Shown one piece after another: positions 1 to 64,000 of a stretch of 64,000 bases of DNA. Under the pieces are notes generated by a model that did not search any database, was not told the DNA's origin, and worked only from the letters and a program-made list of their open reading frames with translations. The position numbers were made by a program, and so were the translations under genes. Every line of letters starts with the position of its first letter. The first letter of the stretch is position 1. Origin of the DNA: Ianthella basta (taxonomy: Eukaryota; Porifera; Demospongiae; Verongiida; Ianthellidae); the NCBI GenBank assembly GCA_964019415.1, contig OZ025881.1:3815121-3879120 (forward strand), written 5' to 3'.

Positions 1-205
1 ATCCTGAAACCTGACTACAATCTTTTCCACATGCTTCTCCGGCTCTGCTCTCTCACTTGCCATCCTGCTACATCTCAACAAAAAGTGCTTTACATCTTCC
101 ACTTCTCCTGAGCCACATTATGTGCAAATTCTATCCTCTCTAGACAGCCCAACCCATCTGCCAGATTCTACCCTCAGCTCTGCTGTCCCACATCTAAGTT
201 TAGCC
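1..205 (-). mobile_element. LINE reverse-transcriptase C-terminal fragment
   Basis: Read on the minus strand, this encodes a LINE-type tail after the reverse transcriptase: a segment reading ESGRWVGLSREDRICT, then CGSGEVEDVKHFLLRC, the usual Cys/His knuckle behind the polymerase of jockey/CR1-like LINEs. One in-frame stop interrupts the knuckle. The same fragment recurs at 49985-50330 in the second duplication copy, where it extends further. It lies in the large intron of gene C, so it is an old insertion that was carried along by the duplication. Confidence 0.55.
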
Positions 206-1482
206 AAAATATTACACTCACTGTCTCACCCAATATGTATCACATTTAATTGACTGTCAGTGAAGTGCATCCTCAACATCAGTCCTGACCCACACTTCTA
301 ACAGCCTACCAAGACTGGCAAAGTGCTGGGTCCAGCGGGCCGTCTGTCATGTGAGACACGACTCCACCCCCAATCACTTGATTGAGTTGGTCCCCCAGCT
401 GTCCTGAAGGCCAAGAGGCACTGTCACCCATCACATTGGTCCTGGAGGCTCCACCCACTGTCATGTGCATATGTTCACACTTTGGTGAGCAACATGATAT
501 ACCCACTGAGCTGCAACCCATGTACGTTTACAGCATAAAACTACTAAAGAACCCTATGCTGGACCAACCTGACCTGAACTAAGAGGGAAGGAGAGAGTGG
601 GACAAGCCTCACATCTCTGACAACAGTGGCACATAACTGACACTCCCTGCATGTGCAGTCCTCTCAATACCACATATGACAATAACACACGTGACGCACA
701 CCCACTGGGGAGCAAAGTTAGACTGCACCATTAGTCACATGGCCCCACCTGGTCCTGTATGCCCAGGTCACGTGCATACCCCTAACCCTCACTGCCCATG
801 TCATGTGTTCGACTGCTCCAGGCCAATTAACCTGGGTTAATGCTTGCTCCATTGAACCACACGGTGAATACAGTAAGTATGAATGATGAAACAGAGAACT
901 TCATTCTGTACCTGTCAAATCTGGCATGGACAGTGACAAAAAGTGCCGCACAACTCCTGACCTTCTGTAACTTGGTAGACCAAGTCTTCAAGGTTAGAGA
1001 CCTTATTGTGAAGAGAAGGCATTTAAATGCACACACCACAACTCCAGTCCAGTCAGGAGCCATGGAACATGCACTATAATACTAATGTCAGTATTAGTGT
1101 TCAGAATGCACCATGACACATGCATAATAATTATTATATACACGTGCAAGATTCTCTTTCTTATTTCACACTGTAATTTTAGATGGAATGTTATTGCTTT
1201 TGCTTTGCATTACTTACAACCACCACTGATTGCCTTATAAGGTTTCATATTTACTACTGCATAAGTTAGTATGTGATGCATAGTATTGATATCATTATTT
1301 TATGTATTTGACATTGTTTAAAACATCAGTGCATGCAATCTCATGCAGGTGAATCACCCAAGGAGTTCTACAACGAGATTCCTTCTGCATTAGTCAATTT
1401 GATGATTTTAGGTGCTAATGAAGTTCTTTCAAGATTAGTAGTGTTATACCACATGCCTTTGTACATCTTTCTCAACTGGTAT
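206..1482. other. Intron of gene C, no gene recognised
   Basis: By comparison with copy 2, this lies between the first exon (equivalent of 48181-48366) and the second exon of gene C. Short open frames here, such as 840-1079 on + and 382-582 on +, are open in both duplication copies, but they show no domain and no clear splice context. I call nothing in it. Confidence 0.6.
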
Positions 1483-1970
1483 TAAATTGACATGACTTGT
1501 GAAAAGCATTTCTTAAAGGGCTGGGTGTGACAGTGGATGATGTGTGTCATAATCAGAATAACAGTGGAGGATGTTTGATAGTGGATTATGTATGGATTCA
1601 TTGGAATGGCATGCATGACATCAGAAGGTAATTAGAAGATAATGAGTGGGCAGTTGTAGTGTAAAGGGGGGTGGGTTCAGAGCAGGGGGTGCCACAAAGG
1701 GCTGAGGATGTGGCCACAGTTGGAGGTCATCCGTTCTTGGTAGATGTGGAGGGCTTCAAGTGTCCTCCTAGAGTAATTGGTGTCTACTACAACTGCCCCC
1801 CCCCCCCCCCCCCTTACCCATTATCTTCTATTTCTGATGTCATGCATGCCATTCTAATAATTCACGCATCATCCACTGTCACATATCATCTACCACCATT
1901 CTAATTATGACACATGTCATCCACTGTCACACCCATCTATTTTAGAAATGGGTTTCTTAAGTCATGTCAG
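1483..1970. repeat. Foldback (palindromic) element
   Basis: Sequence at about 1483-1655 reads as the reverse complement of about 1797-1970. Matching blocks include ttgacatgact, gtgtgacagtggatga and ggcatgcatgacatcag, against their complements on the right. A C-homopolymer of about 17 bases sits at 1797-1813 at the loop edge. In copy 2 the left arm, the loop and the start of the right arm are absent (junction near 51618), leaving half of the right arm. This is a non-coding MITE or foldback of unknown family. Confidence 0.7.
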
Positions 1971-3720
1971 TTTTTAAGCCAGAAAAATCCACGGATCGAA
2001 ACGTCCTAGATAACTGTTTGAATATTGTGAATTCCAGTGGCTGTGCTATCACCCAGTAACTCTCTACCTCAACTTAGATGGCCTAGACCAAGCAGATATA
2101 TAGCAAACCAGTGAATGCAGCTGAACAGTGAACAGTAGAACTGTGACATGAGCATGGCATCGAGTTTCATCTAGTTACTGTTAATATAGCTATTCCTACC
2201 TACATAGTTGCAATCACAAGACTTCGTCATCATTATCAATTTTCATGGCTTTATCTCCTTGACAGGAGATAGCCCAAAAAACAAGTACAGTATACAATCA
2301 ATCAATCAATCAATCAATCAATGATCATGAAGGATACATATCTCCAGTTTCTATAGGCCATCCCTAAAAACAAGCTGTCTTAAGACAACATATGAACATT
2401 ACATACCAGTACATTAATCACTTAAAATTATCACTCCATCTCATCCTTCTCATGTGGTACAGTATACAGTAGGACATGTGGTACAGTATACACAGACATA
2501 TAAAAGACATTGTATAGTTATAATAATATTATGTGTATATACTTAGATAATAATGTGTGCATACATAATTTAATATATATGCAGTCATTGAGTCATTCAT
2601 CAACTGTATATATGTGCACACATCACAAGACTTCAGTCTCCAGAAAATTGGCAGCTCTTTCATCTATTGTACAAGGAGTGAGCTGAGAGTCTCCCTTAGC
2701 AGGAATTTTGGATGAAATTTGGAGCAGCAGTGGTTGTCATGTAACTATGTAGCTTGTGATACAAGTTAGGGATAGGTAGGGTAAGCCATCTTTCCTGCAG
2801 ACGTTTAGAACAAAAAGAGTCATTACCAGCAACTCTGGTGATTTCTAGGTATCCTCTCATTGGTGCTGCACTGAATCAGTTGACATGGAGCTCTTCTCAA
2901 GGTTTTCTACAGAAAGAGGTTCAAAAAAGCAGGCTCCAGCAGGACTAGAGCATTTCAGTTAACACTGTAAGTCTGAAGGTTAGGGAAGATATACAGCTCA
3001 GAGAATCCCAACTGATATCCTCCTCCTTGCTATCTTAGAGCTAATAGATGCATATATAACACATTTCCGCACATTGTTTAAGTTGTAAAAGACGTCCACA
3101 GAGCTGAAGTCACACATACATCAGTGGATCTGACTTTCGTTGCTCATTGCCCATGCCAAATGAGAGACTGGGTGACTGTGGAGCAGAAGGTAGTGCAAGT
3201 GGTAACTTGCCTACATCAATACAAGCAATCCAAAGACAAAGCAGGAGAATACCAGCAAGCAACCAGGTGGAACATCTACAGCTAATTTCATCCAAATATA
3301 GTACCTAGCTGCATGGATCGCTTCAGTATGATCAGGATCAGCAACTGGCATCAGAAATGGAGGACCAAAAGGCAGCTAGACTTAAACAACTCAAGCATAC
3401 AGTACAAGTAGCACATACGTAGCCAGGCTCACACAGCTACATGAGCAAACCAGGCTGTCAGCGCTTGTGGAATGAATACCATGACATGTCAATGGTCAAA
3501 TGAATACAGAATGAACAGTATAATATATATAATTATTTGTTTGTGACCACATTCCAGTAGCTACATACGGCTCAAGCAGATGTATGCCAACTCAGAGTAA
3601 CATGATGCAACTCTTATGCACATTCCATTATTGTTTTCTTCATCTATGCACCTAAAATTCAAAATGCAAAATGATATTGCAGCATTTCTCGATATATATT
3701 TCAGTAACATCCTGCTAAAC
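1971..3720. other. Intron of gene C, with (AATC)n microsatellite
   Basis: No gene was recognised. A pure tetranucleotide run of about eight AATC units lies at about 2288-2321, and it is also present in copy 2 at 52078-52106. A 24-bp unit containing gtggtacagtatac is doubled near 2452-2490 in copy 1 only. Confidence 0.6.
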
Positions 3721-3853
3721 TAGTCAGGCGTCGCAGCATAATGTTGCGCAATAATTACATTCCACAGCGCATAATTGCATTCCGCGTGGACAAGTCAATG
3801 TATTAGACTTAACCTGACCCTTCCGTGAGGAGGGGTCACGCGATGCCTGACTA
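3721..3853. mobile_element. 133-bp MITE with 9-bp target duplication
   Basis: The element begins tagtcaggcgtcgc and ends with the near-complement gcgatgcctgacta. It is flanked on both sides by ctgctaaac, a 9-bp direct repeat. It is too short to code. Nine-bp duplications are typical of Mutator-like elements, so it is best read as a non-autonomous member of that group. An identical element sits at the same place in copy 2 (53489-53621), so the insertion predates the duplication. Confidence 0.8.
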
Positions 3854-4143
3854 CTGCTAAACCTGATCAGTACAGCTATGTAACTACTAGTTTATGCTGC
3901 AGCTCACGCTCATAGGCACTGTATAAAAGTTCAGTGTATGTAGTGGTACAAATTAGTGAATTTGTTTGTTGTAGTTCCTGCATGTTGCAGTGGGTCTGAA
4001 GGAAAATGAATTGAATAGATCCTAGGGCAGGGTCGTTAATACAGTATGTCTTACTATACATGTGTATACAGGTACATGATATATACATTAAGTGTATCCT
4101 GCTCTTAGCACAACTGCTCTCATAGAGTGTGTCCTTTTGCTAG

Positions 4144-5774
4144 GACAAGAAGCTGGAGAGGGTTGCAGTGCATATTCCAGGAATGGATTACCTCTTTGAG
4201 AAGCGTGACGACAATATGCATACGTACCTTGCTGTACCAGAAGGTTCAGTACTGAAAGGAGACGATGTACACCCTAAATATGCAGATGCCAGCAAATCTC
4301 CAGCTATCAGTCAAAAGGATCCAGATGTTGCCCCTTCAGAGTCCAAATACTCCACTGCTGCAGTTATTGGTGAACAGACAAATGCTCTTCAGGAATCTGA
4401 AGCTATGAAAGAGAAGGCTGGCATAACACCTGCTGAGTTCAAAGCCCAACATGAGCCAACCAAGTTTCCATCAGTGAAGGAGCTGAGGCATGAAACTTAC
4501 CCACGGCACATTAGTGCAGGAGCACTTGAACAGGGACAGCATAAAACACCAGAACAACCACCTGTAGTCCACAGGAGGCATAGCCATGCTACCTTTGATA
4601 GGCAAGGCTCTGAAGAGCATCAGGCAACCCAACCCATCCCTCCACATCCAGTGTCACACAACTTGGAAGTAGGCAAGTTTATTGTGCACTTACCCGTCCT
4701 GCTGTATTATGTAATTCGTAGTTCAGGGTGTTTCTTCTGGTTGTGGTTTGTCTAAAACAGACACATAATCTACTATTGCTCTTTCAGTCCCCAACGTGGT
4801 TTGTACAGCATGTAGCTGTAGTGGATGGCTCAACCATTTCATTTTTGTTGTTTGTTTCCATTATAGAGCATACTGTGCAACCTGTTCTTCCATGTGACCA
4901 TAAGGAGGAGCTTCAGGCTAAGGACCAAAAGATGAAAGAGCTACAGCAAACAATCACTGGTCTCAGAGCAGATCTAGAGCGACTTCAGAGAGAAAAGGAA
5001 TATACAATGAGTCTCTGGACCATTCCTGAAGCTGAGCTTGAAGTGACCACAACTGTACTAGGGAAGGGAGCATATGGGGAGGTGCGAGTGGGGGTCTACC
5101 ATGGTGACCGAGTGGCAGTGAAGAGGCTACACAATATCATTGCAAGTGACTACTATCACAAGATGATTCAGAGGGAGATGGGGATTGCTGCTCGCCTGAG
5201 ACACCCCAAGCTTGTCCTCTTCATTGGTGCTGTTACCGTGGGCAACTTCACCATAGTAACAGAGCTGATGGAGACCAACCTTCGCTCTGAACTGGAACAT
5301 GGCCGCCTCAAAGAAGCCCACCTTCTCCCCATCAGCCGTGACATAGCCTGTGCCCTCTGCTACCTCCACTCCCTCCCTGAGCCCATCATCCACCGTGACG
5401 TCAGCAGTGCCAATGTGTTACTCAACTCCAGACAGGGAGGCTGGACTGCCAAACTGGGTGACTATGGCTCAGCCAACTTTCAGGCCAAGCTGCAGACGGA
5501 GGGCCCTGGCTGTCCTGTGTATGCTGCCCCAGAAGCAAGCAGGCCAGAGGAGCAGGGACCCAAGATGGACGTGTACAGCTATGGTGTGCTCCTATTGGAG
5601 GTGTGCTCTGGCACTCTCCCCGACCCTCGTGACCTCCCAGCCATCCAGCAAGCAGTGCACACCTGGGGACAGCCGAAGGGTCAGCTGGGAGTGCTGGCCT
5701 GTCAGTGCACTCACCAGAGCAGTGATAAGAGGCCTCACATGAGGGCAGTGGTCACACAGTTTGATGGAATGTGA
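4144..5774 (+). CDS. CAP-Gly/coiled-coil/TKL-like kinase, gene C (5' part off window)
   Basis: Two exons are visible, 4144-4672 and 4867-5774. The first exon, equivalent to 48181-48366 in C', lies left of the window. Exon 4144-4672 starts after a TAG acceptor and encodes a low-complexity linker. It ends GTAG|gcaagt, a GC-AG donor that keeps phase 1 into 4867. The last exon has a short coiled coil and a complete kinase domain: LGKGAYGEV P-loop, VAVKRL lysine, HRDVSSANVLL catalytic loop, DYG in place of DFG, YAAPEA, then DVYSYGVLLLEV. CAP-Gly 3, present in A and B, is deleted here. It is nearly identical to C' and is likely functional if its first exon is intact. The substrate is unknown. Confidence 0.85.
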
Positions 5775-6444
5775 CTTAATCATTACTAGGCGATTGGGCA
5801 TAGCTGCGGCTGACTGATTGCTTGTAATAGTTTAATGCACTACACAGAATAATAGTTTTGTACTGATTTCCTTCTCTTAACATTGGGTGTGTATCACATG
5901 CAGTTTGTAATAATTTTTCTGCATGCACTTGGAATTTAATGTCAGCTTATGTAGCTGTACTGTACATTAGAACACATTAGTATTCAAACATATGCCATTA
6001 GTTTGATGATTCTTACTTTATTTACTTACTCATATTGTACAGTGTCCATTAGAATAGTTTTATTTAGTTTCTTTCTGTACATGTATGCATTTATTAGTTG
6101 CTTGATAACTAGTATATGTACTGTATTGTACATGTATATACTACAACTAAACACATGTTGTGCATGTGCCTGTATGCATTGATTATATGTAATACTATAC
6201 CTTATTATACTTTGTATATGTATAATGCACATGTATTTCATCCACATAAATATGTAATTTATCCACAGCAAACAGACATGCATTCACCATATTATATTAT
6301 AATATAAAGCAAACACTGTAATTGATGAACCACTCCAACAGCCCTTAATTAACGTAGACCCTGGAGGCCTTGATCCCCCCCCACTGCTGGCCCCTGTGCA
6401 AACACGTTGGTGGCTCTGGTTGCCAATATATTGCTACCTTTCAG
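5775..6444. other. 3' flank of gene C / lead-in of pseudogene D
   Basis: AT-rich, with no gene seen. The same flank follows the kinase exon of B (44044-44720), of A (18236 onward, more diverged) and of C' (55543-56208). The duplicated unit therefore included the 3' flank, and D lies directly behind the repeated flank. Confidence 0.6.
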
Positions 6445-8836
6445 ACTAGCTGGTGCACACCCTAAATATGCAGATGCCAGCATACCTCCAGCTATCAGTC
6501 AAAAGGATCCAGCTGTTGCCCCTTCAGAGTTCAAATACTCCACTGCTGCAGTTATTGGTGAACAGACAAATGCTCGTCAGGAATCTGAAGCTATGAAAGA
6601 GAAGGCTGGCATAACACCTGCTGAGTTCAAAGCCCAACATGAGCCAACCAAGTATCCATCAGTGAAGGAGCTGAGGCATGAAACTTACCCACGGCACATG
6701 AGTGCAGGAGCACTTGAACAGGGACAGCACAAACACCAGAACCACCACCTGTAGTCCACAGGAGGCATAGCCATGCTACCTTTGATAGGCAAGGCTCTGA
6801 AGAGCATCAGGCAACCCAGCCCATCCCTCCACATCCAGTGTCACACAACTTGGAAGTAGGCAAGTTCATTGTGCACTTACGTATACTCATCCTGCTGTAT
6901 TATGTAAGTCGTAGTTCAGGGTGTTTCTTCTGATTGTGGTTTGTCTAAAACAGACACGTATTCTATATACTATTGTTCTTTCAGTCCCCAGTGTGGTTTG
7001 TGTAGCATGTAGCTACGTATATTGGATGGCTCATCAGTTTCGTTTTTGTTGTTTGTTTCCATAGAACATACTGCGCAACCTGTTCTCCTTAGTGACTGCC
7101 AGTTTGACCAAGTGACAGAGATCAAGGCAAAGGTACAATACCATGATGTGCAGTGTGCAACAGTCAGGGAACAAGTAGTACACACCCACAAGGATGCTGC
7201 CAAGGAGACTGATGTACAGCTCAGCAAACACAAGAGACAGGTAATGGGAGTTGTCAGTGGCAGCTGTGAAGAGGCTCTTGTCAGTTGTAAGGAGGAAATT
7301 CAGGCTAAGGACCGAAAGATTAAAGAGCTACAGCAAGCAATCATTGGACCACAACTGTACTGGGGAAGGGAGCATATGGGGAGGTGCAAGTGGGGGTCTA
7401 CCATGGTGACCGAGTGGTAGTGAAGAGGCTACACAATGTCATTGCAAGTGACTACTATCACAAGATGATCCAGAGGGAGATGGGGATTGCTGCACGCCTG
7501 CATGAGGCACCCCAAGCTTGTCCTCTTCATTGGTGCTGTTACCGTGGGCAACCTCACCATAGTAACAGAGCTGATGGAGACCAGCCTTCGCTCTGAACTG
7601 GAACATGGCCGCCTCAAGGAAGCCCACCTTCTCCCCATCAGCCGTGACATAGCCTGTGCCCTCTGCTACCTCCACTCCCTCCCTGAGCCCATCATCCACC
7701 GGTGGACGTAGTTGAGCAGAAAGATAAAGTGAAGGTATATATGCAATGCCTGCATGTAGTGTTCACACTCCTGCATACGAATAGGCATCTTGGACCCTGC
7801 AGGCCAGCCATGGCATGGTTATCAATCTACAAGCTATAGAGATGAAACATTTCCTGCAAGTGGCAGGGGTTACATGGATGGACTGGGTGTGTAATGAAGA
7901 CATGAGAAAAGGGCTAGGTCAGGAAGCAGAGCTGGCCATGGTAGTTGGAAAGCTGTTTCAGAATGACCAGTAGAAGGTGCATGAAGTGGAAGGCAAGTGT
8001 GACCAAGAGGCTGACCTCGTATATGTAGTGGTTAAATACATGGCTTGCATGTCTTGTAGTTTAGCTGTGTCAAAATTACTATGTCCTGTAGATCTGGTTC
8101 CTTATCTTACTGTTTCTGTTTGTTGATGCATGTGATTACATACGTACACCCATACAGCATGTGATTCACAAGTATGATTGCATGTGACACTCGTTGTACG
8201 CGTGTCTGAGTTGGAATAATATCTTGTTTTGCTATATGAATGATTGAGCTGCATGCTGTTTGACTAACTGTCATATATATAGATGGGCAGAAACTTTTAT
8301 TTATCGTCATGCATATGCAAACCAGCTCTTAAGTAACCTGGTCACCTTAACGTATGCTTTTGCAGTTTCCACTGAACACAGGCAGCTAGGGTTGTTGCCA
8401 CTGATCAAGATATGGCATTTAGATGGGGTGGTCTAGCCCACCATCCACCACTGACGTCAGCAGTGCCAATGTGTTACTCAACTCCAGACAGGGAGGCTGG
8501 ACTGCTAAACTGGGTGACTACGGCTCAGCCAACTATTAGGCCAAGCTGCAGACAGTGGGCCCTGGCTGTCCTGTGTATGCTGCCCCTGAAGCAAGAAGGC
8601 CAGAGGAGCAAGGACCAAAGATGGACGTGTACAGCTATGGTGTACTCCTATTGGAGATGTGCTCCAGCACTCTCCCAGACCCTCATGACCTCCCAGCCAT
8701 CCAGCAAGCAGTGCACAACTGGGGACAGCCGAAGCGTCAGCTGGGAGTGCTGGCCTGTCAGTGCACTCACCAGAGCAGGGATAAGAGGCTTCACATGAGG
8801 GCAGTGCTGATGCTGCTTTATGCAATTCAAATGTGA
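6445..8836 (+). pseudogene. CAP-Gly-family kinase pseudogene D
   Basis: A tandem relative of gene C. The linker exon 6445-6859 lacks any upstream start exon and has a one-base deletion near 6729. The kinase exon begins at 7065 with an A-type coiled coil (DQVTEIKAKV, KHKRQVMGVVSGS). An 85-nt deletion relative to C joins the coiled coil to the P-loop region out of frame near 7348. A 4-nt insertion follows near 7500, and the domain is cut at the catalytic-loop HRD by an inserted 741-bp segment (7701-8441). The coding sequence resumes at about 8453 and ends with a different C-terminus (LMLLYAIQM). The 85-nt lesion is shared with D', so D died before the segmental duplication. Confidence 0.85.
7701..8441 (-). 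repeat. Inverted copy of the D 3'-flank segment, inserted in the kinase exon
   Basis: This is the reverse complement of about 58476-59206, the segment behind D'. The local equivalent at 9487-9825 has lost about 400 bp of its interior. The insertion splits the kinase exon between the codons for I-H-R and D-V-S. catccacc occurs at both edges (7693-7700 and 8442-8449), which looks like an 8-bp target duplication. I see no convincing terminal inverted repeats and no coding capacity. D' has no such insert, so it arose after the 50-kb duplication. Confidence 0.75.
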
Positions 8837-10436
8837 CTGACAACACTTGGACATTCCACACCATTGTACTACACACGCATAGCTATAGTTGGTTGTAATG
8901 CACTGGTGTATAGTATGCACTATATTTCTGCTCATATATATTCTAAGCTATTGTTTGCTTTTTGTGCAATGTAATTAACATTGTGTGTCTATTAGTGTTT
9001 ATAGCTGTAACATAGACCACCAACACCTTATTGTTTTTGTATCCTTTGGATCTACAGTACTTGTACCTCGTGTTTGTATATAGCTGCAGCACATTAGAAT
9101 TCTGTTATCCTTATTATTATATACTTGCTGAAGCTGCTGTACATTATCTCCTAATGTTCTATCCCTGCGATGTCACCCTCATGCAGACCCTGTAATAGCA
9201 AAATTTGTATGGAGAGGCATTGTGCTACATTGTTTGCTTATCATATTGATTATTGTAGCTGACAACTTAAGACAATTAGATTCATCGTTCAAACACATAA
9301 TTATAATTATAATCATGTGTGAGTATATACCCTGACATATAAGCTCTCATATATACGTACAGATTGCTCTTCTTGTGTGCACTATTGCAATAGCCATGTA
9401 CATTGTATGTATATGCAGCATTTGTGCAGATTGTGATGTTTTATATGAAGCATTGTGTAGCCTCAAGGGATATGCTAACTTTGCCAGCTAGACCACCCCA
9501 TCTAATGTTATATCTTGATCAGTGGCCACTTCATGCACCTTATTAAATTCTACTGGTCATTCTGAAACAGCTTTCCAACTACCATGGCCAGCTCTGCTTC
9601 AAATCCTGACCTAGCCCTTTTCTCACGTCTTCATTACACACCCAGTCCATCCATGTAACCCCTGCCACTTGCAGGAAATGTTTCATCTCTATAGCTTGTA
9701 GATTGATAACCGTGACATGGCTGGCCTATAGGGGCCAAGATGCCTATTCGTATGCAGGAGTGTGAACACTACATGCAGGCATTGCATATATACCTTCACT
9801 TTATCTTTCTGCTCAACTCCTTTTTCCAACACTGTCCAACTTGTGTCTCCATTGTCTATACCCTAACCCTAACTCTCACTTTGGTCAAAACATTAAATTA
9901 GTTCTATGATTTCTGTCACCAGGAATATCTGCTTGGCAATGCTCTAAAAAGGTGTTGACTAATCATAATGCTGTGCATTCCTGCGGTTCTCCTGCTGGTT
10001 CGGGAGGGACCACAGGAATATATAGACCGCCCTCTTCGCAGGCGTGCTTCGGCGAGATGGTCTAGCAAGCCAGGCTAAGCATATTGGGCCAGTGATCTCT
10101 ACGCAATACGTACTAAGTGAGTAGTGTCTTGTGGCGCCAGTCTCCCCTTGTCTGTCTGCATGTGGATTTCCCTATTGAGCTAGCCCCCTGTGTCACAGTA
10201 TACATGGTGTACTGTAGTTGTGGGGTAAGCGGAAGGTTGATAGTCACACGGGTTCGGACTGTATCAACATGTAGCTAGCTAGCCACAAACTATGGCAGCC
10301 AGAGGTTTGGGCCGGTAATATACTAGATATAGTAGGCTCTCTCTCTACCAGCCTACATATTTAAGAAATATTACTGTCAATTTGCAATTGCATTTGATTT
10401 TACCGTCAGTAGGACCATGTCGTTGTCATTCATTTA
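8837..10436. other. Intergenic, 3' of pseudogene D
   Basis: No gene was recognised. 9487-9825 is the collapsed counterpart of 58476-59206. At about 9862-9880, copy 1 has a short insertion containing ccctaaccctaac that copy 2 lacks (59240 region). Confidence 0.55.
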
Positions 10437-10615
10437 TGGCCACTGCTACTGCCACCGGAAATGCCGTGGTTACTAGTGTCACATAATTGCTCCTGCCACC
10501 GGCCGGTGTCTTTAAAAGCCATAGGGCTACTCCAACCACCGGACTGTGTGATTAACCCTAACCTTAACCCTAACCCTAACCCTAACCCTAACCTACCGAT
10601 ATTTCGGTGGCAGCA
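10437..10615. mobile_element. Small MITE containing telomere-like (CCCTAA)n
   Basis: Copy 1 carries about 180 bp that is absent at the matching site of copy 2 (59775-59795). The insert starts tggccactgctactgccaccg and ends with a partial complement (cggtggcagcagcca), and ttcattta occurs at both edges, consistent with an 8-bp target duplication. The interior at 10552-10592 is a run of about six CCCTAA units, the common animal telomere repeat. It has no coding capacity. Confidence 0.65.
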
Positions 10616-11182
10616 GCCATTCCGTTCATTTATTACTATGGTAATGGTATAATACCAGTATTCTATCTGCACCCGCATCAAATTAGCGCTCTGTTAACGT
10701 TCTTTGGGAGTACCAGCTAGCGCAAATGCTCCTTATCTCCACACCGTTACGTAATGAAGAGTTGTTCTTGATAAGGCTTTATACACAGAGAGAGATATCG
10801 ATGAACAGCTCAAATACATAGTAATACTATAGTGGAGAATAGTGCTCTATTCTGCGACAGTAGCTATGGGACTGCAATCAGCCAAGCGCTGCGCTTTGCT
10901 CGACTTTAGCGTGACTGTATGCGTGGCCTACCAGTAGCTAGCTAACTGTTCTGCAATATGAAGTTGCTTAATACAGTCATCGCTTGATAAGGAGCAGTTG
11001 ATTCGGATGTTCCGTGTTAGCTACATACCCCCGCTCTTGATTTCGGTACATCAAGTGGCAAGCTAGACTAGGACAAGTTAGGAATATAATTTCCGCCGTG
11101 GAAAACTAGACGTCACGCTCGTGACGTGACGTCATTTTAGGAATGTACCCGATAAAAATGGCTACTCCTATCTAGATCAACG

Positions 11183-11265
11183 CTTTTGAGCTGGATTCAC
11201 ATAGTTGAACAAGGCCTATGCAGCCAAACACGTCTAGCTGCTACGTGAATCCAGCTCAAAAGCTA
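11183..11265. repeat. Hairpin with 19-bp arms
   Basis: gcttttgagctggattcac at 11184-11202 is followed about 45 bases later by its exact complement at 11246-11264. It lies upstream of gene A in a block that copy 2 has replaced with other sequence. It is probably a MITE remnant. No function can be read. Confidence 0.7.
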
Positions 11266-11718
11266 TATGCCATTGAGCTGTGACTGCATTCATGGCAATG
11301 AGTCTTATACCACATTATCCTCAGCTTAAATTGTAACTTTGTGTATACAGAAAGTCATCACCTTGCCAAATTACTTCCTTCTGGTGAAAACTAGCCCTCA
11401 AAAGTTTCACACTACTTGACATTTTCAATGCTTGCTTTCCTTACCCTCTATGATCTCTTTTGCATCAAATTCATTATTGGTTGCACAAGTTCTGGATATC
11501 ATTGAAGCTGTTACTTCCATGTGTGTAATGTATAAGCTGCATGTGTCTGTAAAGATTCAACTAGTACTGTCTCCGTAACACCACTGTTAATCTTTCTGCC
11601 AAGCCCTCTTATGTACTGTATGTGGGAGATTGTCACACTAGGCCTGGTACTATAAGTTATCAGGGTGTGCGCTATACTTCAAGTTGCCTCATTTCCCTAA
11701 CACGTAGATATAGCTGCC

Positions 11719-14700
11719 ATGACAAGCTCACAACAAGAGTATTTTCTCCTCCTAAATGATGTACCAATTGCAAACACTAACAATGTCTTGAGAAATTGGC
11801 TCAATACTGTGAATGCTGGACATGTTGTGAAAGGGAAATTGCTGGTGAAGAATGTCCAGCTTTATGATGGCAGCTATGCTGTGTACAGCCTGGCCTCTGA
11901 CAGAAACATGGAGGTCACTTGCAGCAGCAAGGATGTAGCTCCACTCTGCAAAGATGAGTATGAATGGCTTGTTGCAATCAAAAAGCCTATTGATCGTCAT
12001 CAAGTCTATACTCAGAGAGACAAGTTTGATGCTGTTAAAAAGTTGCAAGTAGGCGTTAAAGTGTTGGTCTCACTGCAAGTCCAGGCAGGAGCCACACTCG
12101 AGCTGCCAATTTGCTCCAGCTGCCAGGCAACCATACAATACATTGGTCCTGTCCAGGACAAGCCAGGAAGATGGATTGGAGTGGAACTGGAGGTAAAACA
12201 CAAAGCACTCCTGTCTATGAGTGTATTGCAATTGCATTAATTTTGTATCTAATATAGGCTTTGCAGTACACATGGTGTCATTGCAGATCCATACTATCCC
12301 TTGAGGTCTACAGAGCAAACTGTATACACTAGCTGTTCTGCAGTGTACATTTGTACTGCCTGCCTTTTGCTTAGTCTTGCGCACCAGCCCTTCCCGCTGG
12401 GAGGAGGGAAGGTCTGTGATGTTCACCAGGTACACTTATATTGGTGGTGCATTGGAATGCAATTATAACGTGATGCAATAAGAACAAGTATTTCGAGTTA
12501 AAAAACTCGTGGGGCGCCAGGGCGCCCCTGAACCTCGAACTACTTGCTATTTCCCATGTACGTTCAGTAAATCAGATATTTGGGGGTACAGTATTGTTGT
12601 TGGCCTGAAAGATACATCAAGACACACTAGACCGTTGGGTTTGCAAGAGTTTCAAGTCTCCAGAGCAGCCAGTCATATCCAGTGAAAGCATCCCCACCAA
12701 ACTGTCAATGTTTGCCTACTGCTTTTTGATCTATATGACATTCTGAATGAGCAATTGTTACTTTGTGCCTGGAGGAGGAGTGTGCTGGCTAAAAGGCTAC
12801 CCTATGATGACTCTATGAGCGAATCATGGCTATAATTATGTGTCATGACTCGCTGGTCTCCCATTATTGGCCTACGGGTCACCAGACTTCTGTTGTATTT
12901 AGGGCTGTACCTCGCAGAAAAACAGTTAAGTAAGCTTCCTACCACAATACTATTACTTAAAAATGTTCTAGAAATACTTTGCGTTCTTTGGATACAGGGC
13001 GAAATCTAAAGAAAGATGGTTTTGAGCCTAGCAAACAGAAAGCGTCGAGCGCGCGGCCATTTTACAATGTCCGTCAGTGATAATTGGAACTGTATCTCGC
13101 AGAAGAGACGTTCCTTAGGCTTTTTACTAGTATCACTCTATTAACACATGTTTATGACCACATTTCGTTCGATTCAAACACGGCGAAACGTCATTAGAGA
13201 GGATTTAAAGCTTTGTAAAGATTGACGTGAGCGCCGCCATTTGCAATGACAGAAATATTAACAGTGCAAGTTACAATATACACCACTAATCTAAAGTAAA
13301 TAATATAATATATACAGTGCAAGTTACAATATACACCACTAATCTAAAGTAAATAATATAATATAATATAATATAATATAATATAATTCCCAGGGGATTA
13401 GGCACCCCTCATGAACATGTGATAGGTGTGGCTTTGAAGTATGGGAGATTTTAAGACTTTTAAATGAGGCAGAATTTTTAATTAGGTCTTCGTTCTACAA
13501 GCAGCCCGCAAAATCCTAATATAAATGTGCATAGCTTAACACTTAATGTATGGTGCATTTATATTGATGCATAGTGGTATCTTGTATATTAATGCAACTG
13601 GGCTCGTTGAGACGTGAAACTTGGTGGACACATCCAAGTGGTCCACCTAATATAATATAATATAATATAAATAATTCCCAGGGCGGTTGGCGGCCTTCAT
13701 GAGCATGTGCTAGGTATAGCTTTGAAGTATGAGAGATTTTAAGACTTTTAAATGAGACGGAATTTTTAATTAAGTCTTCATTCTTCTACAAGCAGCCTGC
13801 AAAATGCTAATATAAATGCACATAGGAGAACACTTAATGTATGGCGCATTTATATTGAGGCATAGTGGTATCTTGTATATTAATGCATCTGGGCTCCTTG
13901 AGACCTGAAACTTGGTGGACGCGTCCAAGTGGTCCACCTTCCTATGTTATTAGCGGGATTTCTTAATTAGTCTCAAAATGGCCAACATATGTGAGGTGTA
14001 TGATTTATTTAACTAGCCAGGCCCACTCAGTCATGACACTTGGTGGACCTAGCCAGATGTCCATGTCATTAGCAGGATATCTTAATTAGTCGCAAAATGG
14101 CCGAGAAAAGTGAGGTTCGATGCATATCCCACCTACCCGGCTCTGCTAAGTCTTGATACTAAGTGGACATAGTTAGATGGCCTATTTGCTCATGTCATGA
14201 GCAGGATTGCTTAATTAGTCACAAAATGGAGGCGATGTTTTGAACAATCACATTTTGGCACCAATTTGTAGACATTTGCTGCTATGCTGGAGCAGAGCAG
14301 CACCCACATGTACACTTGCTCACAACTATCCAGCCACAATATTCAGCTACTATACCACCAATACATAAATACAACCACCATCACCACCACAGTGGAAGTT
14401 GCAATGAGTAGTATATTATGTGCTACAGCTGCAAGAAAGCAGACCACCATGCACATAAGGTGCTGCTACCATATACTACTACCACCACCACACAGTGCAA
14501 GTTACAATATTATGGCCACCACATGCATTTCTAGATGAAACGACCGCCACCACCACCACACTGTGCAAGTTTCAATGCATGCATTCAGTATATGCGCCAT
14601 TGCTCTAGAAAAAACACCATCGCCACCACCACCACACAGGCATGCCATTGAATTTCTTCCCATGCACTCTCAATTCAATGGCATGCCCTTAGGCAAGCAT

Positions 14701-17700
14701 ACAATTGCTTGCTGCAGCGTGCATTCCAATGGCAGCGGTGCAGGTTCTGACCGGCTGTAACTTGCATGTGCTGGCCCGGAGCCACTGTAACTTGCACTGG
14801 TGGTCTTTTTCAATGACCAACTAGCGCAGATACTCTACTGGCACATGTGGTGGTGGCTACTGTAACTTGCACTGGTGGTCTTTTTCTATGACCAACTGAC
14901 GCAGATACTCTACTGGCACACTTGCACTGTGTGGTGGTGGTGATGGTGCTGGTGGTGTATATATAGCACAAACACTCTACCTGCACTCAGGGTGGTTACC
15001 CTTGGCAACTTGCACTGGTGGTTTTGTTCCTAGTAGCACTATATATATATATATACGAACATGAAGCCATACGAATACCTAAATCTGAAAACAATATAGG
15101 GGCGCCTTCGGTGCCCCAGAAACTAGGAGCTGTCACGCAAGACTACCTTTTGCTAGCCATCTGCATGAGCACCAGTTATCATGTCACACACTGTGATTAT
15201 TAAATTTGCTATTTTAGTCAATTATTGGAAGTGATGTACTGATATATATGTTACTATATATTGTTCCTTATTAGGAGAAGCATGGAAACTCTCATGAAGC
15301 ATTCAAGGAGTCCTGCTATTTCAAATGCAAAGAAGGATTTGCTTCCCTTCTGCCTGCCAGCCACATCCTGTCAGTATTGCAATCCACCCACAAGAAGCTC
15401 CTGTTTTCACAAGAAAAATCCATAACAGATCGGAGCTTTTATGTAGATGATCAAATTGTCGTTTTTGACAAAGATGGAAGACGAGTACCAGGAATAGTCA
15501 AATGGGCTGCAGAATTTCCTAAGAAGTCTGGGAATAGAGGCTACATCATTGGGATTGAAACAGTAAGAAGTTGCCATGCCCTTAAGTCATTTAGTGCCTA
15601 TATGCAGAAATATTTTTCATAAGTTGCTGTTTATATAATTCTATAGTTGTGGCTACAATAGATCATGCCTAGTCACACCTAGTGTATAAAGTGATCACAT
15701 CATGTACAGGATATGATGTCCTGTGTCATAGCTAGCCTAGAGATGTAGAGTGCTTACAGATTTGTTTACTTTCTGTAGAACAAGCCCATTAAGAAGGAGA
15801 AGGTTAGAGAGCATATTCATAAAATGGGCCACCATTTTCAGGAGCGTGACAAGAAGAAGCACACTTATCTTGCTGTACCAGAGCAGTCAGTGCTAAAAGA
15901 AGGAGATGGTACACCAGATGGTCTGCGTCCTAAGCCTATGGATGCCAGTAAGCCTTCAGAAATGCCTACTTTGACTCCAGCTGTTGCCACTGGCAATGCT
16001 TTGGAGTCTGACTATTCCACTATGCCAGTTATTAACAAGCAGGAGGAAGTTGTTGAGGACACAGTGCTAAGAACATTTGGGATGAAACCTGACAGATTTG
16101 AAGTCCAACATGAGCAGTGCCAGAGACTGGACAGGCAGCAGCATGAACATTACCCAGGAATCACCAGTTCAGGGGTAAATAGTGCCAGTCAGCATCACTT
16201 TGACCATGATCAGTGTGGAGAAGAGATCCAGGAGTATAACAGATTGCCTCATCACAGAAGACGTACCTATTCCTTTGAGAGGCAGACCTCTGAGATGCAG
16301 CAGGCAGCTCAAGTTGTCCCTCCTTGCCCAAGCTCACACAGCTTAGAATTCGAAGTAGGCACAGATGTAGAGCTGGTAGACCCACCAGGATATGGTACCA
16401 TTAGATGGATAGGGAAGTTTCCTGGTGTGGATCAAGACATTGCTGGTGTTGAAATGGTGAGCTGTGCAATTGTACTCTCGGACTTCAGTATCCCCAGTAG
16501 TGGGGTTCATCCACTAGTATACAAGTATGTGTAAGTGTTCAAAAACATGTGGTATTGGTAGCTGCATATCATTCAGCAGTATTATTTGATGCCTTGTATA
16601 GAAGGTACTTACATACAAAGATATTGCACAGCTACAGTCCGTTATCCTTCCATATATAATACAGCTATGCTATATGTACAGCTAGCTGTTAGCAAACAAC
16701 TTCACTTGCTATTAGTATACAGTGTACACACAGTACATGTCAGCAGGTTCCTTGCAATATCACATTGCATGTGTTTCTGCTGCAGCAAACAAGTGTGGAT
16801 AGATACGGCAATAGTTCCTGTAAGGGTGAGCCTTACTTCAACTGTAAGGATGGACATGCAGTTTTCGTTGTTCTCAGCGGGCTGCTGCCAGACCAACGGC
16901 ATAGAAAAGAACAGTCATCCAGCGACAGTAAGCCATGTAATTGTGCACTTCGTCACACTGCATGCATTGTTAAGGCCTTCAGGATTCGTTAAGTGTGGTT
17001 GTGGTTTATGTCACTAATAGCTGAGTGGCACTTACTAGTTTATTCATGGAGTCCCAGTGCAGTTTGTACATCAGTTCTCACGGTATGTATTGGTTTTTGT
17101 GTTATTAGATTCTACTGTGCGAACTTCACACTCTTGTGGAAGCAAGGATCAAGTGACAGAGATCAAGGCAAAGGTCCGTTGCCACAGTGAACAGAATGCA
17201 ACAGTCCAGGGGCAGGCTGTACTTACCCACAGGGATACTGCCAATGAGAGTGATGTACAGCTCAGCAAACACAAGAGACAAATAAGGGGAGTTGTCAGTG
17301 GCAGCTGTGAAGAGGCTCTTGAGACAAACATAATCAGCTGTGAGGAGGAACTTCAGGCTAAGGACCAAAAGATGAAAGAGCTACAGCAAACAATCACTGG
17401 TCTCAGAGCAGATCTAGAGCAGCTTCAGAGAGAAAAAGAGCATCTTCAGAAGGAAAAGGAATATACAACCAGACTCTGGACCATTCCTGAAGCAGAGCTT
17501 GAAGTGACCACAACTGTACTAGGGAAGGGAGCATATGGGAAGGTGCAAGTGGGGGTCTACCATGGTGACCGAGTGGCAGTGAAGAGGCTACACGATGTCA
17601 TTGCAAGTGACTACTATCACAAGATGATCCAGAGGGAGATGGGGATTGCTGCTCACCTGAGGCACCCCAAGCTTGTCCTCTTCATTGGTGTTGTTACCAC

Positions 17701-18235
17701 GGACAACCTCTCCATAGTAACAGAACTGATGGAGACCAGCCTTCGCTCTGAGCTGGAACACAGCCGCCTCAAAGAAGCCCACCTTCTCCCCATCAGCCGT
17801 GACATAGCCTGTGCCCTCTGCTACCTCCACTCCCTCCCTGAGCCCATCATCCATCGTGACGTCAGCAGTGCCAATGTGTTACTCAACTCCAGAAAGGGAG
17901 GCTGGACTGCCAAACTGGGTGACTATGGCTCAGCCAACTTCCTGGCCAAGCTGCAGACGGAGGGCCCTGGCTGTCCTGTGTATGCTGCCCCAGAAGCAAG
18001 CAGGCCAGAGGAGCAAGGACCCAAGATGGACGTGTACAGCTATGGTGTGCTCCTATTGGAGATGTGTTCTGGCACTCTCCCTGACCCCAATGACCTCCCA
18101 GCCATCCAGCAAGCAGTGCACACCTGGGGACAGCCAAAGCGTCAGCTGGGAGTGCTGGCCTGTCAGTGCACTCACCAGAGCAGGGATAAGAGGCTTCATA
18201 TGAGGGCAGTGGTCACACAGCTCGATGGAATGTGA
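11719..18235 (+). CDS. CYLD-like CAP-Gly / coiled-coil / kinase fusion protein, gene A (902 aa)
   Basis: Five exons join in frame: 11719-12192, 15275-15562, 15779-16456, 16786-16927 and 17109-18235, all with GT-AG borders. Residues about 108-190 form a CAP-Gly domain like CYLD CAP-Gly 1 (GRWIGVELE, YFKCKEGFASLLP). About 211-254 form a divergent second one (DDQIVVFDKDGRRVPG, YIIGIET). About 441-515 match CYLD CAP-Gly 3 (YGTIRWIGKFPGV, YFNCKDGHAVFVVLS). A coiled coil follows at about 535-655, then the kinase at about 660-895: P-loop 666-672, Lys 686, HRD 776-778, DYG 799-801, APE 821-823. CYLD has a USP protease where this has a kinase. CAP-Gly domains bind microtubule tails and, in CYLD, NEMO. 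The role here is inferred only. The start ATG sits 12 bases after an acceptor, so a 5' UTR exon is likely. Confidence 0.9.
12193..13260. other. Intron 1 of gene A, first part
   Basis: No gene here. A GC-rich hairpin (ggggcgcc/ggcgcccc) lies at about 12511-12530. About 12903-13080 and 13089-13255 look like a diverged tandem pair of about 185 bp, each starting ctgta(c/t)ctcgcagaa and ending with a 'gccattt(t)acaatg'-like stretch. Confidence 0.5.
13261..15017. repeat. Large repeat with inverted arrays of cagtgcaagttaca, copy 1
   Basis: Related, in reverse orientation, to 20868-22474. The 14-bp motif cagtgcaagttaca occurs in forward orientation at about 13263, 13316 and 14500, and in reverse (tgtaacttgcactg) at about 14785, 14860 and 15005. 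The flip happens near 14680. Other parts are CCACCACCACCACA runs, an ATAAT microsatellite (13350-13387, 13650-13670) and diverged internal direct repeats (13386-13480 against 13677-13770). It sits in intron 1 of gene A. No open frame stands out, so it looks non-autonomous. Family unknown. Confidence 0.75.
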
Positions 18236-19490
18236 CTTACTTCAGAGTGATTCACATAGCTGCCGCTGACTTTGTGGTTGTGGCATTTAATAGCTTTAGT
18301 ACACTTTATACAGTAGTAGTTTGTACTAATTTTCTTATCTTAACACTGGGCATGCATCACATGGAGTTTGTTAATTAAAGTTTTCTGCATTTGGCATTTC
18401 ATGCCAGATAGTGGTGTAACTGTACTTTATTAGAACACATTAGTTTTTGAACATAATGCCAATAGTTATTTTGATGATTCTAAATTATTTACTTACTCAT
18501 GCTGTGTTTACAAGAATCCATAATTATCGGATGATAGTTGTACTTTCATTCTGTACATGTATACAGTTAGTTGCATAGTTAGTTGTATTTTGCGTGCAGT
18601 ACACACATTGTTTGTGCATGCACCTGTACACATTGTTCATAATAATTGTAATTTTATAATTTTGCATGTAATGAACTGTCAGTTATGGAATATTATAGAT
18701 TTACCCACAATGTGTCTGACTAGCTCCCAAGGCAAACATACGCACCCTGCACCATATTGCATACAGTGAATGCCTTGAATCACCCCAATTGCATAATTAT
18801 ACAGTAGCTGTATAGCCCTGCACATATATATGTAATTAACCCTAGATACTCCCCCTGCTCTGTACTCATGATCACTCATACACACTACACACCATATTAT
18901 ACTTTGTTACTGGTATTGCTTCCTTCCAGGCAGGAGCTGCAGGGGGGGCTTAAGCCCACCTTCTGAAGCCCAATCCCATTATGTAATTACAGTGAGATTG
19001 ATAGAGTGGATCATGGAGCCCAGCTACAAGCTGCTGCCGTCCCTGCCAGGTGAAGTCATCCTAATATATGTTATACTTACATGAACATCCACACCACACT
19101 TGGAACTGTTAATTGTCTCTCCTTGCAACATGTGCTCCAGATGCAAGGTGAAGAGGAAGCTTTAAGACCAAGTGAGAGACTGACCCACAGAGCAAGTAGA
19201 ACATGTGGGCCCAGCTAGTGCATAAACTGACAGTTAGACTATAGGACTATATACAAACATTTGAATGCTCACGCATGCCACCATAACCTTTTGACATGAT
19301 GTTACTGCACATTAAGTTCCATGCGCTCTCACTACTAACGCATGCACTGTATTCAAGTGGCTGGTGGGTGAATGGAAGGAGTGTTCATACAACAAGCAAA
19401 AGTGATCATGAGAGGTCTTGGAGGGAGGAGATGGGTAGAGCATTCAGCCAGCAACATTGCATTTATATTAATTAATATTTGTTCCTGCAG
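18236..19490. other. 3' flank of gene A
   Basis: No gene was recognised. The first 600 bp resemble the 3' flanks of B and C. A GC-rich patch at about 18930-18975 (cttaagcccaccttctgaagc) and the following 120 bp resemble 44730-44910 behind gene B, and 19355-19400 resembles 45055-45105. The common flank therefore runs past 1 kb. Confidence 0.5.
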
Positions 19491-20528
19491 TCTGTGTTCC
19501 CGATTGCAAGTAATATACTAGAAGATAGACAGCGCCTATCGTGGGGAAATCTCTCACACGATGTAAGCAGGTTGTTTCGGTATTCTCTGTGACATGTACA
19601 CACCTCTTGTTTAAGCAGCCCTGGGTAATGCATTGTTGCATATAATATCTACTGTACAGACCAACTACAGTTCCCCCTCCACCCTCCTGAGGAGCATGGA
19701 AAGGCTGTCTTTGGCACTAGCAATGAATGTAATTGGAGCAGATGAAGAAATGCTCAACTTCACAAACATCGGTATGTAAGTGAGTGTGTGGTTGCCTCAG
19801 CTGGTGTTGACTGCACTGAATGTATCTCCAGTCTTGCTATTTATTGTAGCAAGATTGTATAATCAAGTTATACATTAGTAGGAGTTTTTATATCATAGCA
19901 TTTTTGTAATTTAGGACTGTAGTATCTTTCATTGACAGATGTGCAAGCCATGCAGATGACTGCCAGCACCATTGAGGGAATGGCAATACCAGTGGACATG
20001 ATGAGATCAAGTGTATACTTACCCAGAGACCTCATTGCTGAACGAAGTCAACAATCAGGTCAGCTATCTGTGGCATCCCACTGGTGCAGGCTGTGGTGCT
20101 GTTCACACTAGTGTACATGAGCCTCTTGTACATTAGGAATGCAAGTTCCAGTTGCAATCACTGTGTTGAGGAACTTAAGTCAGTATCTTCCAAATCAGTT
20201 CAGTAACCAGATATGAGTGCAGTACTTCTGCAAACAGTCATTATTAGATGTGTTGTACCTTGCTGTACAAACTATACATGTCTTGTCTCACATGCCATAC
20301 ATTCCTGCTGCTTTCGCTACCACAAAACTGCAAGAACATCTGGCACACAAGACTACTGCATAACCTTGATCACAGAATTTTAGTGTTGCTGTGTTCTCTT
20401 CTATCTCAGGGCTTTATCCCTGATGATCTCTGCCCTAGTGGGTAACACACAGGGCTTCTCACCAGCTCTGGAGCAACCCCCCAGCAAACATTACCTTCAA
20501 CATTACATTGGTACGTGTTTAAAGACAC

Positions 20529-20550
20529 ACACGCGCGCACACACAAGCGT

Positions 20551-20611
<61 letters not shown>

Positions 20612-20632
20612 AACACACACACACACACACAT
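20529..20632. repeat. (CA)n microsatellite
   Basis: About 50 nearly pure CA dinucleotides lie between the last GAIN strand (ending at a gtacgt donor) and the GPS start. Long His-Thr or Cys-Val open frames on both strands here are artefacts of the repeat. Confidence 0.95.
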
Positions 20633-20867
20633 TGGCCTTTGGAATCAAATGTGCTACCACCACAGGAGATGTGCAAAGGGATGGCTCCAATGTGTGTACT
20701 ATGACTTCAACAGCACTTCTGTAAGTTCTATCTGTAACTAACACTTCAGAATTAGCTGTATTGAAGAATGTACTTACATATTGTGTATATGTAATGCCCT
20801 GTATATAACTTTTCCATAATCCCCAATCTCATTCTCACTCACCGTCAACCTTCTGTATTATATATAT

Positions 20868-22474
20868 TACCGCCACCACCACCACACAGTGCAAGTTACA
20901 ATATCGCAGCTACCACCACACAGTGCAAGTTACAATATCGCAGCCACCACCACCTGTGCCAGTAGAGTATCTGCGTCAGTTGGTCATAGAAAAGACCACC
21001 AGTGCAAGTTACAGTAGCCACCACCACATGTGCCAGTAGAGTATCTGCGCTAGTTGGTCATTGAAAAAGACCACCAGTGCAAGTTACAGTGGCTCCGGGC
21101 CAGCACATGCAAGTTACAGCCGGTCAGAACCTGCACCGCTGCCATTGGAATGCACGCTGCAGCAAGCAATTGTAAGCTTGCCTAAGGGCATGCCATTGAA
21201 TTGTGAGTGCATGGGAAGAGATTAGGCAAGTTACAATTGCTTGCTGCAGCATGCATTCCAATGGCAGCGGTGCAGGTTCTGACCGGCTGTAACTTGCATG
21301 TGCTGGCCCGGAGCCACTGTAACTTGCACTGGTGGTCTTTTTCAATGACCAACTAGCGCAGATACTCTACTGGCACATGTGGTGGTGGCTACTGTAACTT
21401 GCACTGGTGGTCTTTTTCTATGACCAACTGACGCAGATACTCTACTGGCACAGGTGGTGGTGGCTGTGATATTGTAACTTGCACTGTGTGGTGGTGGTGG
21501 CGGTCGTTTCATGTAGAAATGCATGTGGTGGCCGTAATATTGTAACTTGCACTGTGTGGTGGTGGTAGTAGTATATGGTAGCAGTACCTGATGTGCATGG
21601 TGGACTGTTTTTTTCAGCTGTAGCACATAATATACTACTCGTTGCAACTTCCACTGTTGTAGTGATGGTGGTTGTATTTATCTATTGCATTGGTGGGTAT
21701 AGTAGCTGGATATTGTGGCTGGATAGTTGTGAGCAAGTGTACATGTGAGTGCTGCTCTGCTCCAGCATAGCAGCAAATGCCTACAAATTGGTGTCAAAAT
21801 GTGATTGTTCAAAACATCGCCTCCATTTTGTGACTAATTAAGCAATCCTGCTAATGACACGAGCAAATGGGCCATCTAACTATGTCCACTTAGTATCAAG
21901 ACTTAGCGGGGCCGGGTAGGTGGGATATGCATTGAACCTCGCTTTTCTCGGCCATTTTGCGACTAATTAAGAAATCCTGCTAATGACATGAACAGTTGGA
22001 TTATCTGGCTAGGTCCACCAAGTGTCAAGACTGAGGGGGGCCTGGCTGGTTAAATAAATCGTACACCTCACATATGTCAGCCATTTTGAGACTAATTAAA
22101 AAATCCCGCTAATAACATAGGAAGGTGGACCACTTGGATGTGTCCACCAAGTTTCAGGTCTCAACGAGCCCAGTTGCATTAATATACAAGATAACACTAT
22201 GCATCAATATAAATGCACCATACATTAAGTGTTCTCCTATGTGCATTTATATTAGTATTTTGCAGGCTGCTTGTAGAAGAATGAAGACTTAATTAAAAAT
22301 TCCGTCTCATTTAAAAATCTTAAAATCTCCCAAACTTCAAAGCCATACCTAGCATATGCTCATGAAGGCCGCCAACCCTCCTGGGAATTATTTATTTATT
22401 TATTTATTTATTTATATTATATTATATTATTTACTTTAGATTAGTGGTGTATATTGTAACTTGCACTGTATATA
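20868..22474. repeat. Large repeat with inverted motif arrays around a giant palindrome, copy 2
   Basis: Reverse-orientation relative of 13261-15017. Forward cagtgcaagttaca motifs lie at about 20886, 20923, 21000 and 21078. Reverse motifs lie at about 21313, 21390, 21474, 21541 and 22455. About 20941-21185 and 21230-21480 are near-perfect reverse complements of each other, with arms of roughly 240 bp and a spacer of about 45 bp. It inserted in the intron that splits the GPS motif of the adhesion-GPCR fragment. A TTTA microsatellite lies at 22388-22415. No coding capacity. Confidence 0.8.
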
Positions 22475-23287
22475 CACTTAACAACTCCAAAACACAGTGA
22501 TTGGTCAATGGATGGTGTGACCACAGAACAGACCAGTACCAGTGAGATTGTATGTACAACCAACCACCTGACCAGCTTTGCTATTCTTGTGTCAACACAG
22601 CGAGTGAGTCTCACAGCATTCACTGCACTTGTACATTATTGCTGCACTGCTGTCCATCTGTGTTCACAGTCTGCCTACATATTTACATAGTCCAAAAGCT
22701 GCGTATGAAGCAATGCCAAATATGGTCTACATACTGATTTGTTGCAGGTTAACATTGGTACAGATGCACTCAGCATTGCTTCCTATGTTGGCTGTGCCCT
22801 GTCCTTTGTCTGCTTGACTCTCAGTATCATCTTCTTCCTCTCCATGGGGTGAGCTGTGTCTGTGTAGGAAGATAGCCTACTGAGTGTATGTGCCTGCACT
22901 CCAGTTATGTACAAGGGATATATGAAGCATATACTGTATGTGTGTGTTGACATTCACAGGAGGGACCTTGTGCGGATTGACCGAGACAAGAACTACGTCA
23001 ACTTTGTCCACTTGAACTTGTGCATTGCACTGGCCAGTGGACTGCTCATCTTCATGGCAGGCATTCAGGGAGGAGCAGGGTCCACAGTGAGTTGTGTAGT
23101 TTGAAGGACTGACATTGTGTGACTCCCACCTTGTACTCAACTAAGAGAACGATAATTATACATAGGGCACACATGCGCACTGCCCAACATAAACTAAAGG
23201 TCCATGCATTAAGAGTTATAATAGAAGTTCACACAAGTACAATGGAGCAAATAGGTATTATAATGTGGTGAGGGAGGTGCATAAAGG

Positions 23288-26200
23288 TTAATCAGCTGCA
23301 GGGGGAATGCAGCCCTCTGCAATGATCATGGGGATGCAATCAAGGTTGAGTCCTGACAGGGTGACATGATTGCTGGATCTCGAACCGCGAATTGCAGTGA
23401 TGGCCGATCTGAGGAGGCTGAACCGAATCCTGCATCTTATCAAGTTCATCACTTTGGAGTATGCCTCACTTCTCTCCTCTGAAATCATCCCTGCTAATCG
23501 GCTGTAGAAGATAGTGGCTGATGAGCTCATTCCTCCTGTAATAGACATAACAAGGGGTGTGAATGATCCATGTTCAATTTCTCTCACTCTTTGATCATAT
23601 GCCCTCTTCTTCTCCTGCTCCTGTGCTTTATAGACGGCTTAAATGCTGGCACTCTGGTGGCTCGATGCTAGGGGGTTAAAAACCCTCACATCAAAGAAAG
23701 CATCTTGTGAGTCTGACCAGAATCCCCTGCACTTCACATCCAGTCGGCAATTATCATCCATTTTGGCTGATTGGTGATTCATTCTCTCTCCTGTAATTGG
23801 CTGGAGTGTGGGCTCCACTTCAACACTTGAGGTCACCTCCCGGAGTAGGGTGGCCGTTGCATCTCGAATCTCGTTGTGTCTCATGATGACATACCCTCCC
23901 CTAGCACAGCTTAGAGCATGGCTGACATCGTTCTGCTTCCCACAGATGCAGGTACTTGGCATTCCCTGTGGTCGCCACCCATACCTCAGGGCCATGGCAT
24001 CACGGAATGCACCTTTGTGTAGAGCAAAGCCATGTTCTTCAATAGGTATAACTGTCAACCACACTGATGCACCTTTCTCCTGTGCCAGTTCCACTGCCTT
24101 CTTCATGGTTGACGGTAGTTGGTCGCAGATTTCTGCTGCCATTCTTATCTGCTGGGATCTACTCTTTTCTTTCACAGACTTTCTTGCCTTGTCTTGTTCT
24201 GCATCAATCAGGTCCTCGTTTCCATTACCATTTCTTATTGCGTCTTTCAGGGGCTGGCTGATGGCTCTGGATGTAACGTGCAGTTGGTCTGCCATCTCCA
24301 GTAGAATGTCAATCCCAAGCCCTCCCAGTCGGGCTGGCAGGGCAAGAAGCTTCCTTTCTATGTCATTGATGTTACTCTTGCCTATTATGGCTGGGATGAC
24401 CTTGTGTCTGATGGTTTCTTCGATTGGCTGTAGCAGCTCACTGATGTTTTCTGTCGTTCTGGACAGGTAAGACCATCTGTGCTTGAGGCCTTGATTCAGT
24501 GCACAGTATGCAGCTTGTGGTTGACTCACTGCAATGTCTGCCAGCTTCTCCAGTTCTGCTTTCCACTCTTCTACTTTAGTTCTGACATATGCTTCTTTGA
24601 ATTCTTCATTACCAATGGTTGTGCCAAGATGTTTGCGACCTGATGATGTTATCTTGATGTTGGTGGCACCAAAAGCCTGCATAGCCTCTTCATAGGCCTC
24701 TTCTTTGACTAGCAGCCAGGTCTTTGATGGGTTGGCATAGTAGCCATAGTCAGGACCCATCTCAAGAAGTCTGTCCCACCATTTGCGAAGCTTTTCAATC
24801 CCCCCACCTGCTGCTGAATCATCCGCATACCATACTTGCTCCACTTCTGCACATGTAGCAATCTCCAGTTGTCTGATGAGGGGTATTGTGGCAATGGCGT
24901 ACATTGCCATTGCGAGTGGGTCTCCCTGAGTTGTACCTTCTTTTGACATGATGGTTTCCCCCTCAATAAACAAACATGGGTCTGATCTGTACGTGTTGAC
25001 CAGTATGGTGCCAATGGCAGGACACAAATTCATTGCATTACTCAGAGCAGCCTTCCTGTTCAATCTGTTGAATGCATTTGATGCATCTACTAGTAAGATA
25101 GCTTCTGTTGCCTTCTCCTCATAGATTTCATTTAGGGCATGTATGGAAGCTTCACATCCCAGTCTCTGGCCAATGCACAGTTGGAGAGAACCGACCACTT
25201 CTCTGATGTCTGAACGTATCACAGCAAGGATTGCCTTGCTGATAATGCGACGAGGCACTTCCCCGATGCCAACCGGTCTCACCCCCGGACATTTATCCAG
25301 GGCAACAAGCCTGCATGCTACAAGAGGCGTCAGGGGCTTTGGATCAACAAACGAGCTGCTAAGTCTTCTTGCAATCTTGGCAAGTGCTTCACAGAGGTTT
25401 GTTGATGCCTTCTGGAAGGATCCACACAGACGTCTCCACGCGTAGGCATCCATACCTGATGGACCTGCACTGCCATCTGTATGCAGGGATGCATTGAGGA
25501 TTGAAGCTCCGGTGATCTGTTCAAATATAACTGGGTGGAATGAATTCTCTTCAGATGGTGCAATGGCAGAGAACTTCAGTGGTTCACCATTAGGATGTTT
25601 ATCTCTAAGAATATCCCTCACTGTTGTGCTTTCATCCACATCCCTGTCAAGGGGTAAAACCCTGCCGCTTTCTCCAGACAATAGTCTCGTGGCCTCTCTC
25701 AGCCTTCCTTTCATCATCAGCTCAGCAAATCTTCTTGCATCATTGTCATTGTCCCTTCTGCTCACATACTGGGTCAACCTACTTTGAATTGCCCTGCCTT
25801 CTTCAAGTATAGCCTCAAAATTGCCAGCACACCAAAGACCCATTCTTCTTTCCATGCATACAATGTGATCTTTTGACTTTGACGTTCTGAATGGCTTCTG
25901 GAGAACTAGAGCTGGTAGGATCATGGCAGCTTTAAGAGCCACTGCTTCCATAGCAGACTGGTCAGCATATGACTGAAACAATCGTGCCAGTTCAGCCACA
26001 AAGGATTTACCTTGCTTACCTGAAGGCACCTTGAAAAGGTTCTTTCTCCAGTGAACTGTCTCATCGTAGATCTCATTGAGGGTGGTTGATATTTCCTCAG
26101 CACTCCGATTCCCCCAGGTAAAATTTGTAGGTTGAGCAGGCTCAAAAGGAGGCAGTAAGTCGGGTGCGATCGACTGCGACACTTCTTCATTAATGGCTTG

Positions 26201-26460
26201 CAGTGGTACTTGAACTGGCGATTGTTGGAGTGATTGTGGCTTGAACTCTACCGTCTCCTGTTCTGTCTGGTCTTGGTTGTCATTCCTACAGTTACCCAAT
26301 CGCTTCGGTAGACAGCTGTTGCATTTCTTTGATGATTTAACGCAGGTACAGTTCGTGCATCTTCCGGACTTGTTACATCTACAACAAGGCATTGGGAATT
26401 CTTGCGGGTATTGGCAATCACAATCACCTTGAATGAGAGCGTGTCAAGATCAAACTTAGA
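23288..26460 (-). mobile_element. Reverse-transcriptase element 1, nearly whole
   Basis: A 917-aa frame (26392-23639) starts with a Cys-rich tesmin/CXC-like module (CCRCNKSGRCTNCTC, CNSCLPKR). It continues with a reverse transcriptase showing VDASNAFNRL, GTTQGDPLAMAMYA and the YADD active site, then a Cys/His knuckle (CICGK, HALSC) and a possible PD-(D/E)xK-type nuclease (RLDVKCRGF, FFDVRVFNP). The homologous C-terminal tail continues to 23288, so the element looks almost whole, with about one break. No tyrosine recombinase, protease or LTR was seen. The polymerase family is uncertain: non-LTR-like is my best guess. A diverged relative is at 37071-40145. The long intact frame suggests a young insertion. 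It lies just behind TM2 of the receptor fragment. Confidence 0.75.
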
Positions 26461-28209
26461 AATGAACCAGCGGACAATCAGTCAAAGACGCCATTTTCTT
26501 TCGGATATGTTTATTGTACTCAACCACAGTAATGCATGTGTGCATAAGGTTTCCAGCTAGAACCGTGTGTTTGAATTTTGTACATATTTGAGAATATTGC
26601 CCGTCATTGTATATCCTTCATGTTTACTAGATCGAAATAATAAAATTTTCTACAAAAATAGCAAGGATGTAGGGATGGCACAAAAGGTACAGAAACAAGT
26701 AAAAGATGTTACACAGTGGAGCCATAGATAGAGGAAGGAGCCTTCGGGCTACCTTCCTCTATCTATGAACACACACACACACACCATAGCGCACATAGCC
26801 AATGGTAGCTCTGAAGTCTCTTGGCGTGGCTTCCTCAGGCAATCAAAGAGATTGCAGCTAATCAGGCACGGTTCCATTGCCCGTTGCCGCCTTCACTGCG
26901 GAACTGAAAGAAGGCAGCGTAGACGGTACGACGACGACATGCTAGGTAGTTCCTGATTGACAGAGCGTCTACTTGTCATGTGACAGCCTCGTGCCTGCCT
27001 CGTGATTCAGAGCGATCCGCCCCCTGATCCGTGTGATCCGCTTTACAACATCCCACTGCGTACGTGCCTCTCAGTGATCTGTACTTACTTACTTGCATCC
27101 GCCTAAGTGAGTTCTTTCTTACTGTGAGCTGTAGCTTGCGCTTGTGTTGTTGATACTGGCCGCAAGATGTGGTTTCGAACACCAGGAACTACGAAGCCCG
27201 ATTTGGGTTATTGGTTCTCGTGTCTCTAAGTTATCATCTTGGTTCTCGCTTGGTGTGCTGATTATATCATACTAGAAATAATAAAAATTTTCTACAAAAA
27301 TTGTAAGGATGTGGGGATGGCATAAAAAGGACAGAAACAAGTAAAGGCTGTTACACAGTGGAGCATTAACCATGGTCCCTACATGCAAGAATGTCGCACC
27401 GTATAGTCCTACACCCTTGAATGTAGGGACGATGGTTAATGCTCCACTGTGTAACAGCCTTTACTTGTTTCTGTCCTTTTTATGCCATCCCCACATCCTT
27501 ACAATTTTTGTAGAAAATTTTTATTATTTCTAGTTTCTGTACTTTTTATAGTGGACAGCTAAGCTGAAGCAACACACTTAGTCTCAACCATAGGGCATTG
27601 GTGCAGGCATTATACCTCATTTCTGTAATCCTGAAGCTCAAGGTGTGGGCTAGCACCTAGGTTCAGCGCTAACCCAGCGAGAAACGGCGACCGGAAGCCA
27701 ACCGTGGCGGGGAAATGCACGCACGACCGCGAAAGTCCTTCAAACGGCGCACAAGCTAACTGCTGCAGCTGCTAACAATGGCACCAGTCACTCCGGTTTC
27801 ATCCGGTTTAATTACGTAATTTGAAAATGGTGTCCGTCCTTGGCCAAGCAACACGGCAGGAGTCGTGGCGCCCAAGCGCTGTCTTCCGCACTAACTCGCG
27901 CCGCCTTCTAACCTACAAACGAATGCAGCCAGCCAAAAATGGCGCAATATGGTGCGAGAAATATTTTCATGGTCCCTCTGGTTCGTGCGCTACGGCTGTC
28001 AAAGAAAAAGAAGAAGAAGACGAAACGTGAGGAATATGGAAGGCGATATCTACGTGTAGGCGCACCTTCGCTGGGAAGTAAGGATAGTTATGTGCACTAT
28101 TCAGTCCCCGCTTCGTCACGGTAAGCTTCGTTTGCCGGTTTTCGGCCTTATTCAGGAGTAGCGCGACTTTTCGTTTGTATTACAGTATACAAACAACCAC
28201 TGCCATCCC
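26461..28209. other. Repeat-rich stretch between elements
   Basis: No gene supported. It holds a half copy (26635-26731) of the foldback at 27272-27533, followed by a 42-bp hairpin (26727-26768, catagatagaggaagg arms). A GC-richer block at about 27660-28180 contains open frames of 60-70 aa, none with a recognisable domain. Confidence 0.5.
27272..27533. repeat. Foldback element, 113-bp arms
   Basis: 27272-27384 and 27421-27533 are near-perfect reverse complements, from ctagaaataataaaaat inward to ccctacat, around a 36-bp loop. One arm-like copy in the same orientation as the left arm lies at 26635-26731. This is a non-coding MITE or foldback. I see no clear target duplication. Confidence 0.85.
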
Positions 28210-28523
28210 TAGTCTCGTTCCCAGACCCACCTCCGCCGTTCCGCCAATTTTATTTAGATAGGGGGGCGGAGGAAGGGTCTGGTAACATTGCCATACCGTT
28301 TCTGTACCTGCGCCAGAATCCTGGCGCGACCAATCAGATCACAGAACGTTATTGTATTTCGCAACTTCATATGCGTTTCTGCACGTGATTAACTACGTTT
28401 ATTTATCGGTGACTCCGCCTCCTCGGTACAGAAACGGTATGGCAATGTTACCAGACCCTTCCTCCGCCCCCCTATCTAAATAAAATTGGCGGAACGGCGG
28501 AGGTAGGTCTGGGAACGAGACTA
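28210..28523. mobile_element. 314-bp foldback MITE with 9-bp target duplication
   Basis: Arms of about 100 bp (28210-28312 and 28424-28523) are near-perfect complements, beginning tagtctcgttcccagac and ending gtctgggaacgagacta. The sequence tgccatccc flanks it exactly on both sides (28201-28209, 28524-28532). The 9-bp duplication and TA-starting termini resemble the 133-bp element at 3721 in style and point to Mutator-like mobilisation (inference). Confidence 0.85.
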
Positions 28524-28698
28524 TGCCATCCCTACATAGACAGCACTACCGTGCTGTCTGATATAGAGCTTATGCAGTTGCGCAATCGAATTTTAGGGTC
28601 GGCCATCTTGGAGGACAATCGCGCAACAGCAGTATGCACTTGCGTATGTTTTGACCGTAAACTTAGAGCTAGTTGGCGTCACAGGTAGTGGGAACTGT

Positions 28699-30862
28699 AT
28701 GCCTAAGACAATGGCTGCGAGTGGTCTTCTTCCAAGTTATCAAGAGTCAATAAAAAGTGTCGAAGACAAGAAGAGGTACTTGGAAAAATTGGCGTTCATC
28801 GGCGGCGACGATCCGTACTCAATTCCCACGGAAGAGTGGCAGGACGATGTGGACAGCTGGCCAGCCATTACCTACATTCATGTAGGATTGTATCTTTTGT
28901 TCACTCCGAGTCCGTACACGAAAGAAGATCTTGAAAACTACAAGAGTATGGACAGTTATGAGAGATTCCTCGCTGGCTGGGTTAGAGAAGTGCTCGTGAG
29001 AAGATGCTCTGGAGACATTGTGTTAATGGTGGCAAAGGTGAGCTATACACCAGCTCAGTTGTGAAGATATGTGCAGAATTTTGATCCAGACACTGTCTAC
29101 ATTGCTGTCTACATTGCACATACGTAGGTGAACCATTCACAGCGCCTGAATGAGAAGCCCCTTATCCCATGGGTACTTGCAGAAGCTGGAGGTAAAATAA
29201 TTACAGCACACTGCAACTGCATGGCTGGCTTGGGTGAAACTTGCTCCCATGTAGCATCATTACTGTGGGCAATTGAGGCAGGTGTTCGTACAAGAGAATC
29301 ATTAAGTGTGACCGATAAGAAGGCCTACTGGGTAATGCCACCTGAGGTGAAAAAAGCACACCCTGCTCGCATTTCTGAAATCAAGTTCAGTAAGCAACAC
29401 AGAAGATCTGAATGTGATGCTGTGAGTAGCCAATCTGTACCACCTCCATCTGAAGATGAGCAGAGTAGGTTTATTTCAACCTTGGGCACCTGCAAAACAA
29501 AGCCTGCTATATGTTCATTAGTGGAGCCATTTGCAGAGATGTTCATACCGGTGAGCATGAAGGAAAATTTACCAGCACCTTTGGCTAACCTGTATAACCC
29601 AGACCTCTTGATCGAATCCTACTCCACACTTTTACAAGTTGCCTCAACGTACAAGCTGGAGAATCTCACCTTGTCTCAGGTGACTGCAGTGGAAGAAAAG
29701 ACACGTGGACAGGCACAATCAAAACTCTGGTTTCAATTACGCAGTGGACGCATCACAGCCTCAAAGGTTCGAGCTGTTTGCCACACTGATCCGTCTTCCC
29801 CGTCAATCAGTTTGATAACCTCCATTTGTTATCCTGAGTTGTCAAGATTCAAGAGTGCTGCCACCACCTGGGGATGTAAGCATGAAGCCAGAGCACGCAC
29901 TGCATACTGTGAAAGGCAGCAGAAAAGCCACGATGACTTTTTCGTAACTGAATGTGGCCTTTTCTTGCTCACTGAGCATCCATTCTGTGGGGCATCTCCT
30001 GATGGAGTCACCAACTGCACCTGTTGTGGAGAAGGTGACTTGGAAGTAAAGGTAAGTATGCACTCAGGTTTAAGCTTAAATTTATCGGTTGTGCTTAGGG
30101 TTTATGCAGGTATAAATTAACTTATACACAACAATGTATCATTCTACAGTGCCCATATTGTCATAAGGATGACTTGTTGGAAGACTCTACAGCAGATAAG
30201 AAATTCTGCCTTGAGGTGACAGCTGCAAGTGGGTACCAACTAAAGAGGACACATCAGTACTATTACCAGGTAAATCTAAATCATTTTTGGGTGGTAATGA
30301 TACAGCTGTGGTGCACTGCATGCATGCATGTCTATTCAGTATTTACAGCCATTGCGTGTTCAATCCGTAACCCCTCCTGTAGGTCCAATGGCAGCTGCTG
30401 TGTACTGACAAGGATTTCTGTGATTTTGTATTGTGGACGAATGAAGATCTGCATGTGGAACGCATATGGCCATCAGAAGAGTTCCAGACTGAATGTTTTG
30501 AGAAATGTCAATCGTTCTTTACCCTTGCCATCCTTCCTGAACTATTCGGGAAATTCTATTCTCGCCCTCCACAGCAGAAATCACACAGTAGTGAACAGCA
30601 GCCTACTTTAGATGCTAGCACTACTTCTGCAGAGCCTATGCCATCAATGGAGGGAACACAGTTCATCACAGAGGACAGTGACAGCTTTTGCTACTGTAAT
30701 GGACCTGAATATGGCATCATGGTCGCTTGCGATAATGCGAATTGTCCACATGGCAAGTGGTTCCACCTGGAATGTCTACAAATCAAGGCACCACCCCGCT
30801 CTCGCACATGGTACTGCCCTGACTGTAGGAGGCATGTACCAAAAAAGAAAAGAAAAGTGTAG
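28699..30862 (+). CDS. SWIM zinc finger / YqaJ nuclease / PHD finger protein of the transposon (620 aa)
   Basis: Four exons join in phase 0: 28699-29037, 29128-30051, 30150-30269 and 30383-30862. A SWIM finger (CNCMAGLGETCSH) is at about residues 140-160. A YqaJ-like exonuclease fold follows: SGRITASK, WGCKHEARA, SPDG, then LEVKCPYC and YYYQVQWQLLCT, so the D...ExK catalytic residues are in place. A C4HC3 PHD finger lies near the C-terminus (SFCYCNGPEYG, CDNANC, WFHLECL, WYCPDC), resembling ING-family PHDs. The protein ends in PKKKRKV, a classical nuclear import signal. It probably helps the transposase in DNA processing. Host use is possible but unsupported. Confidence 0.85.
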
Positions 30863-30972
30863 TAACTAGCCAGAAACATTAATTGACTGCTGTAAACTTA
30901 CGCAGCTGTAAACATAAAGAATAATGACATGAGTATGTGTGTCATGTTGCGTGCAAGGAAGTCACAAAAATG

Positions 30973-32415
30973 TTAATCAAAGGGAACAACTGAATTAGAC
31001 ATGTTCACTAATGCACAACACACTGTCGTGATTTTGTCCAGTAGTGGCGGTTCACCATCTGTGGGAGCAATGAGGAAGTGAATAGGTTGGGTTTCTTGGA
31101 GCAACGAGTACTTCTGGCGGAGATTGCCGATAACTCATTCCACATGGATCCTCACATTTGCAATCCGTCTGGTCTGTTCCACCTCAATCCCACGGAGTTG
31201 GGCCTTTCCTTTTGTGAATGCAGGCATTTTGATGGTAGCCATGCACAATCCAACAGAATCAGCAATGTCAAACCCTCTGTCAGCCAGAATTGTGTCGCCT
31301 GGTAATAGAAATGACAGAAGTCTACTACTCTCGGTTACATGTTTGTCACTTGCTCTGCCACCCCATCCACTTGAAATGAAACACACAGTACCCTGTGGTG
31401 TAACACCAATCAGATATTTTGCCGTATTGTGATGCTTATAGGATGAGTAGGTCTGAGCCCTTGCCAACAAATTCGATGGTCGCTCAATAAACACTTCAAA
31501 GCAGTCAATGATGACTGTGCACTTTGGACAATGCTTTCGAAATGCCATGGGCATTGTTTTTCGAATAGCACTCCTTTCTGGCCATTTGATAAGAAATCTC
31601 AACCTTACATACATGACATTAACACAGTGACAAAATATGCGGGAGACCGTAGACTGGCTTATCTGAAACCTGTATCCCAGGTCAGCCTGTGATAGTCCCA
31701 GCCTGAGCTTCATGAGGGTCAGAATCAGTTGCTGAAATGGAACCAGGGTACTCTTCTGCATCAGATGAGGACACACAAGCTGAGCAAGTGCATCTAATAC
31801 TGTGCCTGGCAATCCAGTGTAAAATGACAGCCTGGATTCATCTGAAACTGCAGAGTCCATGTCAAATACAAGGTATTGCAACCTTTCCCTTATACTCTGC
31901 ATGTCCTGTCCTTGATGACATAAGCGCTCAATGTCACTGGCATTCAAATCCGTTTGAACACATGTTTCCACAGCAGTAAGAGCAGCAGACTGTGAAGCAA
32001 TGCCTGGTTGCTCACCTTCTTCCCACTTCATGCACTCTGCCTCTTGCTTCTCAAGGACTTTCTTCTTCCGGTTTCTCTCTAGCGATCGTGAATGCCTATC
32101 CTCTGCAGAAGTACCATCCTTTACACTTGAATGGCCTAATCTGAGAGAGGGAGCCCAATCTGGATCATCCTGCTCATACAAGGAAGATGGCTTGCCTTTC
32201 ACGAAGTGGTCCGAGCATATACGAACATTTGAATACTGGCTCTCCTTCAGATCAGCCCGATGAAGACGCGACAGCCACAGTGTTCGGCGTTTCTCGCTGA
32301 GCATGTGGGTTTCGGGGCCTTGATGTTCCACAATTGAGGGCAGGCGGTAAAAGCTCTTCGATCTTTCTCTGCTAGAACGATTGGAGCAGCCAAAAACAGC
32401 ACAGAAGTTAACCAT
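30973..32415 (-). CDS. THAP-domain DDE transposase with one premature stop
   Basis: The 426-aa frame (32415-31135) starts with a THAP zinc finger (CAVFGC, then CSDHF), the DNA-binding module. It continues through a helix-turn-helix ([15 protein letters not shown]) and a DDE_Tnp_4 catalytic core: IIDCFEVF (first Asp), LADRGFDI (second Asp), RIHVE (Glu). A TGA codon directly follows that Glu (31132-31134), where the family usually has Arg, so a CGA-to-TGA change is likely. The same frame then continues with [17 protein letters not shown] to about 30973. The predicted product ends about 50 residues short. It lies in the transposon convergent with the YqaJ gene. Confidence 0.82.
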
Positions 32416-32705
32416 TGTGGGCGAAAACGTTATCCAGACAGCGACAAAACCTAGAACAAAAGACCTTCGATGTATACCGTTCCACGCGGTTGTCCTCCAA
32501 TATGGCGGATGGGCGTCTCGACTCCGCCCACTGCATAAGCTCTATACCTAATAGTAACTAGATATTTTTCTGAATATTTACTACTTTAGCAAATTCAGTT
32601 GTGTAGCTGAAGCTAAACCATGGTTTCTGTATTCGCTTTGCTTGCTTATTGAAATATTTCTCCGTATGACAGGTGTCATTAGCTATATTATACAAAATGG
32701 TTATA

Positions 32706-32847
32706 GGTCCGGCAGCCAGCTCAGCAAAATAGTATAAAACGACACCGTAGGTAGCGATATTTTATCCTGTATACATTATTTAATATTAAGGTTAGGATTA
32801 GGGTTGGGGTTGAGTTTATATAACTTTGCTGAGCTGGCTGCCGGACC
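32706..32847. mobile_element. 142-bp MITE containing degenerate TTAGGG-like repeats
   Basis: Exact 23-bp inverted ends, ggtccggcagccagct... at 32706 and its complement ending at 32847, bracket about 96 bp. The interior includes a degenerate telomere-like run near 32787-32815 (ttaggattagggttgggg). It is the second small TIR element in the window with a telomere-like core. It lies just upstream of gene B. Confidence 0.7.
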
Positions 32848-32928
32848 AATATCCACGTCCTTATATATATGCAGTGTATTTGCTTTACTTACTTGCTAAC
32901 TACTTGTATCTGTAATACGTAGGTAACC

Positions 32929-35900
32929 ATGGCAAGCTCAAGACAGGAGTACTTCATCCTCAGAAATGATGTACCAATTGCGAAAACAAAAAATTTCTTG
33001 AGAAACTGGCTCATCACTCTGAATGATGACCATGTACTGAAAGGGGAGTTGCTGGTGAAAGAAACCCAACCAAGACCACATGATGACAGCCATGCTATGT
33101 ACAGCGTAGCCTTGGACAAATCCAAGAAGTTGTCCTGTAGCAACAGCGATGTAGCTCCACTCGATGAAGATGACTATGAGTGGCTTGTTGCAATCGAAAA
33201 GCCTATGGACCGTTACCAATTCTACAGTCAACGAGGCAAGCTTGAGGCTATTAAAAAGTTGCAAGTAGGCGATAAAGTGTGGGTAACTGTACCAGTCAGT
33301 TATGAATTCCAGTTGCCAGGTTCCTGCTGCTGCCAAGGAACTGTCCAGTACATTGGTCCTCTCTATAAAGGCCGTTGGATCGGAGTGGAATTGAAGGTGA
33401 GACACGGGGTATTTATGGTAGCACTACCAGTGATGGGCTCATTCATCATGCACATTCATAAGTTGTCTAATACCCTGTAAATGTATTATTCAGCTCTTTA
33501 CCCAATACTATGAAAGTAATTAATATTCAATACTTGTACACAGTCATTTCATTGTTTCTAGTCCCATTAGACATTTGCACTCTACACTCGATCATGTGAG
33601 GAAATTATTGGAACAGTAGATTTGCATGTGATTAGTTTGTCGATTGACACTAGGTACCACACACGTGAGAAAATGCTGTTCCAATTACTTTACTCATGTA
33701 ATTGAATGCAGAGCACATTGGGCAATTGGGACAAGAAACCCTGAAACGCCAGTGTCGGTATTGGATGCCGTTACAGACCTTTTAGAGTCAGTTGTCCACG
33801 CTGATACAGTAGAATTGTTTGCACGATATTATGCAGATTCATACACATACTTACAGTATAATTATATAATCTAGTGTTGAAGTACATAATGAAATAGAGG
33901 TTTTATGTAAATACAGTATGTTTATGAAGATCTTGCTTTTGACTCCGGTATCCGGTACTCGGTGCCCAGTGGGGACAATTGACCTGGAAACATCTGTAGT
34001 GCCCCATGCTCTTTGATCAGAGCAGCTCAGAAAGGGAGGAATGCCCATAGTATTACATGAAAACTGTTTGGTATGATTGGTACAAGTGACATATTGTTAT
34101 GTTTTTTAACAGGAGAAACGAGGTAGCTGTGATGGATCATTCAGGGAAATCCACTATTTCATGTGTGAAGATGGCTATGGAGCATTTCTGCCTGCCAATC
34201 ACATCTTGTCTGCCTCAAAAACAACCTCAGCACCTCCACTTGTAGCCACAACCTCAGCTACTCCGGCTCCAGTCACAGTCCAGAAAAGGCTTCTGCTTTC
34301 AGCTGAGGTGTCTGCAACTGACCGAGAGTTTCGCTTGAATGATTGTGTTGTTGTTTTTGACAAAGATGGAAAGCGAATATCAGGAGTTGTCAAGTGGGCA
34401 TCTCCTAGGAAAGACTTAGACTTGAAGTGTCACATCATTGGGATCGAAACGGTAAGAATTTGGCTGGTAACTACATTGCATCAAATCTAGGTCACTGTGT
34501 TATGCATTACCTCATCATCTAGAGTCCTTGGCTGTCACTACCATCTAAAGTGATCAGAATGTGTCAACGGTGTTGCTCCTTTTCTGTAACCTTACATAAA
34601 ATGTATCTTGGAAATGCTGGCTGGCTGCCTTTATTGCCTAGTTTTAGTGATGTACATACAGTAGTTATTACAGCCCATGGTAGCACAGGGGCAATTCGTG
34701 AGTGTAGTACACCTGGTGCAGTTGTTCAGACTGCAAGGTATTGGCCCCATACATGAACATGCTCAGTCCATAATTGCAACTGAAGAATGCCCTTTAGGGC
34801 TGACTTGTCTTGCAGTCTCCATAAGTCTTCAAGTATTACGCTCAAGAATTGTTTCCCTGCTGCCATAACCGGACGTGGTATTCTACTGTATATATCATAA
34901 TTGCAGCCCACTTCCAATGACTGCACTCGAGATACTCATCAAGTACCAGTAAGCGTTCTAGAAACCTGAAGAAGGGATTTTGAACCTATTGCCATAGGAA
35001 CTTTCCATCTTCTATTTTCAAGGCAGTGTTAACCATAACTTGTGATAGCATTGAAACAAGATGAGGTGTGGATGGTATTGTATCTCCCAAAAATACATGC
35101 ACCATATCTTCTGGCATGGAGCAAAGAGGGATAGTGCTGTGTGCTGCAATGCATAGAAATATTGGGCTGTCTACGTATATTCCATTTCACCATCCCTCCA
35201 TATTTCTGGCAACATCAGAGGCCATGGGTTAACTCATACAACTCTTGCAATATTGACAAGCCTTAGGGTGCATTTGGGGGGGAGGGTGCATTTGCCCCAT
35301 CCTTGGATAATATGTGTACAGATTATTTCCTTTCTCTAGGACATGCGCATTAACAGTGAGAAGGTTGATTTTAAAAGTCTTGCCCTCTCCCATACTTTCC
35401 AGCCATACCAAGCACGTGGGCATGAGCACCTCCAAACCCCCCAGGCATTATATTAGATTAGATTAGATTCCATTATAGATTATTTATTTACTAACTTCAG
35501 TTTAGTGCATTACATAGTTACTTGCACTGTGTATAGATATGTGTACTGATTATTTACTTTCTCTAGGACTTGCCCATTAGCAAGGAAAAGGTGTCAGAGC
35601 ATATTGCTGGAATGGGCCACTTTTTTGCCAGGCCTGACTTCAAGAAGCACACCTACCTTGCTATACCAGAGCAGTCAGTGCTGAAGGAAGGTATACTAGT
35701 TGATCTATGTACTGAGGCTTTGGATGCAAGCAGTACTTCAGAAGTCCCTAATTCAGTATTAGCTGTTGCCACTGGTATTACTTTAGAGTCCAAACATTCC
35801 ACCACTCAAGTTATTAAAGAGCAAGCAAAAGCCCTTCATGAATCTGAAGCAACGAAAGAGAAGGCTAAAAAGGACAAGCTGGCAACATCAAATTGGATAA

Positions 35901-38900
35901 CACCTGATGAGTGCAAAGCCCAACAAGAACAGTACAGGAAGCTGGAGGAGTCAGAGAATGAGCAGGGACATGAAGTTTTTCCATGGACAACTGACTATGG
36001 CCAGCATCATTTTGCCAGTGGCCAACAGGCTGATCTCAACAGAAATCACACCACTTCTTGTGAATGGCAGACCTCTGTGGAGCAACAGGCAGCTCAGGTT
36101 GTCCCTTTTCACCAGACATCGCACAGCTTGGAAGTAGGCACTGCAGTGGAGCTGGTAGACCCACCAGGATATGGTACCATTAGATGGATAGGGAAATTCC
36201 CTGGTGTGGATCACAGCATTGCTGGTGTTGAAATGGTGAGCTGTGCAATTTATTGTTTGCAGTCAGTAACAATGCTTGTGCTAACTCTGTAGTGATCTCA
36301 TTTGATGCTGGAGTATAATATAAAAGTGTATTTGGCTATGGCCATGATATCCAGCATTACCGCTCAAGGGAACGAAGGCGACAGGAGGATAATTAGCTGT
36401 GACCACTGAGATCGAACTCGGGACTTACTTTCTATTGCTGAGTTTCAGTCACACGAGTTACCAATCTCAGCCACAGTAATTCACCTCCCATCGCCTTAAG
36501 TAGCAGCTGTAGTTGGCTAGCATTGGCCAGCCTGACTAGACTGAAGCATGCTGTGAAGGTATGGCAGTTGCTGTGTCCTTCGGCAATTGTTAGCAGGATT
36601 CTTCACTGCTACAAGTTACTGCACATTTGAGACAGTTTTGTGCTAGACAATCATCGCCATACTTTGCTGTAACAGTTCTTTCGTGTATCTGGTCGCCATC
36701 ATTACTGTTTCTTGCCCTGCTCCTTATTCCTCACTTATGTAAAATTATATCCAACCTCTTTCCACACCCAACAACGGCACTGAACACTAGTGTTGTGGTA
36801 CATATTACAGCTAGCTAGCTAGTCTTTAGTCCTGAAGAAGACCAGAGCATCTGGTCGAAATGTTGGCAAGGTTTAACCCCTATTGTAATCTATCTGGTAA
36901 TTGGAGACCAACCCTTTCTCATATTTTTATGTAAACTCTTATTTCACAAAAGCCAGAAACAGAGTCAATAATGAATTCCTGCATGCATTATTGTTTAATA
37001 ATAATTATGTCAGAATACATAGTGAAAAAATAGCAAGTGACAAGATGATGTATCGTCAGGAAATCGTTAATTAATTGCGCTCCACCCGACCCTCGGACAT
37101 TGCAAAGTCTACGGCACTCATGTCGATTCGGCCTGGGTGGTGATAGGTTGACCATGCACTCCTGAGGCATGCGATAGCTGATCGCAAGAGGGCAAAGCTG
37201 AGGCGGCAACGAAGCAATTCCATCACCATGCTGTAGGTGGAGTGGTGCTTTTCGGCTTGCAAGGCTGCCAGCCTTTGGAAAAACTTGGTCGCACAGGGAC
37301 CTGCTCCACTGGTACAGGACAGCACTAGGGGTACAAAGGAGGCATGCTCCACTTCACGTATCCGTTCTTCATACTTGCGCCTCTTCTCACGCTCATGCCA
37401 CCGATAGCAGGCTGCTGTCTGCAGGGTTCTGTTCGAGGGGGCGTAGGGGTTAAAAACCCTCACATCAAAAAATGTCCTCTCAAACCTCCCTCCCCAGAAG
37501 TCACTTGCTGCGACATCTAGTCTGGCATTGTCCTCAGTCGTAGCACTGTGAGTAGACAGTGTCTCACCCGACAGTGCTTGCAGGCGTGGTTCAATGCACA
37601 CGTCATGGCATACCTCGGTGAGGAGGCTGGCGGTGAGGTCGCGTACTTCGTTGTGCCGAATGATTGTGACTCCTCCGGTTGGACATGAGAGAGCATGGTC
37701 TGTGGTGAAAGCTACACCGCAAACACACTCTTGGCAGATCAGCTGGTGTCCAGTTGTAGTGAAGGCAGAGTACATCACAAAATGCACTTTTGTGAAGTGC
37801 AAAGCCATGGGCAGCAACTGGGAGGGCAGTCACCCAGCTGTAGGCACCCTTCTCGCTAGCCAGTTCTGTAGGTGCTGGGGCAAATGAGTCTTCAGTTCAG
37901 CAGCGGCCTCCTCTTGTCATTTGCGTCTTTCTGTATGCAGTGAGGACTTAATGGATTGTTGCTCTTGTCTGGAGTGTCATCCCTCTGCAGGGTGATGATT
38001 GCAGTCAGGGGTGCCGTTAGGCGCAGTGAGAGTGTGTGCTCCTCAGACATGGTTGTTGGATTCACCAGTCCCAGACCGCCATGGTGAACAGGAAGAGCCA
38101 AGAGCTCACGTTCCAGATCAGAAACTCCATTCTGCCCAGTCAGGGCCAGAAGGAAGTGCTGGCGAATGGAGTCCTCAAGTGGCTGTAGCAATGGTGTGAC
38201 CCCCTCAGTGGTTCGCAGGAAATACACCCAGTGGCCAATGAGGCAAAGGCTGCGTGGGGCTCTGACTTGGCAATGGATGCAAGCTTGTCGAGCTCAGCCA
38301 TCCATGTAACGACCTTCTCCTGAACATACTCCTCGACGAAGGATCCTGTTCCAAGGACTGCTCCAAGGTGACATTTGCCTGTACATGTGACACGAACTCC
38401 AGTTCCATCAAAAATTCACTCTGCTTCAGATAGATAATCTGCTTTCACCACCAACCATACCATGTCTTGCTGCTGTTCACATGGTACCCATAGGCTGGAC
38501 CCAAGTCAGCTAACCTGTCCCCCCATGTCTGCAGCAGGTGTAGGTGTCCACCTGGCAGAGGCATCATCTGTGAACCAGAGCTGCTTGGTCTCAGGGATAC
38601 TTACTGCTCGGATCAGTGGTGTGACACCCAGGGCATACATCGCCATTGCTAGCAGATCACCCTGAGTGGCCCCTTCCTGCGAGAAGATTGTCTCACCAGC
38701 CACAAAGAGCTCTGCATTCATTCGGTAGATGTTGGTCAAGGCAGGTGCAAGGCAAGGGCAAAGGACCTGGACATTGTATAGGGTTGCTGCATGATTCAAA
38801 CTGTTGAAAGCATTACTCACATCCACCAGTAGAACTCCATCAGTACTCTCGCTCTCAAAAATCATTCGCATTGCATGTACTGCAGCTTCAACTCCTGCGT

Positions 38901-41900
38901 CCTGGCCAGCACAAAGCTGAAGTGAGCCTACAGCTGACTGGATGTCAGACTTTGTCACACTCAGGATTGCCTTGCTGATAATTTGACGTGCGATCTCACT
39001 GATGCCGATGGGTCTCACCCCAGGCTGCTTGTCGAGTGGAATCAGTCGGCTGGCAATAAAGGCTGTGAGACCAGATGGGTCAACATGTTCTGTACTGATG
39101 CAATTTGTCATGGCAGCAAGAGCATCTCATAGGTCCATAAAAGCACCTTGGAATGCTGTACACATGCGGCGCCACCCTGCTGCATCCACACCCGACGGCC
39201 CGGCTGAGCCATGAACTTGGAGGGCAACTGATCGAATTAGGTCACCATTGACTGTCTCAAACATTACCGGATGATATTCAGTGGTGCATGCTGATGGTGG
39301 CAGGAGAGTGCTGGGGTGTGCCAGTTGTGCAGGGGGGTGCTTGATCTTGGGGATGTCACAGACAGACGTACCTTCAAACTCTTGGTCAAGACTTAGGATG
39401 CCAGACGATGATTGGTCTGACAACAGACGAATAGCTGCATGCACTTTGCCTTCAAACATGAGTTTGGCAAAGGCTCTGGATTTCCTCTCCTCCCAGGTGT
39501 GATCATTGAGGCCTGGCTGAGGAAGGTGCTGCTGGATGGTTCTGCCCTCTCTCAGGAGGTCATCAATGTCACCGGAGGACCATTGTTGCAGGCATCTCTC
39601 TAAGCACTTCACATGATCTTTGGCTTTGGATTTGTTGTCGGGCTTCTGGAGCAGAAGCGCAGGCATGGTCATGGCAGCCTTCATTGTGATCCGCTCGATC
39701 GGTTTGCACTCTGCGTAGGCCATGAAAAAGCAGCTTAGTTCCCTGACAAAGTCTCTGCCGACCTTACCAGACAGGAGTAGAAAGATATTACGCCGCCAGT
39801 GTACAATCTCAGCGTAGGCGCGATCAATGGCCAAAGTTACAGCTAAACCATCAGAGGGAAATTTGCCACTGACATTGGCTCAAAGGCAGGCAGGTGACCG
39901 AGGGCAACGTTGGTTGCAGGGGGTGGTAGATTGCTGTCTTGTGATTGATAGGGTTCATCTTGCTGTGATACTGATGCATCTGTGTCACGATCAATGCTTG
40001 AGCCGCTGTCATTCGCAGTCGCTAGATTTTCACATCTTAGCGGGTTCGTTCTTGAGGGTCGACAGTCAGTGCATGTTCTTCCCGTCTTAACACAGGAACA
40101 CCTAACACAACGACCAATGCTCATGCACAAGCAGCATGTCAGCATCTTTCAGTCTTCTTAGGTTCCCGGCAGGAGGAAGTACACTGAAGAACTACGAGAC
40201 TGCCGCAGAGGAATCTCCAGGGATCACGAATCTAACAACTGGCCGCCATTTTTCCGGATTCATTCTCATATTAGTCTGATGCACATTCGCTACTACATCC
40301 TTATAACTCTTTGTGCATACATAGATCCACCATACATATACTTATGTTACAATATCTTCCATGTGGCATGCTCTTTGTGTAGAGCACAACCTTAGTCTAA
40401 GCAGTGATGACCCACAATGAGTTTGATGGTGCATTCCTCTCTTTGAGCTAACTTGTTCATATTTTTGTTACAGTGAATGATTGTTAGAATGCCACTTGGC
40501 AGAGAATATAATGCCAAAAGCTATATAAGTTGCTCCTTTCCCATTTTCATTGTAATTATTGAACAATTAATTTTCTATTTTTATCCAAAATGCATGGTAC
40601 TGAGGCAGCAGCCTGCAGTGGTGCTCCCCTAAAGTACTCATACCATGGAGTGGTCAGCTCTGTGTCTGCTGCTGTGCAATGTCTCTGAGTTGAAGCCATT
40701 GCTGATCAAAGTTAAATAATGAGCTGGAACTTTAAAGGATCAGCTCCACTTGCATAGATAGACTACCCACTAACCACCTAACTGGTTCTGAATGTGCCAC
40801 CCTGACAGGACTAAGGAAAGGCTATGTCGTTACATACCAGCAACAACATTCAGCAGACAGTTGTCTTCCACTGGTGATGTCAGTCTATGTAGATTTTGTT
40901 TGGTTGTAGCAGTTCAGTGTACTTATGCTGCATGCACATTTACAGTTAGTCAAAGAAAAGGGCAACTCATCTCCATACTGAGCTTCCATTACTGTGCTGG
41001 ATTGCCGCTGTGCTGGAAGGCCTTTTCAGAGAATACCACTCCTCATCAGCAGCACTGGGCCAGCAGTGTCCAGACGTCACCAAGCAACCACTTGTACATG
41101 ATTGGCTGGCAACCCGTGAAACACTGATGATGTTAAACCGCTCGAAATCTAGAGGGAAATTCATTAAGGAGTGAACAAAATACACTAGAAGACTTGGCTA
41201 GACTGCTCCCTGCAAGGTCTCTGCACATAAGTGCAGCAAATGTCCACCATAATGGCGCAAAAGAGAGAGGGTTTGGGGGTTGCCAGCCAATCGTATACAA
41301 GTGGTTGCTTGGTGATATCTGGACTCTGCTGGCGCAGTGCTGCTGATGAGGAGTGGTATTCTCCGAAAGGCCTTCCAGCACAATGGCATTCCAACACAGC
41401 AGTGGAAGCTCAGTACAGAAGTGAGTTACCCTTTTCTTCGACTGTATGTATCATTCCCGCTAGACAGAATTAGCCTTACTTTGCCCTAATTGCGCCCTTA
41501 GGGGACCGGACAACATACTGCCTCTGTTGCACCCTTCGTGGGACCAGATAGCTCTTTCATGCCACTACTGTGGACATTTGCTGCACTTAGGTGCACAGAT
41601 CTTGCAAGGAGTAGTCTAGCCAAGTCTTCTAGTGTACATTTTCAGTTAGTAATTAAGGCTTATTTCGGGCACTAATACATGGTTAATGCATAGAGCATTG
41701 TGCACTCATTCCATTAGTGTGTGTAGCTACATCATAGTGCATCAGCCAATTCTGTAGTTATTCTCAAACTGCATGTACATTCTGTTGCAGGAAAAAAAGG
41801 TGGATGGGAGTGGAGATGGCTCATGGAAGGGTGTGCGGTACTTCAGTTGTAAAGATGGACATGCAGTGTTCATTGTGCTCAGCAAATTGAAGCCAGACAT

Positions 41901-44043
41901 ACGGCAGAAAACACGTTCGTTGGTGGGACGTGGTAGGTTTAGTGTACATTCACTCACTTTCGCTACATTATGTAGGGTGTATCACATGTACCATACAGTA
42001 GGAAATATTGGTGGGGTTTAAATTTGGCATTTGGTGAATTTCAGAAACTCCACCAAATTTATTTCCTCAACAGTATTTCTGGATGTTTGCAAAGTATAGT
42101 GTGTATAAGTTTATCTAGTTGGGTGCATTTGGGGGGAGAGCAGTGTGGGCTTTCACCCGCCCTCTTGCTATAAATTATGCCCCCTTGAAAATTTGGCAAG
42201 CCATATGCCATCAACATAGCATTGCCCCCCCACCCCCCAATCCTCCTTGAAAACTTTCAACTTTAGCAGTGCTGGGGTTGGTCAAATCCTTTACATGCGG
42301 TCAACAGGTATGTTCACCATTGATATGGACCTGAGTATCTGCAATGGAAAGGAGCTGTTTTCCAGTCTCTCTGAGAAGGAGACAGAACAGATGAATGAGC
42401 ACATGTTAAGGCTGTAAAGAAGCTCAGAGTGACTCGTGGCACCTACCTTGGCTACACCTCTGAAGAGAAAGCTATATAGGTCACACTGCTGAAACAGCAA
42501 GAAACCAAAGCCAACGGTTCTCCATTGTTGGTTATTCTGTGACATCATTGGTGTTTAGGACTTGAGATCTGCCAAATTTGAAACTACCCATAGCCTTTGT
42601 TGACAAATCCACCAAATTGTCCACCTGCCAACATTCCTTGCTATATGGTAGTTCCTTAGTTCTTTCACGGGATATTTCCACAAATTAATATCTATTCCCC
42701 AATATGTGTGAATTATTGTCCATGAAAATTTCTACTAAGCAATAGTCCTATTGTTCTTTCAGTCCCCAGTGCTGTGCAGCATGTAGTGGATGGCTGCATA
42801 TTTTCTTTTGTTGTCTGTTTCCATAGAGCCTATAGTACAACCTGTTTGCTCCTGTGACTGCCAGCTAGTAAAGGACCAAATGATGGAAGTCAAGGCAAAG
42901 ATCCATTGCCATAATGAACAGATTGCAACAGTCAAGGGGCAGGTTACCCGTTTCCATAATGATAGTGTCAAGGAGATTGATGTACAGATCAGTGAACACA
43001 AAAGGCAGGTTGGAGAAGAGATTACAACAATCAAAGGGCAAGTTGTAGGCTGTGAAGCAGCTCTTCAGACAAAGGACCAACAGATTGAAGAGCTCCAACA
43101 AATGGTTGTAGGTTGTGAAGAAGCTGTTCAGACAAAGGACCAACAGATTGAAGAGCTCCAAGAGGCTGTTCAGGCAAAGGACCAACAGATTGAAGAGCTT
43201 CAACGATTGTTTGCTGGCCTCAGAGGTGAATTCACTGCTAGACTCTCTGCCATGGAGACACAATTGAAGGTTCTTCAGCCACCATGGGCCATTCTTGAAG
43301 CTGAGCTTGAAGTGACCACAACTGTACTGGGGAAGGGAGCATATGGGGAGGTGCGAGTGGGGGTCTACCATGGTGACCGAGTGGCAGTGAAGAGGCTACA
43401 CAATGTCATTGCAAGTGACTACTATCACAAGATGATCCAGAGGGAGATGGGGATTGCTGCTCGCCTGAGACACCCCAAGCTTGTCCTCTTCATTGGTGCT
43501 GTTACCGTGGGCAACCTCACCATAGTAACAGAGCTGATGGAGACCAGCCTTCGCTCTGAACTGGAACATGGCCGCCTCAAAGAAGCCCACCTTCTCCCCA
43601 TCAGCCATGACATAGCCTGTGCCCTCTGCTACCTCCACTCCCTCCCTGAGCCCATCATCCACCGTGACGTCAGCAGTGCCAATGTGTTACTCAACTCCAG
43701 ACAGGGAGGCTGGACTGCTAAACTGGGTGACTATGGCTCAGCCAACTTCCAGGCCAAACTGCAGACGGTGGGCCCTGGCTGTCCTGTGTATGCTGCCCCT
43801 GAAGCAAGCAGGCCAGAGGAGCAGGGACCCAAGATGGACGTGTACAGCTATGGTGTGCTCCTATTGGAGGTGTGTTCTGGCACTCTCCCCGACCCTCGTG
43901 ACCTCCCAGCCATCCAGCAAGCAGTGCACACCTGGGGACAGCCGAAGGGTCAGCTGGGAGTGCTGGCCTGTCAGTGCACTCACCAGAGCAGTGACAGGAG
44001 GCCTCACATGAGGGCAGTGGTCACACAGCTCGATGGAATGTGA
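32929..44043 (+). CDS. CYLD-like CAP-Gly / coiled-coil / kinase fusion protein, gene B (944 aa)
   Basis: Five in-frame exons: 32929-33396, 34113-34451, 35567-36235, 41791-41932 and 42827-44043. Intron phases match gene A exactly. It has three CAP-Gly-like regions: GRWIGVELK with YFMCEDGYGAFLP; DKDGKRISG with HIIGIET; GYGTIRWIGKFPGV with YFSCKDGHAVFIVLS. The coiled coil is longer than in A, with three tandem QTKDQQIEELQ-type units at about residues 619-665. The kinase is intact: P-loop 708-714, Lys 728, HRD 818-820, DYG 841-843. Exons 1-3 differ strongly from A (roughly two thirds identical by eye), while the kinase is nearly the same. Intron 3 is 5.5 kb and holds a SINE and a reverse-transcriptase element. 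The first ATG follows an acceptor by six bases, so a 5' UTR exon is likely. Confidence 0.9.
33397..34112. other. Intron 1 of gene B
   Basis: Nothing recognisable apart from splice sites (gtgaga donor, tttttaacag acceptor). Confidence 0.6.
35340..35545. repeat. Truncated relative of the 13261/20868 repeat in intron 2 of gene B
   Basis: The part at about 35350-35450 resembles 22300-22390 (ttttaaaa-gtctt, ccatacc-aagca, catgagc). An ATTAG microsatellite and a motif close to acttgcactgtgtata follow. The two flanks share about 45 bases: gattattt(c/a)ctttctctaggac occurs at 35321 and again at 35549, where it is the true acceptor of exon 3. Confidence 0.55.
36345..36480 (-). mobile_element. tRNA-derived SINE
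   Basis: On the minus strand, a box-A-like TGGCTGAGATTGGTAACTCG is followed about 35 bases later by a box-B-like GAGTTCGATCTC, the internal promoter of polymerase III. The arms do not fold as a full tRNA and a non-tRNA tail follows, so this is a SINE rather than a tRNA gene. It lies in intron 3 of gene B. Confidence 0.55.
37060..40240 (-). mobile_element. Reverse-transcriptase element 2, decayed
   Basis: Diverged relative of the element at 23288-26460, in intron 3 of gene B and antisense to it. Parts in order on the minus strand: a Cys-rich CXC-like start (40145: CCLCMSIGRCVRCSC), an alpha-helical region (39834-39127), reverse-transcriptase fingers/palm with VDVSNAFNSL and GATQGDLLAMAMYA (39111-38506), thumb-like sequence (about 38411-37892), and the Cys/His knuckle with possible nuclease (37817-37071: RLDVAASDF, FFDVRVFNP). 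It is broken in several places and looks clearly older than element 1. No terminal repeats seen. Confidence 0.75.
40960..41645. repeat. Interleaved inverted repeats in intron 3 of gene B
   Basis: Segment a (about 40980-41105) recurs inverted at 41268-41400 (a'). Segment b (about 41160-41250) recurs inverted at about 41565-41640 (b'). The order is a-b-a'-b', interleaved rather than simply nested. cactgatgatgtt...cgaaat lies between a and b. No coding capacity. Family unknown. Confidence 0.65.
41933..42826. other. Intron 4 of gene B
   Basis: No gene. A patch at about 42290-42480 reads weakly like a broken coding fragment (MFTIDMDLSICNGKEL) of an unidentified element. Homopolymer G and C patches lie at 42130 and 42225. 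Confidence 0.4.
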
Positions 44044-45880
44044 CGTAATCATTACTGGGCAATTGTGCGTAGCTGCAGCTGACTGATTGCTTGTAATAGT
44101 TTAATGCACTACACAGAATAATAGTTTTGTACCGATTTCCTTCTCTTATCATTGGGTGTGTATCACATGCAGTTTGTAATATTTTTTCTGCATGCATTTG
44201 GAATTTCATGTCAGCTGTGTAGCTGTACTGTACATTAGAACACATTAGTTTTCAAACATATGCCATTAGTTTGATGAATCAGTTACTTTATTTACTTACT
44301 CATACTATACAGTGTGTCCATATAATATAGTTATATTTAGTTTTCCTCTGTACATGTATATATGCATTTATTAGTTGCTTGATAACTACTTTGTATTGTA
44401 CTATAAATGCACATTGTGCATGCACCTGTATGCATTGGTTATGTGTATTACTATACCTTATAATACCTTGCATGTGCGTATATAATGAACATAACATTGT
44501 ATTTCATCCACATAAATATATAATAATTATCCACAGCAAACAGACATCCATTCACCATATTCTTATAATTATTATTGCAAAAGCAAACGCCCAAATTGCA
44601 TCATGAACCACCTCAACAGCCCTTTATGTAAACCCTGGAGACTTCCCCCCCACTGGCCCCTGCACAAACATGCGTTGGTGGCTCTGGTTGCCTAGTATAT
44701 TGCTGCCTTTCAGGTTGGGCAGCAGCCCCTGGCGTCCAGCAGGGGGGGGCGGGGCTTAAGCCCTCATTCTGAAGCACAAATCATTAATAAAATTAATTCA
44801 ATTATTACAAATTCGTAATTGGGATTAATACAGTTACTGTGGGATCATGGAAGTCCACTACATTTAATTACCATGGGCTGCTGCCACCCCCGCCAGGTAA
44901 GATCATTCTGAAATATGCTCTTCTGCTCATGTACAATCACACCACCCTGGCATGACACTAACTGTTGTCATATAAGAGTGCATGTGATGTTATATAGTGA
45001 AAGTGTTTCACTCTCATTCACTGTTAACACATATCATGACATGTAGCTACTCAGTTCTAGTGGCTGGTGGGTGAATGTAGGGTGTGTTCTTACAACAAAC
45101 AAATGCTAGTGAGTTGTCTTCTGTAGCTCATGCAGTGCAGTGTATAGTATACACACCTGCATTCAGGTCTATATGCAAGCATCTTCAATCAGTGCATAGC
45201 AGGTAGTCGCTAGCATACAGTAGGTGTGCACTTGGCAATGTTCTGACCTTATGGCTAACTATAGCTACGTAGCTATATTGCTTACTGTACAAATCTTTTT
45301 TGTCTGAACACATGGACAATAGTAATGCATGTGAACTCATAATGATTAGTTGGATGGCTGATACTTGTAAATCCCCTTACCAGAGATAGAATTTTACTAC
45401 TTAGTTTCACCCTGGATCTGCCTTTGCTGTATGTGCTAGATATGGGCATAGCTATATAGCTAGCTAGCTAGCTGGCTGTGTGCTAGTAGCTCGACATGTG
45501 TGCATGCAAACAGCAATCCAGAACATACTGCACCTTTCCATAATTATAAATTAAAAGAGAGGACTAGGGATAGAGGTGAGTGCTCTCCTTTAGCTATAAT
45601 GAAGGGAGTGGGTGAGTAGGTGGATGTGGGTGTGTGCACACTTGTATACGTACCTACCTAGAGGGGAGGAGAAAAGCCATTATTAGCTCATTGGTTTACA
45701 GTAAAATTTTGTATGAATGTATGCATTCTCGGTCAGGTGTGAAAATCCAGACAAAGCTGGAAAAATACCTGGCAAGAATGTATGTGCTGAGTGAAGAAAA
45801 ATATTAGACACTAAAAAAATCAATAATAATGATAATTATAGCTACATATAGATTATCAGAACAGACGTTATTATAGTTGT
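44044..45880. other. 3' flank of gene B
   Basis: The first 700 bp match the 3' flank of gene C (5775-6444). At 44735-44910 and 45055-45105 the sequence matches the flank of gene A. The rest is AT-rich with (TAGC)n at about 45461-45480. No gene was recognised. Confidence 0.5.
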
Positions 45881-45889
45881 AAAGGGATT

Positions 45890-47690
45890 GGGATTTGGAG
45901 CAGATCAAGTAGTGAGTGGGGGTTTGTTCAATGGCCACAGAAATCTGGCTCTTGAACAATTAACAGCGATGATGGCTGCTCGGGAGAGAACCTCCCTCCA
46001 CTTAGAACTTGGGATCTGTGAGAAGTTTCTAGGCAGCTGTGTCAGTGAGCTCAGATGGTGGTGGCCCAGTGCTCCAATGTCAATGGTAGTGTACTTTGCT
46101 TTCCAACCATTCCTATCTGCATCAGACAGTACTTGCAGGTACTCCAGCTTCCCTGCTTTCCGTGTCTGTGCCAAAGCCAAGGGCTCCATGGTGTTACCAC
46201 AGACTGTCAGTTCCAACAGGTGCAGCTCCTTGCCTTGAATAACCTCAATGTCTGGTCTGGAACTGGACACCATCACCTCAAGGGGGACTTCGGAGGCTCT
46301 AAGGCCTGGAAGGTCAGTGAACACTTTGTGAGAGGCATCTAGGAGACTGATGAGACCTTCCCTGAGGGAGAGAAGCACTGAGTTTTGCCTCCAGATGTAA
46401 TGGCCTTCCTGAGCAGTGGGGCAGCCAGATAAGATGTGGGCTGTTGTGTGCATCTTTTGGCTACACAGTGGGCAGGAAGACCACCACCCTCAACTGTCAT
46501 CTGTATAGGTTCATTGGCGTGGGTAGGGTGTCAGATCCGGCTTTGAGAAGGAACGGTAGCTGACCTTTAGGTAAGACATCCACAATCCTGGGCTGACTCT
46601 CAATCCTCATGAGGCCTTTAGACACAATTGCCTTTAATTTTGCGCTTGCAACTCTTCAGGTGGTGTGTTGGTTGGCTGCTAGAGTCTGACCCAAGAACTT
46701 GGTAGGGGCTTCCGCAATGCCCTTAGTAACTCCTTCCTTCAGATGGAAAGAACTCTTTGGGACCACATGGTCCACTGACAAGGAGATGCATTTCAAAGGA
46801 CTCAGGGTCAGGCCACGGTCCTGACATGCTGAGTCAATCACTAGGAGGGAGCTCTGATGGTCGCTTGGAGAGGAGTTGATGATAGTGAGATCATCTGCAA
46901 AGGCTTTTGCCTTATGCTCTTTACCCTGAGCTTGATCCTATTCGGAGCCGATTTCGGTGGCTTAGGTAGACTCTCCGTGCACTCCCTAAAGTGCTTTCCA
47001 TTCTTCCTGGCCAGAATCCACTGCACTGAGTGCAGATGGAGCTCTTCAGTCTCTCCCCCAGGGTAACGCAACACTGCTTTCCCATCCAGCAGGTAGTCAC
47101 AAATTGTCACCAGGTACCAACCCTTGGGTTCTGAAGAGTCGGGCTCATCCCATAGGACATACACAGTTGAGTCCTTGGGAGGTAATGGCTCAGTGCCAGG
47201 TAATGGGAGCAATGGACGGAAGCCCTGATACTCCCAGTTAGCAGCAAGGTGTAGGATGGGGCTCATCACCAACAGAAAGATCATCGGAGACATGGTGTCA
47301 CCGTGGAATGTGCCTCTCTCTATTGGAAGGGAAGGAGTCATTGGTTGTGGGTTACCACATACCCCTGGAGTTGTAACAATCCTTCACATAGTTGATAACG
47401 GCTTGGGGAACTTTGACGAAGTTGAGCATATCGGCAATCAGATCGTGAGAGACTGAGCCAAATGCGTTCTTGAGATCTGGATGCCATTAATAGTGTATAT
47501 GTGCTCCACTATACTCCTGAGACCTGTTGTAGAAAGCCCTTCGGATGGATGGATTGATTATTCCGTTAACTAGACAGACCTTCTCAAGGCGTCTATCTAG
47601 AAATGATCTTGTGTAAGAGCTTTCCAGTAATTTGCAAACTAACTGGCCACCAACCAAACACTCTGCCACACGCCGTTCCCACATGCCTGC
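45890..47690 (-). mobile_element. LINE remnant with R2-type endonuclease, decayed
   Basis: On the minus strand, reverse-transcriptase pieces come first: DLKNAFGSVSHDLI near 47430, then RGTFHGDTMSPMIFLL near 47310, and a palm/thumb segment (LSPLKCISLSV, APTKFLG) at 46841-46656. A Cys/His motif follows (HTTAHILSGC, 46453). The last part is a restriction-like nuclease (RPDIEV, LLELTVCGN, KAGKLEYLQVL) to 45905. Between the polymerase blocks is a small Tudor/SH3-like insertion (VYVLWDEPDSSEPKGWYLV, SVQWILARKNGK). Several stops and frameshifts separate the parts, so it is dead. It resembles R2/CRE-type LINEs with a C-terminal endonuclease. Confidence 0.7.
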
Positions 47691-48180
47691 ACGAGCACCG
47701 TGCAGTCACATTCACCTATGATAACATCTATGCCAACGAACAGGCATTAATGTTCACTCTCCAATCGTGCGTGTGGTAGCCGTGGCTGCATGTACAACAA
47801 AAATGGCTGCTTTCTGCTGAGGATGGCGTGTGCGTCATCAGTCAGCTCATAGACCCAGGAGATGCCTAGAAGCAGTAGCTATCAACCAAAGTGAGCAATT
47901 ACTTTGTAGTGTCTTGCTAGCGTATCGATCTCTTTCTCTAGCGTGCTTAGTTTATTGTATGTAGACGTCTACTGACGTAAAAAGCAAGGAATTTGATACG
48001 TGCATAGCTAGCTACTTGGCGCAATTTCTTGTGTGGGTAACACTTAACTAGCTTAACTGTATATAGCTATTCAGTTTCGTTACTTATCGAGCTAGTTCAC
48101 AATGTACTGTAGTAGTAGTAGTCGACGCAGTGTAGTTTTCTGTGTGTAATTCTGTCTATATTTTGAATACACAGGTGACC
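47691..48180. promoter_or_regulatory. Upstream region of gene C'
   Basis: About 490 bp precede the start exon of C'. An acceptor (acacag) lies at 48169-48174, six bases before the ATG, so the true promoter and a 5' UTR exon must be further upstream. No specific element can be named. Confidence 0.3.
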
Positions 48181-51100
48181 ATGGCGAAGACTCATAACTC
48201 CAAGAAGCTCCTATCTGCTTCTATGTGGAAAGCGTTTTATCTGGATGACCAAGTTACTGTTTTTGACAAAGATGGAAGGCGAGTGCCAGGAGTGGTCAAA
48301 TGGGCATGTCCCAGGAAGGAGTATGGAAGTACTCCTTCCCAAGAGTACATCATTGGGATTGAAACGGTAAGAATAGATGGCATGGATGGTGTGATGTACA
48401 GAATCTGATTATTGTAGTTTACTGTGTGTGTGTTTAATTTTGATGCTCATGCGTAAATGGTTCTTGCTTAGCCACTGTCTACCATATAGATTTCCTGGTA
48501 ATGTTTAATGCAGAAATTGTAGCAGGAGAACATGTATAGCATTTGATTTAATGTATATGCCATGACTAAGGTGATTCATCACTCGACTCTATTGCTGGCT
48601 CACAATCTCGAATGCCTAATTATATATCAGTATCAATATCAGTATCAATTATTTTCAAGTGTCTCATGTGCTAAGCACATGCACTAGGGCAACTGCCCCA
48701 TGCAACACTAAAAACACTCATTCATCATAAAAGGAAAAACACCAGATGAAAGTCACAGTTTATAATTATGGTGCAATGTGGAGATGGGGGGTGTGGAAAT
48801 TGGAACATTCAAGAGGTTAATGAGTTCGTTAGTGGAGTTCACCATGATGTGTGGAGTGGAGATTTGGGGATAAAACAGGAACGTGGAAACTCTGCAGCAG
48901 GTCCAACTCAAAGCAGCCCACTTGTTCTTTGGTGTTGGCACCCGCCACCCAAGAGTGTCCCTGCTGTTGGAACTGGGAGACTTACCAGTGGTTTGTTATA
49001 AGTGATTTATTTGCCGAACAAAGGGAAGCGTGGGCGAATGTTAATTGGTTTCTTGCCAAATAAGGAAAGCATTAGGCGAGCGCAGGCGAATCCAATGCAT
49101 TTTTATTCATTACGAGAGCTAGCTAGCGAACAGCCAAGCGAGTCAGGCAGAAACGTCGGTACGCTACACTTCCGGAAACCTCTCCTCTACGGAGGAGACG
49201 TCTTGCCCTGCTCCTGCAACGCGATCGAAAATACCAACAAGACTTGGCTGGTGAATCGTGGTCGGCGGAATGTGCGCCCGACGGCATTGGAGGCGGAGGG
49301 AGCCAAGCTGGGACAGCACGATGGATCGGTGATCAGCTGCGTCTGAACTGACCGTGATCTGAGACTCTATGTTCATTCGGTAGCTAGCTAGCTATGTAGC
49401 TACGTACTTGAGATGTCTTTCCAACCGGGTCCTCTCGTGCAGAAGAATCGGCCACCCATCGACGCACAAATTTAGTCGAATCGACAGCTGTAGTATGGTA
49501 GAACGGCAGTAATCAGCTTGCTCAGTGCTTCCAATAGGATGAAGCTTAAGATTTTTGTGCCCTTTTCCATGACTAAAACTACAGTGGCACCATAGATTTT
49601 CCAAAACCCAATCATATTAATGGTTGGGTAGTGTAGAGTTACTGTATGCTTCATTGAACTGTTCTTGTGTTTTGATCTGAATGCATGCACTTGCATGTGA
49701 AGTGTTGTTGCTATTGATTGAATCACACTGAACCCAATTAGATATTTTCGTGAACCCGATTAGATATTCTTGCTCTCCAATAAGATATAATCGCTCTCCT
49801 ATAAGATATAATCGCTCTCCAATAAGATATAATCGCTGTCTGATAACAAATTGTCACCTCTCACTGCAAGTAGCACTTTTATAGTCACTCAATAAACATA
49901 GCAACCACCTAGCAACGGCAAATAAATAATTATATACTATGACTTTCATGAGATACCGTATACAAGAAGGGGCCTTTTCTTTGATCATGAACTGTGGTTA
50001 TCCAAACCTCTTCATCCACATCTCCTATACTGCTTCACTTACTCTTCTATCTAAACATGCCTCATCCAACACCATCACCACCTTCTCTTCATCACATCTA
50101 TCCTGAAACCCGACTACAATCTTTTCCACATGCTTCTCTGGCTCTGCTCTCTCACTTGCCATTCTGCTACATCTCAACAAAAAGTGCTCTACATCTTCCA
50201 CTTCTCCTGAGCCACATTATGTGCAAATTCTATCCTCTCTTGACAGCCCAACCCATCTGCCAGATTCTACCCTCAACTCTGCTGTCCCACATCTAAGTTT
50301 AGCCAAAATATTACACTCACCAAAAACAGCTACTGAACCCACTGTCTCACCCAATATGTATCACATTTAATTGACTGTCAGTGAAGTGCATCCTCAACAT
50401 CGGTCCTGACCCACACTCCTAACAGCCTACCAAGACTGGCAAAGTGCTGGGCCCAGCGGGTCATCTGTCGTGTGAGCCACGACTCCACCCCCAATCACTT
50501 GATTGAGTTGGTCCCCCAGCTGTCCTGAAGGCCAAGAGGCACTGTCACCCATCACATTGGTCCTGGAGGCTCCACCCACTGTCATGTGCATATGTTCACA
50601 CTTTGGTGAGCAACATGATATACCCACTGAGCTGCAACCCATGTACGTTTACAGCATAAAACTACTAAAGAACCCTATGCTGGACCAACCTGACCTGAAC
50701 TAAGAGGGAAGGAGAGAGTGGGACAAGCCTCACATCTCTGACAACAGTGGCACATAACTGACACTCCCTGCATGTGCAGTCCTCTCAATACCACATATGA
50801 CAATAACACACGTGACGCACACCCACTGGGGAACAAAGTTAGACTGCACCATTAGTCACATGGCCCCACCTGGTCCTGTATGCCCAGGTCACGTGCATAC
50901 CCCTAACCCTCACTGTCCATGTCATGTGTTCGACTGCTCCAGGCCAATTAACCTCCAGGCCAATTAACCTGGGTTAATGCTTGCTCCATTGAACCACACG
51001 GTGAATACAGTAAGTATGAATGATGAAACAGAGAACTTCATTATGTACCTGTCAAATCTGGCATGGACGGTGACAAAAACTGCCGCACAACTCCTGACCT

Positions 51101-54100
51101 TCTGTAACTTGGTAGAACAAGTCTTCAAGGTTAGAGACCTTATTGTGAAGAGAAGGCATTTAAATGCACACACCACAACTCCAGTCCAGTCAGGAGCTAT
51201 GGAACATGCACTGTAATACTAATGTCAGTATTAGTGTTCAGAATGCACCATGACACATGCATAATAATTATTATATACACGTGCAAGATTCTCTTTCTTA
51301 TTTCACACTGTAATTTTAGATGGAATGTTATTGCTTTTGCTTTGCATTATTTACAACCAACACTGATTGCCTTATGAGGTTTCATATTTACTACTGCATA
51401 AGTTAGTATGTGATGCATAGTATTGATATCATTATTTTATGTATTTGACATTGTTTAAAGCATCAGTGCATGCAATCTCATGCAGGTGAATCACCCAAGG
51501 AGTTCTACAACGAGATTCCTTCTGCATTAGTCAATTTGATGATTTTAGGTGCTAATGAAGTTCTTTCAAGATTAGTAGTGTTATACCACATGCCTTTGTA
51601 CATCTTTCTCAACTGGTACTGGTCATGCATGCCATTCTAATAATTCACGCATTATCCACTGTCACATATCATCTACCACCATTCTAATTATGACACATGT
51701 CATCCACTGTCACACCCATCTATTTTAGAAATGGGTTTCTTAAGTCATGTCAGTTTTTAAGCCAGAAAAATCCACGGATCGAAACATCCTAGATAACTGT
51801 TTGAATATTGTGAATTCCAGTGGCTGTGCTATCACCCAATAACTCTCTACCTCAACTTAGATGGCCTAGACCAAGCAGATATATAGCAAACCAGTGAATG
51901 CAGCTGAACAGTGAACAGTAGAACTGTGACATGAGCATGGCATCGAGTTTCATCTAGTTGCTGTTAATATAGCAATTCCTACCTACATAGTTGCAATCAC
52001 AAGACTTCGTCATCATCATCAATTTTCATGGCTTTATCTCCTTGACAGGAGATAGCCCAAAAAACAAGTACAGTATACAATCAATCAATCAATCAATCAA
52101 TCAATGATCATGAAGGATACATATCTCCAGTTTCTGGAGGCCATCCCTAAAAACAAGCTGTCTTAAGGCAACATATATCAGTCTGAACATTACATACCAG
52201 TACATTAATCACTTAAAATTATCACTCCATCTCATCCTTCTCATGTGGTACAGTATACACAGACATATAAAAGACATTGTATAGTTATAATAATATTATG
52301 TGTATATACTTAGATAATTATGTGTGCATACATAATTTAATATATATGCAGTCATTGAGTCATTCATCAACTGTATATATGTGCACACATCACAAGACTT
52401 CAGTCTCCAGAAAATTGGCAGCTCTTTCATCTATTGTACAAGGAGTGAGCTGAGAGTCTCCCTTAGCAGGAATTTTGGATGAAATTTGGAGCAGCAGTGG
52501 TTGTCATGTAACTATGTAGCTTGTGATACAAGTTAGGGATAGGTAGGGTAAGCCATCTTTCCTGCAGACGTTTAGAACAAAAAGAGTCATTACCAGCAAC
52601 TCTGGTGATTTCTAGGTATCCTCTCATTGGTGCTGCACTGAATCAGTTGACATGGAGCTCTTCTCAAGGTTTTCTACAGAAAGAGGTTCAAAAAAGCAGG
52701 CTCCAGCAGGACTAGAGCAATTTCAGCTAACACTGTAAGCCTGAAGGTTAGGGAAGGTATACAGCTCAGAGAATCCCTACTGATATCCTCCTCCTTGCTA
52801 TCTTAGAGCTAATAGATGCATATATAACACTTTTCTGCACATTGTTTAAGTTGTAAAAGACGTCCACAGAGCTGAAGTCACACATACATCAGTGGGTCTG
52901 ACTTTCGTTGCTCATTGCCCATGCCAAATGAGAGACTGGGTGACTGTGGAGCAGAAGGTAGTGCAAGTGGTAACTTGCCTACATCAATACAAGCAATCCA
53001 AAGACAAAGCAGGAGAATACCAGCAAGCAACCAGGTGGAACATCTACAGCTAATTTCATCCAAATATAGTACCTAGCTGCATGGATTGCTTCAGTATGAT
53101 CAGGATCAGCAACTGGCATCAGAAATGGAGGACCAAAAGGCAGCTAGACTTAAACAACTCAAGCATACAGTACAAGTAGCACATACGTAGCCAGGCTCAC
53201 ACAGCTACATGAGCAAACCAGGCTGTCAGCTCATGTGGAATGAATACCATGACATGTCAATGGTCAAATGAATACAGAATGAACAGTATAATATATATAA
53301 TTATTTGTTTGTGACCACATTCCAGTAGCTACATACGGCTCAAGCAGATGTATGCCAACTCAGAGTAACATGATGCAACTCTTATGCACATTCCATTATT
53401 GTTTTCTTCATCTATGCACCTAAAATTCAAAATGCAAAATGATATTGCAGCATTTCTCGATATATATTTCAGTAACATCCTGCTAAACTAGTCAGGCGTC
53501 GCAGCATAATGTTGCGCAATAATTACATTCCACAGCGCATAATTGCATTCCGCGTGGACAAGTCAATGTATTAGACTTAACCTGACCCTTCCGTGAGGAG
53601 GGGTCACGCGATGCCTGACTACTGCTAAACCTGATCAGTACAGCTATGTAACTACTAGTTTATGCTGCAGCTCACGCTCATAGGCACTGTATAAAAGTTC
53701 AGTGTATGTAGTGGTACAAATTAGTGAATTTGTTTGTTGTAGTTCCTGCATGTTGCAGTGGGTCTGAAGGAAAATGAATTGAATAGATCCTAGGGCAGGG
53801 TCGTTAATACAGTATGTCTTACTATACATGTGTATACAGGTACATGATATATACATTAAGTGTATCCTGCTCTTAGCACAACTGCTCTCATAGAGTGTGT
53901 CCTTTTGCTAGGACAAGAAGCTGGAGAGGGTTGCAGTGCATATTCCAGGAATGGATTACCTCTTTGAGAAGCGTGACGACAATATGCATACGTACCTTGC
54001 TGTACCAGAAGGTTCAGTACTGAAAGGAGACGATGTACACCCTAAATATGCAGATGCCAGCAAATCTCCAGCTATCAGTCAAAAGGATCCAGATGTTGCC

Positions 54101-55542
54101 CCTTCAGAGTCCAAATACTCCACTGCTGCAGTTATTGGTGAACAGACAAATGCTCTTCAGGAATCTGAAGCTATGAAAGAGAAGGCTGGCATAACACCTG
54201 CTGAGTTCAAAGCCCAACATGAGCCAACCAAGTTTCCATCAGTGAAGGAGCTGAGGCATGAAACTTACCCACGGCACATTAGTGCAGGAGCACTTGAACA
54301 GGGACAGCATAAAACACCAGAACAACCACCTGTAGTCCACAGGAGGCATAGCCATGCTACCTTTGATAGGCAAGGCTCTGAAGAGCATCAGGCAACCCAA
54401 CCCATCCCTCCACATCCAGTGTCACACAACTTGGAAGTAGGCAAGTTTATTGTGCACTTACCCGTCCTGCTGTATTATGTAATTCGTAGTTCAGGGTGTT
54501 TCTTCTGGTTGTGGTTTGTCTAAAACAGACACATAATCTACTATTGCTCTTTCAGTCCCCAACGTGGTTTGTACAGCATGTAGCTGTAGTGGATGGCTCA
54601 ACCGTTTCATTTTTGTTGTTTGTTTCCATTATAGAGCATACTGTGCAACCTGTTCTTCCATGTGACCATAAGGAGGAGCTTCAGGCTAAGGACCAAAAGA
54701 TGAAAGAGCTACAGCAAACAATCACTGGTCTCAGAGCAGATCTAGAGCGACTTCAGAGAGAAAAGGAATATACAATGAGTCTCTGGACCATTCCTGAAGC
54801 TGAGCTTGAAGTGACCACAACTGTACTGGGGAAGGGAGCATATGGGGAGGTGCGAGTGGGGGTCTACCATGGTGACCGAGTGGCAGTGAAGAGGCTACAC
54901 AATATCATTGCAAGTGACTACTATCACAAGATGATTCAGAGGGAGATGGGGATTGCTGCTCGCCTGAGACACCCCAAGCTTGTCCTCTTCATTGGTGCTG
55001 TTACCGTGGGCAACCTCACCATAGTAACAGAGCTGATGGAGACCAACCTTCGCTGTGAACTGGAACATGGCCGCCTCAAGGAAGCCCACCTTCTCCCCAT
55101 CAGCCGTGACATAGCCTGTGCCCTCTGCTACCTCCACTCCCTCCCTGAGCCCATCATCCACCGTGATGTCAGCAGTGCCAATGTGTTACTCAACTCCAGA
55201 CAGGGAGGCTGGACTGCCAAACTGGGTGACTATGGCTCAGCCAACTTTCAGGCCAAGCTGCAGACGGTGGGCCCAGGCTGTCCTGTGTATGCTGCCCCTG
55301 AAGCAAGCAGGCCAGAGGAGCAGGGACCCAAGATGGACGTGTACAGCTATGGTGTGCTCCTATTGGAGGTGTGCTCTGGCACTCTCCCCGACCCTCGTGA
55401 CCTCCCAGCCATCCAGCAAGCAGTGCACACCTGGGGACAGCCGAAGGGTCAGCTGGGAGTGCTGGCCTGTCAGTGCACTCACCAGAGCAGTGATAAGAGG
55501 CCTCACATGAGGGCAGTGGTCACACAGTTCGATGGAATGTGA
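48181..55542 (+). CDS. CAP-Gly 2-like / coiled-coil / kinase protein, gene C' (540 aa)
   Basis: Three in-frame exons: 48181-48366, 53912-54440 and 54635-55542. The start exon encodes only the second CAP-Gly-like segment (FYLDDQVTVFDKDGRRVPG, YIIGIET). The ATG replaces what would be exon 1 in A and B. The middle exon is the hydrophilic linker. It ends GTAG|gcaagt, a GC-AG donor that gives phase 1 into AGCATACT. CAP-Gly 3 and the small fourth exon of A/B are missing. The last exon has a short coiled coil and an intact kinase: P-loop 304-310, Lys 324, HRD 414-416, Asn 421, DYG 437-439, APE 459-461. Gene C (4144-5774) is its duplicate. Linking the first exon to the rest across a 5.5-kb intron rests on matching phase and on the exon order in A and B. 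Confidence 0.82.
48790..49010 (+). mobile_element. LINE reverse-transcriptase C-terminal fragment in intron 1 of C'
   Basis: One + frame reads FTMMCGVEIWG, then one stop, then LQQVQLKAAHLFFGVG and SLLLELGDLPVVC. These are typical residues behind the polymerase of jockey/L2/CR1-type LINEs. Only about 70 codons remain. GC-richer sequence to about 49340 has an open frame without a recognised domain. Confidence 0.6.
49740..49850. repeat. Tandem repeat of about 23 bp
   Basis: Three to four units of ctcc(a/t)ataagatataatcg run head to tail, with two more diverged units (gattagatatt) ahead of them. They are contiguous without spacers, so this is a minisatellite and not a CRISPR array. Confidence 0.8.
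49985..50330 (-). mobile_element. LINE reverse-transcriptase C-terminal fragment, second copy
   Basis: Counterpart of 1-205. The minus strand shows the same knuckle region (ESGRWVGLSREDRICT-type) and runs on into VMVLDEACLDRRVSEAV, the tail of such LINEs. It carries stops. The segmental duplication match begins inside it at 50101, so either the duplication breakpoint lies here or copy 1 simply begins at the window edge. Confidence 0.5.
53489..53621. mobile_element. 133-bp MITE, second duplication copy
   Basis: Identical in structure to 3721-3853, with the same tagtcaggcgtcgc end and the same ctgctaaac flanks. It is a passenger of the duplication, not a new insertion. Confidence 0.8.
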
Positions 55543-56208
55543 CTTAATCATTACTAGGCGATTGGGCATAGCTGCGGCTGACTGATTGCTTGTAATAGTT
55601 TAATGCACTACACAGAATAATAGTTTTGTACTGATTTCCTTCTCATATCATTGGGTGTGTATCACATGCAGTTTGTAATAATTTTTCTGCATGCACTTGG
55701 AATTTCATGTCAGCTTATGTAGCTGTACTGTACATTAGAACACATTAGTATTCAAACATATGCCATTAGTTTGATGATTCTTACTTTATTTACTTACTCA
55801 TATTGTACAATGTGTCCATTATAATAGTTTTATTTGGTTTCTTTCTGTACATGTATGCATTTATTAGTTGCTTGATAACTAGTATGTATTGTACATGTAT
55901 ATACTACAACTAAACACACGTTGTGCATGTGCCTGTATACATTGATTATGTGTAATACTATACCTTATTATACTTTGTATATGTATAATGCACATGTATT
56001 TCATCCACATAAATATGTAATTTATCCACAGCAAACAGACATGCATTCACCATATTATATTATAATATAAAGCAAACACTGTAATTGATGAACCACTCCA
56101 ACAGCCCTTAATTAATGTAAACCCTGGAGGCCTTGATCCCCCCCCCACTGCTGGCCCCTGCACAAACACGTTGGTGGCTCTGGTTGCCAATATATTGCTA
56201 CCTTTCAG

Positions 56209-57830
56209 ACTAGCTGGTGCACACCCTAAATATGCAGATGCCAGCATACCTCCAGCTATCAGTCAAAAGGATCCAACTGTTGCCCCTTCAGAGTCCAAAT
56301 ACTCCACTGCTGCAGTTATTGGTGAACAGACAAATGCTCGTCAGGAATCTGAAGCTATGAAAGAGAAAGCTGGCATAACACCTGCTGAGTTCAAAGCCCA
56401 ACATGAGCCAACCAAGTATCCATCAGTGAAGGAGCTGAGGCATGAAACTTACCCATGGTACTTTAGTGCAGGAGCACTTGAACAGGGACAGCATAAAACA
56501 CCAGAACGACCACCTGTAGTCCACAGGAGGCATAGCCATGCTACCTTTGATAGGCAAGGCTCTGAAGAGCATCATGCAACCCAGCCCATCCCTCCACATC
56601 CAGTGTCACACAACTTGGAAGTAGGCAAGTTCATTGTGCACTTACGTATACTCATCCTGCTGTATTATGTAAGTCGTAGTTCAAGGTGTTTCTTCTGGTT
56701 GTGGTTTGTCTAAAACAGACACGTATTCTATATACTATTGTTCTTTCAGTCCCCAGTGTGGTTTGTGTAGCATGTAGCTGTAGTGGATGGCTCATCAGTT
56801 TCGTTTTTGTTGTTTGTTTCCATAGAACATACTGCGCAACCTGTTCTCCTTAGTGACTGCACGTTAGACCAAGTGACAGAGATCAAGGCAAAAGTACAAT
56901 ACCATGATGTGCAGTATGCAACAGTCAGGGAACAAGTAGTACACACCCACAAGGATGCTGCCAAGGAGACTGATGTACAGCTCAGCAAACACAAGAGACA
57001 GGTAATGGGAGTTGTCAGTGGCAGCTGTGAAGAGGCTCTTGTCAGTTGTAAGGAGGAAATTCAGGCTAAGGACCGAAAGATTAAAGAGCTACAGCAAGCA
57101 ATCATTGGACCACAACTGTACTGGGGAAGGGAGCATATGGGGAGGTGCGAGTGGGGGTCTACCATGGTGACCAAGTGGCAGTGAAGAGGCTACACAATGT
57201 CATTGCAAGTGACTACTATCACAAGATGATCCAGAAGGAGATGGGGATTGCTGCTTGCCTGCATGAGGCACCCCAACCTAGTCCTCTTCATTGGTGCTGT
57301 CACCACGGGTAACCTCACCATAGTAACAGAGCTGAGACCAGCCTTCGCTCTGAATTGGAACATGGCCGCCTCAAGGAAGCCCACCTTCTACCCATCAGCC
57401 GTGACATAGCCAGTGCTCTCTGCTACTTCCACTCCCTCCTGAGCCCATCATCCACCATGACGTCAGTAGTGCCAATGTGTTACTCAACTCCAGACAGGGA
57501 GGTTGGACTGCCAAACTGGGTGACTATGGCTCAGCCAACTTCCAGCCCAAGCTGCAGACGGTGGGCCCTGGCTGTCCTGTGTATGCTGCCCCTGAAGCAA
57601 GAAGGCCAGAGGAGCAAGGACCAAAGATGGACGTGTACAGCTATGGTGTACTCCTATTGGAGATGTGCTCCGGCACTCTCCCTGACCCTCGTGACCTCCC
57701 AGCCATCCACAACTGGGGACAGCCAAAGCATCAGCTGGGAGTGCTGGCCTGTCAGTGCACTCACCAGAGCAGGGATAAGAGGCTTCATATGAGGGCAGTG
57801 CTGATGCTGCTTTATGCAATTCAAATGTGA
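56209..57830 (+). pseudogene. CAP-Gly-family kinase pseudogene D'
   Basis: Counterpart of D without the 741-bp insert. The linker exon 56209-56634 is open and ends with the same GTAG|gcaagt donor. The last exon starts at 56826 with an A-type coiled coil. The 85-nt deletion shared with D destroys the frame before the P-loop (near 57109). Further changes are its own: 4 extra bases near 57262, a 4-base loss near 57331, a one-base loss near 57437, HRD altered to HHD, and a 12-base loss near 57709. No start exon is seen. It is not expected to encode an active kinase, although the linker and coiled coil could still be expressed. Confidence 0.85.
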
Positions 57831-59794
57831 CTGACAACACTTGGACATTCCACACCATTGTACTACACACGCGTAGCTATAGTTGGTTGTAATGCACTGG
57901 TGTATAGTATGCACTATATTTCTGCTCATATATATTCTAAGCTATTGTTTGCTTTTTGTGCACTGTAATTAACATATTGTGTGTCTATTAGTGTTTATAG
58001 CTGTAACATAGACCACCAACACCTTATTGTTTTTGTATCCTTTGGATCTACAGTACTTGTACCTCGTGTTTGTATATAGCTGCAGCACATTAGAATTCTG
58101 TTATCCTTATTATTACTTGCTGAAGCTGCTGTACATTATCTCCTAATGTTCTATCCCTGCATTGTCACCCTCATGCAGACCCTGTAATAGCAAAATTTGT
58201 ATGGAGAGGCATTGTGCTACATTGTTTGCTTATCATATTGATTATTGTAGGTGACAACTTAAGACAATTAGATTCATCATTCAAACACATAATTATAATT
58301 ATAATCATGTGTGAGTATATACCCTGACATATAAGCTCTCATATATACGTACAGATTGCTCTTCCTGTGTGCACTATTGCAATAGCCATGTACATTGTAT
58401 GTATATGCAGCATTTGTGCAGATTGTGATGTTTTATATAAAGCATTGTGTAGCCTCAAGGGATCTGCTAACCTTGCCAGCTAGACCACCCCATCTAAATG
58501 CCATATCTTGATCAGTGGCAACAACCCTAGCTGCCTGTGTTCAGTGGAAACTGCAAAAGCATACGTTAAGGTGACCAGGTTACTTAAGAGCTGGTTTGCA
58601 TATGCATGACGATAAATAAAAGTTTCTGCCCATCTATATATATGACAGTTAGTCAAACAGCATGCAGCTCAATCATTCATATAGCAAAACAAGATATTAT
58701 TTCAGCTCAGACACGCATACAACGAGTGTCACATGCAATCATACTTGTAAATCACATGCTGTATGGGTGTACGTATGTAATCACATGCATCAACAAACAG
58801 AAACAGTAAGATAAGGAACCAGATCTACAGGACATAGTAATTTTGACACAGCTAAACTACAAGACATGCAAGCCATGTATTTAACCACTACATATACGAG
58901 GTCAGCCTCTTGGTCACACTTGCCTTCCACTTCATGCACCTTCTACTGGTCATTCTGAAACAGCTTTCCAACTACCATGGCCAGCTCTGCTTCCTGACCT
59001 AGCCCTTTTCTCATGTCTTCATTACACACCCAGTCCATCCATGTAACCCCTGCCACTTGCAGGAAATGTTTCATCTCTATAGCTTGTAGATCGATAACCA
59101 TGCCATGGCTGGCCTGCAGGGTCCAAGATGCCTATTCGTATGCAGGAGTGTGAACACTACATGCAGGCATTGCATATATACCTTCACTTTATCTTTCTGC
59201 TCAACTCCTTTTTCCAACACTGTCCAACTTGTGTCTCCATTGTCTCACTTTGGTCAAAATATTCAATTAGTTCTATGATTTCTGTCACCAGGAATATCTG
59301 CTTGGCAATGCTCAAAAAGGTGTTGACTAATCATAATGCTGTGCATTCCTGCGGTTCTCCTGCTGGTTCAGGAATATATAGACCGCCCTCTTCGCACGCG
59401 TGCTTCGGCGAGATGGTCTAGCAAGCCAGGCTAAGCATATTGGGCAGTGATCTCTACGCAATACGTACTAAGTGAGTAGTGTCTTGTGGCGCCAGTCTCC
59501 CCTTGTCTGTCTGCATGTGGATTTCCCTATTGAGCTAGCCCCCTGTGTCACAGTATACATGGTGTACTGTAGTTGTGGGGTAAGCGGAAGGTTGATAGTC
59601 ACACAGGCTCGGACTGTATCAACATGTAGCTAGCTACAAGCTGTGGCAGCCAGAGGTTTGGGCCAGTAATGTACTAGATACAGTAGGCTCTCTCTCTCCA
59701 GCCTACATATTTAAGAAATATTACTGTCAATTTGCAATTGCATTTGTTTTACCGTCAGTAGGACCATGTCGTTGTCATTCATTACTATGGTAAT
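57831..59794. other. 3' flank of D', including the segment found inverted inside D
   Basis: No gene. 58476-59206 is the full-length form of the segment that is inverted in D at 7701-8441. The open frame at 58606-58809 belongs to this repeat and has no recognisable product. Confidence 0.55.
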
Positions 59795-59798
59795 GGTA

Positions 59799-61413
59799 TG
59801 TCGTGCCGATAATGGTCCCCCCCAAAACCGGTCCCCCCGGACCGTTTTCGGCACCGTTTCTTGCCGTTTTCTAACCCCCGGAAGGTTATCAGCAGAATGG
59901 TCGTTGCCGAATCAAGTCCCCCTCGACCGATAAGCGTCCCCCCTCACGATTTCCTTCGGGTACTACGTAGGCGGAGCGATTTCTGCTCACAAAGATCTAT
60001 GATGGTACGCATGTTGACGCACTACTCCAGCCCAGACGCAGCTGAAGAGGTGGGGGCTAAAGATGTCCCCCTGACGATTCGGTCGGACGTTTATAGGCGA
60101 AGCGATGTCTAACTGTTCACAGTGACTGACAGATGTATATGCTAACCTTCCTTTCAAGTGAATGTATAGCTAACAGCTAGCTAGCTAATTTCCATGCAAG
60201 CAGGTATAAAATTCAAAGACGTAATGGACAATTATAGACAATATACAAGCTGCCCCTGTCGGCTGCCCCTTATTGACAATTGACAATTGACTAATTTTGA
60301 CTGTACTGCTGCACTGATTTAAATAGGGACATTATTTTCTTCAAAGCTAAAGTTTATTTCATATACAATGGAATAAAATAGCAAGATGAAGGACTGCCCA
60401 TTGCTCCTATCTTGGCTTGCATGCTGCAAGATAAATAAACAATTTGCTTTGCACATACTCCAGGGCATCAATCAAACAGTGGACATTCAGCTGCCTATAT
60501 GCATCCCGTGCATGCATGTAGACTTCAGGAAGGTGTACATGTGTGCTTCTGCATGTGCATGCATACACAAATCATGTACATTGCTGACTTCTGCATGCTA
60601 CAAAATGAGTAGAAGAACTAGTACTAGAATGCAAAACTAGAATGCAGCAGTCAGTACACACATGCAAACTCATGAATTAAGCTACTACACTGCTGTATGT
60701 ACGTACATTTGTGTGCATATAGCTGAATGAGAATATACTGTGAGGTATATGCACATTTGTATGTTGTTAATACTGTTCTAGCTATGGTGTACTTGAGGCA
60801 TGCAAGCCATTTACAGGCACGAGAACGGAATGGAGGGCATTTTGTGTACAGTAAGCTGATAGTGAAGAGGCCTTACAGCAGATGGCTAGTGTTTCTAAAG
60901 TATGCCTTAAAGTATACATGGCATGAGGAGACAGGCATGAGAACAGAATGAAGGGCATTTGTGTACAGTAAACTGATAGTGAATGAGTGCAAGTTGAATA
61001 GTTTGAAATCTGGATTGGAATCGCTAGGCTAGGAAAGTATAAGTAAGATCATTCACAGTCACAGTCATTACAAAACCACTGTTCGTCTGAAGTTGGTCCG
61101 CCTAATACGCCACTTTAATACACTTCGGTTCGCCAATTGTGCAACTTGTACTCTACGTCGAAGGGTAATGGGCGTTATGCCGTTGTGGGCCACTGCTACT
61201 TCTTGTACAGATTGTGCGATGGCGTCAGTATATTTGCACACATTTCCTCATACATTTCACCACTTTCCTTTATTTACGGTGTCCACAGCTTCGACTTTCT
61301 TATTTCGTACAGGGGACACTTTCCTGCCGTGGGGGACCGGTTACGGCAAGCGCCTCTTGCCAAAAACGGTCTGGGGGGACCGTTTTTGGCGGGGGACACT
61401 TATCTGCGTGACA
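59799..61413. mobile_element. 1615-bp non-autonomous DNA transposon with GTCCCCC subterminal repeats
   Basis: Absent at the matching site of copy 1 (10646-10650). The ends are imperfect inverted repeats of about 47 bp, starting tgtcgtgccgataa on the left and tgtcacgcagataa on the complemented right end. ggta is present on both flanks (59795-59798, 61414-61417), a 4-bp target duplication. GTCCCCC occurs about five times in the first 280 bases, and its complement three to four times in the last 120. The interior is AT-rich without a believable gene. Superfamily unknown. Confidence 0.8.
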
Positions 61414-61602
61414 GGTATAATACCAATATTCTATCTGCACCCGCATCAAATTAGCGCTCTGTTAACGTTCTTTGGGAGTACCAGCTAGCGCAAAAGTTCC
61501 TTATCTCCACACCGTTACGTAATGAAGAGTCATTCTTGATAAGGCTTTATACACACAGAGATATATCGATGAACAGCTCAAAATACATAGTAAAACTATA
61601 GG

Positions 61603-62935
61603 GTAGTACGCCATTTCCGGGACAGCGCCAACACTCTTCAAAAATGTACCTCGCACGAAACAGACAGGCAAAACTTCCAGCTAATGCCACACTTGGTTGA
61701 TAGTTGCACTAGCAGGGTTTAAGAATCCGCAGCCGAAACGAGACAAGTGCCCTTCGTTCGGCGGCTGCACTGATTCCTTCTCCTCTATCTTTCCGGAGCG
61801 TCAAGAATTGGCAGGAAGTAGGAGGAGATAAGAATTGCACTATCTTCGATTGTGCGCCAAATTCGAACGGTTGGCCGGATCTGCTTACGGAAAGATACAT
61901 TGAACTCAGTGGTGATCGAACTGCATGTGCTACAATAGAAACTAACTTCTGTGCTTGAGAGAAGTTAGTAAAATTCAATACATATTAGTTACTGCAGTTG
62001 CCAATAACAGCAGCAAAATATCCGTACTTTGGTTGCTGATTTAAATTCACAGACGATAGCTAGGCAGAGTGAAGGCAGACATACATGTGGAGATTGATAC
62101 TGGAGAGGCGGACGAAGGTTTTGCACCACCTGTGCAACTGATGAAGAGGGCACTTGGATTTGCTGTGACAGTTGTTCCAAATGGCATCATGATCTTTGTT
62201 GTGTAGGGCTATATCTGACTCTATCAACCTTGTCCAGTTCTTTTGGAAGTGCGCTGAATGTTGATCCATGGCTGTATTACCGATCTTATCCATTTAGCTA
62301 AATGAAGTTTAAATGAAAGCACAGTAATTCCTACCGTGGTACCATGCATGGCATTTATCCCTTGTTTCTGTGTAGCACACATCAGCATTCCAGCACCCAA
62401 GCCTTATAGCTATAACAAGCCCTCATAGAGACCATACCCCGTGCGTGTGGAGAATGTGTAGACCTAGCTATATATTATTACTATTATGTCTCTTTCCATA
62501 TACAGACGCAAGCCGTCTGCAACTCTTTGCGCATAGTTATGGCCACTGACCATCTAGTCTGGCTTTCTAGACCGTCCGTACGCACCCAGAGGCATGGAAG
62601 GAGAGGGACAGTCGTCGATCATATACAGGCTGTTTTTTAGCGAAACCTATGTTTTAGAAGCTACACGAGCCCTTGAAAGTGCCTTAATCTTGCAAACGGC
62701 CCAAAAGTGCGGACAGACAAACTGGCTATGGTTTCATGTAGCAGGTGCCCTAGAGGATTGCGCAAGAGTTGTGCAATCCTCATAGCGAGCCACCTCACTT
62801 GATTTTCCATTATTTGGCTAGCGGCTGCGGTCCTCCTGTGTCTATGCTACAGTGGGCAGACCCTTCTGCAATACCTAGCGGGCACCCGCTACATGAAACC
62901 AGAGCCAACAAACTGAGCCACAAACCGATAGATCA
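61603..62935. other. Unrelated replacement block upstream of A'
   Basis: In copy 1 the same interval (10840-11350) holds different sequence. Contents: a PHD-finger fragment (62118-62262) and an inverted repeat of about 22 bp (62733-62754 against 62880-62901, tttcatgtagc core). The ends do not show clear terminal repeats, so the mechanism is unknown. Confidence 0.55.
62118..62262 (+). pseudogene. PHD-finger fragment
   Basis: One + frame reads CTTCATDEEGTWICCDSC then KWHHDLC. About 60 bases later, in a shifted frame, it reads FFWKCAEC and a stop. The spacing C-x2-C, C-x2-C, H-x2-H/C, C-x2-C fits a PHD finger at the C-terminus of a larger, missing protein. Such tails are common in transposon proteins, and no neighbouring exon was found. 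Confidence 0.5.
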
Positions 62936-63301
62936 TCACCTCACCAAATTACTTCCTTCTGGTGAAAACTAGCCCTTAAAAGATTCACACTACTCGACAT
63001 TTTCAAAGCTTGCTTTCCTTACCGTCAATGATCTCTTTTGCACCAAACTCATTATTGGTTGCCCAACTTCTGGATATCATTGAAGCCGTTACTTCCATGT
63101 GTGTAATATATATTATTAAGCTTCATGTGTTTGTAAAGATTCAACTAGTACTGTCTCCGTAACACCACTGTTAATCTTTCTGCCAAGTCCTCTTATGTAC
63201 TGTATGTGGGAGATTGTCACATACTAGGCCTGGTAGCTACTATAGGTTATCAGGGTGTGTGCTATACTTCAAGTTGCCTCATATTGCCCTAACATGTAGG
63301 T

Positions 63302-63784
63302 ATGGCTGCCATGACAAGCTCACAACAGGAGTACTTTCTCCTCCTAAATGATGTACCAATTGCAAACACTAACAATGTCTTGAGAAATTGGCTCAATAGT
63401 CTGAATGCTGGACATGTTGTGAAAGGGAAATTGCTGGTGAAGAATATCCAGCTGCGTGATGGCAGCTATGCTGTGTACAGCTTAGCCTCTGACAGAAACA
63501 TGAAGGTAACCTGCAGCAGCAAGGATGTAGCTCCACTCTGCGAAGATGAGTATGAATGGCTTGTTGCAATCGAAAAGCCTATTGATCGTCATCAAGTCTA
63601 CATTCAGAGAGACAAGTTTGATGCTGTTAAAAAGTTGCAAGTAGGCATTAAAGTGTTGGTCTCACTGCAAGTCCAGGCAGGAGCCACACTCGAGCTGCCA
63701 ATTTGCTCCAGTCGCCAGGCAACCGTACAATACATTGGTCCTGTCCAGGACAAGCCAGGAAGATGGATTGAAGTGGAACTGGAG
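63302..63784 (+). CDS. CYLD-like CAP-Gly/kinase gene A', first coding exon (runs off window)
   Basis: 161 codons from an ATG directly after a TAG acceptor (63299) to a gtaaag donor. Nearly identical to exon 1 of gene A, with three extra N-terminal residues because ATG replaces ATA at the upstream position. The CAP-Gly 1 start is present (KLQVGIKVLVSLQVQAG, PGRWIEVELE). GRWI-E-VELE replaces the G of A and B (GRWIGVELE), a change at a well-conserved CAP-Gly position. Remaining exons lie beyond 64000. Confidence 0.85.
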
Positions 63785-64000
63785 GTAAAGCACAAAGCAC
63801 TCCTGTAAATGAGGGTATAGCAATTGCATTTGTCTCTAATATATTGCAGTACACATGGTGTTATTGCAGATCCATACTATCCCTTAGGGGCCTAGAGAGC
63901 AAACTATATATACTTGCTGTTCTGCAGTGTACATACATTTGTACTGCCTGCCTTTTGCTTAGTCTCGCACGCCAGCCCTTCCTGCCGGGGGGAGGGAAGG

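Follow-up and report, generated by a model that had tools for sequence, protein, structure and literature searches.

A predicted gene family of the sponge Ianthella basta in which a CYLD-type CAP-Gly half is joined to a TKL-like kinase

In a 64-kb window of Ianthella basta DNA (the whole stretch analysed here), we found two full-length gene models, A and B, whose predicted proteins have a CYLD-type final CAP-Gly domain and, after it, a coil and a TKL-like kinase. The explanation that we favour, and consider reasonably probable, is that a copy of CYLD exchanged its protease for the coil and a TKL kinase, which would yield a kinase addressed to CYLD-type partners, and that a tandem array and conversion of the kinase followed.

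Gene A (11719–18235) consists of five exons with GT-AG introns, which together encode 902 amino acids in one open frame closed by a stop codon. The first-pass annotation had proposed proteins of 902 and 944 aa; they correspond to gene A and its paralog B, with five exons each and the same intron phases (0/0/0/1). Both of the gene A junctions to which it had drawn attention, 16927/17109 and 16456/16786, are of GT-AG type and keep the frame open. The positions of all features are given in Table 1.

Table 1. Predicted genes, exons and further copies of the family in the window, in order of position.
Feature	Position	Strand	Content
Short copy 0	4144–5774	+	Linker exon and kinase exon; without CAP-Gly 3; earlier exons would precede the window start
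Broken copy	6452–8818	+	Kinase region with stops and frame changes; kinase split by ~750 bp
Gene A, exon 1	11719–12192	+	N-terminal region and front half of CAP-Gly 1; open frame, GT donor
Gene A, exon 2	15275–15562	+	Back half of CAP-Gly 1 and front half of the middle CAP-Gly-like unit; GT-AG, in frame; counterpart exon in B
Gene A, exon 3	15779–16456	+	Remainder of the middle unit, linker and front half of the CYLD-type CAP-Gly 3; GT-AG, CYLD match
Gene A, exon 4	16786–16927	+	Back half of CAP-Gly 3; stops soon past PDxR
Gene A, exon 5	17109–18235	+	Coil and predicted TKL-like kinase; stop codon 18233–18235
Gene A, introns cutting the CAP-Gly units	12192/15275, 15562/15779, 16456/16786	+	Near-identical motif position
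Gene A, homogenised tract	17478–18197	+	Kinase 90–98% identical to B (exon 5, 42827–44043) per 60-bp block
Gene B, full-length paralog	32929–44043	+	944 aa; Pfam CAP_GLY in two stretches, Pkinase
Gene B, exons	32929–33396, 34113–34451, 35567–36235, 41791–41932, 42827–44043	+	
Short copy C	48181–55542	+	Middle-unit exon 48181–48366, linker exon from 53912, kinase exon to 55542
Broken copy	56216–57812	+	Kinase region with stops and frame changes
Copy D	63311–63784	+	Exon 1 only, 95.4% identical in nucleotides to exon 1 of gene A; rest past the window end

The CAP-Gly half and its likeness to CYLD

The Pfam matches to CAP_GLY and Pkinase were judged by the cut-off of each family, and a ubiquitin protease was sought among matches up to E 1. 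This check had been suggested in the first-pass annotation, and both families pass the cut-off in both predictions: CAP_GLY with 92.8 bits in A and 113 bits in B, in two stretches of each protein, and Pkinase with 122.5 and 113.7 bits, respectively. In the protein of gene A, CAP_GLY is placed at residues 134–188 and Pkinase at 663–895. No ubiquitin protease family was found up to E 1 in either protein, and the kinase sits in its place.

The evidence for a relation to CYLD is strongest in the last CAP-Gly domain. A profile made from CAP-Gly 3 of A and B scored 65.6–66.1 bits against three CYLD CAP-Gly 3 sequences and 30.4 bits against the next CAP-Gly, that of dynactin (E = 2.4e-17 vs. 3.4e-06 for the next CAP-Gly). 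Compared with CYLD, the segment exceeds 500 shuffles by 28.8 standard deviations in A and by 38.6 in B, with 33 and 36 of the 82 aligned residues identical, and the clear match closes at PDxR, a few residues upstream of the exon 4/5 junction. These comparisons establish, at the level of sequence, that the final CAP-Gly of A and B is of CYLD's third type specifically, as had been proposed. The motif GVxxWIGxxPG, also proposed for this region, is correct in its WIG and PG parts; the actual letters in both genes are GTIRWIGKFPG, with T in place of V.

The available passages of PMC8511506 describe binding of ubiquitin by CAP-Gly 2 and 3 of CYLD and binding of NEMO by a separate, highly conserved surface of CAP-Gly 3; Pro or Arg in place of L475 abolishes the binding of ubiquitin, with NEMO binding retained in the Pro form. 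In our alignment, the contact L475 corresponds to Asp in A and Ala in B, V487 to Thr in both, and F545 to His in A and Gln in B, while E507 is replaced by Gln in A and retained in B. The contact Arg, printed as Arg488 in the source and numbered 489 by the CYLD letters used here, is retained in A and B. Judged from these residues, the ubiquitin-binding face of CAP-Gly 3 is mostly lost in both proteins. Reading of ubiquitin through CAP-Gly 3 was set aside as a mechanism because its contact residues are replaced.

Outside CAP-Gly 3, the alignments point to a weaker link with CYLD. Aligned from the part before the first CAP-Gly through CAP-Gly 1, the N-terminal regions of A and B matched CYLD in hhalign with E = 3.2e-06 and a probability of 88%, on a presumed CYLD sequence upstream of CAP-Gly 1; the same alignment also matched CYLD CAP-Gly 3 (5.5e-05). 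The first-pass assignment of a CYLD-type N-terminal part is thus supported by a match along CYLD through CAP-Gly 1, at a lower level than that of CAP-Gly 3. Against CYLD, the stretch upstream of CAP-Gly 1 had a z-score of 2.5 for A, a value reached by 13 of 500 shuffles, and of 5.1 for B, reached by none of the 500. In A, CAP-Gly 1 gave z = 6.8 against CYLD CAP-Gly 2 and 3.4 against CYLD CAP-Gly 1; in B, it gave 9.9 against CYLD CAP-Gly 1, narrowly over 8.8 against CYLD CAP-Gly 3. The 34 CAP-Gly sequences that the N-terminal profile matched in the PDB do not include CYLD CAP-Gly 1.

For the middle unit, the picture is different from that for units 1 and 3. Three CAP-Gly domains had been annotated, of which the first and third are confirmed by Pfam, whereas CAP_GLY is not recognised in the middle unit of A or B; CAP-Gly 2 of human CYLD, taken as a control, is above the cut-off at 30.6 bits. 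Against the PDB, the middle unit gave nothing significant (four sequences up to E 10, none of them a CAP-Gly), and against CYLD CAP-Gly 2 it reached z = 4.7 in A, compared with 1.2 in B and 1.1 in copy C. The data support a composition of two CAP-Gly domains and one degenerate or cryptic unit in each predicted protein. It should be noted that a phase-0 intron splits all three units in A and B, at or one residue past G[VI]E[LMT]; the matching positions lend the middle unit weak support, as does its z-score in A, and hint at a possible origin of the units by duplication, intron included. The AlphaFold model of exon 1, based on three alignment rows, was too poor for use (mean pLDDT 35.1).

GKNDG is the motif of microtubule-binding CAP-Gly proteins. 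A motif search found it in neither A nor B, with GSCDG and GSGDG present in B, and its absence disfavours simple microtubule binding. We therefore regard as unlikely a cytoskeletal kinase whose CAP-Gly domains would bind microtubules or tubulin tails, the likeness to CYLD being mere ancestry: the CAP-Gly 1 profile is indeed closest in the PDB to tubulin chaperone B and dynactin, and passages of PMC8511506 ascribe to CYLD CAP-Gly 1 and 2 a contribution to microtubule binding, but a CYLD-type CAP-Gly 3 counts against this reading.

Coil, kinase and the array of copies

The best PDB matches of the kinase are CTR1 (2.2e-28) and RAF1 (4e-27), and the best 60 distinct PDB sequences, out of 78 with E no higher than 1e-18, all belong to CTR1, RAF1 or B-RAF if fusions are counted, which places the predicted domain among TKL-like kinases. 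With NCBIfam, eight prokaryotic families were matched by the kinase, every one far below cut-off, and none of the Pfam families listed, 10 in A and 12 in B, is a RAF-type regulatory domain. In the AlphaFold model of exon 5 (four alignment rows), part of the long coil helix alone is confident, and the model as a whole is too poor (mean pLDDT 38.1). Overall, the order proposed in the first-pass annotation, a coil and then a TKL-like kinase replacing the ubiquitin protease, agrees with the Pkinase match, with CTR1 and RAF as the nearest kinases and with the lack of a protease family.

GxGxxG, VAVK, HRDxxxxN (HRDVSSAN) and APE are all found in A and B, with DYG replacing DFG, so that the kinase, as far as its motifs indicate, is probably active. 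The DYG triplet and the broken and short copies adjoining the full-length genes would fit a decoy or pseudokinase, with the family as a competitor of CYLD for partners and the kinase in a scaffolding role. We hold this to be improbable, since A and B have the catalytic motifs, copies 0 and C show them in readable form, and the kinase is the best conserved part between A and B.

The copies were located by tblastn with A and B and by self-comparison of the window. Besides the full-length A and B, the array has two short and two broken copies as well as one that the window end cuts, in line with the earlier proposal of a family and not a single gene. For copy C, the CAP-Gly 1 exon was not found upstream, CAP-Gly 3 is absent and the final splice lacks a clear donor. 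Between the linker and kinase exons of copies 0 and C, a splice can be placed at many points that leave the frame open, but inspection by eye showed no convincing donor at any of them.

Several repeats accompany the array. The segment 1–10439 recurs at 50100–59790 as direct blocks of 92–98% identity (about 10 kb, 50 kb apart; 97.8% over 5.9 kb in the largest block), which may be either a segmental duplication or an effect of assembly. A 728-bp element at 7710–8437 and 58479–59206 (99.3% identical, opposite orientation) looks recently moved, as its copy at 7710–8437 interrupts the kinase in one of the broken gene copies. An inverted pair at 13309–14576 and 21471–22474 (about 1 kb, 88–93% identical), in intron 1 of gene A and downstream of this gene, is probably a mobile element. 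Three open frames were also observed: 23642–26443 (−), of 934 aa with a reverse transcriptase domain, and, between A and B, 29128–30117 (+), similar to YqaJ or viral alkaline exonuclease, and 31138–32541 (−), with THAP and DDE_Tnp_4 transposase domains. Scans of the window for tRNA and Rfam families gave no match.

The join, selection on both halves and the homogenised kinase tract

The gene structure rests on the comparison of A and B. Exon 4 is 142 bp long in both, and the lengths of the other exons differ by multiples of three only. The amino acid identity over aligned residues is 60%, 52%, 58% and 49% for exons 1–4, 51% for the coil and 92% for the kinase; tblastn gives 57% for exon 1. An accident of prediction is hardly likely to have produced the join, because two copies this diverged both keep it.

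We estimated dN/dS and dS between A and B with 200 bootstraps per region. The dN/dS ratio was 0.45 (0.35–0.55) for exons 1–4, which encode the CAP-Gly half, 0.31 (0.15–0.50) for the coil and 0.42 (0.18–0.96) for the kinase, indicating that both the CAP-Gly half and the kinase half are under purifying selection and making separate transcripts unlikely. That prediction falsely joined a CYLD-like gene fragment to a neighbouring gene for a coiled-coil kinase is very unlikely: both joins are predicted from genomic DNA and the exon 5 frame of gene A already runs open from 17039, ahead of the junction, but B has an equal join with a phase-1 junction and about 50% amino acid identity around it, the part of the coil that precedes A's first internal exon 5 methionine is conserved in frame, and selection acts on both sides.

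In sliding 60-bp blocks, the identity of A and B climbs sharply at the edges of the kinase. Outside the homogenised tract (Table 1), it is 26–83% in the upstream blocks of exon 5 and 45–79% in the blocks from 18198 on. The dS of the kinase, 0.093 (0.043–0.158), compares with 0.671 (0.564–0.843) for exons 1–4; synonymous sites are affected too, so that selection at the protein level alone is insufficient for the uniformity of the kinase. The simplest cause that we infer for the homogenisation is gene conversion limited to the kinase domain, which we consider likely.

Known proteins and the proposed origin of the family

The first-pass annotation knew of no described protein with this architecture. 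This holds for a CYLD-type half on a TKL kinase, for which we found no description among the papers listed by our literature searches, as judged by titles and abstract openings; it does not hold for CAP-Gly/kinase fusions in general, of which other designs are already known (PMC10263333, PMC1266030, in the passages available). The receptor tyrosine kinases RTKC of Monosiga brevicollis, as presented in a passage of PMC10263333, have CAP-Gly and kinase in one protein; they are receptors with an extracellular part and CAP-Gly C-terminal to the kinase, whereas in A and B the CAP-Gly domains precede a TKL-like kinase. A trypanosomatid kinase that carries CAP-Gly belongs to the CAMK group and is unlinked to CYLD in the source passage (PMC1266030), unlike the TKL-like kinases of A and B. 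The sponge Amphimedon queenslandica has AqCYLD, described in part of PMC5796713 as a putative CYLD homolog with CAP-Gly domains; set beside A and B by this description only, it retains the deubiquitinating domain that they do not have. What appears new, within the literature searched, is the combination of a CYLD-type half and a TKL kinase.

Like CYLD, A and B begin with an N-terminal part and a CAP-Gly 1, both aligning along CYLD, and have the CYLD-specific CAP-Gly 3 after them. Unlike CYLD, they have no ubiquitin protease match but a coil and a kinase, their middle CAP-Gly is degenerate or absent, and the ubiquitin contacts of CAP-Gly 3 are mostly replaced. The kinase domain resembles those of RAF and CTR1 within the TKL group, and the CYLD-like targeting half sets A and B apart from both. 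Searches for relatives gave 34 and 20 pattern matches in prokaryote genome contigs and 50, 2 and 37 in viral contigs, none confirmed as a relative; each of the four alignment queries supplied two peptide patterns, which gives low sensitivity, and prokaryote and viral collections say little about animals.

In the order of events that we infer, an ancestral copy of CYLD would have lost its ubiquitin-protease end and gained the coil and a TKL-type kinase through the intron right after CAP-Gly 3, the point of joining being the present exon 4/5 boundary. CAP-Gly 3 would then carry the kinase to CYLD-type binding partners, the kinase would probably pair through the coil, and it would phosphorylate proteins where CYLD would trim ubiquitin. 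The reading of ubiquitin by CAP-Gly 3 was probably given up; the replaced contacts make docking on a CYLD-type partner without ubiquitin reading the likeliest model. The gene would then have multiplied in tandem, with a targeting half that diverges and a kinase held uniform by gene conversion.

In NF-kB signalling, CYLD and kinases such as IKK act in opposition on shared hubs. Taken together, the predicted domains suggest a targeted signalling kinase. A further and more doubtful step, which we offer tentatively, would make A and B part of an innate-immune or stress kinase family at CYLD docking sites, with phosphorylation answering ubiquitin trimming, the targeting halves diversifying and conversion maintaining a common kinase. 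If a natural protein does combine the targeting half of CYLD with a kinase, this half would be a portable address. A and B are a direct test case for the role of CAP-Gly 3 once the ubiquitin contacts are gone. The array, in which the targeting halves diverge and the kinase stays uniform, is also a clear candidate for gene conversion in a single domain of a gene with several.
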